Notes under the pieces: generated by a model
The model's input: the letters and a program-made list of their open reading frames with translations, nothing else
What the model was told of the DNA's origin: nothing
Database searches by the model: none
Part shown: positions 1 through 64,000 of the stretch, one piece after another
Layout of the letters: every line of letters begins with the position of its first letter
How positions within the stretch are numbered: position 1 is the stretch's first letter
Program-made: the position numbers and the translations under genes
NCBI GenBank assembly: GCA_015058145.1
Contig: SVCX01000003.1
Coordinates: 1 to 64,000 of the forward strand
Direction: 5' to 3'
Length of the DNA: 64,000 nucleotides
DNA from: Clostridiales bacterium
Lineage (GTDB): Bacteria; Bacillota; Clostridia; Peptostreptococcales; Anaerovoracaceae

Positions 1-1
1 T

Positions 2-688
2 TATGATTCCCTGAAAGAAATCGGCGTTGATGTTTCGCACTCTCAGCCAGTGAAGGGTCTGACCACAGAGCGGTGTGATGTGACACTGGTAGACGGGGAC
101 AGAACTTTCGTGGGATGCGAGTATGGAGAAGGCGAATGGAAGCCTTTGCGCTTGAAGAAAGAACACTTCGACTACCTGCGCGGTTTTGATGTTGTCCATT
201 GCGGCTGCTATGCTGACATGGCGGATGAAATCGGGAAACTGGATGAACTTACATCGGTAAAGACCTACGACTTTTCGTCGGAAGAAGAATACAGGACGGA
301 CGAATACCTGAACAAAGTATGTCCGCATGTGGACATCGCGCTCTTTTCTCAGGAAGAGATGACGGACGATCAGGCACTGGAACTTCAGAAGAAGGTTCAC
401 GATCTTGGAACGGAACTGGTCATCGTGACCAACGGAAGCAAAGGCCAGAGGCTCTGGGATGGAACTCGACTTTACAATGGGAAAGTTAAAATGGTTAAGG
501 CTGTAGACACTATGGGCGCGGGCGACTCCTTTTTTACCGCATTTGTAGTGCAGCTGATGAGAGAAGGTTACAGGAGAGGAACAATCCCATCAGAAGAAGG
601 CATCCGACGCGCATTCGAATTCGCTGCGGATTTCAGCGCCGGGACATGCATGAAGGATGGCGCTTTCGGCTTCGGCACGGAGTATTAA
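2..688 (+). CDS. frlD: PfkB-family sugar kinase, fructoselysine 6-kinase-like (5' truncated by window)
   Basis: Frame is open upstream of the listed GTG start (YDSLKEIGVDVSHSQPVKG...); PfkB signature DTMGAGDSFFTAF; adjacent SIS deglycase-like gene. Confidence 0.7.
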   Translation, partial: YDSLKEIGVDVSHSQPVKGLTTERCDVTLVDGDRTFVGCEYGEGEWKPLRLKKEHFDYLRGFDVVHCGCYADMADEIGKLDELTSVKTYDFSSEEEYRTDEYLNKVCPHVDIALFSQEEMTDDQALELQKKVHDLGTELVIVTNGSKGQRLWDGTRLYNGKVKMVKAVDTMGAGDSFFTAFVVQLMREGYRRGTIPSEEGIRRAFEFAADFSAGTCMKDGAFGFGTEY

Positions 689-689
689 A

Positions 690-1406
690 ATGAGAAAAAA
701 CGTTCTGACGCTGGATGTAATGCTGGCGAAGGAAATTGAATATGATATCGAAACCGGCAAGTACAGGGAGGGGGACCGAATCCCTTCCGAGAGAATGCTT
801 GCCGAAGATTTTGGCGTGCAGAGAGGAACCGCCAGGAGCGCCATAGGGATACTGAAGGATAAAGGTGTCATAGTTTCCAGAGAACGCGCAGGCAATTTTG
901 TGGCTCCGCGGAGAATTGACTTTGATCTTGACGCTTATAACTCCAGAAAAGTCGTAATCGAGAGGATGGGAATCTCCACATCAGTCAGGTTGCTGACGTT
1001 TGAAAAAATCAGCGTTACGGACAAGATGTCCGCCGATACGGGATGGCCCGCCGACACGCAGGTCTTCCGGATCATGCGACTGAGATATACCGCAGGAGTG
1101 CCGATGGCACTTGAGAGAGCGCACATAAAGTGCGAACTGGCTCCAACCTTGACGGAAGATGATGTAAACGACAAATCCATCTATGCTTCGCTTGCGAGAA
1201 AATTCAACGAGTATGTCGACCATGCGGAGTCTAAGGTTACAGCTGCTTTTGCAAACGGCCTTGAATCCATACTGCTCAACATCAAAGAATCGAAGCCGGT
1301 AATGAGATACGAAGGCCTTGTATATGACAGAGAGGGCAGATTGCTGGAATACTTTGACGATATTATCCTGAAGGATCAGATACAGTTTATCAGTTATGAC
1401 AGGTAA
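690..1406 (+). CDS. GntR/UTRA-family transcriptional regulator
   Basis: wHTH motif GDRIPSERMLAEDFGVQRGTARSAIGILKDKGVI; likely ATG at 690. Confidence 0.85.
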   Translation: MRKNVLTLDVMLAKEIEYDIETGKYREGDRIPSERMLAEDFGVQRGTARSAIGILKDKGVIVSRERAGNFVAPRRIDFDLDAYNSRKVVIERMGISTSVRLLTFEKISVTDKMSADTGWPADTQVFRIMRLRYTAGVPMALERAHIKCELAPTLTEDDVNDKSIYASLARKFNEYVDHAESKVTAAFANGLESILLNIKESKPVMRYEGLVYDREGRLLEYFDDIILKDQIQFISYDR

Positions 1407-2160
1407 GAAAAAAACGTCCATGAAAAAACAGTCGGCGAAGACAACTTATCCGTCGACGATCATACAGGAAGCTGTAATCAGTGATATACAGGAAGGCGAG
1501 CTTCTGCCGGGCGAGCGTATCATGAGCGAACGCGCCATGGCAGAGAAGTACAATGTGTCCCGCATGGCCGTTCAGTACGCCATGAAAGTGCTGGAGAAAA
1601 AGGGATATGTCGAACGACGCCGCGGCGCGGGCACGTTTGTCAGGAAACATGATGTGCAGAAGATCAACCTCGGAGACTTCTACAACAGATTGAACGCAGG
1701 CATCACTGCGACGCTGAAAGGTTCGGGCGCAACACCTTCAAACAAGGTTATTACACGCGGTATAGTCAGGGCAGATTTCTATACTCATAAGCTTGGATTG
1801 GAGCAGGGAGAAGAAGTATTTATTCTGAACAGGACGAGAATGTTGAACGAGGAGCCGTTCGCGCTGGAGTACTCGGCCGTTCCGCTGAAACGGTTTCCGG
1901 ATATAGAGGAAATAGACTTTGCAGTAGTCTCTTTATACGATTACATGGAGTCTTATGGATTGATGCCTCGAAGATTCAATGAGAAGCTGCAGATTGTGGA
2001 GGTGAACGCCAGAGAAGCCGGGTATCTGGAAATCGGTGAAGGGAGCCCGGTATACTACACCGAACTTACTGGTTTTGCATCAGATGGAAGCCTGGTGGAA
2101 TATACAGAGAGCTTTATAAGATGTGACAAAGCAGAGATGCGTTTCATAACAAGAGTGTGA
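1396..2160 (+). CDS. GntR/UTRA-family transcriptional regulator (tandem paralogue)
   Basis: LLPGERIMSERAMAEKYNVSRMAVQYAMKVLEKKGYVERRRGAGTFV; UTRA-like C-terminus; overlaps the previous gene by 11 bp. Confidence 0.9.
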   Translation: MTGKKKTSMKKQSAKTTYPSTIIQEAVISDIQEGELLPGERIMSERAMAEKYNVSRMAVQYAMKVLEKKGYVERRRGAGTFVRKHDVQKINLGDFYNRLNAGITATLKGSGATPSNKVITRGIVRADFYTHKLGLEQGEEVFILNRTRMLNEEPFALEYSAVPLKRFPDIEEIDFAVVSLYDYMESYGLMPRRFNEKLQIVEVNAREAGYLEIGEGSPVYYTELTGFASDGSLVEYTESFIRCDKAEMRFITRV

Positions 2161-2163
2161 CAG

Positions 2164-2215
2164 CAAGCCAATTGGTATAGTAAATAATACAAATTGGCTT
2201 GTTTTATATTGCGCT
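2164..2215 (+). terminator. Putative intrinsic terminator after the GntR pair
   Basis: CAAGCCAATT ... AATTGGCTTG followed by TTTTAT; long AT-rich loop. Confidence 0.5.
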
Positions 2216-2265
2216 GAAAACTTATAAACTTATAGTGCAGAATAAATAAAGGGAGGAATTATATC

Positions 2266-3276
2266 ATGCGCAATTTCGACGTAGAAAAATATATGAAAGA
2301 ATCCGAAGCGGCCTATGCCAAGAGAGCGGACATCGAGGCGCTTGCCGACAAGCTGACTGAGAGAGGCTACGACAATATCGTCGTAATAGGAATCGGCGGA
2401 ACTTGGGCCGAATGGCATCCTGTCGTGCATGTAATGAGACACTATACCGACATGCCAATCTACCTTGAGAACGCTGCCGAGCTATGCGTAAGGACGGACA
2501 AGAATTTCCTTAACAAGAGATCGCTGGTTGTGACATCGTCAGAATCAGGCAATACCAAAGAAGTCGTCGAAGCCATAAAAATGTGCAAGGACATGGGAAT
2601 CGAAACATCCGTCCTCACGAAGAACGCCGACTCGGAACTGGGTAAGCTCTGTGACAATGTGGTCGACGGCTGCAGCGGAGACTGCGAACACTTCTATATT
2701 ATGTGCTACCTCTTCGGACTCAGACTGCTCTATAACAGAGGCGAATTTCCAAGCTATGAAAAGTTCGCGGATCAGATGGCGAATCTTGGCAAGGATCTCG
2801 TAGCGGTAAGGGAAAAGTTCGAAGAACAGGGTGCTCAGATTGCAAGAGATTATCACAAAGAACCGTACAACATCTTCGTAAGCTCCGGAACCCTCTGGGG
2901 AGAAACATATCTCTTCTCCATGTGCATCCTCGAAGAGATGCAGTGGGTGAGGACAAAGTCGGTAACTTCAGCGGACTTCTTCCACGGAACACTGGAGCTG
3001 ATCGAGAAGGATGTGCCGGTATTCCTCTTCAAGGGAGAAGATGAGTACAGACCCCTGGATGAGAGAGTGGAGCGTTTCTGCGAGAAACTCACGGATAAGC
3101 TCGTTGTGATCGATACGAAGGATTACGATCTTCCGGGAATCGATGATGAGTTCAGAGTAATCTGCTCACCGATGATTCTGACATCTCTCGTGACGGACAG
3201 GCTGGCTGCCCACTATGAACTCAATACAGGACACAGCCTCGAGTTCAGAAGGTACTACAGACAGTTCGATTATTAA
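2266..3276 (+). CDS. SIS-domain sugar isomerase/deglycase, fructoselysine-6-P deglycase-like
   Basis: SIS motif VVTSSESGNTKEVVEAIKMCKDMG; FrlB/AgaS-like architecture; next to kinase. Confidence 0.7.
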   Translation: MRNFDVEKYMKESEAAYAKRADIEALADKLTERGYDNIVVIGIGGTWAEWHPVVHVMRHYTDMPIYLENAAELCVRTDKNFLNKRSLVVTSSESGNTKEVVEAIKMCKDMGIETSVLTKNADSELGKLCDNVVDGCSGDCEHFYIMCYLFGLRLLYNRGEFPSYEKFADQMANLGKDLVAVREKFEEQGAQIARDYHKEPYNIFVSSGTLWGETYLFSMCILEEMQWVRTKSVTSADFFHGTLELIEKDVPVFLFKGEDEYRPLDERVERFCEKLTDKLVVIDTKDYDLPGIDDEFRVICSPMILTSLVTDRLAAHYELNTGHSLEFRRYYRQFDY

Positions 3277-3324
3277 TGGATAGACAAAGGGCTTCAGCCG
3301 GCAGGAAGAAAGAGGTAAGGAAAC

Positions 3325-4410
3325 ATGTCAGAACCTATTGTAAAGATCCAGCACGTTGATAAGTATTTCGGAGACAATCACGTCATCAAGGATCTGAATC
3401 TGGAAATCGAGGAAGGTGAATTTCTCACACTGCTGGGGCCTTCGGGCTGCGGCAAGACCACAATCCTCAGGATGGTCGCAGGATTCGAAGATGCGACAAA
3501 CGGAATCATAGAGGTTCAGGGAGAGAGAGTAGAAGACAAGGAAGCATACGAGAGAGATGTTAACACTGTTTTTCAGAGTTACGCGCTTTTCCCGCACATG
3601 ACGGTATACGACAACATTGCTTATGGACTGGTCGTCAAAAAAGTTCCGAAAGATGAAATCAAAGAGAGAGTAAAAGAGATGCTCGAACTGGTTCAGCTGA
3701 TGGGCTTCGAGGGCAGAAAGCCGGACATGATGTCAGGCGGACAGAAGCAGCGTGTCGCCATAGCGAGAGCGCTGATCAACAATCCGAAGGTTCTTCTTCT
3801 GGATGAACCGCTGGGAGCGCTGGACCTCCAGCTTCGTAAGCAGATGCAGATCGAACTGAAGCGACTGCAGCAGAAACTGAACATCACATTCGTCTATGTT
3901 ACCCACGATCAGGAAGAAGCGATGACGATGAGCGACCGTATTGCGGTAATGAAAGACGGAATCATAGAGCACCTGGCGACACCGCGTGAAATATATGCGA
4001 AACCGCGTACAAAGTTTGTCGCGAACTTTATCGGCGAGTCAAACATTTTTTCCGGACATGTTGTTGAAATTAATGATGGAATTGCGACAGTCGAGACCAA
4101 GTTCGGCAAAGGCAGGATGCCTGCGGAAGATTTCAGCGTAGGCGATGTGGCTCATCTCTGCGTGAGACCTGAAGTCATGCAGTACAGCAAGGAACCGGTT
4201 GACGGCTTCAGCATCAAGGGAACGGTCAAGAACATGATCTTCGTAGGATCTGTTCACAGAACACTTCTTGGAATGGACGAGGAGTATGACGCCAAAATCA
4301 ACAGAGTCAAATACGACACCTCATATAATGAAGGCGATACGCTCTATCTCCACTGGGAGATGGAGGACGTAACAGGCATACACGGTCAGGAGGACGAAAT
4401 CAATGCGTAG
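3325..4410 (+). CDS. potA: ABC transporter ATPase, PotA-like (spermidine/putrescine family)
   Basis: Walker A GPSGCGKTT; signature MSGGQKQRVAIARAL; TOBE-type C-terminus. Confidence 0.85.
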   Translation: MSEPIVKIQHVDKYFGDNHVIKDLNLEIEEGEFLTLLGPSGCGKTTILRMVAGFEDATNGIIEVQGERVEDKEAYERDVNTVFQSYALFPHMTVYDNIAYGLVVKKVPKDEIKERVKEMLELVQLMGFEGRKPDMMSGGQKQRVAIARALINNPKVLLLDEPLGALDLQLRKQMQIELKRLQQKLNITFVYVTHDQEEAMTMSDRIAVMKDGIIEHLATPREIYAKPRTKFVANFIGESNIFSGHVVEINDGIATVETKFGKGRMPAEDFSVGDVAHLCVRPEVMQYSKEPVDGFSIKGTVKNMIFVGSVHRTLLGMDEEYDAKINRVKYDTSYNEGDTLYLHWEMEDVTGIHGQEDEINA

Positions 4411-5257
4411 ATTAAAGAGTGCTCCGGCCGCAGCGACAGCCGGACCTGTATCCATATGGATGATCATCTTCGTCATGCTGCCGATGATATATGTCTTTGT
4501 CATCAGCTTCCTGACGAGAGATCCCTATGGCGGAATCGAGGCGAAGTTCACCTTTGAAAACTACACAGAGATGCTCCAGCCTCTCTATCTAAAAGTAATT
4601 CTGAAATCATTTAAATTGGCGTTCTATACTACAGCCATCTGCCTGCTCGTCGGGTATCCGATGGCCTATTGGATTGCCAGTAAAAGGCCGAGCACCGCAG
4701 CGAAGATGCTCATGCTGGTCATGATACCGTACTGGACCAGCTCGCTGGTAAGGCTTTACAGTGCGAACCTGCTGGCTATGCCGAACGGGTTCCTGAATAC
4801 AGCGCTGATGAAACTGCACATCATAAGCGAGCCCCTTGACCTGCTGTACAGCGATACGATGGTTCTCATGGGACTGCTGATTGCGTGTCTTCCGTTCTCG
4901 GTGCTCCCGCTGTACTCGTCCATTGAGAAACTGGACAAGTCGCTGATCGAAGCGTCAAAGGATCTTGGCGCGAGACCGGTTCAGACCTTCTTCAAGGTTA
5001 TCGTTCCGCAGACGATGCCGGGAATCATCGGCTGCATCATACTGGTATTCATTCCTGCCATGGGCATGTACTATGTACCTGACGTAATGGGCGGTGGAAA
5101 AGTCATGCTGATCGGCACGCTGGTCAAAAACCAGTTCCTGGTCACAAAGAACTGGCCGTTCGGAGCATCCATGGCAATTCTTCTCATATTCATTACTCTG
5201 GCAATTCTATGGATCTACACTAGATTCAATAAGCTGGAAGATCTGGAGGTGGTCTGA
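4403..5257 (+). CDS. potB: ABC transporter permease, PotB-like
   Basis: Multi-TM; EAA-type motif SLIEASKDLGARPVQTFFKVIVPQTMPGI. Confidence 0.85.
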   Translation: MRRLKSAPAAATAGPVSIWMIIFVMLPMIYVFVISFLTRDPYGGIEAKFTFENYTEMLQPLYLKVILKSFKLAFYTTAICLLVGYPMAYWIASKRPSTAAKMLMLVMIPYWTSSLVRLYSANLLAMPNGFLNTALMKLHIISEPLDLLYSDTMVLMGLLIACLPFSVLPLYSSIEKLDKSLIEASKDLGARPVQTFFKVIVPQTMPGIIGCIILVFIPAMGMYYVPDVMGGGKVMLIGTLVKNQFLVTKNWPFGASMAILLIFITLAILWIYTRFNKLEDLEVV

Positions 5258-6117
5258 TGGAAGCAGTAAATCAGGCAGGAACAGCCAGACTCAGCAAGAG
5301 ACTGAGGAGAAAAAGAGCCGGTAGGAGATGGGGAAATGTATTCGCGGTAGCGGTATTCACCTTCATTTACATTCCGATTGCGATGATGGTATTGTTCTCG
5401 TTCAACGATCAGAGGACAAACTACTATTGGAACGGGTTCACGCTAGAGTGGTACAAGTATCTGTTTACACAGTCCGACCTGTGGGGATATCTGGTAGTAT
5501 CCCTGATCGTCGCTGTGGCGTCTGTGATACTGTCTCTGGCGGTGGGCGTGCTCGGCGCGATGGGACTGATGAGATTTGAGTTCCGGCTGAAGAAACTGAT
5601 CAGCAATTCACTGTACATACCGATTGTAATTCCTGAGGTAGTGCTTGGTATCTCGCTGCTGATGCTCTTTGAGGTCGCCCACTTCCCTCTGGGTTACTGG
5701 TCCATGATACTGGCCCATACGACATTCTGTATTCCGTTCGTCGTTATCATAATGCGAGGCAGGATGGCAGGAATGGACATGTCCGTCGAAGAAGCCTCAA
5801 TGGATCTTGGCGCCAATCGGATCACAACATTCTTCAAAATCACGCTGCCGATGCTTGTGCCGGGAATTCTGTCCAGCGCGTTCATGTCATTTACATTGTC
5901 CATTGACGATGTAATTATCACGAACTTCGTAACAGGACCTTATGCCACGACGCTGCCGATCAAGATCCTGTCCATGGTCAAGGTAGGATTAAAACCTGAG
6001 GTCAATGCGATGACTACGGTAATGGTTGTCGTTCTGATTCTGGGGATACTCGCGAACAACGCTGTTCAGGCTCTGATGAAGAGGAGAGCCTTGACAAATA
6101 AAAAATCGTATTTTTAA
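5257..6117 (+). CDS. potC: ABC transporter permease, PotC-like
   Basis: EAA motif SVEEASMDLGANRITTFFKITLPMLVPGI; overlaps potB-like stop. Confidence 0.85.
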   Translation: MEAVNQAGTARLSKRLRRKRAGRRWGNVFAVAVFTFIYIPIAMMVLFSFNDQRTNYYWNGFTLEWYKYLFTQSDLWGYLVVSLIVAVASVILSLAVGVLGAMGLMRFEFRLKKLISNSLYIPIVIPEVVLGISLLMLFEVAHFPLGYWSMILAHTTFCIPFVVIIMRGRMAGMDMSVEEASMDLGANRITTFFKITLPMLVPGILSSAFMSFTLSIDDVIITNFVTGPYATTLPIKILSMVKVGLKPEVNAMTTVMVVVLILGILANNAVQALMKRRALTNKKSYF

Positions 6118-6167
6118 CGAATCATCAGTTATTGTATAGGAGTTCTGAAACTAAGGAGGAGGAGAAA

Positions 6168-7259
6168 ATGAAAAACCTTAAGAGGATCATTGCGATTGCT
6201 ATGACTGCAGTTATGGTGTTTGCCTTTGCAGCATGCGGCGGAAGCAGTGATTCAGCAGAAGACAATGGTGAAGTCAACATCTACATGTGGTCAGACTATA
6301 TTTCACAGAATGTAGTTGACAAGTTCACCGAAGAGACTGGAATCAAAGTCAACTTCTCGTACATGAGCACATCAGAGGAAGCTGTTGCCAAGGTTACCAG
6401 CGGCGGCGGTGATGAATATGATCTGGTAATGCCATGTGATGCTGACATGACCAGCCTTATCGAGGGAGGATATCTGGCAGAAATCAATCTCGATAACATA
6501 CCTAATTTCGAACATCTGGGAGATGCCTACAAGAACAGAGAATTCGACCCTGAAAACAAGTATGCGATTCCTTATCTCATCAACTACGTTTATGTAGTTT
6601 ACAACCCTGAGACTTGCCCGATCGAGATCACGAAGTATGAAGATCTTCTCGATCCGCAGCTCAAGGGACAGATTGCGTCAGTAACAGGTCAGAGAAATCT
6701 GTTCCCGATTGCCCTCGTATCACTCGGATACGATCCGAACAGCCAGGACGAGCAGGAACTGAAGGAAGCGTATGAATGGCTTCAGAAGTATGTACCGAAT
6801 GTTACGGGATTTGACTCCGACAGCGCGGAAACTATGCTGATTAACGGAGCATCATCGGTAGGATTCCTCTTTGACGGACAGGCTTCCAAGGCCTTCTCAG
6901 AGATGGGTGACGACGCTCTCGTAGTTGCCGAGCTGACAGATCCGGTACAGCTTGGTGTTGACGAACTGGTCATTCCGGCAGGAGCTAAGAACAAGGAAAA
7001 CGCTGAAGCGTTCCTGAACTTCATTCTGGATCCGGAGAACATGGCAATGAATCTGCAGGATATGATGGAAACAGACGGTCAGCCTTACTCATGTCCTAAT
7101 GACGACGCAGTAGCACTGATGCCGCCTGAGTATTCAGAGTCACCTGCCATCAACATTCCTAAGTCAGTTAAGGAAAACTACTTCCTGCAGCTGGATGTAG
7201 GCGATGCAGTCAAGATCTATGACAAGTACTGGACAATGCTCATGTCTGAAGAGCAGTAA
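6168..7259 (+). CDS. potD: Extracellular solute-binding lipoprotein, PotD-like
   Basis: Lipobox FAFAACGG; NIYMWSDYISQNVVDKFTEETGIKV typical of PotD/PotF; RBS aaggaggagg. Confidence 0.85.
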   Translation: MKNLKRIIAIAMTAVMVFAFAACGGSSDSAEDNGEVNIYMWSDYISQNVVDKFTEETGIKVNFSYMSTSEEAVAKVTSGGGDEYDLVMPCDADMTSLIEGGYLAEINLDNIPNFEHLGDAYKNREFDPENKYAIPYLINYVYVVYNPETCPIEITKYEDLLDPQLKGQIASVTGQRNLFPIALVSLGYDPNSQDEQELKEAYEWLQKYVPNVTGFDSDSAETMLINGASSVGFLFDGQASKAFSEMGDDALVVAELTDPVQLGVDELVIPAGAKNKENAEAFLNFILDPENMAMNLQDMMETDGQPYSCPNDDAVALMPPEYSESPAINIPKSVKENYFLQLDVGDAVKIYDKYWTMLMSEEQ

Positions 7260-7287
7260 ACAGTAAAAGCAAGAAGGGTTATCCGGG

Positions 7288-8682
7288 ATGGAGAATCGTT
7301 TAAGCAGAAAAACGAAACTATTTTACGGAGTCGCCGGAATCGGCGACTCCGCTCTTTACAGCATGATGGGTATGTTTGCCCTGTTCTTTTTCACGACTGT
7401 TGCGGGAATCAATCCGGCTGCAGCGGGTACGATTGTAGCGGTAGGAGCTGTCTGGGATGTTGTCAGCGGATCCATCGTCGGGTACATTTCTGACAGAACC
7501 AACACGCGTATCGGGCGGCGTAAACCGTTCATGCTGGTGGCTTCTTTCCCATTAGCAGTCTTTTGCAGCCTGATTTTTGTCGTGTTTGACGCGCCCCAGG
7601 GAATCAGAATCGCCTATTATGTTTTCATGTTTATTGCCTTCTGGACGGGGTATTCGATTTTCTTCGTTCCGTATACTGCGTGGGGCGCGGAGCTTACGGA
7701 CAATTATGAGGAGAGGACAGAATTAAGAGGCATTGTCTACGTATTCTATTCTGTGGGCGCGGCTTTCGGCACCGTACTTCCAACCATCATTGTAGATACA
7801 TTGATGCAGTGGGGGTTGACTGTTCAAGCGGGATGGCTGAGCGTCGGAATCATTGTTGGTGTCATCTCCGCAGCAGCGATTTTTATCTCGGGATGGTTCG
7901 TCAACGATACGGACGGCGTTCAGACAGGCGACGTGGAGAATACTAAAAAAGATGAACATCACGGATTTCACGCGATTATCGACATTGTGCGAAATTATGG
8001 TCAGGTGTTCAGATACAAACCGGCCAGATATATTATTCTGACGAGTATGTTTTACCTTGTCGCGAATTCCATTTTTGCCGCGGACAAAATGTATTTCTAC
8101 ACATTCAATATGGGATTGTCAGCAAAAGAAATCAGTCTGATCATGCTGTTTCAGAACGTACTGTCAGTGCTACTCGTCCCGCCGCTGATCAGAATTAACA
8201 GAGTTCTCGACAAGAGGACGCTGTGTATCGGCGGTATCGGACTGTCATCTGCATGTCTGATTCTCTACGGGTTTACAGGTATTCCTAACATTCCGCATCT
8301 GCTGCTGTTCTCGTTTGTCTACGGAATCGGTAGCATCTGCTACTGGCAGCTCATACCATCTATGCTCTATGATGTATGTGACGCAGACCGGCTGGATAAC
8401 AACTTGAACAGAGCTGGGCTGATCATCTCCATGCAGGGATTGACAGAGTCCGTATCGGAAGGGATTGGATTTCAGATTTTAGGACTGCTTCTCGCGTTTA
8501 CCGAGTTCAACAGTGAGGCGGTGGTGCAGAATCAGGCGACCTTAAACTGCATGCATGTGTCATTTACGTTCATACCGGCGCTATTCTCAATTATCGCTAT
8601 GATTATGATGGTTCGCTACCCGATAACACGAGCCAAGCACTCTGAAATAATCGCGCAGCTGAACAGCCGAATCAAAAAATAG
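7288..8682 (+). CDS. GPH/MFS-family sugar:cation symporter
   Basis: About 12 TM segments; DRTNTRIGRRKPFML motif of GPH family. Confidence 0.8.
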   Translation: MENRLSRKTKLFYGVAGIGDSALYSMMGMFALFFFTTVAGINPAAAGTIVAVGAVWDVVSGSIVGYISDRTNTRIGRRKPFMLVASFPLAVFCSLIFVVFDAPQGIRIAYYVFMFIAFWTGYSIFFVPYTAWGAELTDNYEERTELRGIVYVFYSVGAAFGTVLPTIIVDTLMQWGLTVQAGWLSVGIIVGVISAAAIFISGWFVNDTDGVQTGDVENTKKDEHHGFHAIIDIVRNYGQVFRYKPARYIILTSMFYLVANSIFAADKMYFYTFNMGLSAKEISLIMLFQNVLSVLLVPPLIRINRVLDKRTLCIGGIGLSSACLILYGFTGIPNIPHLLLFSFVYGIGSICYWQLIPSMLYDVCDADRLDNNLNRAGLIISMQGLTESVSEGIGFQILGLLLAFTEFNSEAVVQNQATLNCMHVSFTFIPALFSIIAMIMMVRYPITRAKHSEIIAQLNSRIKK

Positions 8683-9465
8683 TTATTCTCCCCAGAAGAA
8701 AGAAAGCAGGGAATTGTGAAGATCCTGCAGATTCTGTTTTCTGGCGGATGCATCAAAGAGGTCGTCACAAGCGGCGCGCTCTTCTTCATTCATGACTGTA
8801 TCACGGAGGGTCGGCGCCTGATCGTGGTCATGATTTTCCGAGTGGGCGTGGGCCAAATGCTGATTGGACCGGCCCATCCCATAGATGAGTTCAAGAATGT
8901 GAACGGCTTCGAAGCCGTTTTTTTTCATGGCGTTGCGCACGTCCATGCTACTGGTGAGAAACGGCGCGTGCAGGTCGTCGCAGAGCACGACGCCCATCAT
9001 ATCTGCCAGCTCTTTCAGCGCTGGTTCAAAGCCGTACTCCTCTGGTTCCGAGAGACGGTAGAGCTCACGGTTACAACCGCCGCTGACGCTGTGTTCGATC
9101 AGAAGGTCGTAGAGTGAAACGGTTGGAATCTCACCGAGGCTTCCGCGGAAGAACTTCCTGTCTTCCGGCGTGGCGACGATCACAGCCGGTTTGCCGAGGC
9201 CGCGCCATCTAGTGAGAAGTCTCTGCTGATACTTGCGGTTGAGCAGTGGATCGGAACCGTAGCCTTTGTACAGGAACATGGCGGTGTCCGGCTTCTGCTG
9301 CAGGAGCGAATCGTACAGCAAAACCACCAGCTCAGGTTCTGACTGAGCCAGTGACATTCCCGGGTAGAGAGCGTATGTGCAGGATTCATAAGATTTGCCT
9401 GTCTTCCTGTCTATCGGTGCACGCACCAATGCGAAATCTTCGCTGCCAAACTGGATATCTACCAT
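8683..9465 (-). CDS. Uncharacterised protein with His-rich stretch
   Basis: 260 aa ORF; HLAHAHSENHDHDQ; 5 bp from the downstream end of the neighbouring aminotransferase gene. Confidence 0.6.
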   Translation of the reverse strand: MVDIQFGSEDFALVRAPIDRKTGKSYESCTYALYPGMSLAQSEPELVVLLYDSLLQQKPDTAMFLYKGYGSDPLLNRKYQQRLLTRWRGLGKPAVIVATPEDRKFFRGSLGEIPTVSLYDLLIEHSVSGGCNRELYRLSEPEEYGFEPALKELADMMGVVLCDDLHAPFLTSSMDVRNAMKKNGFEAVHILELIYGMGRSNQHLAHAHSENHDHDQAPTLRDTVMNEEERAACDDLFDASARKQNLQDLHNSLLSFFWGE

Positions 9466-9470
9466 GTTGA

Positions 9471-10607
9471 TTATCCTTTAATGATTTCGCTGATTGCATT
9501 TAAGAAGGCGTCGATTTCCTCATCCGTCGTGAAGAGACCGGGACTGACACGAACGGTACCATTCATATCGAAAGTGCCAAGCATGCGGTGCGTATCCGGC
9601 GCGCACTGCAGGCCGGATCGGACGGAAATATCGTAATAGGTTTCCAGAATCATCGCCACATCGGCACAGTCCATGCCTTCGATGTTGAAGGAGACGGCCG
9701 CAGCGCGCGGACTCTGCAGCGGACCGTAGACCGTCACTTCCGGCATGGAAACCAGACCGTCTAAAAGGCGCTGTATCATCTTCTGTTCTTCATGATAGAT
9801 ACTGCTGACAGATTTCTCGAGAATGTAACGAACGCCTGCGCAAAGTCCGGCGATGCCGACAGTATTCTGCGTGCCTGCTTCATAGTAATACGGAAGCTGT
9901 TCAGGCTGGAGGCGCACTTCGGAGAAGACGCCTGTGCCGCCGGAGCGGAGCGGCTTCGGAGAAACCGTTTCGGAAACATATAAAGCGCCTGTGCCGGTAG
10001 GCCCGAGGAGGGATTTATGTCCCGGAATCGCCAGGAGATCGATGTTCATCTTAACGACATCGATTGGAATGGCGCCTGCGGACTGGGCGGCGTCGACGAG
10101 AAATGGCACCTTGTGCTCACGGCAGATGGCACCGACTTCTTCGATTGGATTCAGGGCGCCTGTGACATTGGAGGCGTGAGCCATGACGACGAGCTTCGTT
10201 TCAGGTCGGAAGGCCTGGCGCAGCTCATCCAGATCAACACCCTTCACAGGATCGGTTGTTACCTTTGTCACCATTACACCGGCGTCTTCCAGATAGGCAA
10301 GCGGTCTGGTGACAGCGTTGTGTTCCATCTGACTTGTGATCACATGATCGCCCGGCTTCAGCATACCCTGCAGAGCCAGATTGATTGCATCGGTTGCGTT
10401 CAGAGCGAAGACAATGCGATTCGGGTCTGCAATATGAAAAAGCTCAGCCAACACGCTGCGCGCTTCGATGATATCTGTCGCCGCCGCACGGGCCTTTTCT
10501 GATTCCCCTCTGCCCGGGTTGCCGCCTCTTCGGAGAGCGTCCGATACGGCGTCATAGACTGGTTCCGGTTTCGGCCAGGATGTGGCCGCGTTGTCGAGAT
10601 AGATCAT
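9471..10607 (-). CDS. Class-V aminotransferase, cysteine desulfurase/selenocysteine lyase-like
   Basis: MIYLDNAATSWPKPEPVY; PLP-lysine region PGHKSLLGPTGTGALYV; RSGLQCAPDTHRMLGT. Confidence 0.85.
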   Translation of the reverse strand: MIYLDNAATSWPKPEPVYDAVSDALRRGGNPGRGESEKARAAATDIIEARSVLAELFHIADPNRIVFALNATDAINLALQGMLKPGDHVITSQMEHNAVTRPLAYLEDAGVMVTKVTTDPVKGVDLDELRQAFRPETKLVVMAHASNVTGALNPIEEVGAICREHKVPFLVDAAQSAGAIPIDVVKMNIDLLAIPGHKSLLGPTGTGALYVSETVSPKPLRSGGTGVFSEVRLQPEQLPYYYEAGTQNTVGIAGLCAGVRYILEKSVSSIYHEEQKMIQRLLDGLVSMPEVTVYGPLQSPRAAAVSFNIEGMDCADVAMILETYYDISVRSGLQCAPDTHRMLGTFDMNGTVRVSPGLFTTDEEIDAFLNAISEIIKG

Positions 10608-10867
10608 AGTAACAACTCCTTTTTGCTTGCTGGTTAAAGTATACCATATCATGAGAATGAGGGCTGTATTAATTTGCTTTATATATGTTACTTTCAAATT
10701 GGATTTTCAATGGAACAACCGCTAATCTAGCATGTTTGACGGGGATTTGACCGCAAACTTGTAATTGACGGTTATATAGTAAACTGATAAACTTTTTGTA
10801 TATAGACTGACATAAAACAATAAGTCAAGCAAGTCAAAAGCAAGTCAATAATCAAATGGAGGAAATC

Positions 10868-13747
10868 ATGAATTTAAAGAAAATGACCCTCAAGATCAAC
10901 GGCGCTGACAGAATGTTCATCTGCGATCCGGCGAAGGATTCTCTGGCAGATGTCATCCGCCGTCTTGGTCTCACCGGAACAAAAGTGGGCTGTGGAACAG
11001 GCGTATGCGGCGCATGCTCTGTCATCCTGAACGGTAAAGTCGTTCGTTCCTGTATGAGGAAGATCTCACAGGTCGAAGAGTACAGCGAAGTAACAACCAT
11101 CGAAGGAATTGGACAACCGAACTTCCTGCATCCGATTCAGGTTGCATTCATGCATCATGGTGCCGTACAGTGCGGATTCTGTATCCCTGGATTTATCGTT
11201 TCAACCTATCAGCTTTTGAAAGATAATCCGGATCCTACGAGAGAAGAAGTTCGTGACTGGTTCACCAAGCACAGAAACATCTGCAGATGTACTGGTTATA
11301 AGCAGATTGTTGATTCTGTCATGCTGGCAGCCAAGTGCCTGCGCGGCGAGATCACAGTGAAGGATCTCGAGATTCCGGAAGCACCTGCCGGCGAACAATA
11401 CGGCAAGCCGCTCCTGCGTCCTTGCAATCTGGCGAGAGTATGCGGCGTAGAGGATTACGGTGATGATATCGAAATGAAGATGCCGTCGGGAGCTCTGCAC
11501 GGCGTTATGGTACAGCCGAGAGTTACTTTCCACGCCAAAATCAAGAGTATCGACACATCAGAAGCAGAGAAGATGCCTGGCGTTTACAAGATCGTTACGG
11601 CGAAGGACGTCAAGGCGGTTGGATGCGATAACCGTGTTGCCTTCTTCAGCTTCTCGCCGAGGACGCTGGCAACAGAGAAATCCCACTACGTTATAGCGGA
11701 AGACAAGATTATGAACTACGGCGATTGCATCGCTGTCGCAGTTGCGGATACGAAAGAGCACGCGAGAGAAGCAGCCGCCAAGGTTACCTTTGAATACGAA
11801 CAGCTTCCGGAATACAGAAACTATCTGGATGCCGTCAAGCCGGACGCAATCCGCATCCACGACGATCACCCGAACATGTGGTGTATCCAGCCGACACTCA
11901 AGGGCGCTGGTCACGATACGGACAAACTCTTTGACGAGGCCCCTTATGTTGTAGAAGGAAGCTTCTATTCCCAGAGAGAGCCGCACGGCCAGATTGAGTC
12001 CGATACGATTCAGGCTTACTTCTCCGAAGACGGCATGCTTTGCGTCCACTGCAAAGCTATGGCAATCGGAGCGCATCTGGCGGATATCGAAGAAGCGACG
12101 GGTATTCCGCAGGAGAAGATCCGTGTTATCGCCAACCCAACCGGCGCCTCCTTCGGATGGTCCACCTTCGGACAGTCCTACGCTTTGGCAGCGGAAGTCT
12201 GCATGGCCTGTGATAACATGCCGGTAGCAATCTCCATGACTTATCAAGAGCACGTTGCTTACACTGGTAAGAGAGCGCCGTCATTCTCTAACTCCAGACT
12301 GGCCTGCGATGAAAACGGCAAGATCATCGCGGCTGAATGGGACTTCGGTCTCGACCACGGTTCCTACAACGAGCTGGGCGACGACCTGACCTGGAGACCG
12401 GCAAGATTCACGTACTTCCCATACAACGTACCGAACGTTAAGGGACTGGCCAGAGTCGCATGCACGAACCACAACTACGGAACAGCGTACAGAGGCTACG
12501 GTTCACCGCAGTCCTACACCTGCTCCGAGGCGATGATGGATATGATGGCAGAGAAAATCGGTATGGATCCATTTGACATCAGATACGTCAACATCGCAAG
12601 GGAAGGCGATCTGAACGTCAACAGCAAGCCGTTCAGAGAGTATCCAATGGAAGGCATGATGGACAGACTCAAGCCGCTTTATGAAGAGGCGAAGGAGCAG
12701 GTCGCTGCATGGAACAAAGATCACGAAGACGTCAAGAAGGGCGTCGGTATCGCATGGGGCGGATACAATGTTACAGAAGGTGCGGCCGACCAGTGCACCC
12801 TGGGTATTGAACTGGCTCCGGGCGGCAAGTTCATCAAGTACGATACATGGCAGGATGTAGGACAGGGCGGAGACGTCGGTTCCCTGATCATCACTCTGGA
12901 AGCACTGAAGGAATTCGGCGTAACGAGCGATGATATCATCCTCCGTCAGAACGACAGCATCTACGGCGTAGACTCCGGTTCTTCGGCGTCATCACGTCAG
13001 CACTATATGAACAGTAAAGCGCTTGTCATGGCTGTTGAGAAACTGAAGAACGCGATGAGAAAGGATGACGGCACTTACAGAACGTATGAGGAGATGGTAG
13101 CGGAAGGCATTCCTCTCAGATATGACGCACAGTATACCAACTCCGATGACGACACGCTGTCCGACCTGGATCCGGATACTGGTGTCGGCGAACCGACTCC
13201 GGCATTCACGTACTCCCTGTACATGGCAGTCGTATCTGTCGACATGAAGACAGGCAAGACGACGGTTGACAGAATCGTGGGAATCGATGACGTAGGCGTA
13301 ATCGGTAACCCGGTATGTCTGGACGGTCAGGCGTACAGCGGTATCGCTCACTCCATCGGCTATGCTCTGTGGGAGGATTACGACGATGTCAAGAAGCACA
13401 ACAATCTGGCTGGTATGGGTATCGCATCCGCGAACATGCTGCCAGATGACATCGAGCTGATTCACATGTGCACGCCGAGAGACACGAACCCATTCGGCTC
13501 CTCCGGCGGTTCTGAAGCGTTCCAGTCAGGCGACCATATGGCGGTCATCAACGCGATCAATAACGCAACCGGCGTTAGAATCCATGAACTGCCGGCTCGT
13601 CCTGAAAAGGTTAAGGCAGGCATCGATGCACTGGCCAAGGGAGAGCCGAATCCGAACGTTCCTGAGAAGTACTTCCTCGGATCTGACTTCCAGGAGACCA
13701 TGGAAGACATCCGTCTGAATCCGGCAATTCCTTCAGAAGAGGAGTAA
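10868..13747 (+). CDS. Molybdopterin aldehyde oxidoreductase/xanthine dehydrogenase-family enzyme, fused [2Fe-2S] and Mo domains
   Basis: Fe-S motifs CGTGVCGACSV...C and CGFCIPGF...CRCTGY; C-terminal FGSSGGSE containing the candidate catalytic Glu; no FAD domain. Confidence 0.9.
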   Translation: MNLKKMTLKINGADRMFICDPAKDSLADVIRRLGLTGTKVGCGTGVCGACSVILNGKVVRSCMRKISQVEEYSEVTTIEGIGQPNFLHPIQVAFMHHGAVQCGFCIPGFIVSTYQLLKDNPDPTREEVRDWFTKHRNICRCTGYKQIVDSVMLAAKCLRGEITVKDLEIPEAPAGEQYGKPLLRPCNLARVCGVEDYGDDIEMKMPSGALHGVMVQPRVTFHAKIKSIDTSEAEKMPGVYKIVTAKDVKAVGCDNRVAFFSFSPRTLATEKSHYVIAEDKIMNYGDCIAVAVADTKEHAREAAAKVTFEYEQLPEYRNYLDAVKPDAIRIHDDHPNMWCIQPTLKGAGHDTDKLFDEAPYVVEGSFYSQREPHGQIESDTIQAYFSEDGMLCVHCKAMAIGAHLADIEEATGIPQEKIRVIANPTGASFGWSTFGQSYALAAEVCMACDNMPVAISMTYQEHVAYTGKRAPSFSNSRLACDENGKIIAAEWDFGLDHGSYNELGDDLTWRPARFTYFPYNVPNVKGLARVACTNHNYGTAYRGYGSPQSYTCSEAMMDMMAEKIGMDPFDIRYVNIAREGDLNVNSKPFREYPMEGMMDRLKPLYEEAKEQVAAWNKDHEDVKKGVGIAWGGYNVTEGAADQCTLGIELAPGGKFIKYDTWQDVGQGGDVGSLIITLEALKEFGVTSDDIILRQNDSIYGVDSGSSASSRQHYMNSKALVMAVEKLKNAMRKDDGTYRTYEEMVAEGIPLRYDAQYTNSDDDTLSDLDPDTGVGEPTPAFTYSLYMAVVSVDMKTGKTTVDRIVGIDDVGVIGNPVCLDGQAYSGIAHSIGYALWEDYDDVKKHNNLAGMGIASANMLPDDIELIHMCTPRDTNPFGSSGGSEAFQSGDHMAVINAINNATGVRIHELPARPEKVKAGIDALAKGEPNPNVPEKYFLGSDFQETMEDIRLNPAIPSEEE

Positions 13748-13795
13748 ACTGAACAACCTGATCAGGTGGAATAAGTTGATTATTGATGATACAAT

Positions 13796-13826
13796 AAGGC
13801 AGGGAGCTGGTTGGGCTCCCTGCCTT
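13796..13826 (+). terminator. Strong hairpin between aldehyde oxidoreductase 1 and thiF-like gene
   Basis: Perfect 12-bp stem AAGGCAGGGAGC/GCTCCCTGCCTT, 7-nt loop; short T tract. Confidence 0.5.
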
Positions 13827-13865
13827 TGAACACTGCGGAAGAGAATTCCGTATCAGGAGGAAACC

Positions 13866-14882
13866 ATGGCAGTAGGAAGATATCACAGACAGGAAATCTT
13901 TTTCCCAATTGGCCCGGAAGGGCAGAAGAAACTACAAGAATCTCGCGTCTGCATCATTGGAATTGGTGCGTTGGGTACTTCGATTGCGAACAATCTTGCC
14001 CGTGCTGGCGTGGGATATCTCAGACTGGTCGACAGAGATATCGTTGAACTCACGAACCTGCAGAGGCAGGTGCTTTTCACGGAGAAGGACGCGGAGGAGA
14101 TGATTCCGAAGGCAGAGGCAGCAAAAGCGCATCTGCAGGAGATCAATTCGGAGATTGAATATGATGCCATGGTTGTTGACGTCAATCCGTACAACATCGA
14201 AAAGATCATTTCAGGTGTTGATTTAGTCGTGGATGGTCTCGACAACTTGGAAACAAGATACCTTATCAACGAAGCATGCCAGAAAAATAATATTCGCTGG
14301 GTATACGGTGGCGCCGTTGGCAGCGGAGGAATGTGCATGAACATCCTGCCTGGAGAAGGACCATGTCTGCATTGTCTGCTCGGTCCACTGCCGGAGGACG
14401 GAACTTATGAAACTTGTGATACCATTGGTGTCATCAGTCCTATCACCAACATCGTAGCATCTTACGAATCTGCCGAAGCCATGAAGATCTTAGTGGGATC
14501 CGAATCGGTTTCCCATCAGTTGATTGCCATGGATGCCTGGGACTGCTATACGGATTTTGTTGAAGTGGACGTGGATCCGGACTGCCCGGTCTGCGGCAAG
14601 CACCAATATACGCTTTTAGAGCATAAACAGAAAAATTACACCGCTTCTTTGTGCGGTCATGATGCGTATCAGGTTACACCGACAGACGATGGAACCTTCG
14701 ATTATGATGCGGTTGTTGAAAGGCTTCAGACCGAAGGTGAAGTGAAGCGAAACCGGTTTTTCACCATCTTCAAAAATGATGAAGCGGATTTCAAACTATT
14801 CCCTGATGGACGTGCTATAATAAATGGTGTCTCAGACGGCGACAAAGCGCAGGAAATATTTGCGAAATACATCGATAGATAG
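13866..14882 (+). CDS. ThiF/MoeB/HesA-family adenylyltransferase
   Basis: GIGALGTSIANNLARAGVGYLRLVDRDIVELTNLQRQVLF; CPVCG zinc site. Confidence 0.9.
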   Translation: MAVGRYHRQEIFFPIGPEGQKKLQESRVCIIGIGALGTSIANNLARAGVGYLRLVDRDIVELTNLQRQVLFTEKDAEEMIPKAEAAKAHLQEINSEIEYDAMVVDVNPYNIEKIISGVDLVVDGLDNLETRYLINEACQKNNIRWVYGGAVGSGGMCMNILPGEGPCLHCLLGPLPEDGTYETCDTIGVISPITNIVASYESAEAMKILVGSESVSHQLIAMDAWDCYTDFVEVDVDPDCPVCGKHQYTLLEHKQKNYTASLCGHDAYQVTPTDDGTFDYDAVVERLQTEGEVKRNRFFTIFKNDEADFKLFPDGRAIINGVSDGDKAQEIFAKYIDR

Positions 14883-14894
14883 GGGTGCAGAGAA

Positions 14895-15137
14895 ATGATT
14901 AAAATCAAGATATTATTCAACGGCCCGGTCAGACAGCTCAATGGCTGGAAGAACGTGGCTAATATAGAACTTCCCGACGGCGCGACAGGGTATGACCTCT
15001 GCGATTACTTTAATATTATCCCGGGCAAGACCAGACTGTACGGATTCCTGATTCGCGATGGGAAGAAAATCAAAGAGGAAGAAGAACTCCACGACGGCGA
15101 GACCATCAAAGTCAACGGCAAGACGTCAGGAGGTTGA
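14895..15137 (+). CDS. MoaD/ThiS-like ubiquitin-fold sulfur carrier
   Basis: 80 aa, C-terminal ...VNGKTSGG ending in diglycine. Confidence 0.8.
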   Translation: MIKIKILFNGPVRQLNGWKNVANIELPDGATGYDLCDYFNIIPGKTRLYGFLIRDGKKIKEEEELHDGETIKVNGKTSGG

Positions 15138-15247
15138 GGAGTGCTTCATGTTAGAGCTCACATAACGTTAAGTGATGTAATTTTGAGGCAGCTTTAGAGC
15201 TTTTCTCACTACATAGTCACGAAATAAGCCAGTGTTTTGTCTATTTC

Positions 15248-15289
15248 GGCCAATAAATTCCATTTTCAGGAATTTATCTGGCCTTTTTT
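15248..15289 (+). terminator. Intrinsic terminator after the moaD-like gene
   Basis: GGCCA-ATAAATTCC ... GGAATTTAT-CTGGCC followed by TTTTTT. Confidence 0.85.
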
Positions 15290-15429
15290 GTTCAAAAAAA
15301 TACTATAGCAGGCCCAAAAACAGATCATAGATGACATAATAGTGAGAAATCGTTCGGGAATACATCAGAATTACATCAGCCCCATTGACCACCCCGTCTC
15401 CACACCTCCCGGTTTCGTTGCGCATTGAA

Positions 15430-15458
15430 AAAGGGGTGTCGCATTGCGACACCCCTTT
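15430..15458 (-). terminator. Intrinsic terminator after aldehyde oxidoreductase 2
   Basis: AAAGGGGTGTCGC-ATT-GCGACACCCCTTT; T tract on minus strand. Confidence 0.8.
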
Positions 15459-15476
15459 CGATTATCATTCAGACGA

Positions 15477-18400
15477 TTACTTTCTGATCTTATCTCTGTA
15501 GTTGAGATACTGGTCTTCCTGACTGCCCTTCCAGCGTACGCCTTCCTCGCCGAGTTCACCGAATTCGATGTCGTCCGGCAGGGTTGGCTGCATTGGATTC
15601 GCCTTAATCTGGGCGACTGCATCATACAGCTCAGAGCCGAGGAAGTATTTCTCAGGCTTGTTCGGATTCGGTTCTCCCTTAGCCTTTGCTTCAATACCGG
15701 CCTTGACCTTATCAGGTGTAGCAGGAATCTCGTAGATTCTGACGCCGACAGCGTTGTTGATCGCGTTGATGACTGCCATGTGGTCGGCTGACTGGAACGC
15801 CTCGGAAGCTCCGGAGGAACCGAACGGACCACGTGGATCTTCGCCGTCGGTGTGGATGTAGTTGAAGTCTGGATAGTCAGGAATGTCGTTGGCATAGAGG
15901 ATACCAGCCTTGACCATGTTCCAATCCTTTTCAACATCTTCGTAGTTCTCAGTGAGAGCGAAGCCGATTGCGTGTGACATACCGCCGTAGATCTGGCCTT
16001 CGACTGCCTGAATGTTACCAGGCTTACCGATCCACTCGACGCAGGTCATGCCCGTGCACTTGGTTTTACCAGTTGCAACTTCTACATCTACGGTTGCCAG
16101 GAACAGAGCATAGGTGTAGGTGTAAGTCGGGTTACCGGAACCATCGTTTGGATCCAAATCGTAGAAGTAGTTATACTCATCTACAGTAGCCCAGTCGCCA
16201 GGATATCTTGTAGGAAGTCCTTCTGCAACCATTTCGTCATATGTTCTGTATGTTCCGTCTTCCTTTCTCATTGCGTCTGCGATGTTCTTCGCTGCAACGA
16301 TGGAAGCTTTACCATTGGCGTAGTGTGATCTGGAACCAGCAGACTCACCAGTGTTCGGACAATACTTGGAGTCGTCCTGAACGAGCTTGATGTCATCCGG
16401 AGTGATGTTCGGGAAGTAAGGCTTCAGCGCTTCCAGCGTACAGATGAGTGAACCCTGGTCGCCGCCCTGGCCCTGATCCTGCCAAGTGTCGTACTTTCTG
16501 AATGTGCCGTCCGGCATCAGTTCGAGAGCAACGTGTGCTTCGTCGATGCCGCCCAGTCCTACGTTGTAGCCGCCCCATGCGACACCGACGCCCTTCTTGA
16601 CGTCTTCATGATCCTTGTTCCAAGCTTCGACTTCCGCCTTTTTCTCGTTATAGATAGGCCTCAGTTTATCCATCATCTCTTCCATTGGATAGTGGAGATA
16701 TGGAAGCTGGTTGATGTTTGTTTCTTCCGGCGTTCTCGCGATGTTGATGTATCTGAATTCGAATGGATCGATGCCGGCTTTTTCTGCCAGCATGTCGACG
16801 ATCGCTTCTGAACCGGTGTAAGCCTGTGGTGCGCCGTAGCCTCTGTAAGCAGTTGTCCAGAGATGGTTGGTAACAGCCGATCTGTTCATGCCGACTACAT
16901 TTGGAACGTAGTATGGATAGAACATGAAGCGGGAAGTCTTGGTCAGTTTGTCATCGGTAAATTCGCCGAAGCAACCGGCATCCAGACCGATGTCATATTC
17001 ACCGGCAACGAATCTGCCGTTTTCATCACAGGCAAGGCGTGCATTACAATATGAAGGTGAACGCTTACCCGTAACAGCCATGAACTGCTTGTAATCCATA
17101 GACAGTGAGCAAGGCATCTTCGTTAACATTGTAGCGTATGCGCAAAGTGTCCAGTTGTGCGCATTCATCGCCCATCCGAAGCTTCCGCCTGTCGGGTTCT
17201 CGATGAGACGGATGTCGTTTTCGGAATCGAGACCCAGCGCGTTGGCCATTTCGTCCTTATCCCAGTAGAGGGTCATGCACTTGCAGTGCACGCAGAGCTT
17301 GTTGTCTTCGTCGTAGTAAGTCTGAGCAACATCGCCCTCGATGGACATGTGCGGCTCTCTGGAGGAGTAGAAGGATCCTTCTACGGAGAACGCTGCATTC
17401 TCAATCAGTTCCGGAACATGCTCGTCATCGCCCTTCAGAACCGGCAGGTGGCAGTAGGTGTTCGGCGCATAGGTGTCCGGCATCCAGTCGTAGATCTGGC
17501 TGGCACCCGGAGCAACAGATTCCAGGAAGTTCATGTGCGCTTCCAGTTCCTCGATCTCTACCTTGACATACGGTACTGCTGCCTTTGCGTGATCTCTGGT
17601 GTCTGCCACGACCAACGCAACGACGTCACCGTACCATTTGATCTCGTCTTCCGCGAGAATGTGGTGATGCTCCTGCAGTTCTACTGTTCTTTCGGAGAAG
17701 CCGAACGCCATGAAATAGTTCTTGCAACCAATCTCTTTGACATCCTTGGCTGTGATGACCTTGACTACGCCAGGCATCTTCTCAGCTTCGCTGTAGTCGA
17801 TGCTTTTGATCTTGGCGTGGTGTGTGATTCTCGGCATCACCATTTCGACCTTCAGGGTCTCAGCCGGCATGTGCAGTTCAACGTCATCGCCGTAGTCGCA
17901 GACGCCGCATGCCTTCGGCAGAGCGTTCGGTCTTTCGAGCGGCTTGCCGTAGAAGTTACCGATATCCTTTGTCCAGTCATATCTCAATTCTTCAACAGTC
18001 TTTTCGCCTCTCAGGACCTGTGCAGCAGCCATGACGGCGTCAACAATCTGCTTGTAACCAGTACATCTGCAGACGTTTCTGTGCTTGGTGAACCAGTCTC
18101 TGACATCTTCTCTCGTAGGATTTGGATTTTCCTGCAGGAGCTGATAGGCAGATACAATGAATCCAGGTACGCAGTAGCCGCACTGTACGGCGCCGCATGC
18201 GACCCACATGGACTGAAGTGGATGAGGATAGTTGACGCTGCCGATACCCTCGATGGTGGTTACCTCGCTGTACTCTTCGACCTTGGCGATCTTTCTTGTG
18301 CAGGAGCGGATGACTTTGCCGTTCAAGATGACAGAGCAGGCTCCGCAGACGCCGTAGCCACAGCCGATCTTCGTGCCGGTCAGGCCGAGACGGCGCAGTA

Positions 18401-18485
18401 CGTCAGCAAGGGTGTCCTTCTCGGGATCGCAAATGAACATTCTGTCTGCACCATTAATGTGCAGAGTCATTTTCTTTAAATTCAT
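15477..18485 (-). CDS. Molybdopterin aldehyde oxidoreductase/xanthine dehydrogenase-family enzyme, second paralogue
   Basis: CGYGVCGACSV; CGYCVPGF; CRCTGY; FGSSGASEAF; colinear with the 10868 gene and starts MNLKKMTLHINGADRMFICDP. Confidence 0.9.
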   Translation of the reverse strand: MNLKKMTLHINGADRMFICDPEKDTLADVLRRLGLTGTKIGCGYGVCGACSVILNGKVIRSCTRKIAKVEEYSEVTTIEGIGSVNYPHPLQSMWVACGAVQCGYCVPGFIVSAYQLLQENPNPTREDVRDWFTKHRNVCRCTGYKQIVDAVMAAAQVLRGEKTVEELRYDWTKDIGNFYGKPLERPNALPKACGVCDYGDDVELHMPAETLKVEMVMPRITHHAKIKSIDYSEAEKMPGVVKVITAKDVKEIGCKNYFMAFGFSERTVELQEHHHILAEDEIKWYGDVVALVVADTRDHAKAAVPYVKVEIEELEAHMNFLESVAPGASQIYDWMPDTYAPNTYCHLPVLKGDDEHVPELIENAAFSVEGSFYSSREPHMSIEGDVAQTYYDEDNKLCVHCKCMTLYWDKDEMANALGLDSENDIRLIENPTGGSFGWAMNAHNWTLCAYATMLTKMPCSLSMDYKQFMAVTGKRSPSYCNARLACDENGRFVAGEYDIGLDAGCFGEFTDDKLTKTSRFMFYPYYVPNVVGMNRSAVTNHLWTTAYRGYGAPQAYTGSEAIVDMLAEKAGIDPFEFRYINIARTPEETNINQLPYLHYPMEEMMDKLRPIYNEKKAEVEAWNKDHEDVKKGVGVAWGGYNVGLGGIDEAHVALELMPDGTFRKYDTWQDQGQGGDQGSLICTLEALKPYFPNITPDDIKLVQDDSKYCPNTGESAGSRSHYANGKASIVAAKNIADAMRKEDGTYRTYDEMVAEGLPTRYPGDWATVDEYNYFYDLDPNDGSGNPTYTYTYALFLATVDVEVATGKTKCTGMTCVEWIGKPGNIQAVEGQIYGGMSHAIGFALTENYEDVEKDWNMVKAGILYANDIPDYPDFNYIHTDGEDPRGPFGSSGASEAFQSADHMAVINAINNAVGVRIYEIPATPDKVKAGIEAKAKGEPNPNKPEKYFLGSELYDAVAQIKANPMQPTLPDDIEFGELGEEGVRWKGSQEDQYLNYRDKIRK

Positions 18486-18680
18486 AATTGCCTCCGTCTT
18501 TGATAATTAACTTGTGGTTTGCTTGCTTTGTGTATAAAGTTACACGATATACATATTTTACAGAATGTGCAAAAGAAGTGCAAGAAAGTATGGACGAAAG
18601 TCTCGGCAATTCCGCCAAAGAAGCATCATAGTAACGCAAATAAAACAACAAGAGCTAATAAAAATGCAAAAACATAAAAA

Positions 18681-18702
18681 GCGGAGGGCTTCAGCCCTCC
18701 GC
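18681..18702 (-). terminator. Hairpin with T-rich tail in the 5' leader of aldehyde oxidoreductase 2
   Basis: GCGGAGGGC-TTCA-GCCCTCCGC; minus strand continues TTTTTATGTTTTT. Confidence 0.7.
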
Positions 18703-18811
18703 CTATCGAGACTGGTTGTGGATCTGTCTGCGCACTTTTTTATCAAAGACAAGCAAGCAATATGAATTTAAAGTTTAGACGTGTCTAAAGAATATTAAAT
18801 TCGTGTAACTT

Positions 18812-18873
18812 CAATAAAAAAGTGCGCAGGCAAATCAATCAAACCAGATATGGTATGAATGACTCCTTCGCAC
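18812..18873 (-). terminator. Terminator at the 3' side of leader element A
   Basis: Minus strand GTGCGAAGG ... CCTGCGCAC followed by TTTTTTATT. Confidence 0.7.
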
Positions 18874-18947
18874 AATGGCAGGCTGCCGGATCACTCCTGC
18901 AACCCTATCGCCCAAGCTGACAAACGGGTGCCGGCAAGGGTCGGAGT
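18862..18947 (-). ncRNA. Candidate structured leader RNA (element A), unassigned riboswitch-like
   Basis: ACTCCGACCC...GCAGGAGTGATCCGGCAGCCTGCCATTGTGCGAAGGAG; related to element B; promoter-like TTGACA-N18-TAAAAT just upstream on minus strand; followed by terminator. Confidence 0.6.
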
Positions 18948-18967
18948 GTATTCTTTTTCCTGCTCCA

Positions 18968-18997
18968 ATTTTAACTGTATGTAAGCGGGTTTGTCAA
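18968..18997 (-). promoter_or_regulatory. Sigma-70-type promoter for element A leader
   Basis: Minus strand TTGACA (18997-18992), 18-nt spacer, TAAAAT (18973-18968). Confidence 0.55.
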
Positions 18998-19066
18998 TAC
19001 GTATTGTCAGAACAACACGATACTGAAAAACCATTGTTTAAACGTCTTTTTACAGCAAATTTGTTG

Positions 19067-19095
19067 TTGAAGCAAAACGTCCAAAAATATATAAT
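19067..19095 (+). promoter_or_regulatory. Sigma-70-type promoter upstream of the Moco-type riboswitch
   Basis: TTGAAG, 17-nt spacer, TATAAT. Confidence 0.6.
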
Positions 19096-19120
19096 ATAGG
19101 CACAGGCAAGCAATTGAATA

Positions 19121-19225
19121 ACGCCTTTCGAGCTGGGACGCCTAAGGGTCCTTCGAGGATCTATGGCCAGCAGACGACAGGGTTTGGCGGGAAACCGCCT
19201 GGCCTCCCGTGTTTGGAAAGAAATG
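19121..19225 (+). ncRNA. Moco/Tuco-type riboswitch
   Basis: CTTTCGAGC...GGACGCCTAAGGGTCC...GGCCAGCAGACGACAGGGTTTGGCGGGAAACCGCCTGGCCTCCCGTGTTTGGAAAG; the CCTCCCGTnTnTGGAAAG block matches the E. coli moaA leader as I recall it. Confidence 0.8.
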
Positions 19226-19254
19226 GCTGAGTGACGTATTATTATTGTTCACTG

Positions 19255-19287
19255 GTCGATTTCTTATGGAATCGACTTTTGTATTTT
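19255..19287 (+). terminator. Intrinsic terminator downstream of the Moco-type riboswitch (expression platform)
   Basis: GTCGATTTC-TTAT-GGAATCGAC followed by TTTTGTATTTTT. Confidence 0.75.
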
Positions 19288-19336
19288 TATGGTGTACTCA
19301 TATTGAGAGCCATTATGAAGAAACGGGAGGTAAAAA

Positions 19337-20866
19337 ATGAGCAGCAATATGAAAAAATGGCTATCGCTTTTAACACCCCTTGCGGTAGCTTTTATTTTGT
19401 GTCTTGGCGCAATGGGGGTCTTCACCGAGAAGGCATTTGCAGATTCGGGAGATTTAACTGTGATTTGCCCTGTAGATGGAAATAACGTACAGGTTAACTT
19501 CTATTATGAAAAGAATGAGGGTGAACCGGTCGGACATCTTTATTATATGAACGGCGATACGAAGGTCGTCATTAAAAACACGCAGAATGCTGTGACCTAT
19601 TCAGCAATCAAAAACACTGCTTCTCCGAGTGATGAAACTGATGCAATTGGACCTGAAGTTGAGGCCTTGCTCAAGGCAACCGGCTTTGTGCCTGCGGAAA
19701 ACACCAAATACCTGGTGACTGTGAAAAGCAACGATGGAAAGAATTCGACCTTTACATGGGATGAATTGTTTAAGACGGAACGATATACTTTTCCAAATGC
19801 AAAGATGCCGAAAGATCCGGAGGAAGATGGATTTGCTGTAACGGAAGCCCAGAAGGAGGGTGCTGTGGCGGTTCCGGTAATCATTGACTTAGCCATATCA
19901 AAAGATAAGCCTGCCAATACATTCTGCTTCGGACAGGTTTCTCCTACCGAGAGAACCAGACCTGCCTTTGTTAAGAATGTTATTTCAACAAAGAATACTA
20001 CACCTAGTATCACAGTCGAAGCAGTAGAGAACTACGAGCAGATAAGTAATGAGTCTGATGCGGTTGTTAGTGTTCCTAACAACAGCACAATAGAAATCGG
20101 AACGGAGATACGTTTCGGAGGAGATGCGAAGACAAGTCCATATGAAACAGAGAACACGCCTCTGCATAATCTGTACTATACGACAGATGGTTCAGAGCCA
20201 ACGTTGGAATCAGGCTTGTATAACTGGTATTCTTATTATCAAGAAAGCGCGGAATTTTATTATAAGTACAACTCAATTGTCGCAGACAAATTAGGAACGC
20301 TGAAGATAAGAACAAAGGCTTACAGACATGGCTATCTGCCGAATGAAAAAACGTTCACCTATCATGTAGTGGCTGATTTTGCGAAAATCAAAGGGCAACT
20401 AACACTCGACAAAACAAAGGTTGTTGCCGGATCGAAACCGTCTGCTACGGTTAAAGCGGAGGGAAAGACGCTGAAGGCGAACACAGATTACACAGTTAAT
20501 TTTGGAAACTACAAGAAGGTTGGTACAGCAACAGTAGCAGTAACCGGTAAAGGAAACTATATAGGAAAACTGAGTAAGACTTATAAAGTCATCCCTGCAA
20601 AAGCAAAATTCAAATCTGTAAAGGCCGGCAAGAAAAAGGCGACCATTGTAATTGTAAGCCAGAAAGCATCCGGCGTCACAAAGTACCAGATTGCCTACAA
20701 ACTTAAAACTGCTAAGAAGTGGAAGACTACTACAACCACGTCCACTAAGAAGGTGATTAAAAAGCTCAAGAAAGGCAAGAAGTACAACTTTAAGGTCAGG
20801 GCTTACGGGAAAACCGGATACGGCGCGTACAGTGCTGTGAAGACAATCAAAATCAAGAAAAAGTAA
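19337..20866 (+). CDS. Exported protein with chitobiase C-terminal-like and fibronectin type III-like domains
   Basis: Signal peptide; LYYTTDGSEPTLESGLY; C-terminal Lys-rich FN3-like KYQIAYKLKTAKKWKT...YNFKVRAYGKTGYGAYS. Confidence 0.7.
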   Translation: MSSNMKKWLSLLTPLAVAFILCLGAMGVFTEKAFADSGDLTVICPVDGNNVQVNFYYEKNEGEPVGHLYYMNGDTKVVIKNTQNAVTYSAIKNTASPSDETDAIGPEVEALLKATGFVPAENTKYLVTVKSNDGKNSTFTWDELFKTERYTFPNAKMPKDPEEDGFAVTEAQKEGAVAVPVIIDLAISKDKPANTFCFGQVSPTERTRPAFVKNVISTKNTTPSITVEAVENYEQISNESDAVVSVPNNSTIEIGTEIRFGGDAKTSPYETENTPLHNLYYTTDGSEPTLESGLYNWYSYYQESAEFYYKYNSIVADKLGTLKIRTKAYRHGYLPNEKTFTYHVVADFAKIKGQLTLDKTKVVAGSKPSATVKAEGKTLKANTDYTVNFGNYKKVGTATVAVTGKGNYIGKLSKTYKVIPAKAKFKSVKAGKKKATIVIVSQKASGVTKYQIAYKLKTAKKWKTTTTTSTKKVIKKLKKGKKYNFKVRAYGKTGYGAYSAVKTIKIKKK

Positions 20867-20878
20867 TTAGAAGACTTA

Positions 20879-21913
20879 ATGAAGCAAAAGAACTACACAA
20901 GTTCATCAAAGAAACAAGGCCTGCTTAACACGGCCTTGTTTCTTATACTTTTGCTTCTTGTTTTGGCCTGCCTTTGCGTGGGCAAGTATTCGATCGCACC
21001 GGAAGAATGCATTAGGATCCTGTGGGGTAAACTCATCCATGCGCAGCCGTCCTGGGACGGCATGGATGAGAAGCTGCTGATAGGGATCCGGCTGCCGCGC
21101 ACGATGGCAACGGTCATCGTTGGAGCGGCGCTGGCGCTCTCCGGAGCGGTTTATCAGGGCATCTTCAAGAATCCTCTGGTGTCGCCGGATTTTCTCGGTG
21201 TTTCATCAGGAGCATGTGTGGGTGCAGCGATTGCGATTCTGCTGTCCCTGTCATCCGGTCTGATTCAGATTTTTGCATTCTTCGGCGGGATTCTGGCGGT
21301 CTCATTGACCGTGCTGATTCCGAAGGCGATGCGGAGTGAGTCGAATCTCATGCTGGTATTAGCGGGCATCATCATCGGCGGCGCGATGACCTCGGTGCTC
21401 GGTTTCATCAAATATATCGCCGATCCGGAGACGCAGCTCGCTGCCATTACATATTGGCAGTTGGGCAGTTTTGCTTATGTGGATAATCACGCTCTCTTAA
21501 GCGTGCTTCCGCTCAGCATCGCCGCCGCAGTCATTCTGCTGGCTATGTCCTGGTGGATCAATGTCCTGTCTCTTGGTGAGAAAGAGGCGCAGATGCTAGG
21601 CGCGAATGTTTCGGTATTACGAGGCGTATGCATTATTTGTTCAACGGTGCTGACGGCAGGGGCCGTCTGCATTTCAGGAACGATTGGATGGGTAGGTCTG
21701 GTTATACCGCACTTCGGAAGAATGATTATCGGTTCCGACAACAGGCACCTGCTGCCGGGATGCTGTTTCATCGGCGGAATCTTCATGCTGCTGGTGGATA
21801 CGGTTACCAGAGTAATCGGTCCGGCAGAGATGCCGGTCAGCATTCTGACGGGTCTGCTTGGAGCGCCGTTCTTCGCATGGCTGCTGTACCGGCAGCGGAT
21901 GAATATGAGGTGA
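20879..21913 (+). CDS. BtuC/FecCD-family ABC transporter permease
   Basis: Multi-TM; RLPRTMATVIVGAALALSGAVYQGIFKNPLVSPDFLGVSSGA; WVGLVIPHFGRMIIGSDNR. Confidence 0.9.
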   Translation: MKQKNYTSSSKKQGLLNTALFLILLLLVLACLCVGKYSIAPEECIRILWGKLIHAQPSWDGMDEKLLIGIRLPRTMATVIVGAALALSGAVYQGIFKNPLVSPDFLGVSSGACVGAAIAILLSLSSGLIQIFAFFGGILAVSLTVLIPKAMRSESNLMLVLAGIIIGGAMTSVLGFIKYIADPETQLAAITYWQLGSFAYVDNHALLSVLPLSIAAAVILLAMSWWINVLSLGEKEAQMLGANVSVLRGVCIICSTVLTAGAVCISGTIGWVGLVIPHFGRMIIGSDNRHLLPGCCFIGGIFMLLVDTVTRVIGPAEMPVSILTGLLGAPFFAWLLYRQRMNMR

Positions 21914-21917
21914 GAAT

Positions 21918-22715
21918 ATGGAAACGATTTACGATGTAAACAATCTGACATTCTCATATCGACAGGGTGACCGCAAGGTGCTTGACGGTGTTTCGCTGCA
22001 GTTGAACAGGGGCGATATTCTCTGCGTTCTCGGGCCGAACGGAGCGGGGAAGACGACGCTTCTCAATTGCATGGCTGGATTATTGAAACCTGATGCTGGA
22101 GAAATCATTCTGTGCGGCAAAGATCTCAAAAACATGAAAGCGAAGGAAATCGCAAGTCTCGCCGGTTATGTGCCGCAGATGCACACGCCGGCCTTCGACT
22201 ACACGGTGATGGATTTTGTGCTAATGGGCCGCGCCCCGAAGACGGGAACCTTCAGCAGACCGAAAAAAGAAGACGAAAGCCTTTGCATGGATATTCTCGG
22301 AAGCATGGGAATCGGCGGGCTCGCGTCAAAGTCTTATCTGGAAATCAGCGGAGGCGAGCGACAGCAAGTGCTTATTGCCCGCGCTATCGCGCAGCAGCCG
22401 GAGGTAATTCTGTTTGATGAACCTACGGCCCATCTGGATTACGGCAATCAGCATCGGGTGCTGAACCGGATCAAACAGATGGCAGGCGAAGGGTTTTCTG
22501 TAATCATCACGACCCACAACCCGGATCATGCGCTTCTGCTCGGAGACAAGGCGGCAATTGTCAGCAAAGACGGGCACATCAGACAGGGTAGTGTCGAGGA
22601 TATTATCGCCGCGGAGAGACTGCGGGAAGTCTATGATATCGATCTGCATCTTGAGTATGTGGAGGAGATTAATAGAGTGGCGTGTTTCGCGCCGGAATTG
22701 GACGATAGGAAATGA
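21918..22715 (+). CDS. ABC transporter ATPase, BtuD/FepC/MolC-like
   Basis: Walker A GPNGAGKTT; ISGGERQQVLIARAI; DEPTAHLD. Confidence 0.9.
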   Translation: METIYDVNNLTFSYRQGDRKVLDGVSLQLNRGDILCVLGPNGAGKTTLLNCMAGLLKPDAGEIILCGKDLKNMKAKEIASLAGYVPQMHTPAFDYTVMDFVLMGRAPKTGTFSRPKKEDESLCMDILGSMGIGGLASKSYLEISGGERQQVLIARAIAQQPEVILFDEPTAHLDYGNQHRVLNRIKQMAGEGFSVIITTHNPDHALLLGDKAAIVSKDGHIRQGSVEDIIAAERLREVYDIDLHLEYVEEINRVACFAPELDDRK

Positions 22716-23773
22716 GACGCAAAAGCATCACAAACAGAATAGCGTTAATGCTGGTGACTATCGTTGTGTTGTTTGCCATGACCGGCTGCGGCGGGGGGAA
22801 TCCTTCGGGCAACACGGAACCCGGTAAAATCCTGTCGCAGACAGAGGACGAAATCACCATTGTGGATCAGGCCGGACGGGAAGTTACCGTGCCGAAGAAG
22901 ATTGAAAGCATCGCGCTGTCTTACCGTGTTGCAATTCGTTTCCTGCTTAATCTCGATCAGGGGGACAAGATCAAAGGCATCGGCAAATCCGAACCGTTTC
23001 TGGAGGAACTGCAGCCGTCGCTGGCAGACTGCGTAAATGTGGGACAGGGAGTCGCTGATATCGAAGCGGTGGCGGAGCTCGATCCGGATGTATTCTTCCA
23101 CAAGGCAAGCGACACGGAGACACTTGACGCGCTGGACAAGATCGGGGTCCCTGCAGTGGGAATCGAAATTGAGACGCCGGAAGATATGATGACAGCGCTG
23201 GATCTGATGGGCAAAGTCTGCGGCGCGGAGGAAAAAGCTCAGACGCTGATCAACTACTACAATGAACAACTTGCAGAAATCGAGGAACTCACATCGGAGA
23301 TCAGTGAAAAAGATAAAAAGACGGCCATCGTCATGGGAACATCCATCGGCAAAGTGGCGGACGGATCCATGCTTCAGGGCGAGATGCTGAAGCGGGCAGG
23401 CGCAATCAACTGTGCGGATGGAATGCAGGCGACAGAACTTTGGCCGACTGCCGGAGCGGAGCAGATTTTCGAGTGGAATCCGGATTATATCTTCATCACC
23501 GGAAGCGAGAGCGCGGTATATGACGCGGAGGATATTCTGCAGGATAAGACGTGGTCGGAGATTACAGCGGTCAAAAGCGGAGATGTCTATGTGATGCCGG
23601 CGGAGAAAGATTCCTGGGAATTTCCCGGCTTGGTCAGCATTCTCGGAATCGACTATATGATACACACGATGTATCCGGAATTATTGAGCGACGAAGAGCT
23701 TGAAGATAAGGTAAACGAACTCTATGAGCTGTCTTACGGCAGGACTTTTGAAAGAGATGAACTCGGCTATTAA
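22712..23773 (+). CDS. Cluster-A substrate-binding lipoprotein (BtuF/FhuD/MolA fold)
   Basis: Lipobox AMTGCGGG; TVPKKIESIA; NPDYIFITG; ABC partner genes immediately upstream. Confidence 0.85.
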   Translation: MRRKSITNRIALMLVTIVVLFAMTGCGGGNPSGNTEPGKILSQTEDEITIVDQAGREVTVPKKIESIALSYRVAIRFLLNLDQGDKIKGIGKSEPFLEELQPSLADCVNVGQGVADIEAVAELDPDVFFHKASDTETLDALDKIGVPAVGIEIETPEDMMTALDLMGKVCGAEEKAQTLINYYNEQLAEIEELTSEISEKDKKTAIVMGTSIGKVADGSMLQGEMLKRAGAINCADGMQATELWPTAGAEQIFEWNPDYIFITGSESAVYDAEDILQDKTWSEITAVKSGDVYVMPAEKDSWEFPGLVSILGIDYMIHTMYPELLSDEELEDKVNELYELSYGRTFERDELGY

Positions 23774-25145
23774 AAACAATGGCAAGAGAATACTGGCTGT
23801 ATGCTGCGTGGTACTGATTGTCGTGCTGCAGGTTGTATTTGCTGTACCTTCAGATGCAGCAGGAAAAGCGGGCGAAGAACTGGAGATAAGAGTTCAGTAC
23901 GAAGGCGAGCGCGGCGGAAAAATCAGGACGTGGGCAGTGCTTTCTGATAGCGATTTGGAAAACCTCGGTGCGCATGAGCAGATTTATACGAACATCACAC
24001 GAGTAGGAACGCTGATGCGGTCAGCTGTTTTATGTATAGAACTTGAAACAATTATCGATGCCGCAGGGATTGATCCGGGTTCTGTCAAGTCGTTTACTTT
24101 TAGAACAGACGACGGATATACAATGACCTTTTATGGTGACGACTATTTAATGTCACCGGGTTGGTATTATCCTAATTTGGCAGCACATTCCTACAGAGTC
24201 GATAATGCACGTGATGGCGCGCTGCAGATGGAAGCGGGGGCACTTGATGATGGTGTTCGCAACGCATATGCAGTTATAGCCTTAAAATCATTCAGCACGA
24301 AGTATAACTCTGACGAAGTATCCTTCGACGACATGACAAAAGAGAACGCCTACCGGTTTTTCCGTGGCCAAACGGATCTTTCATATCTGCGGTATGAAGA
24401 TGAGGAAGGAAATGAAATGTTTATGCCGTCTAAAATGCAGGATATAACAGCAGCCAGCACCATCAAGTACATCTATGGCATTGATCTGGTCCTTAAAGGT
24501 GCGCCGCCTCTTGATGGAATCAGCCTGAATGTTATCGGCGATTCAAAGAAGGTGGGAAGCCAGGTGCAGATTCAGGTCACGTTCGAGGGCGACACGTTTG
24601 GTCTTTTCAGCAGTAGTGATGTGACTTGGTCCAGCAGCGATGAATCCGTCGCAACGGTAGACAAGAATGGCGTTGTGACCATCTTAAAAGAAGGGGAGGT
24701 CACGATCACAGCAGAGGCAGGCGGTAAAACAGCCTCCGTGGTTCTTGGTTCTCCGACCAGCGAAAAGGATAATCCAGAGAACAAAGACACCACAGATAAA
24801 GTAAAGGCAACAAAGTCCACAAACACGAAAACAACCAAAGAGAAAGCAGAGAAAAAGCAGAACAACAACGTAAACCAAAAAACAGAACAGAAAGACAGTA
24901 AGAAAAAAGTGATTACAGCCAGAGAAATCAGCATCGGCAAGGAGATCGTACCGGAGCCGGAAGAGGCAGCTGCTGCTGTCAGCGTGAAAACCGATACACA
25001 GGCCCTCGAAGCGGTGGAGGAATACAATCCGAAGGTGGTCGGCGGTTCAGCAGCCGCGGCGGTGCTGGCCTGCAGCGGCGGAGCGGTCTTCCGGGTGCGC
25101 AGGTTCCGGGCAGACATGGGTACGAATATCAAGAGCAAGCATTAA
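23757..25145 (+). CDS. Exported membrane-anchored protein with BIG2 domain
   Basis: Signal peptide; VTWSSSDESVATVDKNGVVTILKEGEVTITAEAGGKTASV; C-terminal TM plus basic tail; overlaps upstream SBP gene. Confidence 0.7.
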   Translation: MNSAIKNNGKRILAVCCVVLIVVLQVVFAVPSDAAGKAGEELEIRVQYEGERGGKIRTWAVLSDSDLENLGAHEQIYTNITRVGTLMRSAVLCIELETIIDAAGIDPGSVKSFTFRTDDGYTMTFYGDDYLMSPGWYYPNLAAHSYRVDNARDGALQMEAGALDDGVRNAYAVIALKSFSTKYNSDEVSFDDMTKENAYRFFRGQTDLSYLRYEDEEGNEMFMPSKMQDITAASTIKYIYGIDLVLKGAPPLDGISLNVIGDSKKVGSQVQIQVTFEGDTFGLFSSSDVTWSSSDESVATVDKNGVVTILKEGEVTITAEAGGKTASVVLGSPTSEKDNPENKDTTDKVKATKSTNTKTTKEKAEKKQNNNVNQKTEQKDSKKKVITAREISIGKEIVPEPEEAAAAVSVKTDTQALEAVEEYNPKVVGGSAAAAVLACSGGAVFRVRRFRADMGTNIKSKH

Positions 25146-25185
25146 CATATAACAGGCGGAATAAGGTAAGCTAATACAGGCGGAG

Positions 25186-25914
25186 GTGTTAGAGTTGATA
25201 TCAGAAGCGGTAAAAGATATATTGAGAGCGATCAGCAGCGGGCTGCAGATTCCGACGATCATCATCCTGATTATTTTGATCCTTACGATGGTCGTCATCA
25301 TGGGCAGCTTCATTGCGGAATACTTTTCGGAACGAAAAGCGTTGTCTGTTAACATCACAGGATTGGTGGATGAGCTGCAGGGCAAAGACTCAAAAGAGAT
25401 GATTTCCATCATCAATCAGAGCAACCTTCTGAAACGCCAGAAGCAGGCGGCGATAGAACTGCTGAAGCGGATCAATTATTCGGACAATACCAGGGAAGCG
25501 CTGGCAAGGCAGATGTTGTCTGATGAGGAGAACGTATTCGCGCGCCGGACGAAGGTCACGGACATCATCGCCAGAGTCGCGCCGATGTTCGGGCTCATGG
25601 GAACCCTGATTCCGCTCGGCCCGGGCCTGATCGCGCTGGCGCAGGGTGACACGAAGACCTTATCAGATTCCTTGCTGGTGGCCTTTGACACCACCGTTGC
25701 CGGACTGGTGAGCGCAGCTGTCGCCTATGTGATCTCGGGCATCCGCAAGGGATGGTACGAGAAATACATGGTCGGTTTGGAGACGATCATGGAAAGCATT
25801 CTGGAAGAGCAGACGAAGGAGCGCGCAAAGGCAATTCAGAAGCTCAAGCAGCAGAAGATGAGTCAGCAGGAACGCAGCGAAATGCTTTACGGTCCGAAGA
25901 AGGAACAGTCGTAA
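25186..25914 (+). CDS. MotA/TolQ/ExbB-family proton channel
   Basis: RVAPMFGLMGTLIPLGPGLIALAQGDTKTLSDSLLVAFDTTVAGLVSAAVAYVIS. Confidence 0.85.
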   Translation: MLELISEAVKDILRAISSGLQIPTIIILIILILTMVVIMGSFIAEYFSERKALSVNITGLVDELQGKDSKEMISIINQSNLLKRQKQAAIELLKRINYSDNTREALARQMLSDEENVFARRTKVTDIIARVAPMFGLMGTLIPLGPGLIALAQGDTKTLSDSLLVAFDTTVAGLVSAAVAYVISGIRKGWYEKYMVGLETIMESILEEQTKERAKAIQKLKQQKMSQQERSEMLYGPKKEQS

Positions 25915-25926
25915 GGGAGGCGCGCT

Positions 25927-26241
25927 ATGAGAATTAACAGAAACAGAGGGCGCCTGAGGGTCGCGCACAAGCAGGACAGTTTCAATCCCATGGAAGGCGT
26001 CGGGAACATGGCGGACGCCATGTTGGTCTTCGCCTGCGGCCTGATCATCGCGCTGATTCTGAGCTGGAACGTGGATGTGACAGATCAGGGGATTCAGAAG
26101 ATCAAAGAGAAGAAGTACGAGGTCGACAGCATCAGCAATGAGACGACTGAAACGATTGACGAGAATCAGAATCTGGAAGAGATGGGAAAAGTGTACCGGG
26201 ATCCGGAAACGGGGAAGTATTATGTTATCGAAGATAAATAG
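25927..26241 (+). CDS. DUF2149-like single-TM partner of the ExbB-like channel
   Basis: NPMEGVGNMADAMLVFACGLIIALILSWNV; GKVYRDPETGKYYVIE. Confidence 0.7.
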   Translation: MRINRNRGRLRVAHKQDSFNPMEGVGNMADAMLVFACGLIIALILSWNVDVTDQGIQKIKEKKYEVDSISNETTETIDENQNLEEMGKVYRDPETGKYYVIEDK

Positions 26242-26716
26242 AGTCTGGATTGCCTTTGCATTGGCTGTTGCTATTATATGTCTATGCGGCTGTGCGCCGG
26301 ACGATATAGATATCAGCGGATACGCCGACCAGCAGATTGCCATCGATGGAATCGATGAAGATACGGTGTTTGTCAGTATTGCAGATATGAAGGCACTGGA
26401 TTGTGTGACCATTAAGACGGAGAGCACCAGCGACAAGATCGGCAAGGTCAGAGCGACCGGTCCAACATTGGAAACAGTTTTGGCAGCAAAGGGTGCGGAT
26501 ATCAAGGATATAAAGAAGATTACATTCCATGGCGCCGATGACTACGAATACTCACTGAAAGAGGATTATATTGCCGAACACGATATCATTCTGGCGTTCG
26601 GAATCGACAAAGAACCACTCGACGAAGAGGATGCCCCGTGCAGGATTATCATTCCGGAATCGGATTCTGCTTACTGGCTCAGAATGCTGGATCATATTAA
26701 CATTGAGATGAAATAA
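26222..26716 (+). CDS. Lipoprotein with molybdopterin-oxidoreductase (SUOX-like) fold
   Basis: MLSKINRVWIAFALAVAIICLCGCAPD lipobox; SIADMKALDCVTIKTE...KKITFHGADDYEYSL. Confidence 0.65.
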   Translation: MLSKINRVWIAFALAVAIICLCGCAPDDIDISGYADQQIAIDGIDEDTVFVSIADMKALDCVTIKTESTSDKIGKVRATGPTLETVLAAKGADIKDIKKITFHGADDYEYSLKEDYIAEHDIILAFGIDKEPLDEEDAPCRIIIPESDSAYWLRMLDHINIEMK

Positions 26717-26725
26717 GAATAGCAG

Positions 26726-28021
26726 ATGGAAACGACAATCAATACAAACAACAAAGCATCAAACTGGAACTACATCATACTTGGCAGCGGTATTGCGGGA
26801 ATGGCGGCTGCTGAGGCCATAAAGGAGCGAGATAAAGAAGCCGGAATTCTCATGATTTCTGCTGAACAGGAATTCTGCTTTAACCGTCCGATGCTCATCA
26901 ATGAATTCGCTTTGGATGGATCGGGATCGGTTCTGTTCGACCGTCAGCAGAGCTGGGCTGAGCAGACCGGCGTTGAAGCTAGAATGGGGACAGGAATCAA
27001 GGCCATCGATTTGCATGCGAAAACTGTTTCGCTGTCCGACGGCTCCGTTTGTGGATACGGCAAGCTCATCTATGCTCTCGGCGCCAGAGTTTTTATTCCA
27101 AAAATTCCGGGCGCGGACAGGGACAACGTGTTCACGATTCGGACGAGAGATGATATGCGGCGGATTCGTGCGGCGATGGAAGGCGCGGAGACTGCTGTCG
27201 TCATCGGTGGCGGAATGCTTGGACTCGAAGATGCATGGGGGCTTTGCGAAGAGAAAATCAAGGTGACAATTCTTGAGAAGGGAAGTCGTCTTGCGGCCGG
27301 GCAGATCGATAATTCAGCCGGCAATCTAATGAAGAAGCGCATTGAGCGCACAGGCACAAAGGTTTATACGAATGCAGACGTATTGCAGATAGACGACGGA
27401 TCGGTTGAATTCACGAGTGAAGGACAGACGTTAACGGTGCCTGCAGATTTAGTCATCATCTCAGCAGGTGTAATCCCTAACAGCGAAATCGGAAAGGCAG
27501 CAGGCCTTGCGGGAACAGGCGAAGGTGAGCAGTGGATTCGTGTTGATGGCGGTATGCGAACCAGTGATCTGTTTGTCTTTGCGGCGGGAGACGCAGCTGC
27601 GCTCAATGGAAGAAATGATGCAATCTGGGATGAGGCCAGACAGATGGGAACCGTTGCAGGAACGAACGCGGCGGGAGGCAACGCGGAATACACTCCTGTC
27701 GTTCCGGAGCATGTTTTCAACGGGTTTGATACAGAGGTATTTACACTGGCTGACAGCTCCGGCGCGGGGACAGACGGCGTGTACATCAGACATGCGGATG
27801 TGGAGATTTTTGATTACCAGAGAGAACGGTATATCAGGGTTTCTCTGCAGGACGGCGTCATAGCGGGAGTTCTGTTGATAAACGCGCCGGAACTCGTACC
27901 TGAGTTGATGGAGGCGTACAGAAATGGAGAGGGTGAAGAGGAGGCTCGGCAGATCATTCAGCGCTGGAAAGAAAGTCATGATGTGAACTTCAAACCGGCT
28001 GCTCCGTTCACAAAACGATAG
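26726..28021 (+). CDS. FAD/NAD-dependent oxidoreductase (NADH:rubredoxin/AorC-like)
   Basis: GSGIAGMAAAEAIKERD; second Rossmann VVIGGGMLGLEDAWGL; DLFVFAAGDAA. Confidence 0.85.
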   Translation: METTINTNNKASNWNYIILGSGIAGMAAAEAIKERDKEAGILMISAEQEFCFNRPMLINEFALDGSGSVLFDRQQSWAEQTGVEARMGTGIKAIDLHAKTVSLSDGSVCGYGKLIYALGARVFIPKIPGADRDNVFTIRTRDDMRRIRAAMEGAETAVVIGGGMLGLEDAWGLCEEKIKVTILEKGSRLAAGQIDNSAGNLMKKRIERTGTKVYTNADVLQIDDGSVEFTSEGQTLTVPADLVIISAGVIPNSEIGKAAGLAGTGEGEQWIRVDGGMRTSDLFVFAAGDAAALNGRNDAIWDEARQMGTVAGTNAAGGNAEYTPVVPEHVFNGFDTEVFTLADSSGAGTDGVYIRHADVEIFDYQRERYIRVSLQDGVIAGVLLINAPELVPELMEAYRNGEGEEEARQIIQRWKESHDVNFKPAAPFTKR

Positions 28022-28030
28022 AAAAAATCT

Positions 28031-28059
28031 TTGCCAATAAAGTGATATTACTTTATAAT
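28031..28059 (+). promoter_or_regulatory. Sigma-70-type promoter for element B leader
   Basis: TTGCCA, 17-nt spacer, TATAAT. Confidence 0.7.
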
Positions 28060-28071
28060 ATAACCATAAAG

Positions 28072-28159
28072 ACTCCGACTCTTTCTCGACACGCGCGGCG
28101 TGCCGGTCAGAGCGCCAGGTATCGGGAGTGATTCCGGTGCCCGCCATTGTGCAAAGGAG
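28072..28159 (+). ncRNA. Candidate structured leader RNA (element B), unassigned riboswitch-like
   Basis: ACTCCGACTC...TCGGGAGTGATTCCGGTGCCCGCCATTGTGCAAAGGAG; related to element A; begins shortly after predicted TSS. Confidence 0.65.
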
Positions 28160-28190
28160 ACCGCTTGGTTTGCCTTTGCTTTTTTATTTT
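28151..28190 (+). terminator. Intrinsic terminator at the 3' side of element B
   Basis: GCAAAGG ... CCTTTGC followed by TTTTTTATTTT. Confidence 0.8.
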
Positions 28191-28242
28191 CAGTAAAGGC
28201 GAAGAACAACTGTTAGTGAGGAAAACATAAGGAGTAACAAAC

Positions 28243-28638
28243 ATGGCAACAAAGCGTTTGAAGTTCAACAAGGCACTTTGCATCGGGTGCCAGCTGTGTT
28301 CTCAGGTCTGTTCTGCTTACAAGGAGGGAGAGTACAATCCTTCCAAGGCAAGACTGGCTATAGAGACATACTATGATGACGGATCGCTGAAGTACAAGGA
28401 TGACTTCTGCATTCTGTGCGGCATGTGCATGAAAGCATGCCCGTTTGACGCCATCGATATGGACAAAGGGTGGATTACAGTAGATCCTGACAAATGCAAA
28501 GGCTGCGGCCTCTGCGCGAAGAAGTGTCCGAAGAAGGTCGTCAGGATTCGCGATAAAATGGCGTATATCTGCGACACCTGCGAGGGCGATCCAAACTGTG
28601 TCAAGGCTTGTCCGCACGGCGCCCTGACGTTTGAATAG
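28243..28638 (+). CDS. Multi-[4Fe-4S] ferredoxin-like electron-transfer subunit (AorA-like)
   Basis: CIGCQLCSQVC; CILCGMCMKACP; CKGCGLCAKKCP; CDTCEGDPNCVKACP. Confidence 0.9.
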   Translation: MATKRLKFNKALCIGCQLCSQVCSAYKEGEYNPSKARLAIETYYDDGSLKYKDDFCILCGMCMKACPFDAIDMDKGWITVDPDKCKGCGLCAKKCPKKVVRIRDKMAYICDTCEGDPNCVKACPHGALTFE

Positions 28639-28653
28639 AGAGGAGGTTGGCAA

Positions 28654-30477
28654 ATGAAAGCGAGAATATTAGAAGAAAAATATAGTGCGCAGGCAGCTGA
28701 CCCGAATCAGAATGTCATGCAGGCGTATCAAAACAAAGTTCTGAGAATCAATCTTAATGAAGAAGATGCCACAATCGAACCTCTCCGCATGGATTTCGCA
28801 GAAAAGTATGTCGGCTCCAAGGGGCTGGCAATCCGCTACATGTATGAGGATATGAAACCGGGCATCGATCCATTGGGACCGGAAAACAATCTGTACTTTA
28901 CAACTGGACCGATGACGGCCACACCGATTCCATGCTCTGGCAAACTGTCCGTAGCAGCGAAGTCGCCGGCGACGGGAACTATGAATGACTGCTCCATCGG
29001 CGGCCACATCGGCATCCGCCTGAAGTTCGCAGGATACGACATGGCAGTATTTGAAGGCCAGAGTGAGAAGCCGGTTTACGTTGTGATTGAAAATGACGAA
29101 ATCACGTTCCACGATGCATCCGAACTGTGGGGAATGACCTCCCACGCAGCTGAGAAGAAACTTATAGATGAATATGGAACAGAGTACAGCTGCCTTTCCA
29201 TCGGACCTGCTGGTGAAAACCTGAACTTCATCTCCTGCATCAACTGCGACTACTACAGACAGGCAGGAAGAGGCGGTATCGGTGCTGTCATGGGAAGCAA
29301 GAAGGTCAAGGCAATCCTCGTGAAGGGAACGCTGGGCGTCAAGCTCCCGAACATCAAGGAAGCGACAGACAGGATTCTGGAGATCATGCATGAGAACGCT
29401 CTCTCCGAAGACAATGAATATGTATTCGATGAAGGAACCTATGCATTCCTGGAAGCTTGTAACGACGGTGGTATTCTTCCGGCTCACAACTTCAGTGCGG
29501 CGACTGACGTGAAATGGGATCAGTACAACGGCGCAGTCATGAAGAAATATCGTCTGGGCAAGCGTGGATGCGGAAGCTGCGCACTGGGCTGCGGCAACTT
29601 CATGCAGGTCGGCGATGCGATTGTTGAAGGTCCAGAGTACGAAACGACAGCGGCTTCCGGTCCGCAGTGCGACATCGCTAGCATTGAGCATAACGTAAGA
29701 TACAATCAGCTGGTCGATGATCTGGGTATGGATTCCATCAGTACCGGCGTAACAATTGCCTGGGCCATGGAAATGGCGGAGAAGGGCATCCATGATTTCG
29801 GCGTACACTTTGGAAATGAAGAAGAGATGCTGAAACTCATCGAAGACATGGCGTATCGCAGAGGAGCCGGCGCAGAGCTGGCGGACGGCGTTAAGGTCGC
29901 GTCAGAGAAGTGGGGCGGCACAGACTTCGCAATGCACTCCAAGGGACTGGAGTTCCCGCAGTATGAACCGCGCGGAAGCTTCGGCATGGCTGCATCCTAT
30001 GCAGTATCCGACAGAGGCGCCTGCCACATGAGGTCCTACACGGCAAACGAGGAAGTATTTGAGGCATCCTGTCCACCGTATACACATGAAGGCAAGGGCG
30101 AGGTGCTCTATAATCTGGGCGAGTGGAACGCAATCAAGTTCTCCTGCTGTCTTTGCGACTTGTGGGGAACGGCTGACTACGCGGTTATGTCCGAGCTGCT
30201 GACGCTGATCACAGGCAAAGAGTGGACCGAAGAGGACATGAGCACAGTCGGACGCAGGGTCCTCAACATCGGACGTGCGTTCAACCAGCGTGAAGGATTC
30301 ACCAGAGAGCATGACGTTGTTCCGCAGAGACTGTTCAAGGATAAGCTCAAGGGCGGTCCGGCAGACGGTCAGGTCATGACAGAGGAAGGATTCCAGGATA
30401 TGCTGGATCAGTATTTCGAAATCATGGGCTGGGACAAGAACGGTTGCCTGCCTCAGGAACTGATCGATACGCTGTAA
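28654..30477 (+). CDS. aor: Aldehyde:ferredoxin oxidoreductase (AOR family, tungsten)
   Basis: KGLAIRYMYE; YFTTGPMTATPIPCSGKLSVAAKSPATGTMNDCSIGGHIG; CGSCALGCGNFM; CCLCDLWG. Confidence 0.9.
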   Translation: MKARILEEKYSAQAADPNQNVMQAYQNKVLRINLNEEDATIEPLRMDFAEKYVGSKGLAIRYMYEDMKPGIDPLGPENNLYFTTGPMTATPIPCSGKLSVAAKSPATGTMNDCSIGGHIGIRLKFAGYDMAVFEGQSEKPVYVVIENDEITFHDASELWGMTSHAAEKKLIDEYGTEYSCLSIGPAGENLNFISCINCDYYRQAGRGGIGAVMGSKKVKAILVKGTLGVKLPNIKEATDRILEIMHENALSEDNEYVFDEGTYAFLEACNDGGILPAHNFSAATDVKWDQYNGAVMKKYRLGKRGCGSCALGCGNFMQVGDAIVEGPEYETTAASGPQCDIASIEHNVRYNQLVDDLGMDSISTGVTIAWAMEMAEKGIHDFGVHFGNEEEMLKLIEDMAYRRGAGAELADGVKVASEKWGGTDFAMHSKGLEFPQYEPRGSFGMAASYAVSDRGACHMRSYTANEEVFEASCPPYTHEGKGEVLYNLGEWNAIKFSCCLCDLWGTADYAVMSELLTLITGKEWTEEDMSTVGRRVLNIGRAFNQREGFTREHDVVPQRLFKDKLKGGPADGQVMTEEGFQDMLDQYFEIMGWDKNGCLPQELIDTL

Positions 30478-30502
30478 ATTAAAACACAACTAGTGTATAA
30501 TT

Positions 30503-30537
30503 AAGCTGCCATAGGTCGATATGGCAGCTTGATTTTT
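30503..30537 (+). terminator. Intra-cluster terminator after the AOR gene
   Basis: AAGCTGCCATA-GGTCGA-TATGGCAGCTT then GATTTTTT. Confidence 0.75.
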
Positions 30538-30550
30538 TAAGGAGATCATA

Positions 30551-30790
30551 ATGAAAGTAACAGTCGCGCTGAGAGGAACGCTGAAGAAATTGTTCGGCGG
30601 TCCGACAGAAAAAATCGTGGAGATTCCGGAAGGCAGCACCTGTGAGGACGCACTTCTGGCGGCAGGAATTGATTACAAGAATACCCATAATTTCGGATTC
30701 GTTTCCGTTAACGGAATGCGGGTCATGATTTATGATGAAGTGAAGGAAGGCGATTACATCAAGGCCTTTAGCAGAGTCACAGGAGGTTGA
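30551..30790 (+). CDS. MoaD-like ubiquitin-fold sulfur carrier (AOR-linked)
   Basis: 79 aa; KVTVALRGTLKKLFGG...C-terminal FSRVTGG. Confidence 0.85.
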   Translation: MKVTVALRGTLKKLFGGPTEKIVEIPEGSTCEDALLAAGIDYKNTHNFGFVSVNGMRVMIYDEVKEGDYIKAFSRVTGG

Positions 30791-30793
30791 GAT

Positions 30794-30961
30794 ATGTCAG
30801 CGAAAGATAAGAACGAATACGAAGTAACCATGACTTTTGACGGGGAAGAAGTGGGAATGATGCCTTTCGTAGAAGGCATGGTTCGCGATGTGGTTTTAGG
30901 CCTTGCAGAAAACCTCAAGGGTTACGAGGAAGGCATGGAAATCGTCATCAGAATCAAGTAG
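30794..30961 (+). CDS. Small 55-aa protein absent from the supplied ORF track
   Basis: RBS aggaggttgag; MSAKDKNEYEVTMTFDGEEVGMMPFVEGMVRDVVLGLAENLKGYEEGMEIVIRIK*. Confidence 0.7.
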   Translation: MSAKDKNEYEVTMTFDGEEVGMMPFVEGMVRDVVLGLAENLKGYEEGMEIVIRIK

Positions 30962-30974
30962 GCTGAAGACTACC

Positions 30975-31490
30975 ATGAAAGTAATCAATATACAGGGCAG
31001 AAAAAAGACCGGCAAGACGACGACGGCCGTGAACATAATATCGGAGCTGTGCCGCAGAGGATATTCCGTTGGTTCCATTAAAGGAATTCACATCGAAGGG
31101 TTCACGATGGACCAGGGTGGAGACACTAGAAAACACAAGGCGGCAGGCGCAGATCCTGTCGCAGCCCGCAGTCATGATGAGACGAACATCATGTTCTCGG
31201 GCAGTATGGACCTTCGGGATATTCTGAAGCATTTCAGCAATGACTGGGTCATCATAGAGAGCCATGTCGACTTGAAGTGTCCGAATATTATCACTGGCAA
31301 AACAGCATCTTATGACGGACAGGGAAAAGATGAAAGCCTTGAAGAACAGGTGAACCCCTTGACTATCTGCTGCAGCGGCGTCATTGCGAACGAACTCACA
31401 GAGTTCCAGGGAATACCGGTAATCAACTCACAGACAGAGATTGCACGTCTGGTTGATTTGATAGAAGAAAAAACGGACGATTATGAGTGA
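30975..31490 (+). CDS. mobB: Molybdopterin-guanine dinucleotide biosynthesis MobB-like GTPase
   Basis: MKVINIQGRKKTGKTTTAVNIISELCRRGYSVGSIKGIHIEGF; P-loop. Confidence 0.85.
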   Translation: MKVINIQGRKKTGKTTTAVNIISELCRRGYSVGSIKGIHIEGFTMDQGGDTRKHKAAGADPVAARSHDETNIMFSGSMDLRDILKHFSNDWVIIESHVDLKCPNIITGKTASYDGQGKDESLEEQVNPLTICCSGVIANELTEFQGIPVINSQTEIARLVDLIEEKTDDYE

Positions 31491-31517
31491 AACCGCAGGA
31501 TCTGAAGAGGTGATGGA

Positions 31518-32426
31518 ATGAAAAAGATAGTAATAGCCGGTGCGGGAAACATGGGGCTGTCCGCGGCAAGGCTTTTGGATCCGAACAGAGTGGAGTTTCT
31601 TGGCTTCGCAGACAACGATCCGGGCAAGTGGACGAAGGAAGACGGTAGTTACCCGGAGCAGGATGATGCGGCAGGTAAACCGCCCGTGTTTTCCATCCAG
31701 ACCGCAGTCGATTTGGCGCCCGATGAGTTCATCATCAGCGCAATCGATAAAGAACGTTCCCGCGCTATTGCGGAGCAGCTTAAGGTTTGCCGGTTCTACG
31801 GCAACATCATGAGTCTGCATGAACTATATGAGGACTTTGATATTCGCAGCCGCTGCACGAAAGAACTGGCGGACAGAGTTTCGGGTGCCGCCGGATTGCC
31901 GGAGATTCCCGGCGCCGCGGCGGAACTGGGCGTCTACAAAGGAGATATAGCCTGGCAAATCAATTACTTCCTACCAGAGAAACAGTTTTATCTCTTTGAC
32001 ACCTTTGAGGGATTTGCCGAGTCAGATATCAAGATTGAAAAGGCGTATGCTCTTTCGAGCGCAGAGGTGGGAGAATTCTCCGACACTTCTGTCGGCGAGG
32101 TGCTCCAGCGCCTCCCGCATCCTGAGAAATGCCATATCAGGAAGGGGCATTTCCCGGAGACAGCGGCAGGTCTTGCGCATGCAGAATTCGCATTTGTGAG
32201 CATCGACCCGGATCTTTATGAACCAGCGCTGGCGGGATTGGAGTTCTTTTATCCAAGACTGAACGAAGGCGGCGTCCTTATTGTGCACGACTACAACAAT
32301 ACACAGTACAAAGGCGTCCGTCAGGCGGTGAAGGAATACGACCAGAAGCTGATTGCCATGGGTGAAAAGCCACTCAAACTGGTGCCCCTTGGGGACTTGC
32401 ACGGAAGCTGCGTGATTATAAAATAA
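31518..32426 (+). CDS. Rossmann plus TylF/MycF-like methyltransferase protein
   Basis: N-terminal VIAGAGNMGLSAARLL; AELGVYKGDIAWQINYFLPEKQFYLFDTFEGF; VHDYNNTQYKGVRQAV. Confidence 0.7.
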   Translation: MKKIVIAGAGNMGLSAARLLDPNRVEFLGFADNDPGKWTKEDGSYPEQDDAAGKPPVFSIQTAVDLAPDEFIISAIDKERSRAIAEQLKVCRFYGNIMSLHELYEDFDIRSRCTKELADRVSGAAGLPEIPGAAAELGVYKGDIAWQINYFLPEKQFYLFDTFEGFAESDIKIEKAYALSSAEVGEFSDTSVGEVLQRLPHPEKCHIRKGHFPETAAGLAHAEFAFVSIDPDLYEPALAGLEFFYPRLNEGGVLIVHDYNNTQYKGVRQAVKEYDQKLIAMGEKPLKLVPLGDLHGSCVIIK

Positions 32427-32994
32427 ATTGATTTAAGAAAAATCGAAGACGGGATTCAAATTCATCGAACTCCGCAACAACAGTCAGTTTGTTGTGGAGT
32501 TCTTTATTAAGTGTCAAAATAGACGGATCCATGTGCTGCGCGTTACTCAGTGATTTGACAACGCCTATACAAGGCACATCCGAATCAAGCAGTTTGTACA
32601 GTTCGCTGCGGAAAGCGCTGCTGGCCAGCTCATGCCCTCCAATTTCATCAAGAAGAACAATCTTTGCATGCCCTTCCTTTACTGCGGCGAAGGCTTCTTT
32701 GATCCGTTTGATCCCAATCGTCTCAAACACGTTCATGTCTGTTCGGGAACCGTTTGGAGTGAAGTATTTAAAGACATTGTCCATGTCAGCAGGGTTTGCG
32801 GTAATAGAAAGATCAGCCGCTGCCGGCGCCAGTCGGAAACCGAGGAGGTTACTGTCAGAATCCGTGATCCGCTGGCTTGTGAAGCCTGCAACACCGCTGA
32901 GGTTCTGGCCGAACACTTCGCGCAGGACTTTTCGTATCAATGTTGACTTGCCTGTCTGGATGGGACCTTCAATAAATAAAGTATTCATGGACAT
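32416..32994 (-). CDS. P-loop NTPase, THEP1-like nucleoside triphosphatase
   Basis: FIEGPIQTGKSTLIRKVL; IVLLDEIGGHELASSAF. Confidence 0.7.
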   Translation of the reverse strand: MSMNTLFIEGPIQTGKSTLIRKVLREVFGQNLSGVAGFTSQRITDSDSNLLGFRLAPAAADLSITANPADMDNVFKYFTPNGSRTDMNVFETIGIKRIKEAFAAVKEGHAKIVLLDEIGGHELASSAFRSELYKLLDSDVPCIGVVKSLSNAQHMDPSILTLNKELHNKLTVVAEFDEFESRLRFFLNQFIL

Positions 32995-33095
32995 ATTGTA
33001 ATCCTGAGAAGCGTGCTTTGGCAACTGAAGACGCAGCAGGGTATCTTCCGCAAGGACTGAAGATATGGTATAGTTTCACAAAGAGAGGTGGAGAT

Positions 33096-33974
33096 ATGGC
33101 AGAAGGCGGTAACGCGATGACAACAATCAACTGGAACGAAATATGGCGCAGCACGGAAGACTCAATTGAGCGTTCAAACAATCTTGACTTTTGGAATGCC
33201 TTTGCGCCGAGATTCCGAAATAAAAACGGAATGGAAGATCCGTATATCGAGAAATTCTATGAATATATGGAGGCGCAGCCGGGAGACACACTTTTCGATA
33301 TGGGGTGCGGTTCGGGTACATTGGCAATTCCTTACGCGCAGAAGGGACATGAAGTCTTCGCGGCAGACTTTTCTCCCGAAATGCTGAAATATATGATGCA
33401 GGGGGCAGAGGAAGCTGGTGTGGCTGACAGGATCCATCCCATTGAACTCAATTGGAATGAGGACTGGAGTTTGCGTGATTTGCCGCAATGCGATATCGCG
33501 TTTTCTTCCCGATCCTTTATTTCGCGCGATTTGACCAGCTCGCTGGAAAAATTAGAATCCGTTGCGAAACGCAGAGTCTGCATCGGCGCCTGGGATATCC
33601 CGGCGGCTGGATACGACAGACACCTTGCAAAGGCAATCGGTTACGAACGTCCTGGGATGGGTACGCATTATCTGATTATGGGGGAACTCATGGACAGAGA
33701 TGTTTTCCCGGAAATGAAATATATATATACACCATTTCGACAGGCGAAATATGCAAGTCGGCAGGAAGCGGAGGAGCAGTTGCGTCAGGCCTTTTCGCAT
33801 ATGACCGTGGAACAGGAAAAAATGTTCTGCAGGTATCTTGAAGAACATCTCATCTATCATCCGGAAGCAGCCGTGTTCCGTGGCAGGGACCTTGATGGAT
33901 TCTGGCAGTTCGATCACAACGACAACAGCTCCATGGCGTTTATAAGCTGGGATAAAAAGAGTCCTTTCGAGTAG
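33096..33974 (+). CDS. Class I SAM-dependent methyltransferase
   Basis: LFDMGCGSGTLAIPYAQKGHEVFAADFSPEML; RBS gaggtggag. Confidence 0.8.
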   Translation: MAEGGNAMTTINWNEIWRSTEDSIERSNNLDFWNAFAPRFRNKNGMEDPYIEKFYEYMEAQPGDTLFDMGCGSGTLAIPYAQKGHEVFAADFSPEMLKYMMQGAEEAGVADRIHPIELNWNEDWSLRDLPQCDIAFSSRSFISRDLTSSLEKLESVAKRRVCIGAWDIPAAGYDRHLAKAIGYERPGMGTHYLIMGELMDRDVFPEMKYIYTPFRQAKYASRQEAEEQLRQAFSHMTVEQEKMFCRYLEEHLIYHPEAAVFRGRDLDGFWQFDHNDNSSMAFISWDKKSPFE

Positions 33975-33992
33975 TCCGATCCACGCCAATCA

Positions 33993-34012
33993 AATGTTGT
34001 CATGCCAACATT
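33993..34012. promoter_or_regulatory. Palindromic operator 1 overlapping the -35 of the Crp/Fnr gene
   Basis: AATGTTGTCATGCCAACATT; TTGTCA-N18-TATAAT (34021-34026). Confidence 0.7.
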
Positions 34013-34055
34013 TTTTGCTGTATAATTGTGCTACCATGAATGCGGAGGAGCACAT

Positions 34056-34718
34056 ATGCAGTATCTGGAAAGCATAATAGAGAGTGGACTGTTCAGCGAA
34101 CTTAAGAAATCAGATTACATGGACGCTTTCGAACAGCTCAAGGTTTCCGGCAGGAATTATCAGCCGGGGGAAACCATTTTTTTCGAAGGAGATCTCATCG
34201 ATAAATTCTGTATCGTCAGGGAAGGCAGCGTAAGGAGTGAGAAAACTTATCTGAACGGAGAGGTCCATATTGTCGATATGTTTGATGAAGGATCTGTATT
34301 CGGTCTTGCGGTTGCTGCATCCAGAAGCCGTGTCACAGCCATAGACTACATCAGCAACGAGGTGTCCACGGTTGTTTTCGTTTCCATGCATTCCATTCAG
34401 AAGAACAGATTTTCCAAAGAACTGCAGAAAGCGCTGACCTTCATGCTTGCTGACAGCAACATCAAGATGAGAAATAAGATAGAGATTCTGGCGGAAAAGG
34501 GGCTCAGAGACAGAGTGATGATGTATCTGCACGTCCTGCAGGCAAAATCCGGAACGGATACTGTTACCGTCAGAATGAGCAGAGAGCAGTTAGCCCAGTT
34601 CCTGTGCGTCAACAGGTCCGCGCTGTCAAATGAACTCAGCAAGATGAAAAAAGAGGGCATAATTGATTTCAAAGGACCGACGTTCAAAATCTTGAAAAAG
34701 AAATTAATGTTGTCATAA
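34056..34718 (+). CDS. Crp/Fnr-family transcriptional regulator
   Basis: cNMP-like N-domain; HTH SREQLAQFLCVNRSALSNELSKMKKEGII; RBS gcggaggag. Confidence 0.9.
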   Translation: MQYLESIIESGLFSELKKSDYMDAFEQLKVSGRNYQPGETIFFEGDLIDKFCIVREGSVRSEKTYLNGEVHIVDMFDEGSVFGLAVAASRSRVTAIDYISNEVSTVVFVSMHSIQKNRFSKELQKALTFMLADSNIKMRNKIEILAEKGLRDRVMMYLHVLQAKSGTDTVTVRMSREQLAQFLCVNRSALSNELSKMKKEGIIDFKGPTFKILKKKLMLS

Positions 34719-34724
34719 CAACAT
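34707..34724. promoter_or_regulatory. Palindromic operator 2
   Basis: ATGTTGT-CATA-ACAACAT perfect 7-bp arms; overlaps regulator stop codon. Confidence 0.75.
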
Positions 34725-34803
34725 ACAAATCTTCGATAAGGGAGTACTATATACACATAGTTGAGAAACGGTTTGATTATTAACTTGGTTTGACTTGAAA
34801 CAG

Positions 34804-34833
34804 CAGCGGGCAGCAACCCGCTGTTGTTTTTTT
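34804..34833 (+). terminator. Intrinsic terminator between the Crp/Fnr gene and moeA-like gene
   Basis: CAGCGGG-CAGCAA-CCCGCTG then TTGTTTTTTT. Confidence 0.8.
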
Positions 34834-34853
34834 AATGGAATAATTACAGTCAG

Positions 34854-34871
34854 ATGTTGTTAAAACAACAT
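34854..34871. promoter_or_regulatory. Palindromic operator 3 upstream of the moeA-like operon
   Basis: ATGTTGT-TAAA-ACAACAT; TATAAT at 34891-34896. Confidence 0.75.
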
Positions 34872-34916
34872 GGAGCGACGGCATATACTATATAATCAAA
34901 ACTGCATAGACAACAC

Positions 34917-35963
34917 ATGAGAAAGCAAGAGGAAATAGGAATGAAAGAAATCAGGACTGTCGATGCAGTGGGACACGTTTTGTGCCACGATATCACACAG
35001 ATTATCAAAGACGTCAGCAAGGGACCGGTATTCAGAAAGGGGCACATCATAAGGGAAGAGGACATTCCGGTGCTGCTCAGCGTGGGCAAGGATCATATAT
35101 ACGTTTGGGAAAACGACGCATCCATGATGCATGAGGACGATGCGGCGGAAGTGTTGTGCGCCATCAGCAAAGGTGAAAACATCAGCCGGGGAGAGGCCAA
35201 GGAAGGTAAAATCGAGCTCCGGGCGGAGTGCGATGGGCTGCTCAAAATCGATGAGGAAAAACTGAAGATGGTGAACTCCTTCGGTCAGATGATGATTGCG
35301 ACGCGCCATGGGAACTTCCCAGTGCACAGGGGCGACAAGCTTGCCGGGACGCGCATCATTCCTCTCGTTATCGAAAAGGAAAAGATGGAGGCAGTAAAAG
35401 CAAAAGCAGGAGACACGCCGATTCTCAATGTTCTCCCTTTCCAGCATAAAAAAGTCGGCATCGTGACAACAGGAAACGAGGTTTTCCACGGCAGAATCAA
35501 AGATACTTTCACGCCGGTCGTCATGGAGAAAGTAAATGAATTCGGCGCTGGAATCGTCGGTCATAAATACAGCGATGATGAGAACGAACATATAGAAGCG
35601 GCTATCCGAGAACTGCTTGAAGCAGGCGCGGATATGATTCTCTGCACAGGCGGCATGAGTGTCGATCCTGATGACAAGACGCCGCTTGCCATCAGAAATG
35701 TCTGCGGCAGCGTGGTGACTTACGGCGCGCCGGTTCTTCCGGGAGCCATGTTCCTGCTTGCTTACTATGGTGAGAAGCAGATTCCGGTCATGGGACTTCC
35801 GGGCTGCGTCATGTACGCCAGGAGGACCATATTCGACTTGGTGCTTCCGAGAATCATGGTAGGCGAAGTTCTTACCAAGGAAGATTTCGATAGACTGGGT
35901 CAGGGCGGTCTCTGCCTTGACTGCGAAGTATGCACATTCCCGAACTGCGGGTTCGGTAAGTAG
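34917..35963 (+). CDS. MoeA-like molybdopterin-binding protein with Cys-rich C-terminus
   Basis: VGIVTTGNEVFHGRIKD; CTGGMSVDPDDKTP; C-terminus CLDCEVCTFPNCGFGK; likely start at 34941. Confidence 0.8.
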   Translation: MRKQEEIGMKEIRTVDAVGHVLCHDITQIIKDVSKGPVFRKGHIIREEDIPVLLSVGKDHIYVWENDASMMHEDDAAEVLCAISKGENISRGEAKEGKIELRAECDGLLKIDEEKLKMVNSFGQMMIATRHGNFPVHRGDKLAGTRIIPLVIEKEKMEAVKAKAGDTPILNVLPFQHKKVGIVTTGNEVFHGRIKDTFTPVVMEKVNEFGAGIVGHKYSDDENEHIEAAIRELLEAGADMILCTGGMSVDPDDKTPLAIRNVCGSVVTYGAPVLPGAMFLLAYYGEKQIPVMGLPGCVMYARRTIFDLVLPRIMVGEVLTKEDFDRLGQGGLCLDCEVCTFPNCGFGK

Positions 35964-35966
35964 AAG

Positions 35967-36929
35967 ATGATAGATCGTTACGGCAGAACAATCAACTATA
36001 TGCGTATATCTGTCACGGACCGATGCGACCTCAGATGCCGCTACTGCATGCCGGCGGAAGGCATTGAGAAAGTGTCCATGAGCAGGATTCTCACTTACGA
36101 AGAAATTCTGCGCATCTGCCGCGCGGCTGTAGAAATCGGCATTCGGCGGTTTAAGATCACTGGAGGAGAACCCCTCGTGCGCAAAGGCTGCACGAACCTT
36201 GTGCGGGAGATGAAACAGATTCCGGGGGTCGAGCAGGTTACGCTGACGACCAACGGACAGCAGTTGACAGAAAAAATCGACGAGCTTGCGGAAGCGGGGA
36301 TAGATGGGCTGAACATCAGCATGGACTCCCTCAAGGAAGAGCGCTACACATATATTACCGGCGGCGGAGACCTGAGCAGAACGCTCAGGGCGATAGACAA
36401 AAGCATCTGCGCAGGAATCAAAGTCAAAATCAACTGCCTCCTGCAAAAGCAGTTCAATGAAGATGAGATCGCGGATTTTGCAGCCTTTGCGTTTGAGAAG
36501 GGCATCGATGTGAGATTCATAGAAATCATGCCTGTCGGCTACGGCAATCCGGACGCAGGGCTGTCAAACGATGAGGTTCTGGCAGTATTGAAGGAGCGTT
36601 ATCCGCAGCTGGAACAGGATGAAACCGTTCACGGCAATGGTCCGGCTGTATACTACAGACTACCGGGCCAGGGCGGAGCAATCGGATTGATCAGCGCTAT
36701 GAACCACAGCTTTTGCAGTAGCTGCAACAGAATCAGGCTCACGTCCCAGGGGTTGGTCAAACCGTGTCTGTGTTATGAGGACGGCGTTGATTTAAGACAG
36801 GCACTTGCGTCAGGAGACGATGCGCTGAAGGAGGCCCTTGAGAAAGCCGTTCGAAGCAAGCCGGCAGGACATTCATTCCACGACAGAACGACGGTAGAAA
36901 CAAAGGCGATGTCTCAGATTGGAGGATAA
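35967..36929 (+). CDS. moaA: GTP 3',8-cyclase MoaA (radical SAM)
   Basis: MIDRYGRTINYMRISVTDRCDLRCRYCMP; C-terminal FCSSCNRIRLTSQGLVKPCL. Confidence 0.95.
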   Translation: MIDRYGRTINYMRISVTDRCDLRCRYCMPAEGIEKVSMSRILTYEEILRICRAAVEIGIRRFKITGGEPLVRKGCTNLVREMKQIPGVEQVTLTTNGQQLTEKIDELAEAGIDGLNISMDSLKEERYTYITGGGDLSRTLRAIDKSICAGIKVKINCLLQKQFNEDEIADFAAFAFEKGIDVRFIEIMPVGYGNPDAGLSNDEVLAVLKERYPQLEQDETVHGNGPAVYYRLPGQGGAIGLISAMNHSFCSSCNRIRLTSQGLVKPCLCYEDGVDLRQALASGDDALKEALEKAVRSKPAGHSFHDRTTVETKAMSQIGG

Positions 36930-36930
36930 A

Positions 36931-37866
36931 TTGGGAAAGCTGATCGCAATATGCACAAGTGAAAATAAGGGAACCCAGAAGCAGCAGGTAGAGTCTGCAG
37001 TGCTGAGAAAAGATCATGGTATCGAAGGCGACGCTCACGCGGGCAACTGGCACAGGCAGGTGAGCCTTCTCGGCCTTGAAAAGATAGAGGCGTTTAGAGA
37101 GCGCGGCGCGGAGGTGGAATTCGGCGCCTTCGGAGAGAACCTTGTCATAGAGGGGTTTGATTTCAGAAATCTCCCTGTCGGCACGCGTTTTCGCATCGGT
37201 GATGTTCTTCTTGAGATGACGCAGATTGGCAAGGAGTGCCACACACACTGCGCCATCTACCACATGGTCGGCGACTGCATTATGCCAAGAGAAGGAGTCT
37301 TCGCCAAGGTGCTGGAAGGCGGCGAGGTTAAGGTTGGCGATGAAGTTACAGAAATCCAGCCCGATCCGGAGCGGCCATTTACGGCGGCGTGGATCACGTT
37401 ATCCGATAAGGGCGCCGAGGGGCTCAGAAAAGACGAAAGCGGTCCTTTGATTGGTGCCATACTAACAGAAAACGGTTATGACGTTGTTGAAACAATTCTC
37501 ATTCCTGATGATGAAGATATACTGAAAAAGGAGCTCATGAGACTGGCGGACCAGCGGCAGGTGAATGTTGTCATGACGACAGGCGGAACAGGGTTTTCGC
37601 CGAGAGACATTACGCCGGAAGCGACGGAAGCCGTCTGCGAGCGCATGACGCCGGGGATCTCGGAGGCGATTCGCGCCTACTCGATGACAAAGACTCCCCG
37701 CGCGATGCTTTCGAGAGCAGTATCCGGAATTCGCGGAAGGACATTGATCATCAATCTTCCCGGAAGCCCGAAGGCTGTGCGCGAGAGCATGGAATTTATT
37801 ATGTCTTCATTAAAGCACGGGCTGGAGATCCTGAACGGCAGGACATCCGATTGCGCGCGCAAGTAA
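36931..37866 (+). CDS. MOSC domain - MogA/MoaB fusion
   Basis: N-terminal GIEGDAHAGNWHRQVSLL...GAFGENLVIEG (MOSC); C-terminal MTTGGTGFSPRDITPEAT...LPGSPKAVRESMEF (MogA); probable TTG start after ggagga. Confidence 0.85.
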   Translation: MGKLIAICTSENKGTQKQQVESAVLRKDHGIEGDAHAGNWHRQVSLLGLEKIEAFRERGAEVEFGAFGENLVIEGFDFRNLPVGTRFRIGDVLLEMTQIGKECHTHCAIYHMVGDCIMPREGVFAKVLEGGEVKVGDEVTEIQPDPERPFTAAWITLSDKGAEGLRKDESGPLIGAILTENGYDVVETILIPDDEDILKKELMRLADQRQVNVVMTTGGTGFSPRDITPEATEAVCERMTPGISEAIRAYSMTKTPRAMLSRAVSGIRGRTLIINLPGSPKAVRESMEFIMSSLKHGLEILNGRTSDCARK

Positions 37867-37880
37867 TCAGGAGGTAGAAA

Positions 37881-38729
37881 ATGAAGAAAACATTATTGGC
37901 ATTGTTCACTTGTCTGGCAATGATCTTCGCGTTCACTGCTTGCGGAAGCAGCGAAGAAGAAGCTGCCACAGAAGAGAGCACGGAGGTTATTGTTTTTGCT
38001 GCTGCCAGCATGCAGTCATCCCTTGAGGAACTGGAAGCAAGCTTTGAAGCAGAGAACCCTGGCGTTGACGTAGTACTCAACTGCGACAGCTCCGGTACGC
38101 TGCAGGAACAGATTATGGAAGGCGCTCCTTGCGACATCTTCTTCAGCGCAGCTCAGAAGAACATGGACGCGCTGGAAGAAGAGGGACTCGTAGTGGAAGG
38201 AACCCGCTCCAACGTTCTGAACAATCAGCTGGTCGTCATCACGCAGCCTGACAGCGAGACAAAAGTAACGGGTATTGAGAACCTGGGCGACGCGGAGAGC
38301 ATCGCACTGGCAGACGGCAGCGTGCCGGTAGGTAAGTACACCCGCAGGGCGCTGATGAATCTGGGCGTTCTCCCTGAAGTAGAGGATCCTGCTGTTTACA
38401 CAACACAGGAAGTTTCCGACGCGCTGGGCGGCGTTGAAATCAGCGAACAGGGCAACGTAAGCAAGGTTCTGTCAGCAGTGCAGGAAGGATCCAGTGAAGT
38501 CGGAACCGTTTATCTTTCTGATACATATGGACAGGAAGACAGCGTGAAGATTCTGCAGACTGTTTCCTACGATGTTGCCGGCGATATCATCTATCCGATC
38601 GCGCAGATTGTAAACCAGGACGCGGATGATGCTGAGAACGAAGCTGCTGCAGCAGTTCTCGAATACCTGACCAATGACAATGCGAAGGCAGTCTATAAGA
38701 CACATCTCTTCGACATCGATGTAGAATAA
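37881..38729 (+). CDS. modA: Molybdate/tungstate-binding lipoprotein ModA
   Basis: Lipobox FAFTACGSS; VFAAASMQSSLEELEASFEAENPGVDVVLNCDSSGTLQEQI. Confidence 0.9.
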   Translation: MKKTLLALFTCLAMIFAFTACGSSEEEAATEESTEVIVFAAASMQSSLEELEASFEAENPGVDVVLNCDSSGTLQEQIMEGAPCDIFFSAAQKNMDALEEEGLVVEGTRSNVLNNQLVVITQPDSETKVTGIENLGDAESIALADGSVPVGKYTRRALMNLGVLPEVEDPAVYTTQEVSDALGGVEISEQGNVSKVLSAVQEGSSEVGTVYLSDTYGQEDSVKILQTVSYDVAGDIIYPIAQIVNQDADDAENEAAAAVLEYLTNDNAKAVYKTHLFDIDVE

Positions 38730-38745
38730 ACGAGGACGTTATACT

Positions 38746-39441
38746 ATGATGGAATTTCTCGAAAGTCTGGACTGGAGTCCGCTGATCATTTCATTAAAGA
38801 CCGGCGTGGTCGCAACGATAGTCTGTTTCTTTCTGGGACTGTTCGCAGCGAGAAAGGTAATCAAACTATCCTATAAGGCGAAAGCCATCGTCGACGGCAT
38901 ACTTACGCTGCCGATGGTTTTCCCGCCTACGGTCGCGGGCTTTATTCTGCTTCTGGTCTTTTCCAGAAGGAGACCATTCGGGATATTCCTCGATCAGCAG
39001 CTGGATATTCAGGTCGTTCACACGTGGCTGGGATGCATCTTGGCCGCGACAGTCATCGCATTCCCGCTTATGTATCGGAACGCCAGAGCTGCTTTTGAGC
39101 AGATCGACGCAAATCTCGTATATGCGGGAAGAACACTCGGTATGTCGGAGATGAGCATCTTTTGGAAAATCGTTGTTCCTACCGCAGGTCCGGGAATTGC
39201 GTCCGGAACGATCCTGACTTTCGCCAGAGCCATGGGAGAGTACGGCGCCACATCTATGTTGGCGGGCAATATTCCGGGCAAGACGGGAACCGTATCTCAA
39301 CGGATTGCCATGGTTATACAGGATGGAGACTTTGCGACGGCAGGCTTCTGGGTCGTGATAGTGCTCCTGATTTCCTTTGGTATAATATTCATGGTAAACA
39401 TGGTGACTGGAAGCAGGATGAAGAGCATCAAGCGCTGGTAA
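38746..39441 (+). CDS. modB: Molybdate/tungstate ABC permease ModB
   Basis: SLKTGVVATIVCFFLG; ARTLG EAA-type motif; FARAMGEYGATSMLAGNIPGKT. Confidence 0.9.
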   Translation: MMEFLESLDWSPLIISLKTGVVATIVCFFLGLFAARKVIKLSYKAKAIVDGILTLPMVFPPTVAGFILLLVFSRRRPFGIFLDQQLDIQVVHTWLGCILAATVIAFPLMYRNARAAFEQIDANLVYAGRTLGMSEMSIFWKIVVPTAGPGIASGTILTFARAMGEYGATSMLAGNIPGKTGTVSQRIAMVIQDGDFATAGFWVVIVLLISFGIIFMVNMVTGSRMKSIKRW

Positions 39442-39444
39442 AGT

Positions 39445-40491
39445 ATGAGCATTTCCGTAGATATCAATAAAAGACTCGGAGATTTTTCTCTGGAAATAGC
39501 CTTTGAAACAGATGCGAAGCGCATCGGTATTCTGGGTCCTTCAGGTTGCGGTAAAAGCATGACACTCAAGAGCATTGCCGGTATCGAAAAGCCTGACAGC
39601 GGCCACATCAGTATCGATGAACGCATTCTCTTCGACCAGGCGCAGAAAATCAATCTGAAGCCGCAGAAGAGAAGAGTCGGCTACATGTTTCAGAATTACG
39701 CCCTGTTTCCGACTATGACTGTCGTACAGAACATCGGCGCAGGATTGGGGCTTTCCGATGAGGACAGAGGTACTCGTGTCGCCGACATGATCAGACGCTT
39801 TCGCCTGCAGGGCCTGGAGAAGCATCTGCCCGGCCAGCTGTCTGGAGGTCAGCAGCAGAGGGTGGCGCTCGCCAGGATCATGGCGTACAGACCAGATATC
39901 ATACTCCTCGACGAACCGTTCTCGGCTTTGGACGAGCATCTGAAGGAACGACTGCAGCATGAGATGATTTCTATGCTGGAAGATTACGAAGGACAGGTGA
40001 TCCTCGTCTCCCACAGCAGAGATGAAATCTATCGGTTCAGCGACGAACTTCTCATCATGGAAAATGGACACGTCATGGCAAGAGGCCAGACAGAACAGTT
40101 ATTTGATGATCCGGGAACAGTACCTGTCGCACGTATGACCGGATGCAAGAACTTTTCGGATGCTGAGCGGCTGGACGCGTATCATCTCAGGTTGAAGGAT
40201 TGGGGCGTCATGCTGGAACTCGACAGAGAGATTCCGGAAGATGTCAATGCAATCGGTTATAGAGCGCATTCCTTTGAACCCGTTTGGGGAGAGCGGCAGA
40301 AAAACTGTCTGCCATTCAATCTGTCAGGCGTGGATGAACTGCCTTTTGAAAGAAGATACTATCTGACGCCTGAGAGGGGAGAGCTGATCTGTTGGTTCAT
40401 TCAGGACAATGAGCGGGTGCAGATGGAAGGAAAACCAAATCCGGATTATCTGAAGCTGAGAGAAGAATCAATCATGCTTTTGCGTAAATAG
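39445..40491 (+). CDS. modC: Molybdate/tungstate ABC ATPase ModC-like
   Basis: GPSGCGKSMTLKSIAG; LSGGQQQRVALARIMAYRPDIILLDEPFSALDEHLKERLQ. Confidence 0.9.
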   Translation: MSISVDINKRLGDFSLEIAFETDAKRIGILGPSGCGKSMTLKSIAGIEKPDSGHISIDERILFDQAQKINLKPQKRRVGYMFQNYALFPTMTVVQNIGAGLGLSDEDRGTRVADMIRRFRLQGLEKHLPGQLSGGQQQRVALARIMAYRPDIILLDEPFSALDEHLKERLQHEMISMLEDYEGQVILVSHSRDEIYRFSDELLIMENGHVMARGQTEQLFDDPGTVPVARMTGCKNFSDAERLDAYHLRLKDWGVMLELDREIPEDVNAIGYRAHSFEPVWGERQKNCLPFNLSGVDELPFERRYYLTPERGELICWFIQDNERVQMEGKPNPDYLKLREESIMLLRK

Positions 40492-40525
40492 AGTTGTTAC
40501 TGCCTTTGCGCTGGGAGAGGTCAAT

Positions 40526-40996
40526 ATGGAATTTACACATTTCGATGAACAGGGAAACGCCCGCATGGTGGATGTTTCGGACAAAGAGGTCACACATCGC
40601 GTTGCAGTCGCAGAGGGCGTCATCGTCGTCAGCAGGGAAGTGATGGATGCGATCAAAGGGAACAAGGTGAAAAAGGGCGATGTGCTCACTGTCGCGCAGG
40701 TCGCTGGAATCATGGGCACCAAACGGACGCCGAATCTGATTCCGATGTGCCATCCGTTGTCCCTCACGAATGCTGCCGTGACATTTGAAGTGGATGAAGA
40801 ATCCTGTGAAATCAAGGCGATTTGCCGTGCGGTCACCGATGGCAAAACAGGAGTGGAAATGGAGGCGCTGACAGGCGTATCCACAGCGCTGCTGACCGTC
40901 TACGATATGTGTAAGGCCATAGATAAACGCATGGTAATCAAAGAAATCCATCTTGTCAGTAAGGAAGGCGGCAAGAGCGGAACATTTAACTTTTAG
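40526..40996 (+). CDS. moaC: Cyclic pyranopterin monophosphate synthase MoaC
   Basis: FTHFDEQGNARMVDVSDKEVTHRVAVAEG; IPMCHPLSLTNAAVTFE; KTGVEMEALTGVSTALLTVYDMCKAIDK. Confidence 0.95.
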   Translation: MEFTHFDEQGNARMVDVSDKEVTHRVAVAEGVIVVSREVMDAIKGNKVKKGDVLTVAQVAGIMGTKRTPNLIPMCHPLSLTNAAVTFEVDEESCEIKAICRAVTDGKTGVEMEALTGVSTALLTVYDMCKAIDKRMVIKEIHLVSKEGGKSGTFNF

Positions 40997-41013
40997 GAGG
41001 CTAGACGATTTCT

Positions 41014-41100
41014 ATGACTTCCATCAAAGAACTGGATTTGAAAGTAGGCGATGACGCAGTTGCTGTCATCAAAGCGACAGACGTCATGGTTGGAAAATAG
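41014..41100 (+). pseudogene. 28-aa fragment matching the C-terminal half of a Mop/TOBE (molbindin) domain
   Basis: MTSIKELDLKVGDDAVAVIKATDVMVGK*; in-frame TAG 4 codons upstream of the ATG; too short for the ORF track. Confidence 0.6.
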
Positions 41101-41120
41101 AAGCAAAGTAATTGCAGGAA

Positions 41121-41161
41121 CACAGGAGATCTGTTCAGACAGGTCTCCTGTGCTGTTTTTT
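41121..41161 (+). terminator. Intrinsic terminator at the end of the mo operon
   Basis: CACAGGAGA ... TCTCCTGTG then CTGTTTTTTT. Confidence 0.85.
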
Positions 41162-41291
41162 TGATGGTTTTGCGATGCAGAGAATAGGCCTGAAATCTTC
41201 ATATTGACATGTATTTATGATATTATAACTATGTATGAGGCTTTTCAGCCAGAATAGAGTTAATTCAATGAAAACCGGAGGTAATCCATCC

Positions 41292-42218
41292 ATGGATAAC
41301 AGAGTTCTCGCAGTAAAAAATGAAGTAAAAAGAGCAATCATCGGTAAGGATGATGCGATCGACAAGGTCATGACAGCCATCATCGCAGGAGGACATATCC
41401 TCCTGGAGGACATACCGGGCGTTGGCAAGACGACCATGGCGCTTGCCTTCAGCAAGGCTATGGGTATGCACTTCAAGAGAGTGCAGTTCACCCCGGACGT
41501 AGTACCGTCGGACATCACTGGGTTTACCATGTACGACAAGACCAGCGGAGAGTTCAAATATACGGCAGGCGCGGTTATCACAAACTTCCTCCTGGCCGAT
41601 GAAATCAACAGAACTTCGAGCAAGACCCAGTCGGCTCTGCTGGAAGTCATGCAGGAAGGCAAGGTCACAGTGGACGGAAAGACATATAAACTGCCGGAGC
41701 CGTTCATCGTCGTGGCGACCCAGAATCCGATCGGCACAGCGGGCACGCAGATGCTGCCGGAATCGCAGCTTGATAGATTCATGGTGCAGTTGTCCATCGG
41801 CTATCCGTCTCCGGAGGATCAGGCGACGATCCTCAAGGACAGAAGCCTGCAGGATCCGCTGGCTACAGTAAGGACCGTCGTCACCAAGGAAGACATTCTG
41901 CAGATGAAAGCCCAGGCCAAGATGATGTTCGTGGACGATAAGATTTACACGTATATTTCCAATCTTGCGGAAGCAACGAGAAATCACGAATTCATCAGAC
42001 TGGGGCTCTCCCCTAGAGGTGCGCTTGCTCTGGCGGATATGGCCAAGGCGGACGCCTATATCAAGGGGCAGGACTTTGTGGCGCCGGAGAACATTCAACA
42101 TGTGTTCAAGGACGTATGCGCCCACAGATTGGTGCTGCAGCCTAAGGCGCAGCTGACCGGCACAACAAAGGAAACCATACTCGACGAGATTATCGGCAGC
42201 ACGAAGGCGGCCAAATAA
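41292..42218 (+). CDS. MoxR-family AAA+ ATPase
   Basis: GGHILLEDIPGVGKTTMALAFSKAM; FVVATQNPIGTAGTQMLPESQLDRFM pattern (FIVVATQNPIG). Confidence 0.9.
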   Translation: MDNRVLAVKNEVKRAIIGKDDAIDKVMTAIIAGGHILLEDIPGVGKTTMALAFSKAMGMHFKRVQFTPDVVPSDITGFTMYDKTSGEFKYTAGAVITNFLLADEINRTSSKTQSALLEVMQEGKVTVDGKTYKLPEPFIVVATQNPIGTAGTQMLPESQLDRFMVQLSIGYPSPEDQATILKDRSLQDPLATVRTVVTKEDILQMKAQAKMMFVDDKIYTYISNLAEATRNHEFIRLGLSPRGALALADMAKADAYIKGQDFVAPENIQHVFKDVCAHRLVLQPKAQLTGTTKETILDEIIGSTKAAK

Positions 42219-42229
42219 AATACGATTAT

Positions 42230-43318
42230 ATGAAAGTAAGCGTTCGGACATTTATCCTCATAGGTCTACTCCTCGCGAGCGTTGCGCTATACCTGTTCAC
42301 TGACGCAGGGTACGCAGCGTTCCTTGTGGTGCTCTTCGCAGTGCTGCTGGGAGGTGCGGCTCTCGTCGCAGGCCTTCCGGGGAATACCGTCTCTGCGAAA
42401 CTGACAGCGCCGCTTCAGGGCGAGCGGGGACAGGAAGCAAAAGCAACGCTTACGGTTTCAAATCCGGGCAAACTCCCTATCATCAAATGCAAAACCAAAG
42501 TAACCGCAGAAAACATGCTCAATGGAAAGAAAGACGAGGTCAACAGCGACTTCTCCATTTGGTCAGGCAAGACGGACCGGATGGGTTTTGTCCTGAAGGA
42601 CGATCACTGCGGTCTTTTGAGGCTAACCGCGGAGGAGGCGGAACTCTCCGATCCTCTCGGCATCTTCCGGCGGAAGGCATCCTTCGACAGGAACAGCGAA
42701 ACGGTCTGCAATTTATACTATCTGCCGCAGATCACGGAACTGACAATCTCGCCGGAGGATGTGAGCACCTACGATATGGAGAGTTATAAGTACTCCCAGA
42801 GCCAGAAGGGAAATGATCCTTCGGAGATGTTCGACATTAAGGCTTACGGCGAGGGTGACAGTTACAAAGCCATCCACTGGAAGCTTTCCAGCAAGCTGGA
42901 TGACATTATGGTCAGGGAGCACGGTCTTCCGATTGAGAACAGAGTCCTCATCATCCTGGACAAGCGTCCGGCGTCGAAGGATGAGGATGAGATCGACAGG
43001 AAGATTGAATTTACAGCATCCCTTTCCTATTCATTGCTGCGGAAGGGAGTCTACCACTCCATCGGATGGTTCGATTACCTGAATGACAGGTTCGAGACCG
43101 TAAGAGTCGATGGTGAGGAAGCCTTCTGGATGGCGGTTACCGCCCTCATCTCCAGTCCATTCGTGGACGATGAGAAGTCTGCCGCCCAGCAGTTCGCCGA
43201 ATCGGATACAGACAAAGTTTTTTCAAATTACATTTACATATCAGAGACAGCAGACGGTACCGAAATACTTATGAACTATGGACAAACTGATTTATACGGA
43301 CCGGAAGACTTCCAGTAA
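42230..43318 (+). CDS. DUF58-family (VWA-like) membrane protein
   Basis: Two N-terminal TMs; DPLGIFRR; EMFDIKAYGEGDSYKAIHWKLSSKLDDIMVREHG. Confidence 0.85.
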   Translation: MKVSVRTFILIGLLLASVALYLFTDAGYAAFLVVLFAVLLGGAALVAGLPGNTVSAKLTAPLQGERGQEAKATLTVSNPGKLPIIKCKTKVTAENMLNGKKDEVNSDFSIWSGKTDRMGFVLKDDHCGLLRLTAEEAELSDPLGIFRRKASFDRNSETVCNLYYLPQITELTISPEDVSTYDMESYKYSQSQKGNDPSEMFDIKAYGEGDSYKAIHWKLSSKLDDIMVREHGLPIENRVLIILDKRPASKDEDEIDRKIEFTASLSYSLLRKGVYHSIGWFDYLNDRFETVRVDGEEAFWMAVTALISSPFVDDEKSAAQQFAESDTDKVFSNYIYISETADGTEILMNYGQTDLYGPEDFQ

Positions 43319-45419
43319 GAAGTCCCTGATAATTGAATACGCCAGGTATGTGATTACCGGAGCCATCATGGGCATCGGCGCTTTTATGGTGTTCAAAAGC
43401 CAGTTCGGCCTGAAGGCCGGCGGCGGGCCGGGCAGCGGCAGCTTTTCGGGCGGCATGATCCGGTCCTGGAATCAGATTCTGGAGACGCTGGCAGGAAAGG
43501 ACGGCGTGTTCCTGGATCAGCTGGAGGGCGCATCGGGGGCCAGCGGACAGTTCCTTACTACGGTACTGATCTTCTTCCTGATTCTCTCTATTCTCATTGC
43601 CAGAAGCGGCAACAAGTGGTTTGTCCTCATATATCCAATCATCTTCCTGCCGCTGACCATCGGATTCGGGCTGACGGCATCCGTGCTCAGCATGGCGGTG
43701 CTCTCGCTCGGCGTAGTGATGTTCCTGGCGACGTGCCCGGGCAGGAAGGACGATTCCCGCGCATGGAGATGGAGCGGAATGGCCTATGCTCTCGCGGTGT
43801 GCGGGCTGGCGCTTGTGATTATCTGCGTGCCGGTGGTCTCCAAACTGGCGGACAAACCGGATTCCGTCCAGAAGTTCGACGACAAGGTAAGCGCGAGCAT
43901 CACAGATTCTTACTATGGCGAGAGCCCTCTCGGCGAAGGAGATCTGACGAAGCGGGAGAGAAAGACAGGCAAGGGCACGGCTTTGACTGTGACTATGTCG
44001 ACGCCTGAGTCGGTGTACCTGAGAGGGTACGTGGGAGATGTGCTGGACGGATGCCACTGGGAAACTTTGCCGTACTCCTCATACTATGAGAACAGAAATC
44101 TGGTTTATTGGATTAACGAGGCGGGCCTCAATGGACTCGGACAGGTGGGTCAGGCTGCGCGCCTCGTGGACTTCGATACCCATGTCACGTCAGAGGTGAA
44201 TGTGGAAGTGGATAAGGCGTCAAGGAAATATGCCTACGTTCCATATGAAATAAAAGAAGATGGCGTGGACGGCGCCAAGAACTGGAACGACAGCTTTGTT
44301 ACATCGACGAGAGGATCGAGACTCAAGGAGTACTCCTACTCCATGGGGACAAATGCGGTCAGCAAGTGGACAAGGGTAGCCGGCAAGCTGTTTACGACGC
44401 GGAACAATCCGGACATCGACCAGTATCTTGAGACGGAGAGCCACTACAACACTTACGTATACGAAAACTATCTGTTTATCTCTGACGAAGACGCTGCCGC
44501 CCTCGAGAGATTCGTGGGCGACAAAGGCGACCAGAGCAGAGGCCACATAGAATACAACACCGCCATTCGTATGGTCAAAAATACACTTATGGCCAACATC
44601 ATCTATGATGAAGAGCCGGGGGCACCCGTTGGGAAGAAGTCGGCCGTGAATAGCATTTTTAAGTCGGGTATCGGCTATGATATCCACTACGCCACTGTCG
44701 CGACCATGATGTTCCGTTATTATGGAATACCGGCCAGATACGTGGAAGGCTATCTGATTACACCGCAGGACATCCAGGAAAATCCGGACGGAACGATTCC
44801 GGTGAAGCAGTCGGCGGCCCACGCCTGGACGGAAATCTACGTGGACGGCGTCGGCTTCGTGCCAGTGGAAACATGCCCGGAATACCTCGGCGTGATGGAA
44901 GAGGCGGATTACACCATCGGCATCAGCAACAAGTCCGTCAGGAATGATTTCGAAGAGAACCAGGCACAGGGAGAGGCGCCGGAAGACACCTACAAGGATG
45001 TAAAGAAGGGCGTCGGTAAAACCACTTCCAGAATCCTGATGATCGTTGGCGCAGCCATTGCGTTGGGCATACTCATCCTGATCGGCGTTCTGTTGTGGAG
45101 AGTGATCAGAAGAAGGCTGCTCCTCAGAAGACGCAAGCAGTTCTTTAAAAATGGTGAACCGCGTGAAGCGGTCAGAGACATGTACCGGTACATGGATGAA
45201 ATCGGTCTGCGCAATGATGACATGACGAAAGAGATCGGCAACAGGGCATCCTACAGCATCCATCAGGTGACCGATCAAGACAGGCAGGTCATGCTGGCAG
45301 TGCTCGACGGAGCAAAACGAAAGATACACGCCGAAAAAGCACCAAAAGAAAAAGCACCAAAAAAAGAAAGCAAAATCAAGAGTTTAGCAGGGAAAAAGAT
45401 TGGGAAGAAGGAGAAATAA
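43278..45419 (+). CDS. Membrane-bound transglutaminase-like protein (TgpA-like)
   Basis: Multi-TM N-terminus; GIGYDIHYATVATMMFRYYGIPARYVEGYL...AHAWTEIYVDGVGFVPVETCP. Confidence 0.85.
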   Translation: MDKLIYTDRKTSSKKSLIIEYARYVITGAIMGIGAFMVFKSQFGLKAGGGPGSGSFSGGMIRSWNQILETLAGKDGVFLDQLEGASGASGQFLTTVLIFFLILSILIARSGNKWFVLIYPIIFLPLTIGFGLTASVLSMAVLSLGVVMFLATCPGRKDDSRAWRWSGMAYALAVCGLALVIICVPVVSKLADKPDSVQKFDDKVSASITDSYYGESPLGEGDLTKRERKTGKGTALTVTMSTPESVYLRGYVGDVLDGCHWETLPYSSYYENRNLVYWINEAGLNGLGQVGQAARLVDFDTHVTSEVNVEVDKASRKYAYVPYEIKEDGVDGAKNWNDSFVTSTRGSRLKEYSYSMGTNAVSKWTRVAGKLFTTRNNPDIDQYLETESHYNTYVYENYLFISDEDAAALERFVGDKGDQSRGHIEYNTAIRMVKNTLMANIIYDEEPGAPVGKKSAVNSIFKSGIGYDIHYATVATMMFRYYGIPARYVEGYLITPQDIQENPDGTIPVKQSAAHAWTEIYVDGVGFVPVETCPEYLGVMEEADYTIGISNKSVRNDFEENQAQGEAPEDTYKDVKKGVGKTTSRILMIVGAAIALGILILIGVLLWRVIRRRLLLRRRKQFFKNGEPREAVRDMYRYMDEIGLRNDDMTKEIGNRASYSIHQVTDQDRQVMLAVLDGAKRKIHAEKAPKEKAPKKESKIKSLAGKKIGKKEK

Positions 45420-45422
45420 AAG

Positions 45423-46646
45423 ATGAAATTACCGAAGCCGGGGAAAAACAGAATACCGAAACCGGAAGCGAGAAAACTTCCGGCGCTGGGGAAGATTCAC
45501 ATTAAGAATCGGTTTCTGCAGAAGAATCTCCTTTCGCTGATTGTCATCGCGGTCCTTGCCATCGGGACAGGGACGGCTTATGGTACCCTGAGTTCCAGAG
45601 ATGCGGACATGGGTCCGGACCCGGTTGCCGGCGTGAATCCGGACAGATATCAGGTGCTCATCAGCGGCGAGGGGTTCAAGCTCAGCAAGAAGCAGGAGAA
45701 GGACTACAAGCTCCAGAAGAAGCAGAATCAGGTCAATGCGGCGAACGCTGCACAGAATTCGGATACGTTCCGCTATTCGAACGGCTCCAGAGTATTTCGG
45801 TCCGGCAGCTACCGTTACAGATATAACTACAGGAGCACATACAAGCCGTCAAAGACTCCTCGGGTTACATCGAATATAACGGATCAGATTTCCATGGAGT
45901 CTTCCTGGAAAGCCGGTGACATGCTCAAATTCAGGGTGTTGGCGCACGCTTATCCGTATGGAACCAAGAACACCATTTCGGCCAAAAACATCAAGGTCGG
46001 CGTAACAGGTGGAAAGGAAGCGGAGTTGTACAAAGAAAAGAACGGTTACTGCTATTATTCTGTAGAACTGGGCGAAGGGAAAAACAAAATCACCATTACC
46101 GCGACAGATAAAAAGTCAAAGAAGTCAGCAAAACTCGGTCCGTACATCATCAAGGCGAATAAGGGCAAGTCCTCCACCTCAGACAACTCTGGCGGCACCA
46201 ATACAGATCCGACGCAGAATACGGACAATCCGGGCACAGAGACAAAGACAAAGACCGTTGCTGTGTCAGCAAATTACAGTGATGATGCGATTGATTTGAA
46301 GGGGGACGTATCCGAGGATTTGACGTTGAAGGAAGCGCTTCAGGAAATGGGCGTGGAATTTGATGAATCAAAGATCATATATGTACCAGGAAAATTTAAA
46401 CTTGATAAGTTCGATAGCCAGCTCAAAGAATATTACAGAGTAAAACTGAACGGAGGCGAAGACGTTGACGAAGAAGATAGCGAATACTTAGCCTGGTTGA
46501 GTGATGCAAAGGAATCAATGAAAGACGGGATAGGAAAAGAGTGTCCATTTGATTCAACCCACTGGACTTGTGCGTCGGACTTAAACGCAAAAGTCAAGGA
46601 TTTATCATCTGATATAAAATTAACTTTAGTACTATACGAGGATTAA
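45423..46646 (+). CDS. Exported/membrane-anchored protein of unknown function
   Basis: Basic N-terminus then TM NLLSLIVIAVLAIGTGTAYG; S/T-rich linker; follows the MoxR/DUF58/TG genes directly. Confidence 0.6.
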   Translation: MKLPKPGKNRIPKPEARKLPALGKIHIKNRFLQKNLLSLIVIAVLAIGTGTAYGTLSSRDADMGPDPVAGVNPDRYQVLISGEGFKLSKKQEKDYKLQKKQNQVNAANAAQNSDTFRYSNGSRVFRSGSYRYRYNYRSTYKPSKTPRVTSNITDQISMESSWKAGDMLKFRVLAHAYPYGTKNTISAKNIKVGVTGGKEAELYKEKNGYCYYSVELGEGKNKITITATDKKSKKSAKLGPYIIKANKGKSSTSDNSGGTNTDPTQNTDNPGTETKTKTVAVSANYSDDAIDLKGDVSEDLTLKEALQEMGVEFDESKIIYVPGKFKLDKFDSQLKEYYRVKLNGGEDVDEEDSEYLAWLSDAKESMKDGIGKECPFDSTHWTCASDLNAKVKDLSSDIKLTLVLYED

Positions 46647-46647
46647 T

Positions 46648-47337
46648 ATGTCAATAGCAAGACCGGGCGGGTTCGAAGTTACGGACAAAGCCCTTGAAAA
46701 AGCGAATTACAAGATGGGAAGCCGCATTCTGGACATCGGATGCGGGGAAGGAGATACCGTCAACTATCTCAACAAGATGGGACTGAAGGCAGAGGGAATC
46801 GACATCAATCTGGCTAAGATCGATGACGCGAAAAAGAACTTCCCGGGAATCGATGTGAAGTTTGGAGACGGCGGATTCCTGGACGATTACATGTCCTATA
46901 CCTTTGACGGAATCATCGCCGAATGCGCGCTGAGCACTATGCTTCAGCCGGACGAGGCGCTGCACGAAGCGTACTGCGTCCTGAAGAAGGGCGGCAGGCT
47001 CATCATCACCGACTACTATGAGAAGGACCCGGATTCGCAGAAACTGAAGGCTATCGCCATAGAAGCAGCCCGCCAGTCCAGACTTCCACACAATGAGGGA
47101 GATTGTGACGCGGGAACGCCGAGCCACTTCACGGACTTCTGTTTCGAAGGCGCTTTCTTTAAGGAACCGCTCATCAGAATGGTGGAAGAGGAACTGGGCC
47201 TGCATGTGCTGTCCTTTGAGGACGCCGGCATAGAAATCGACGCGGACGATATTTACACAGACGTGAAGACAGAAACCGACGGCAAAAAACGCAAGCTGGG
47301 ATACTTTGTCCTCGTTGCGCAGAAAGCCATCGTATAG
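46648..47337 (+). CDS. SAM methyltransferase of the Mo-hydroxylase maturation cassette
   Basis: RILDIGCGEGDTVNYLNKMGLKAEGIDINLAKI; located next to AMP-ligase-like, xdhC and NTP-transferase genes. Confidence 0.75.
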   Translation: MSIARPGGFEVTDKALEKANYKMGSRILDIGCGEGDTVNYLNKMGLKAEGIDINLAKIDDAKKNFPGIDVKFGDGGFLDDYMSYTFDGIIAECALSTMLQPDEALHEAYCVLKKGGRLIITDYYEKDPDSQKLKAIAIEAARQSRLPHNEGDCDAGTPSHFTDFCFEGAFFKEPLIRMVEEELGLHVLSFEDAGIEIDADDIYTDVKTETDGKKRKLGYFVLVAQKAIV

Positions 47338-47355
47338 GAGAAAAAAGAGAGAACT

Positions 47356-48285
47356 ATGGCACTGGATTTAGATAACTGGACAGCGGAATATTTGAGTGAA
47401 AAACTTGGGGACAGGGACGATCTGGGTTCGATGACGCTCCGTCAGGCGATCGACCTGTACACTAGAGAAAAACTCACGGCGATTCTGGAAGAGACAGGCC
47501 GCGACAGATGGGGCGAAGTTCCTGTGACGAAGGAAGCGCTGAGGCCCGGCGACCTGCAGCGTGAACTGGGCTTCTGCATCGGGAGCATGGGCCTGGTGAT
47601 CGATGAAACAGACACCGTCTTGCTGCTGATGCCTTTGGAAGAAGGCTCAGCGGGGGAACGGTTTGCTAAGGCTGCGCAGGCAATTGGCGCAAAGGCAATT
47701 GAATACGGGGAAGCTTTTACGCAGAAGGAATCCGGCGGGCGCGAAGAAGCGGATCAGATTCTACAGAGAATCAGAGAGGAAGGCGTCACCAGCGTGATCG
47801 CTACGCCGACTCACATGGTATCCCTTGCGAGAGCAGCATCTCGTCAGGCGGAAGCAGGAACTGAGGAAATCTATCTGCGGAGCATTCTGCTCAATGGCGG
47901 ATTTGCCCCGGACAAGACCATTATGATGCTGGAGGAAACCTTCCAGGCCATGGTCTTTGAATTCAGCGATATCCCGGAAGCGGGACTTGGGCTCACAGCG
48001 AGCTGCGGATACGGCAAAGGCGGCCACATCCGTGAAGCGGACCTTTTCATTGAACTTATAAACCCGGTGACAGAAGAGGCGATCCGCTTCGAATCACCGA
48101 AGACGCCGGGATTCAGCAACTACGGTGAGATCGTACTCACCACTCTCGACAGAGAGGAAGCCCCTTTGGTCAGGTGCCGAACAGGTTACTACAGCAGGTG
48201 GATCTTCGGGACCTGCCCATGCGGCAGCCAACTGAAGCGCCTGGATAAGATCATACCGGGGGAGGAAGAAGGAAATGGCAGATAA
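47356..48285 (+). CDS. Short AMP-dependent ligase-like protein (PaaK-related)
   Basis: LRSILLNGGFAPDKTI; GLTASCGYGKGGHI...INPVTEE; GEIVLTTLDREEAPLVRCRTGYYSRW. Confidence 0.6.
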   Translation: MALDLDNWTAEYLSEKLGDRDDLGSMTLRQAIDLYTREKLTAILEETGRDRWGEVPVTKEALRPGDLQRELGFCIGSMGLVIDETDTVLLLMPLEEGSAGERFAKAAQAIGAKAIEYGEAFTQKESGGREEADQILQRIREEGVTSVIATPTHMVSLARAASRQAEAGTEEIYLRSILLNGGFAPDKTIMMLEETFQAMVFEFSDIPEAGLGLTASCGYGKGGHIREADLFIELINPVTEEAIRFESPKTPGFSNYGEIVLTTLDREEAPLVRCRTGYYSRWIFGTCPCGSQLKRLDKIIPGEEEGNGR

Positions 48286-49150
48286 GGTATCGTATATCGC
48301 GAGAAAATTTATAGAGGAAAACGTACCATTCGTAATCGCGGAAGTCATCGAGACAAAAGGCTCCGCGCCGCGCAAGCGAAACGCAGTCCTGCTTATGAAC
48401 TTCGAAGAGAAGACATGGGGTACCGTCGGCGGCGGTCTGCTGGAGGCGGAGACAGAACGTCACTGCCGGGAGCAGCTGAAGACGAAGGAACCCCTGCGCA
48501 CCTATGAGTTCATTCTCGATGAGGCGGCCACAGGAGAGGGCGCTTTAGCCATGGGCTGCGGCGGAGATGCCACTATCCGGATTCGGTACGTGGACCCACA
48601 AAATCCGGGTACTTTCGTGGAGGACTTCAAGACATCCTCGCAGGCCTACATCTTCGGCGGCGGTCACGTGGCGCTGGCTCTGGATCCTGTGCTCCGCCAC
48701 ATTGATTTCGAGACTACGATCATCGATGACCGGGCGGAGTACGCCAACGCGGAACGCTTCCCGGCATCCAGAACCATCGTCTGCGACAACTTCGACCACT
48801 GCTTTGACGAGATTGAACCGGATGAGGACAGCTTCTTCATCATCGTGACAAGAGGGCACAGAGGTGACCTGCAGGTTCTCCGTCAGGCTCTGAGAAAACC
48901 TCATGCATATCTGGGCATGATCGGAAGCAGGCACAAGAATCAGATTCTTGTGGATCAGCTTCTGTCCGAAGGATTCTCACAGGAGGAACTGGACCAGGTC
49001 TATACGCCGATTGGCCTGAAGATAAAGTCCGAGACGCCGGAGGAAATCAGCATCAGCATTGCGGCGGAGATGATTCTGGTGCGCGCCGAGCACAATGAAG
49101 CGGCAGTGGCGGCACGTCACGCAGAAGGAATGAGCAGGATACACGAATAA
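48275..49150 (+). CDS. XdhC/CoxI-family Mo-hydroxylase maturation protein
   Basis: EVIETKGSAPRKRNAVLL; AYIFGGGHVALALDPVLRHIDFETTIIDDRAEYAN; RGHRGDLQVLRQAL. Confidence 0.9.
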   Translation: MADKVSYIARKFIEENVPFVIAEVIETKGSAPRKRNAVLLMNFEEKTWGTVGGGLLEAETERHCREQLKTKEPLRTYEFILDEAATGEGALAMGCGGDATIRIRYVDPQNPGTFVEDFKTSSQAYIFGGGHVALALDPVLRHIDFETTIIDDRAEYANAERFPASRTIVCDNFDHCFDEIEPDEDSFFIIVTRGHRGDLQVLRQALRKPHAYLGMIGSRHKNQILVDQLLSEGFSQEELDQVYTPIGLKIKSETPEEISISIAAEMILVRAEHNEAAVAARHAEGMSRIHE

Positions 49151-49153
49151 GAT

Positions 49154-50569
49154 ATGAGAATCGGCTACAACAGAGAAAAAACAGAACAATACGATAAACG
49201 CTTCGGCGTTGTCATTCTGGCAGCAGGCTTGTCGACGCGCATGAAAGCTTTTAAGCCGCTTCTTCCCGTAGATGGGCGGCCTGCATTGGAAGGTCTGATT
49301 GAGACGGCGAAAGCAGCGGGTCTAACGGATATCACCGTTGTGACCGGCTACAACCGGGAGACTCTCGCGCCGGAACTGTCGCGGCTCGGCGCCGCGGAGG
49401 CCTATAATGAGAACTTCGAGAACGGCATGTTCTCCTCCATACAGACAGGACTTGCAAAGGCAAGACAATCCGGCAAGGAAGGCTACCTGCTCATGCCGGT
49501 GGATTGTCCGCTGATCAGCGTCAGCGTTCTGCGGGCGGTTATGGACGGCGCGGCGGAGGGTGATGCTTTTGCAGTGGCGCTCTTCGAGGGCAAGAAAGGG
49601 CATCCGCTGTATATTCCGGCGGGACAAATCGATGAGATTTTCGACTCTGACGGGCAGGGCGGACTGGCTGCGATTACGGACCGGTATGCGGAGGAGATGG
49701 TCCGCGTGGAGACAGGAGAAGAAGGATGTCTTCTGGATATGGATACGCCGGAAGGATACGCAGACATCCAGAAGTTCGTCGCGAAAGGGTTCTCCAGAGA
49801 GAAACTGGAGCTTCTGACCGCGCGGAAGAGAATCATCCTGGTTCGCCACGGCGAGACGAGACAGCACGAGAAACCGATGTACATCGGTCAGTACGACGTG
49901 CCTCTGTCGGAGGAAGGCCGCGCCCAGGCGGAAGAGCTGGGAAAGCAGATCGTTGAGCTCATGGCGGAGGACGTGGAAGCGGAAATGCTCGGCATGGACA
50001 AGTTCGGCAAGGAGCCGATGCCGGCTATCGAGCGAATCTATTCCAGCGACCTGTCACGGGCGCAGGAAACGGCAGACGTCATTGCGGAGGCAATCAACCA
50101 GGCTTACCCGCAGCTTGCGGATATGACGGGAGCGCCGATCAAAGTCAAACTGGACGCAGGATTGAGAGAAATCTCCCTGGGCGAGTGGGACGGGCACCCG
50201 ATCAGCGAGATTGCAGAGCAGTATCCGGAAGAATATGAGCGCAGAGGGCGCGACATCTTCAGTTTCAAGATGCGCGGAGCGGAGAGTTTCTACGATATGC
50301 AGTACCGGGTCAAGGCCGCGCTGCGAAACATATTGCGGAACGATGACGCGAAGGATATTATCATCGTCGCCCACAGCGGCGTCATCCGCGCATTGGAAAA
50401 CAACATTCTCGGCATGCAGGTAAACGACGACTGGAATCCAGTCGCAAAGGGCGAACTGCGTATGCTGGAGCCGTTCCCGGAGCAGCAGCGGGAAAAAGTG
50501 CACGGCGACAGACCGATGAACATGAATGATCTGACCATGGAAGCTGTGTATGAGATGTACGAATCATAA
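49154..50569 (+). CDS. MobA/MocA-like nucleotidyltransferase fused to histidine phosphatase
   Basis: N-terminal VVILAAGLSTRMKAFKPLLPVDGRPALE; C-terminal RIILVRHGETRQHEKPMYIGQYDVPLSEEGRAQ. Confidence 0.9.
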   Translation: MRIGYNREKTEQYDKRFGVVILAAGLSTRMKAFKPLLPVDGRPALEGLIETAKAAGLTDITVVTGYNRETLAPELSRLGAAEAYNENFENGMFSSIQTGLAKARQSGKEGYLLMPVDCPLISVSVLRAVMDGAAEGDAFAVALFEGKKGHPLYIPAGQIDEIFDSDGQGGLAAITDRYAEEMVRVETGEEGCLLDMDTPEGYADIQKFVAKGFSREKLELLTARKRIILVRHGETRQHEKPMYIGQYDVPLSEEGRAQAEELGKQIVELMAEDVEAEMLGMDKFGKEPMPAIERIYSSDLSRAQETADVIAEAINQAYPQLADMTGAPIKVKLDAGLREISLGEWDGHPISEIAEQYPEEYERRGRDIFSFKMRGAESFYDMQYRVKAALRNILRNDDAKDIIIVAHSGVIRALENNILGMQVNDDWNPVAKGELRMLEPFPEQQREKVHGDRPMNMNDLTMEAVYEMYES

Positions 50570-50580
50570 CACGAGAATTA

Positions 50581-51029
50581 TGACGGAAAGAATATTACAC
50601 ATCGCAAGTGAACAAGAAACAGAACAGCTGGGCGAACGAATCGGGCAGACAGCGAAGCCCGGAACGGTCATCGCGCTGATCGGCGACCTTGGTACAGGTA
50701 AGACGACTCTGACCAAGTCCATCGCCAGAGGACTCGGCGTAACGGAAACCGTGACGAGTCCGACGTTTAACATCATCAGAGAGTACAAGAGCGGCAGGAT
50801 TCCTCTGTACCATTTTGACGTGTACAGAATCGCGGATCCTGACGAGATGTTCGAACTGGGGTACGAAGAGTACTTCTACGGCGACGGCATCTGCGTCGTC
50901 GAATGGGCGGATATCATAGAAGAATTGCTCCCGGAAGATGCGGTCATCTTTTACATTGAGCGCGGCGCATCGGAAGAGGAGCGCGAATACAGAATAGAAG
51001 GCGCAGCGGAAGACTTATGTATATTCTAG
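50581..51029 (+). CDS. tsaE: tRNA t6A synthesis ATPase TsaE
   Basis: GDLGTGKTTLTKSIARGLGV; VTSPTFNIIREY. Confidence 0.9.
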
Positions 51030-51745
51030 CAATTGAGACAACAGGAGCATTCGCGTCAGTGGCCCTGGCGGAAGCAAACGAAGCGGGCGGCGAATGCCGC
51101 GTCATCGCACATGTGGAAGGACACGACAGATATTCACACCTGCAGAATCTGACGCCACAGATACAGCAGGTGCTTTGCGATGGGGGCGTTTCTATCGATG
51201 AGCTGTCCGCCATTGCGGTATCCAACGGACCGGGATCTTTCACGGGAATCCGAATCGGCGTATCTACAGCCAGAGCTCTCTCTCAGGTCAAAGGCATTCC
51301 GTGCGTTCCCGTATCGAGCCTGGAAGCGCTGGCTTTGCGTGCTGATGCTGCGGAGAATGCAGTCATCTGTCCGATTCTTGACGCTCGCAGGAGCCAGGTC
51401 TACGGCGGAGGATACCGAGGCGGTGAAGAAGTCATCCAGGCCGGTCCGTACACCATTGAGGAATTCATGGAACTGGCTGCGGATTATGAAGAAATCTATT
51501 TGATGGGCGATGGCGTCGACACCTGCGGGGAGAAAATCGGAACGCTGCGGACGGAAGGCGTTGATTTTGCGCCGGAAGAAATCAGATACCAGAGAGCGGA
51601 GGAAGTCGCGGCCATCGGGGCCAAGAAGTACGCCGCCGGCGAAGGCGTGAACTTCGACCAACTGGAGCCGGAGTACATGCGCATGGCGGAGGCTGAGCGG
51701 AAGCTTCGGGCGAAGCTGGCGGAGAAGGGAAGGTCCAATGGCTGA
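51017..51745 (+). CDS. tsaB: tRNA t6A synthesis protein TsaB
   Basis: ILAIETTGAFASVAL; AVSNGPGSFTGIRIGVSTARALSQ. Confidence 0.9.
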   Translation: MYILAIETTGAFASVALAEANEAGGECRVIAHVEGHDRYSHLQNLTPQIQQVLCDGGVSIDELSAIAVSNGPGSFTGIRIGVSTARALSQVKGIPCVPVSSLEALALRADAAENAVICPILDARRSQVYGGGYRGGEEVIQAGPYTIEEFMELAADYEEIYLMGDGVDTCGEKIGTLRTEGVDFAPEEIRYQRAEEVAAIGAKKYAAGEGVNFDQLEPEYMRMAEAERKLRAKLAEKGRSNG

Positions 51746-52193
51746 CGTGATCATCCGGCAGGCGGTTCCCGAAGACGCCGAAGATATTTTTGAAATCGAA
51801 CAGATCTGCTTTCCGGATCCCTGGAGTCTGGACTCCATCCGGTACGAACTGGAGGAAAATCCGAGAGCGTTTTATGTCGTTGCGATCCACAACAGTAAAG
51901 TAGTAGGCTACGCAGGACTCTGGTGGGTCGTGGACGAAGGGCACATTACAAATGTGGCCGTGCGGCCGGGATACCGGAACAGGAAGATCGGGGAGAGCAT
52001 CATCCGCGCCCTGATTGAACACACCACCGGCGAGGGCATTCTGCATCACACCCTGGAGGTGCGCAGAAGCAATGAACCGGCCATCAATCTCTATGAGAAG
52101 TTCGGATTTGAAGTGGAAGGCGTCCGCAAAGGCTACTACCGGTTCGGCGATGAAGATGCGCTGATTATGTGGAGGCACGAGGAGACAAAGTGA
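51738..52193 (+). CDS. rimI: Ribosomal protein S18-alanine N-acetyltransferase
   Basis: GNAT motif [49 protein letters not shown]. Confidence 0.9.
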
Positions 52194-53206
52194 TAGACGG
52201 TAAATTCGCAATACTGGCAATTGAATCAAGTTGTGACGAGACGGCGGCGGCGGTGGTGCTGGACGGACGCGATGTTCGGTCCAACGTCATCTCTTCCCAG
52301 ATCGACATCCACAAAGCTTACGGCGGCGTGGTGCCGGAGATTGCTTCGCGGCACCATTTGGACAACGTGAACTGGGTGTGTCAGAAAGCGCTGGACGACG
52401 CCGGCGCGAGGATGGATGACATCGACGCCATCGGCGTGACCTACGGGCCGGGACTCGTGGGCGCCTTGCTCATCGGACTGGCTACCGCGAAGGCGTACGC
52501 TCTGGCGACGGGAAAGCCGCTGATTGGCGTCCACCACATCCACGGGCACATCTGCGCCAACTTCATTGAGCACAAAGAGCTGGAACCTCCGTTTATGGCA
52601 CTGGTCATTTCCGGCGGCCATACGAACATCGTTGAGGTTACAGATTACAATAAACTGAGGGTGCTCGGCGGCACACGTGACGACGCTGCAGGAGAAGCCT
52701 ACGACAAAGTCGCCCGCGTGCTGGGACTCGGCTATCCGGGCGGTCCGCTCATCGACAAAATCGCGAAGAAGGGCAACCCCGAGGCGGTGGAATTCAAGCG
52801 CGTCTTCCTGGAGAAAGGCAGCATGGATTTCAGTTTCAGCGGCATCAAGACGGGGGTACTCAACTACGTAAATTCAGAGAAACAGGCAGGCCGTGAGATC
52901 AACGTGGCTGATGTTGCGGCCAGCTTCCAGCAGGCAGTGCTGGACGTGGTCGTTGCCAAGACGGTTGAAGCGGCCCTGTCCTTGAAGAAAGATAAAATCG
53001 TGATGGCGGGCGGCGTTGCTGCCAACAGCAAGCTCCGCGCCATGCTTCAGTCCGCGTGCGAGGAACACGGTTTGAAACTCTATCATCCGTCACCGATTCT
53101 CTGCACGGATAACGCAGCTATGATCGGCTGCGCAGCGTACTATAAATACCAGGCGGAGGGAGCGGATGATCTGACTCTCGACGCCATACCGAATCTGTCC
53201 ATATGA
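52169..53206 (+). CDS. tsaD: tRNA t6A transferase TsaD
   Basis: [43 protein letters not shown]. Confidence 0.95.
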
Positions 53207-55146
53207 TAGTCATTTCCGCGAACAATCTGACAAAAGAATACGACGGCTCCAACTTGGTGCTGGACAAGGTCAGCTTCGCTGTCAACAAGGGCGAGCGAAT
53301 TGGAATCATCGGTATCAACGGGGCCGGTAAAACGACGCTTCTGAGAATGCTGACCGGGCAGCTCCCTCATGATGGGGGAGATTTTTTCGTGTCCTCAGAC
53401 CTGCGGATCGGTTACCTGGAGCAGGATGGCGGCTTCGATTCGGAGAATACGGTCATCGAAGAGGTCAACAAGGTCTTTGAACACTTTCCGGTGATGGAGA
53501 AAGAGATGGAGCGGCTGCTCGAGGAACAGGCTCTGGACGCCTATGAAGCGCTTCGGGAGAGGTATGAGCGCATGGGCGGCTACATGTATCAGAGCGAGAT
53601 CAGAGGGATCCTCACCAGCATGGCCTTCGATGAGTCCACGTACAACATGAAGATTTCTACATTGTCTGGCGGCGAGAAGACGAGGCTAGCCCTGGCAATC
53701 CTGCTCTTAGAGAAGCCGGACATCCTGTTTCTGGACGAGCCGACAAATCACCTGGACATCGGCACTCTGAAGTGGCTGGAGCAGTATCTCAAAGGCTACC
53801 GCGGTACGATTATGATTGTCTCCCACGACAGATACTTCCTGAATGAAACGGTGAACCGGATCTTCGAGATCGAGAGGGGACGCCTGAGCATATACGAAGG
53901 AAACTATGAGTTCTACGCGGCGGAGCGCAGGAACAGGCGCGAAGTCGAACTGCGTCATTACGAGAAACAGCAGAAGGAAATCGAACGTCAGGAGGAGATG
54001 ATCCGCCGGTTCAAGCAGAGGGGAACGGAGAAACTGGCCAAAAGGGCAGCGTCGAGAGAGAAGCGCCTGGAAGCCATGGAACTCATGGACCGCCCGGATC
54101 AGGGCCACGGCAAGCTCAGGCTCAACTTCCGCCAGAACTTTCAGAGCGGCAAAGATGTGCTGCAGGCTGACGATCTGAGCAAAAGCTTCGGGTACGGTCT
54201 GAACAGGGTGGAACTGTTCAGAAATGTCTCCATAGATGTGAAGCGGGGAGAACGCATCTGCATCGTCGGAGACAACGGCATCGGCAAGACCACCCTCATC
54301 CGAATGCTTATGGGCGATCTGGTGAGCACCACCGGCCACATCAGAGTAGGCCATAACGTTCAGTTCGGATACTACGATCAGGGGCAGCAGCTTTTGAACG
54401 ACAGCAATACGGTTATCGAAGAACTGCAGGACGCCTATCACCTCTATTCAGAAGGCGAACTGCGCAATATCCTGGGCAGATTTCTCTTTAGAGGGGAGGT
54501 GGTCTTCCAGGAGATCGGGGACCTGAGCGGTGGAGAACGAGCGAGATTGTCTCTGCTCAAACTCATGATGTCAGGAGCCAATACGCTCGTCCTGGACGAA
54601 CCGACGAACCATCTGGACATTGAGTCAAAGGAAGTCTTTGAGGAGGCTTTGCTGGAGTTTCCGGGCACTTGTCTGATTGTTTCCCACGACCGCTATTTCC
54701 TGAACAGGATACCGACCAGGATTATGGAACTGACGGAAAACGGTCTGGTGAACTATCTGGGTAAGTACGATTACTACGTGGAGAAGAAACAGCAGTTTAT
54801 CGAATCCGGGAAGAAGTACGTGGCGGGATTATCCAAGGCGGCCGCAGGCGGGGAGGATGCTTTTGCACCTGTTGAGGAGGCCGCTGACGCGGGTTTGTCC
54901 GCGGCGGAAGAGCGGCGTCTCAAGAAAGAGCGGGAGGCCGAGGAGCGCCGCCTGAGACGCAGGAAGGAAGCTTTGGAACAGGAGATCGAGAGGCTTGAAA
55001 GCGAGATCGACAGCATCCATGAGGAACTGCAGAAACCGGAAGTCATGACGGACCACGAAAGGCTCAGAACACTCAGCGAGAAGATGACGAAGGACAAGGA
55101 GTCCCTGGACCTCTGCTATGAGCAGTGGCTTGAATTGCAGGAGTGA
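53203..55146 (+). CDS. ABC-F family ATPase
   Basis: Two ATPase domains ([18 protein letters not shown]), [25 protein letters not shown]-terminal coiled coil; no TMs. Confidence 0.9.
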
Positions 55147-55180
55147 TATAAGGTATAATTATTCTTGCAATTGGAGGTAG

Positions 55181-55414
55181 ATGCTGATGATACTGGATCA
55201 AGTCAAGGAACTTGTTGTGAACCAGACCGGAGTGTCTGCAGATGAATTGAATCTGGACACCAGCCTGATGAACGATATCAATGCGGACTCACTGGATGCA
55301 GTTGAAATCATCATGGCGATAGAAGATGAATTTGAGATAAAGATCCCGGATGAGGAAGCGGAGAAGTTTCTCACCATCAGGGATATCGTGGAATTTCTGG
55401 AGAAAACGGTATGA
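55181..55414 (+). CDS. acpP: Acyl carrier protein
   Basis: LMNDINADSLDAVEIIMAIEDEFEIKIPDEEAEKF; DSL phosphopantetheine site. Confidence 0.95.
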   Translation: MLMILDQVKELVVNQTGVSADELNLDTSLMNDINADSLDAVEIIMAIEDEFEIKIPDEEAEKFLTIRDIVEFLEKTV

Positions 55415-56058
55415 AAAAACAACAGACCAAAATATCCAATGCGGTAATCAGAAGACTGCCGCGTTATCGGAGATACCTGAATGAGCTCAGGAAGAAGGGC
55501 GTCGACAAGATTTCGTCCAACGAATTCAGCAATCTCATAGGATATACCGCGTCCCAGATCAGACAGGATCTGAACAACTTCGGAGGGTTCGGTCAGCAGG
55601 GCTACGGATACAGCGTAGAAGGCCTGTACAATGAAATCAGCGCCATTCTGGGTCTGGACAGAGAGTATAAGATGGTGGTCGTCGGCGCGGGAAATCTAGG
55701 TAAGGCCATCGTCAATCACACCTATTATTACAAGACCGGATTCGTGGTCAAGGGCATCTTCGAAGTGAAGCCAGAGCTGATCGGCACGGAGATCAACGGC
55801 GTCGAGGTTATGGACTACGAGGGTATTGTAGAGTTCGTGGAGAACAACAACATCGACATCGGCATCATCTGCACGACGAAGGAAGTCGCCCAGGAAGTGG
55901 CAGACAGGCTTTGCTTCGCGGGCGTGAGAGGTCTCTGGAATTTCGCGCCAATCGACATTGAAACACCATCTCATGTAGCCGTGGAGAATGTGCACATCAG
56001 CGAGAGCCTGCACTCCCTGGCGTACCATATGAGCCGGGCGACCGACGAGAGAAAGTAA
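55411..56058 (+). CDS. rex: Redox-sensing repressor Rex
   Basis: ISNAVIRRLPRYRRYLNEL; GYTASQIRQDLNNFGGFGQQGYGY; VVVGAGNLGKAIVNH. Confidence 0.95.
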   Translation: MKKQQTKISNAVIRRLPRYRRYLNELRKKGVDKISSNEFSNLIGYTASQIRQDLNNFGGFGQQGYGYSVEGLYNEISAILGLDREYKMVVVGAGNLGKAIVNHTYYYKTGFVVKGIFEVKPELIGTEINGVEVMDYEGIVEFVENNNIDIGIICTTKEVAQEVADRLCFAGVRGLWNFAPIDIETPSHVAVENVHISESLHSLAYHMSRATDERK

Positions 56059-56089
56059 ATATAAGTACGCATCCGGCGTTTAAAATGAA

Positions 56090-56116
56090 ATGACCGCTTC
56101 GAGTTGAAGCGGTCAT
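56090..56116. terminator. Convergent hairpin between rex and ferredoxin
   Basis: ATGACCGCTTC-GAGTT-GAAGCGGTCAT. Confidence 0.6.
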
Positions 56117-56140
56117 AGAATTACGTTCCAGATTTAGAAA

Positions 56141-56308
56141 CTAGCCTTCTTTAGGGGCGTCTACTGGGCAAGCCTCTGCGCAAGCACCACAGTCGATGCA
56201 AGCATCAGCGTCGATCGCATAGATGTCGCCTTCTGAAATAGCTTCTACCGGACATTCGTCTTTGCAAGCGCCACAAGCGATGCATTCGTCAGAAATTGTA
56301 TAAGCCAT
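56141..56308 (-). CDS. 2[4Fe-4S] ferredoxin
   Basis: CIACGACKDECP and CIDCGACAEACP. Confidence 0.95.
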   Translation of the reverse strand: MAYTISDECIACGACKDECPVEAISEGDIYAIDADACIDCGACAEACPVDAPKEG

Positions 56309-56376
56309 TACGTTACCTCCTTTAAGATTCTGCAATTCATACAGAGATTATAGCATTTGCATCGAGAGAATACAAT

Positions 56377-57204
56377 ATGAAAGTTTACTCATTATCAGGC
56401 AGGAGCGGCACGGGAAAGAGTTTCCAGGCCATTAATCTGTGCAAAGAAAAGAATATAGAGAGCATCATCGACGACGGGCTTTTCATTTATCGCAACAAGG
56501 TCATTTCCGGAATTTCGGCAAAGCGTCAGCGTACGATTATCCAGGCCGTCAAGACGGCCATCTTCTCCGATGACGATAAGGCGGAAGAAGCAAAAGCCGC
56601 AATCGCCCGCATGAACCCTGAGTCATTGCTGGTCATCGGCACGTCTGACGAGATGATCGACAGAATCGTCGCCCGTCTGGAACTGCCGGAGCCATCCGAA
56701 CGGATTTACATCGAGGACATCACGACCGAAGAGGAGAGAGTCATCGCCCGCAAGCAGCGAAAGGAGATGGGCCAGCATGTCATTCCTGCCCCGACGTTCC
56801 AGCTCAGGAAGCAGTTTTCGGGTTATTTCATGAAGCCCATGAGAATAATCAGAGAATTTGGACCGAAAGGACAGTACTGGAAGGAAACGGCGGAGAAGTC
56901 GGTCGTGCGTCCATCCTACAGCTACATGGGTAAGTACAACATCTCTGAGAAAGTCATGTCCGACATCATCGATTGCATCGGCGCGGATATGGGATGCATT
57001 CACCAGGCGGATAAAGTGCTCATCAAGGAGAAACGTGAGATGTCCAATGAGGGCATTGAACTGGAAATCGTAGTGGACATGGATTACGGCGAAGATCTCA
57101 TGGGAAAGGCGGAGACCTTTCAGACAAGAGTCGCCAATGAAATCGAGGAGATGACAGCCTTCAACGTCAACAAAGTGGACGTTGAGGTTAAGGATATCAT
57201 ATGA
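56377..57204 (+). CDS. P-loop ATPase of unknown function
   Basis: SLSGRSGTGKSFQAINL Walker A; C-terminal Asp23-like VVDMDYGEDLMGKAETFQTRVANEIEEMTAFNVNKVDVEVKDI. Confidence 0.6.
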   Translation: MKVYSLSGRSGTGKSFQAINLCKEKNIESIIDDGLFIYRNKVISGISAKRQRTIIQAVKTAIFSDDDKAEEAKAAIARMNPESLLVIGTSDEMIDRIVARLELPEPSERIYIEDITTEEERVIARKQRKEMGQHVIPAPTFQLRKQFSGYFMKPMRIIREFGPKGQYWKETAEKSVVRPSYSYMGKYNISEKVMSDIIDCIGADMGCIHQADKVLIKEKREMSNEGIELEIVVDMDYGEDLMGKAETFQTRVANEIEEMTAFNVNKVDVEVKDII

Positions 57205-57279
57205 TGTGCGAATCTTACAGCCGGGCAGAAGCCCGGTTTTTATTGTCATTATTTTTTAGGAAAAGCTTTTATAAAGAGG

Positions 57280-57308
57280 TTGACAAACAGTCTGAATGGG
57301 GTTAAATT
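57280..57308 (+). promoter_or_regulatory. groE promoter
   Basis: TTGACA, 17-nt spacer, TAAATT. Confidence 0.7.
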
Positions 57309-57312
57309 ATAC

Positions 57313-57339
57313 TTGGCACTCAAACAGGGGGAGTGCTAA
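57313..57339. promoter_or_regulatory. CIRCE operator (HrcA site)
   Basis: TTGGCACTC-N9-GAGTGCTAA upstream of groES. Confidence 0.95.
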
Positions 57340-57420
57340 CAATGGAACGAAACAGCGGATTAGAGGCCCGATATTATGGGGCTTTCGCGGCCCCTGAAAA
57401 ATAAAAAGGAGATGACAAGT

Positions 57421-57699
57421 ATGAGTTATGGAATCAAGCCACTCGGCACGAAAGTAGTTATCAAGGAAGTCGCCAGCGAAGAGACGACGGCCAGCGGAAT
57501 CGTACTTCCGGGCAGCGCCCAGGAAAAGCCTCAGGTTGCTGAGGTTCTGGCTGTAGGACCGGGAAGTGAAGATGTGAAGATGGAACTTCAGGTCGGCGAC
57601 AGAGTAATATTCAGCAAATACGCCGGAACAGAAGTGAAATACAACGGCGAAGAAGTAATCATCCTCGACCAGAGAGATATTCTGGCAGTGGTTGAATAA
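57421..57699 (+). CDS. groES: Co-chaperonin GroES
   Basis: [13 protein letters not shown]...[13 protein letters not shown]; follows CIRCE. Confidence 0.95.
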
Positions 57700-57713
57700 A
57701 AGGAGGTATATGA

Positions 57714-59354
<1,641 letters not shown>

Positions 59355-59389
59355 GCCCGGCCAGCATCGTCTGACACAATAAAATGAAT

Positions 59390-59418
59390 AACCCCGATCC
59401 GCAGTGCGGATCGGGGTT
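59390..59418 (+). terminator. groEL intrinsic terminator
   Basis: AACCCCGATCCGC-AGT-GCGGATCGGGGTT then TTGTT. Confidence 0.8.
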
Positions 59419-59437
59419 TTGTTATGCGTTTACAGTT

Positions 59438-60319
59438 CTATTTGTTTCGCTGTGTCAGGATCTCCTTCAGTTCATCTATCCCGAACTTGTAGGCGGAGTT
59501 GCAGAAGAAGCACTTGATTTCGATTTCTTCTTCATCCGCAATCAGAGATTCCAGATCGTCGGTACTCAAGGTGGCGAGAGCGTGGGAGATGCGCTCGCGG
59601 GAGCAGTTGCAGTGGAAGCGGACAGGCTTCTCTTCGGTGATGACGAGGTCGAGATCGTCGAGGATAAGGGCCAGAATATCTGCCGGTCCCAGGCCGCGCT
59701 CCATGAGTGTGGTCACGGGCTCCAATTTCGCCAGTTTTGACTCAAGAGCCGCGATGACTTCTTCCGGGGCGTCCGGCATGAGCTGGATGATGAATCCGCC
59801 GGAGTACATGACGGAACTGTCCGTTCCGACCTTAACACCCAACGCCACAGCGCTTGGCGTCTGCTCTGAGACGGTGAAGTAGTAGGCAAGGTCTTCACCG
59901 ATTTCACCGGTTTGGAGTTCCACCTGGCCATTGTAGGGTTCCTTCAGGCCGAGGTCCATGCTTACAGTAAGAATACCGCTGCCGATGGCCCCGCCGACGT
60001 CGAGCTTTGTTTCGCCACGTGTCGGGATATCCACCGATGGGTTGCCCGGGAAGCCTTTGACGTTGCCGTGGGAGTCCGCGGTCACGGTGAGGCTGCCGAT
60101 TGGTCCGTCGCCTTTGATGGTAAGAGTGATCAAGTCCTCTTCACCTTTCATCATGGATCCCATCATGGCGCCTGCAGACAGGAGTCTGCCGAGGGCCGCC
60201 GTGACGACGGGGTAGGTCTTGTGTATTTCGCGCGCTTCGCTGACCATTTCGGTTGAATCTACAGCAAACGCTCTGATGTGTTCCTGCGCGGCTGTCGCGC
60301 GGATGATTTTGTCAGTCAT
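59438..60319 (-). CDS. hslO: Hsp33 redox chaperone HslO
   Basis: FHCNCSRERISHAL ... EEIEIKCFFCNSAYKF (CxC, CxxC). Confidence 0.95.
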   Translation of the reverse strand: MTDKIIRATAAQEHIRAFAVDSTEMVSEAREIHKTYPVVTAALGRLLSAGAMMGSMMKGEEDLITLTIKGDGPIGSLTVTADSHGNVKGFPGNPSVDIPTRGETKLDVGGAIGSGILTVSMDLGLKEPYNGQVELQTGEIGEDLAYYFTVSEQTPSAVALGVKVGTDSSVMYSGGFIIQLMPDAPEEVIAALESKLAKLEPVTTLMERGLGPADILALILDDLDLVITEEKPVRFHCNCSRERISHALATLSTDDLESLIADEEEIEIKCFFCNSAYKFGIDELKEILTQRNK

Positions 60320-61226
60320 GGAGTTCTCCTTTCGGGGTATCAGTTATCTGTATCAGAAGCAGCGCGATGAACATGATCACGCAGCCGGTTATCTCTCTTC
60401 CGCTCATCACCTCGTGCAGGAAGATAGCGCCGCTCAAAACAGCGAAGACCGATTCCAGACTCATGATGATGGTCGATATTACAGGTGGCGCAGTTTTCTG
60501 TCCGAAGATCTGCAGGGTGTAGGCGGCTCCGATTTCCAGCAATCCCGTGTATAGAATCGGAATCCTGCAATCGATGATGGCCGACACTTCAACGGTTTCA
60601 AAGGCAAAGGCGCACACCCCCGACAAAATGGCGGCGATGACGAACTGCATGAAGGAAAGTTTCATCGGATTCACTTTGTCCGCGTAGTGGTCGATCAGAA
60701 TGATCTCGGCAGCCGAGAAAACGGAACTGCCTAAGACTAGTCCGTCGCCGAGCTGCAGGTGCAGGAATTCTCCAGCGGAGCCGGTCATGCACAATAGGTA
60801 CAGACCAACCAGAGCAACCGCAATGCAAAACCAGGTAAACCTGCGGATTTTGCGCCTGAGAAACAGCATTAAGATCGGAACGACCGCTACGTACATGGCG
60901 GATATGAAGCCCGCCTTACCCGCAGTGGTGTAGACCAGCCCAATCTGCTGCAGAGAGCTGAGACCAAAGTTCGCCAGGCCTGTCAGCAAGCCGGCTTTGA
61001 GCATGGTTTTGTCGCTGAAACGCATGACGTCGAGGCCCTTGCTTTTGCAGTAGTGATCGTAAATAAAGATGAAAGGCAGTGTCGCGAGGGACCCTATGCC
61101 GAAGCGCATGAGACCGAAGGTCATTGGGCCCACATAGTCCATCCCTGTTTTCTGGAAAACAAAAGACACTCCCCAAATGAGAGCGGCCAGAAACAATAGG
61201 GATTCGCCTTTCAGCTGTTCTTTCAT
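60312..61226 (-). CDS. EamA/DMT-family transporter
   Basis: 10-TM pattern; FLAALIWGVSFVFQKTGMDYVGPMTF. Confidence 0.85.
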   Translation of the reverse strand: MKEQLKGESLLFLAALIWGVSFVFQKTGMDYVGPMTFGLMRFGIGSLATLPFIFIYDHYCKSKGLDVMRFSDKTMLKAGLLTGLANFGLSSLQQIGLVYTTAGKAGFISAMYVAVVPILMLFLRRKIRRFTWFCIAVALVGLYLLCMTGSAGEFLHLQLGDGLVLGSSVFSAAEIILIDHYADKVNPMKLSFMQFVIAAILSGVCAFAFETVEVSAIIDCRIPILYTGLLEIGAAYTLQIFGQKTAPPVISTIIMSLESVFAVLSGAIFLHEVMSGREITGCVIMFIALLLIQITDTPKGELHD

Positions 61227-61289
61227 ACAGTGCTACCTCTGCGCGTTTTTTTCAGTTTGTCACACTTGAATGAAACTGTCAAGAACGCC

Positions 61290-62174
61290 TCACTCCTTGT
61301 TCCGCTCAAGGAATGCGATTGCCGTAACAGACAGCAGAATGATAAGTCCGCCGACGATCTGTGTGGCCGTGAGTATTTTGCCGAAGATGAAGATGGAGAA
61401 AATGACTGCCGTTACAGGAAGTACATTTTCGAAGGCGGCAACCAGGGTCGTCGACAGTTTGCCGACTGCGTAGATGTAGCCGAACTCGCCGATGATGATG
61501 CATACGATCGCTGTAGCTAAAGTCACCAGAACACCCATTGGGGTCACCGTCAAACCCGCGTGAGACACAGTCTGGGACACGATGACCACAGGCGTCTGCA
61601 CGATCAGTCCTGAGAGGAACAGTCCCGTCAGAAGGGTAAGCAGATCGTATTTATCATAGAGAGGTTTCACAATAACAATGTAGATTGTCCAGGAAATAGC
61701 GGCGGCGAACATGGCCAGCACGCCGACAGCATTGAGGCCCATAGGCTCCCCGGAAACCAGTAGATAAACCCCGAGAATCGAAGCCAGGATGCAGACGACC
61801 TTCAGCGGTGTGATCTTATTCCCGTAGATGATGCGGTCGCCAATCATCCCGAAGATCGGAACGGTGGCCATGATGAGCGAGGAAAAGGACGCCGAAGTGA
61901 GACCGGTGCCCAGATTTTCTATGGTGAAGTACACCGACATACCGATTGCCCCTGAAAGAAATATGCGTGGCATATCCTCTCTTTTGATGTGCAGTCCGCC
62001 TCTGAAAATGAGCGAACAGGCAATCAAAAGCACGGTCCCGATGACGAGCCGTACAAAGGTGAACATTGCAGGGGACAGGAACCCCATCATATACTCGATG
62101 GCAATAAAGTCGAACCCCCAGATGAAATTGACGCCGATAATCGCGAGTAATGGTTTGGTATTTGAATGATTCAT
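61290..62174 (-). CDS. EamA/DMT-family transporter
   Basis: 10-TM pattern; AIIGVNFIWGFDFIAIEYMMGFLSPAMFTFVRL. Confidence 0.85.
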   Translation of the reverse strand: MNHSNTKPLLAIIGVNFIWGFDFIAIEYMMGFLSPAMFTFVRLVIGTVLLIACSLIFRGGLHIKREDMPRIFLSGAIGMSVYFTIENLGTGLTSASFSSLIMATVPIFGMIGDRIIYGNKITPLKVVCILASILGVYLLVSGEPMGLNAVGVLAMFAAAISWTIYIVIVKPLYDKYDLLTLLTGLFLSGLIVQTPVVIVSQTVSHAGLTVTPMGVLVTLATAIVCIIIGEFGYIYAVGKLSTTLVAAFENVLPVTAVIFSIFIFGKILTATQIVGGLIILLSVTAIAFLERNKE

Positions 62175-62294
62175 ATAAGAAATTCTAACATGAGGACAGC
62201 GCAAAAGCAAAAGTGTGGTATAATCAATTATTATTTCAAGTAACAACGATCCCATGTAAATAATGTATTCATATATATAGTAGGAGGAAGCAAA

Positions 62295-63269
62295 ATGGAT
62301 CCAAATGTAAGACCGGAAACTATGGAAAGAATCACAACTCCGGAGCTGGCGCAGGCGTTCATCGACGAGCAGATTACGGCAGTGAAGGAACAGGTGGGGG
62401 ACAAGAAAGTCCTGCTGGCTCTGTCAGGCGGCGTTGACTCATCCGTCGTCGCGGCGCTGCTGATCAAGGCGATCGGCGATCAGCTGGTATGCGTGCACGT
62501 CAACCACGGATTGCTGCGTAAGGGTGAACCGGAGCAGGTCATCCAGGTGTTCAAGGAAGAACTGGGCGCAAACCTCATCTACGTTGACGCGGTGGACAGA
62601 TTCCTGGACAAACTGGCAGGCGTGGACGACCCTGAAACAAAGAGAAAGATCATCGGCAAGGAGTTCATCGATGTCTTTGCAGAAGAAGCTTCGAAACTGG
62701 AAGGAATCGAGTTCCTGGGACAGGGAACAATCTATCCGGATATCCTCGAATCAGACGGCGTGAAAGCTCACCATAATGTAGGCGGACTGCCGGAAGACCT
62801 GCAGTTTGAATTGGTCGAGCCAGTCAAGCTTTTGTATAAAGACGAAGTCAGAGTAGTCGGCAAGCAGCTGGGTCTGCCTGATGGTATGGTCTACAGACAG
62901 CCGTTCCCGGGCCCGGGTCTGGGCGTCAGATGCGTTGGTGCCATCACACGCGACAGACTGGAAGCGGTTCGCGAAGCGGACGCCATCGTTCGTGAAGAAA
63001 TCGGTAAGATGAGCCCTGCACCATGGCAGTACTTCGTAGCGATTCCTGACGTCAAGTCAACGGGAATCAAGGACGGCAAACGCTACATGGGATGGGCCGC
63101 AGTCATCCGCGCGATTCACACTGTAGATGCAGTTACCGCGAAGTCAGTCGAAATTCCATGGGATATGCTCTGCATCATCCGCGACAGGATTATTGCAGAA
63201 GTTCCGGGTATCAACAGGGTGCTCTGGGACATCTCTGACAAACCTGTTTCGACCATAGAGTGGGAATAG
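62295..63269 (+). CDS. guaA: GMP synthase ATP-pyrophosphatase subunit (no glutaminase domain)
   Basis: LLALSGGVDSSVVAALL; RQPFPGPGLGVRCVGAITRDRLEAVREADAIV; 324 aa only. Confidence 0.9.
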   Translation: MDPNVRPETMERITTPELAQAFIDEQITAVKEQVGDKKVLLALSGGVDSSVVAALLIKAIGDQLVCVHVNHGLLRKGEPEQVIQVFKEELGANLIYVDAVDRFLDKLAGVDDPETKRKIIGKEFIDVFAEEASKLEGIEFLGQGTIYPDILESDGVKAHHNVGGLPEDLQFELVEPVKLLYKDEVRVVGKQLGLPDGMVYRQPFPGPGLGVRCVGAITRDRLEAVREADAIVREEIGKMSPAPWQYFVAIPDVKSTGIKDGKRYMGWAAVIRAIHTVDAVTAKSVEIPWDMLCIIRDRIIAEVPGINRVLWDISDKPVSTIEWE

Positions 63270-63291
63270 AAATTGAATGATAGAAATGAAT

Positions 63292-63327
63292 AAAAATAGC
63301 GCAGACAACAATGTCTGCGCTATTTTT
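63292..63327. terminator. Bidirectional-type intrinsic terminator after guaA
   Basis: AAAAATAGCGCAGACA-ACAA-TGTCTGCGCTATTTTT perfect 16-bp stem. Confidence 0.9.
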
Positions 63328-63408
63328 ATCCCCCGGGGAGGCTTGTGGGGACCCCCGGGTCTAACTTAAAATAACATAAACGCTTTAGCAGTGCAAAGGA
63401 GGAACGAA

Positions 63409-64000
63409 ATGAAAAAAGCTATTCTTAAAATGACTGTCCTTGCCTTTGCAATAGTTCTCACCATGGGACTGTGCATTGGTCTTTCGGCGTGCGGCGGAAG
63501 TGAAGAAGGCGGCTCGGCGGAAGTGACGAATGATGAAAACACGCTTGTATACGGAAGTGGAGATTACACCAGAATCAATCCGGCCATCGATGAGCATGGT
63601 GAGATCAATCTGCTGCTCTTTGATGGGCTTATGGGACACGATGAAAACAACCAGGTTGTCCCGGCGCTGGCAGAGAGCTATGAATTAGATGAAGCCACAA
63701 ATACGTATACGTTCAAGCTTCGTGAAGATGTCAAGTGGCATGACGGTGAGCCGTTCACTGCCGAAGATGTAAAATTCACGATAGAGGCGATCATGGATCC
63801 TGAAAATGAATCGGAGATCTTCTCTAACTATGAGGATGTAGAGGAGATTACGACAGACGGAGATTATCAGATCAGCTTCAAACTCAAAGATCCAAACTAC
63901 GCATTCCTCGAGTATATGACGATCGGCATCTTGCCGAAGCATCTGCTTGAAGGGAAGAGCATGCAGGAGGATGAATACTTCAGGGCGCCTGTAGGAACAG
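63409..64000 (+). CDS. SBP_bac_5-type peptide/nickel-binding lipoprotein (3' truncated by window)
   Basis: Lipobox CIGLSACGG; YELDEATNTYTFKLREDVKWHDGEPFTAEDVKFTI; open to window end, so absent from ORF track. Confidence 0.85.
   Translation, partial: MKKAILKMTVLAFAIVLTMGLCIGLSACGGSEEGGSAEVTNDENTLVYGSGDYTRINPAIDEHGEINLLLFDGLMGHDENNQVVPALAESYELDEATNTYTFKLREDVKWHDGEPFTAEDVKFTIEAIMDPENESEIFSNYEDVEEITTDGDYQISFKLKDPNYAFLEYMTIGILPKHLLEGKSMQEDEYFRAPVGT

Follow-up and report, generated by a model that had tools for sequence, protein, structure and literature searches.

Moco RNAs are divided by their P3 stem, and the form that lacks P3 has been proposed to sense the tungsten cofactor (Tuco; Regulski 2008, PMC2408646). 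Tungsten-metabolism genes occur in 17 of the 19 organisms with a P3-less RNA (Regulski 2008, PMC2408646), and in the same 2008 work deletion of P3 in E. coli left specificity unchanged (PMC2408646). Four of the 176 Moco RNAs described there carry a GCAA tetraloop and have no receptor for it (PMC2408646). The discrimination of tungsten from molybdenum by these riboswitches has been an open question since 2008, with P3 as the sole proposed marker.

Protein systems that resemble parts of the locus described here are also known. Nearly every class I-IV WOR is said to occur together with TupABC (PMC13328260), and a replacement importer is therefore expected where TupABC is absent. In the class II molybdate importer MolBC-A, the binding protein MolA binds both molybdate and tungstate (PMC4031551). 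PruR is an exported pterin binder with a SUOX fold that lacks the Mo cysteine (PMC13259868), which makes it a precedent for non-enzymatic use of this fold.

The window analysed here, a stretch of 64,000 nucleotides, carries three Moco-type RNAs with mutually exclusive structures, and the genes beside them co-occur across genomes. Probably, a P3-less OFF switch controls an operon for tungsten import and surface proteins, and two variant ON switches control an XDH-like enzyme and a ferredoxin-AOR unit; in this account the ligand, the direction of switching and the transported substrate are inferred.

The first of these RNAs, at 19114-19239 of the forward strand, matches RF01055 over the full length of the model (60.6 bits, E 4.5e-12; cut-off 36 bits). 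RF01055 is the only Rfam family above its cut-off when the whole 64 kb is scanned, and this is its only match in the 1.5 Mb genome, a MAG that is about 80% complete. A sequence-only reading had called a Moco/Tuco riboswitch here from conserved blocks that are found in the sequence as stated, and the covariance score bears out that call; the riboswitch is there, opening about 7 nt before the start at 19121 that was assigned to it. No residues align to the P3 columns of RF01055, and the P2-P4 linker, AGACGAC, leaves no room for a hairpin. This makes it a P3-less aptamer, a point that had been missed. Both the GAAA tetraloop on P4 (GGGAAACC) and its receptor in P2 (CCTAAG...TATGG) are present, and a tungsten-metabolism gene lies nearby, as for the P3-lacking (Tuco) form, in this case the AOR at 28654-30477.

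As a family member this aptamer is ordinary; its setting is more interesting than had been stated. In the order to which this genome belongs, XDH-type and moa/moe genes are likewise found behind main-type P3-less RNAs. For this reason the main type has no settled metal specificity, and the absence of P3 was dropped as proof of tungsten sensing. The equation of P3-less with tungsten is not clean, which counts against the favoured reading. Aptamers with P3 (L044 and L046, from G107 and G031) head a related FecBCD importer, so both P3-plus and P3-less forms control such a transporter.

A promoter-like sequence, TTGAAG-N17-TATAAT (19067-19095, +; 10/12 in a consensus scan only), precedes the aptamer. 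The 177-nt leader folds with -60.4 kcal/mol (z = -3.1), and 0 of 200 shuffled sequences are as stable. Downstream, the hairpin and T-rich tail of the earlier reading prove real. The hairpin, GGTCGATTTC-TTAT-GGAATCGACT, forms 10 pairs at 19254-19277 and is followed by the T-rich tail TTTGTATTTT, so that the intrinsic terminator with its T tract occupies 19254-19287 (+). Two terminator-like sites are found around the main switch, where 0.6 are expected.

The alternative structure at 19218-19265 (+) is an antiterminator with arms at 19218-19234 and 19249-19265 (-13.5 kcal/mol, ViennaRNA), in which the terminator's 5' arm pairs over its full length with the 3' strand of P1 (AAGAAAUGGCU..., from 19218). 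A transcript that has reached 19266, just before the 3' arm of the terminator, has this antiterminator in its minimum free energy structure. Once that arm is transcribed, ViennaRNA prefers P1 plus the terminator. For 68 main-type loci from the order, pairing of the P1 3' strand is stronger with its own terminator 5' arm than with swapped arms (-7.7 against -6.7 kcal/mol, sd 0.26, 0 of 200), and the pairing is kept within the genus despite different sequences (L038, L175, L034). Because formation of P1 excludes the antiterminator, the element at 19114-19290 most likely acts as a transcriptional OFF switch. The separate terminator supports this direction and is by itself no proof of it.

Nine collinear genes (19337-28021, +) lie downstream of the main switch. 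The first, as had been read, encodes an exported FN3/chitobiase-like protein, here with a SUOX-like N-terminal domain, CHB_HEX_C and FN3 (19337-20866; Pfam, hhalign). Transport genes come next: a FecCD permease (20879-21913; PF01032, E 9e-84), an ABC ATPase (21918-22715; PF00005) and a Peripla_BP_2 lipoprotein (22712-23773; PF01497, E 1.7e-27). They are followed by a second exported protein with a SUOX-like domain and Big_2 (23724-25145; Pfam, profile comparison), a MotA/TolQ/ExbB family member (25186-25914; PF01618), DUF2149 (25927-26241; PF09919), an Oxidored_molyb (SUOX-like) lipoprotein (26222-26716; PF00174, 4.9e-11) and, last before the next promoter, an NAD/FAD oxidoreductase (26726-28021; PF07992).

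Profile comparison weakly suggests that a SUOX-like domain is common to the FN3, Big_2 and Oxidored_molyb proteins. The hhalign probabilities are 98, 93 and 90%, where the FN3 protein (19337-20866) reaches 98% to the Big_2 protein and 90% to the Oxidored_molyb set. The profile of that set matches sulfite oxidases and the small entries of pterin-binding type 7kom and 7kp2. For the 26222-26716 protein the profile match spans only part of the domain, and a Cys at the candidate Mo-ligating site is kept in three orthologs and absent in other relatives.

The permease (PF01032) and binding protein (PF01497) fit the class II architecture of MolBC-A-like importers. The best solved relative of the binding protein (22712-23773) is the iron-complex protein 4hn9 (phmmer 2.5e-33); Haemophilus MolA/HI_1472 (3psa) also matches, at 2e-17, and is not the best match. 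This ranking speaks against the favoured reading. So does the ExbB/DUF2149 pair, which is not pathway-specific. A role specific to Mo/W was ruled out for it, as DUF2149 is present in 40 of 199 genomes of the family and two relatives lie behind cobalamin riboswitches; judged by this distribution, the pair is a general partner. In those two cases (L261 and L262, two genomes of the same family), the cobalamin riboswitch precedes an ExbB/DUF2149 unit.

The sequence-only reading placed the riboswitch before a transport/surface operon rather than cofactor-synthesis genes. The first part stands and the contrast is misleading, since transport is the commonest context of the main type in the order (37 of 60 assignable cases). 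Main-type switches there head transport or surface-transport genes (37), XDH (17), cofactor synthesis (4) and AOR (2), with 22 further cases unassigned and 7 with no gene in the stretch. Published descriptions of Moco RNAs already list transporters (PMC2408646, PMC9971707). The reading had also assigned Crp-like sites to the cofactor-synthesis genes. Matches to TGTGA-N6-TCACA with up to 2 mismatches number 27 where 30.5 are expected by chance, and this contrast was dropped. A gene for a Crp/FNR-family regulator (34026-34718) directly precedes moeA/moaA.

Other main-type loci show additional transport arrangements. In other Clostridia (L185, L188, L190, L196, L198, L199 and L090), the switch heads SUOX-domain lipoproteins and an ECF-type importer (PF09819, CbiO, CbiQ), and several of these loci add a phosphodiesterase/nucleotide pyrophosphatase. 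Salvage of a cofactor or pterin is a possible function for them. In two families, a protein of 238-292 aa with no Pfam match and a CIDDTDDL-type motif (L195, gene 4; L035, 13216-14094) adjoins a second FecBCD module under main-type switches.

The other two RNAs in the window are divergent aptamers with a P5 G-C pair and a GTGA tetraloop, and the current Rfam model misses both. One is recognisable in the 222-nt gap ahead of the ferredoxin-AOR genes (28062-28169, +), where RF01055 gives no match up to E 10. The other precedes the XDH-like gene (18853-18957, -), 157 bp from the main switch on the opposite strand, and scores 32.5 bits with RF01055, under the cut-off of 36. The model R1, built from 11 aligned AOR-heading relatives in other genomes with the window excluded, gives them 68.3 and 66.3 bits, respectively, compared to only 35.6 bits for the main switch at 19114. 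In support of the structure, 15 pairs in that alignment change on both sides, and the covariation score is 0.40; shuffling lowers it to 0.19 and sliding to 0.15 or less. G403 and G406, genomes of the same genus, carry these three switches in an identical order. The earlier reading missed both divergent switches and, probably, tungsten as the transported metal.

Each of the three switch units has a promoter-like site of its own by consensus. For the ferredoxin-AOR unit this is TTGCCA-N17-TATAAT (28031-28059, +; 11/12, consensus only), and for the XDH-like unit TTGACA-N18-TAAAAT (18968-18997, -; 11/12, consensus scan). The ferredoxin-AOR unit encodes a polyferredoxin (28243-28638, +) and a tungsten-type aldehyde ferredoxin oxidoreductase (AOR/WOR; 28654-30477, +; PF01314 7.8e-108, PF02730 2e-75); genes for a MoaD/ThiS-like protein (30551-30790, +; a weak NCBIfam match below the cut-off) and MobB (30903-31490, +; PF03205) follow. 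The XDH-like unit encodes a xanthine dehydrogenase-family (XDH) enzyme with 2Fe-2S and MoCoBD domains (15477-18485, -; Pfam).

In both variant copies the 5' arm of the terminator lies inside the aptamer, which is an ON layout. Ahead of ferredoxin-AOR the terminator is GCAAAGGAGACC-gctt-GGTTTgCCTTTGC plus TTTTTT (28151-28189, +), and its 5' arm is the 3' strand of the aptamer's P5/P1. In the XDH-like unit (18813-18873, -) the 5' arm is GTGCGAAGG. The leader of that gene also contains an inverted repeat (18721-18748 and 18809-18836; 28 nt, 86%), in which the 3' arm of the terminator and its U tract appear again, complementary, 60 nt further on. This repeat seems to be kept in G403 (L175).

Variants of this kind form a subclass across genomes. 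By their outer P5 pair, the 126 distinct switches of the order divide into 71 with C-G, 18 with U-A and 36 with G-C, and a further one is truncated at a contig end. None of the G-C members has a GAAA tetraloop (GCGA, GTGA, GTAA, GCAA and GAGA occur instead), compared to 86 of the 89 others. Of these variants, 27 precede AOR, 3 XDH and 1 a surface gene, and 6 have no gene in the stretch. L170 (G400) is an exception to the AOR/XDH rule, a G-C variant that heads large surface proteins. The aptamer's own P5/P1 3' strand doubles as the terminator 5' arm in 30 of the 32 G-C members scored, compared to 2 of 72 main-type switches of the order (Fisher p 2e-21, overstated since the sequences are related). 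Because of this overlap the G-C members are predicted to be ON switches, and the layout implies the same direction for the subclass as a whole.

The contrast also holds in a second set of switches, drawn from other families of the phylum. There, AOR is headed by 10 of 12 variants and 0 of 15 main-type switches, and overlapping terminators accompany 10 of 11 variants and 1 of 15 main-type switches. By an exact-pattern scan of named genomes, Levilinea (Chloroflexota), Tepidimicrobium and others carry the variant ahead of AOR, and Halanaerobium carries it ahead of a ferredoxin. The literature searched yielded no account of the changed P5 pair, the connection to AOR or the ON layout.

Comparison of 15 genomes of the window's genus, which includes Candidatus Allocopromorpha excrementigallinarum (one named genome), points to the transported metal. 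With orthologous FecCD defined by at least 70% identity, the 9 genomes that have AOR comprise 5 with FecCD only, 3 with TupA only and 1 with both; none of the 6 genomes without AOR has either (Fisher about 2e-4, with counts that are not independent because the MAGs are related). The window genome, about 80% complete, yields no TupA ortholog at E 1e-20. In three genomes (G127, G384 and G408), a main-type switch next to AOR heads TupABC, and the pairing of main-type switch with FecBCD module recurs in the genus with diverged leaders (L034, L038, L173 and L175). Since every AOR genome has one importer or the other and AOR-less genomes have neither, the window importer most likely replaces TupABC. 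Its substrate, judged from these gene comparisons, is most likely tungsten, as tungstate or a tungsten complex. Such an importer would fill a gap in species that have tungsten enzymes and no TupABC.

A different cargo is unlikely. The operon could import a metal bound to pterin, or the W/Mo-pterin cofactor as a whole, in which case the cofactor would repress its own salvage and the exported SUOX-like proteins would be cofactor or pterin receptors that feed a BtuCDF-like importer. The shared domain of the three exported proteins (hhalign 98/93/90%), its profile matches to sulfite oxidases and 7kom/7kp2, the example of PruR (PMC13259868), the transport of cofactors such as B12 by class II importers, and the SUOX lipoprotein, nucleotide-pyrophosphatase/phosphodiesterase and ECF-type importer loci of other Clostridia are all consistent with this. 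However, Moco and Tuco are unstable outside proteins (PMC2408646), the PruR pocket is thought too small for Moco, and the exchange with TupABC points to metal. The presence of moaA, moeA and mobB also means that salvage is not needed. Less likely still is a complete surface salvage system for pterin-bound W/Mo cofactor, with SUOX-like capture, class II import, shut-off by the P3-less switch and an AOR-dedicated variant that turns on the enzymes.

Lower again in probability is an importer for molybdate, or one that does not discriminate Mo from W, under a main switch that senses Moco. The XDH-type and moa/moe operons behind P3-less main-type RNAs would suit such a system, as would the binding of both oxyanions by MolA (PMC4031551), but modABC is already encoded at 37881-40491, away from the main switch and outside its control, and the presence of the importer follows that of AOR, a tungsten enzyme, in alternation with the tungstate-specific TupABC. 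That an adhesion/surface system or one for another nutrient (iron, corrinoid) has merely fallen under a Moco-type switch is very improbable: the iron-complex relatives of the binding protein and the cobalamin riboswitches before ExbB/DUF2149 relatives hint at it, but the pairing of switch and module recurs in the genus with diverged leaders, and the module tracks AOR.

Under the favoured reading, of tungsten import, the main switch in the absence of ligand would pair the P1 3' strand with the terminator 5' arm, and polymerase would read into the surface/transport operon. The FecBCD-type importer, the exported proteins with SUOX-like domains and ExbB/DUF2149 would then import tungsten in place of TupABC. 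When cofactor is sufficient, the aptamer would close P1, the terminator would form and uptake would stop. The XDH-like (-) and ferredoxin-AOR (+) units, from their own promoters, would use the variant aptamer as an ON switch, in which bound ligand holds the strand that otherwise forms the terminator. Given this opposite wiring, one signal would lower uptake and raise enzyme production. A natural AOR-linked subclass that differs in defined ways in P5, in the P4 loop and in the P2 receptor, and has the opposite expression platform, offers a direct handle on the W/Mo question, and this genome, with three differently wired Moco-type RNAs in 9.3 kb, is well suited to testing it.

Compared to known RNAs, the aptamer at 19114 shares P1, P2, P4, P5, the GAAA tetraloop and its receptor with the P3-lacking (Tuco/Wco) form of RF01055, as well as the absence of P3, a downstream terminator and transport genes. 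That form has ModABC or TupABC downstream, whereas here FecBCD and SUOX-like surface proteins with ExbB/DUF2149 follow. The two extra switches resemble the GCAA receptor-less RNAs of Regulski in having a non-GAAA loop and an altered receptor; their subclass adds the P5 G-C pair, mostly heads AOR and has a terminator that overlaps the aptamer. Among transporters, TupABC takes the equivalent place under the switch beside AOR in sister species, although its binding protein (PF12849) is unrelated to that of the window importer (PF01497). MolBC-A of Haemophilus influenzae is likewise a class II FecCD/Peripla_BP_2 system, with a sequence match through MolA. The window operon adds exported SUOX-like proteins, ExbB/DUF2149 and riboswitch control, and its substrate is a prediction. 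In PruR, too, the SUOX-like domain is exported and has no proven Mo site; PruR signals to DcpA, whereas the SUOX-like domain of the window is found in large surface proteins beside an importer.

Follow-up and report, generated by a model that had tools for sequence, protein, structure and literature searches.

Diverged P3-less RNAs of the Moco/Tuco type with predicted ON-switch anatomy upstream of aldehyde oxidoreductase genes in a Clostridiales bacterium

Introduction

The Moco/Tuco riboswitch is counted as a riboswitch class on genetic evidence. Its P3-containing form (RF01055) is built from a P1 stem (CUCC/GGAG), a J1/2 junction reading GA, P2, P4 with a GNRA loop, P5 and an AAA run before the 3' strand of P1, and it lies upstream of Mo/W genes. 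P3-less relatives ('Tuco' or 'Wco'; Regulski et al., 2008) were, in the main text of that study, proposed rather than directly shown to sense the tungsten cofactor Tuco (PMC2408646), and on that basis Moco and Wco are both given as ligands in reviews (PMC9971707, PMC10043782, PMC9481103). The same main text notes four Moco RNAs with a GCAA tetraloop and no receptor, for which it gives no sub-class, no link to aldehyde:ferredoxin oxidoreductase (AFOR) and no ON polarity (Regulski et al., 2008; PMC2408646). As far as they are described there, these four RNAs very likely belong to the variant analyzed here, hereafter V, and are probably its first examples; our literature search found no description of an AFOR-linked, ON-type Moco/Tuco form.

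The V RNAs share all the elements listed above with the P3-containing RNAs and differ from them by the absence of P3, a GYGA/GYAA loop, the absence in most cases of the 11-nt receptor, a G-C first pair in P5 and an ON-type expression platform. With the published P3-less RNAs they have in common the missing P3, in many cases a CAUUGUG P5 loop, and tungsten genes. The GAAA-type RNAs that we sampled differ in their wiring: they mostly precede genes for TupA-like transporters, MoeA-like and other proteins and have separate, OFF-type terminators, whereas V RNAs precede AFOR and have terminators built from P1.

Results

The window, a 64,000-nt stretch of a Clostridiales contig, contains two such elements, A and B. 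Element B, on the plus strand, follows a sigma-70-like promoter recognized from its sequence (28031..28059; TTGCCA at 28031-28036, N17, TATAAT at 28054-28059), and its 88-nt leader runs from ACTCCGA at 28072 to GGAG at 28159; the promoter, leader and terminator proposed in the initial annotation are thus all present. The aptamer (28072..28159), recognized by covariance models and by covariation over homologues, opens with the P1 5' strand CUCC (28073..28076), which pairs with 28156-28159 and is followed by the conserved GA of J1/2. The P2 arm (28079..28112; base CUCU 28079-28082 / AGAG 28109-28112) lacks the CCUAAG/UAUGG 11-nt receptor that most Moco RNAs carry. P4 is the hairpin GGUAUCGGGA-GUGA-UUCCGGUGCC (28118..28141, tetraloop at 28128-28131), and P5, GC-CAUUGU-GC (28143..28152), starts with a G-C pair where most GAAA-type Moco RNAs have C-G or U-A. 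An intrinsic terminator (28151..28185) pairs GCAAAGG (28151-28157) with CCUUUGC (28173-28179) and ends in U6 (28180-28185). Downstream on the same strand lie a 4Fe-4S ferredoxin gene (28243..28638) and then the gene of AFOR (28654..30477; Pfam AFOR_N/AFOR_C), a tungsten enzyme family. Farther 3', positions 30903-36929 hold cofactor genes (MobB-like, MoCF_biosynth-domain and MoaA-like radical SAM proteins), and a Crp-type regulator gene lies among them at 34026-34718.

The sister element that had been reported on the minus strand is also found: the aptamer of element A spans 18947-18863 (18863..18947, minus strand, by probe match and covariance models), and its 3' end matches a 19-nt probe of the shared sequence, which at up to 3 mismatches hits exactly two sites in the window, A and B (0.05 expected by chance). 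Over the whole assembly, a 16-nt probe found zero sites with fewer than 3 mismatches beyond these two. The P4 hairpin of element A reads GGUUGCaGGA-GUGA-UCCgGCAGCC, and its terminator (18816..18873, minus strand) has a 5' arm GUGCGAAGG starting at 18873, a 3' arm CCUGCGCAC ending at 18822, and U6 at 18821-18816. The gene under it (15477..18485, minus strand) encodes a molybdopterin-dependent aldehyde oxidoreductase of the xanthine-oxidase family, whose best NCBIfam match, NF045668, scores 1075.7 bits, slightly below the cut-off of 1100. A 28-nt inverted repeat adjoins element A (18721-18748 and 18809-18836; 86% complementary, 60 nt between the arms); in its inner part, TGCGCACTTTTTTAT / ATAAAAAAGTGCGCA, the terminator 3' arm and its U-tract recur in inverted orientation, and this exact arrangement was found in 1 of the 30 other genomes of the genus that were searched.

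Diverging from element A is a canonical Moco RNA (19114..19239, plus strand; RF01055, 60.6 bits) with a GAAA loop and no P3, the sole Rfam 15 RNA above cut-off in the window. The two share one intergenic region (18863-19239) and are about 170 nt apart. The anatomy of the canonical RNA is of the OFF type (anti-terminator duplex -10.1, terminator -12.5 kcal/mol); going by these models, element A should act as an ON switch and its neighbor as an OFF switch in the same intergenic region. Divergent pairs of a V and a canonical Moco RNA also occur in four other loci. The operon under the canonical RNA (19337-25145) encodes a large fn3-domain protein, a BtuC/FecC-type ABC transporter with ATPase and binding protein, and a Big_2-domain protein; it may serve molybdate or tungstate uptake in the manner of MolBCA systems.

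An alignment of 27 homologues gave a corrected structure, consisting of P1 (CUCC/GGAG), P2, the P4 hairpin with its GNRA loop and a two-pair P5, with P3 absent. Over this alignment 93.5% of the cells are paired, and double-sided changes number 114, against a mean of 27 in shuffles and no more than 36 in versions with displaced partners; such changes affect 17 of the 26 pairs, a level reached by 0 of 500 shuffles. The CTCCGA...AAGGAG ends, likened in the initial annotation to the Moco closing stem, include P1 and the adjoining GA, which Moco RNA also has. The helices drawn there needed correction. The proposed pairing CGGG/CCCG (B) versus CAGG/CCTG (A) finds no support, with 65.7% of the cells paired versus 65.1% in shuffles, the true helix being the P4 hairpin, and CTCT/AGAG (B) versus CCCT/AGGG (A) is right for B, where it forms the base of P2, and wrong for A, where CCC pairs with the GGG of GGGC and AGGG belongs to the next hairpin. 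P2 and P4 of the V RNAs are separated by about 6 nt (ACGNYAGGG) with no P3 stem between them, and the GA of J1/2 and the A-A-G-G run before and in the P1 3' strand hardly vary, if at all, in either V or GAAA types.

Searched against all 4227 Rfam families, the Moco families included, as had been suggested, neither A nor B gave a relevant match, even at E<=10; with no reportable score, both fall short of the RF01055 gathering cut-off of 36 bits. A cobalamin-like core (CCGGUG-CCCGCCAUUGUG), a resemblance noticed by eye, was rejected on the same search, which returned nothing from the cobalamin families at E<=10. As also suggested, we aligned A and B and derived a two-sequence covariance model from them; of 150 genomes in the host family, 21 (the host's own included) proved to hold relatives, with strong covariation, and one more genome was matched only through a canonical Moco RNA. 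RF01055 aligns with these relatives from end to end, with 24-43 bits in a first set and many scores close to the cut-off. Most of the V copies tested score below the cut-off; 2 V elements pass it in one set of 20 loci, and 8 do so in 20 loci of a related family (37.8-49.7 bits). GAAA-type Moco RNAs of the host family score 45-91 bits against the same model. Intermediates exist: one (L041) joins GAAA and the 11-nt receptor to the CAUUGUG P5 loop, and others combine a C-G P5 with a GUAA or GCAA loop and no receptor. That A and B are diverged P3-less members of the Moco/Tuco superfamily, sharing its fold by common descent, is well supported: the topology, the junction nucleotides, the sub- and supra-threshold RF01055 matches of the relatives and the intermediates all place them there. 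Assigning them to RF01055 as curated is nevertheless wrong by that family's own cut-off.

How widespread is this variant? We searched the host's family, order and phylum and scanned 85,488 species genomes for a pattern, which gave, among the matches listed, 233 distinct elements. Of these, 98 carry a GCGA, GUGA, GCAA or GUAA loop and define V, with nearly all others carrying GAAA; the sample is not random, because the model favors V and the pattern scan required a G-C P5, and neither model nor pattern selected on downstream gene or terminator. V elements are thus recognized by a GYGA/GYAA loop in place of GAAA, by a receptor that is mostly missing (in 88/98, allowing 1 mismatch) and by a flipped P5 pair, G-C in 93/98. 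A and B both have GUGA, a GNRA loop, and neither the GAAA loop nor the receptor. The P5 flip was rejected as the sole marker: G-C also occurs outside Bacillota with GAAA and the receptor before other genes (Ignavibacteria, Caldiserica, Chloroflexota), which makes the tetraloop class the better one. V elements are found in many families of the host phylum (f110, f33, f133, f64, f84 and f60, for example) and in contigs of Anaerolineae and Caldiserica; for this distribution we did not rely on probably mis-binned records, such as one labelled Lokiarchaeota. In viral contigs, a strict pattern had no exact match. In two V-like elements the P5 loop is reduced to CUUU or CUUUU (GCCUUUGC) and AFOR is still downstream. 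At another locus (L253:6306-6546), a V element scoring 93 bits has some 60 nt behind it a second, weak Moco-type match (27.9 bits), which in turn precedes a homologue of the window's gene at 19337; the two possibly form a tandem ON-then-OFF arrangement.

The genes downstream differ between the two types. With aptamers clustered at 80% identity, AFOR or its ferredoxin lies behind 33/40 clusters of V RNAs, compared with 6/91 of GAAA types (P=4e-18; 233 sampled elements); many of the genomes are metagenome-assembled, and the clustering reduces shared ancestry without removing it. In the family sample, AFOR_C is encoded within 1.3 kb downstream on the same strand for 27 of 29 V elements, the two exceptions being element A and its counterpart in another genome (G128), both before a Mo-hydroxylase-type aldehyde oxidoreductase. 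Within this sample, the second target is confined to the host genus and its close relatives. AFOR itself is present in all 21 V-bearing genomes of the host family, versus 42/150 overall (P=2e-14). The initial annotation had two different Mo/W enzyme types under control of the elements: both are indeed downstream in this genome, and AFOR emerges from the wider sample as the main target. An association with tungsten metabolism, through AFOR, is accordingly found for B and most V relatives, not for element A. Behind GAAA types, genes for a tungstate-binding protein resembling TupA form the largest group (its best NCBIfam match is TupA, at 248 bits short of the strict cut-off of that model); other transporter-like and MoeA-like proteins come next. 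In five host-family loci, the RNA in front of a Mo-hydroxylase-type aldehyde oxidoreductase is a GAAA-type Moco RNA with a separate terminator, a wiring that looks opposite to that of element A.

Adenine (pbuE) and ZTP switches are ON-type: a ligand-stabilized helix competes with an overlapping intrinsic terminator. The V RNAs resemble them in this platform logic, the aptamers being unrelated. In element B the terminator 5' arm, GCAAAGG, is itself the P5-J5/1-P1 3' strand of the aptamer, and GUGCGAAGG has the same double role in A, so that the terminator and P1-closed states are mutually exclusive in both and the terminator is incompatible with the helix that a ligand would stabilize, an ON polarity that the initial annotation overlooked. 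Computed energies favor the terminator by 10.9 kcal/mol in B (-44.9 vs -34.0 with P1 closed) and by 10.4 kcal/mol in A (-51.9 vs -41.5); with differences of this size, switching would have to be kinetic. Counting any terminator that competes with P1, a test whose calls depend on thresholds, 24 of 30 V clusters with a terminator use the P1 3' strand for it, versus 20 of 81 GAAA clusters (P=2e-7). By the criteria used, about 10 of 40 V clusters have no terminator; they may act otherwise, for example at translation. Terminator pairing is maintained at variable positions: at position -7, A faces U in 46/47 cases and G faces C (10) or U (2) in 12/12, and at position -10, U-A, C-G and A-U are all seen. 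Position -7 is A in 134/135 GAAA types. The 5' arms of the separate terminators of GAAA types complement the P1 3' strand (mean -8.7 vs -7.2 kcal/mol in swapped controls, P=7e-5), an excess expected of OFF switches.

Discussion

We consider it probable that A and B are riboswitches of the Moco/Tuco superfamily, of a P3-less variant, acting as transcriptional ON switches, with a metal-pterin cofactor as the most likely ligand. Homology, the covariation-supported structure, terminator anatomy and the AFOR association were computed here; the identity of the ligand, regulation itself and its direction in the cell are what we infer. In this proposal, the P2-P4 tertiary contact would have been remodelled. 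In the absence of ligand, the P5-J5/1-P1 3' strand (GCAAAGGAG in B, GUGCGAAGGAG in A) would pair with the downstream CCUUUGC (B) or CCUGCGCAC (A) to form the terminator, and the enzyme operon would be off. Ligand binding would close P1, which would take back the 3' strand, block the terminator and let transcription proceed into the ferredoxin-AFOR genes (B) or the gene of the Mo-type aldehyde oxidoreductase (A). As ligand we favor the metal-pterin cofactor that the downstream enzyme uses, most probably that of tungsten; synthesis of apoenzyme would then be limited to cells that have cofactor for it. The link of P3-less V RNAs to AFOR is in independent agreement with the published tungsten-cofactor proposal. 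Element A is a reason for caution: its place before an enzyme of a molybdenum family misfits a purely tungsten ligand, and its ligand may be common to Mo and W enzymes, or that enzyme may depart from its family.

Within this explanation, and compatible with it, is the question of whether V differs from the GAAA types in its ligand at all. V could be the same Moco/Tuco aptamer with the same ligand, an ON-wired lineage set apart by nothing but its scaffold contact and expression platform, a reading on which we are evenly divided. The GA of J1/2, the AGGG...CCU base of P4, the CAUUGUG P5 loop and the AAA-GGAG end are common to V and P3-less GAAA types, and the G-C P5 found with GAAA and receptor before other genes outside Bacillota means that P5 alone is no mark of specificity. 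Against this, the V-AFOR link holds across families and phyla more strongly than an arbitrary choice of platform needs, although ON wiring reserved for cofactor consumers could by itself yield it. More tentatively, and with rather less confidence, V might form a distinct specificity class, its aptamer retuned to AFOR's bis-pyranopterin tungsten cofactor, or to some other late intermediate, and switching tungsten enzymes ON, beside GAAA types that switch tungstate/molybdate uptake and cofactor synthesis OFF. One cofactor pool would then be read with opposite signs by two sister aptamers in the same cells.

The remaining alternatives are improbable. A and B could be OFF switches in which the ligand favors termination, as proposed for GAAA-type Moco RNAs and in line with the repression described for the known E. 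coli Moco RNA (PMC2408646); this is doubtful, as their terminator 5' arm is the P1 3' strand, which is unavailable to the terminator while P1 is closed. Less probable still is an unrelated new class, sensing for instance an aldehyde, a purine or a pterin precursor and Moco-like at its closing stem only. The missing Rfam matches, together with a P2 receptor region, tetraloop and P5 pair that depart from the Moco consensus, speak for it, but close relatives match RF01055 over the full length, some above the gathering score, the P1-GA-P2-P4(GNRA)-P5-AAA-P1 plan is that of Moco RNA, graded intermediates link V to the GAAA types, and the genes downstream encode Mo/W enzymes. We therefore reject it on the matches of the relatives and the intermediate sequences, and of the two possibilities raised in the initial annotation, the same evidence leaves the strongly diverged Moco-like variant rather than a second RNA class. 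Least probable of all is a ligand-free attenuator, conserved only as a terminator and transcript-stabilizing leader, which would suit the default terminator fold of A and B but not the many conserved letters in the junctions and P5, outside the terminator stem, nor the covariation of P2 and P4, which have no part in termination.

Taken as Moco/Tuco-type ON switches, the V RNAs bear on how, or whether, one RNA fold separates tungsten from molybdenum. They provide natural matched pairs of sister aptamers with opposite wiring, of which the pair in the window has one member before a Mo/W-enzyme gene and the other before a transporter-like operon, and their sequence divergence explains why standard annotation overlooks such RNAs. 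The prediction is that AFOR expression in many anaerobes (Clostridia, Anaerolineae, Caldiserica) would be switched on by its cofactor, which is of relevance to tungsten-dependent aldehyde and alcohol production.
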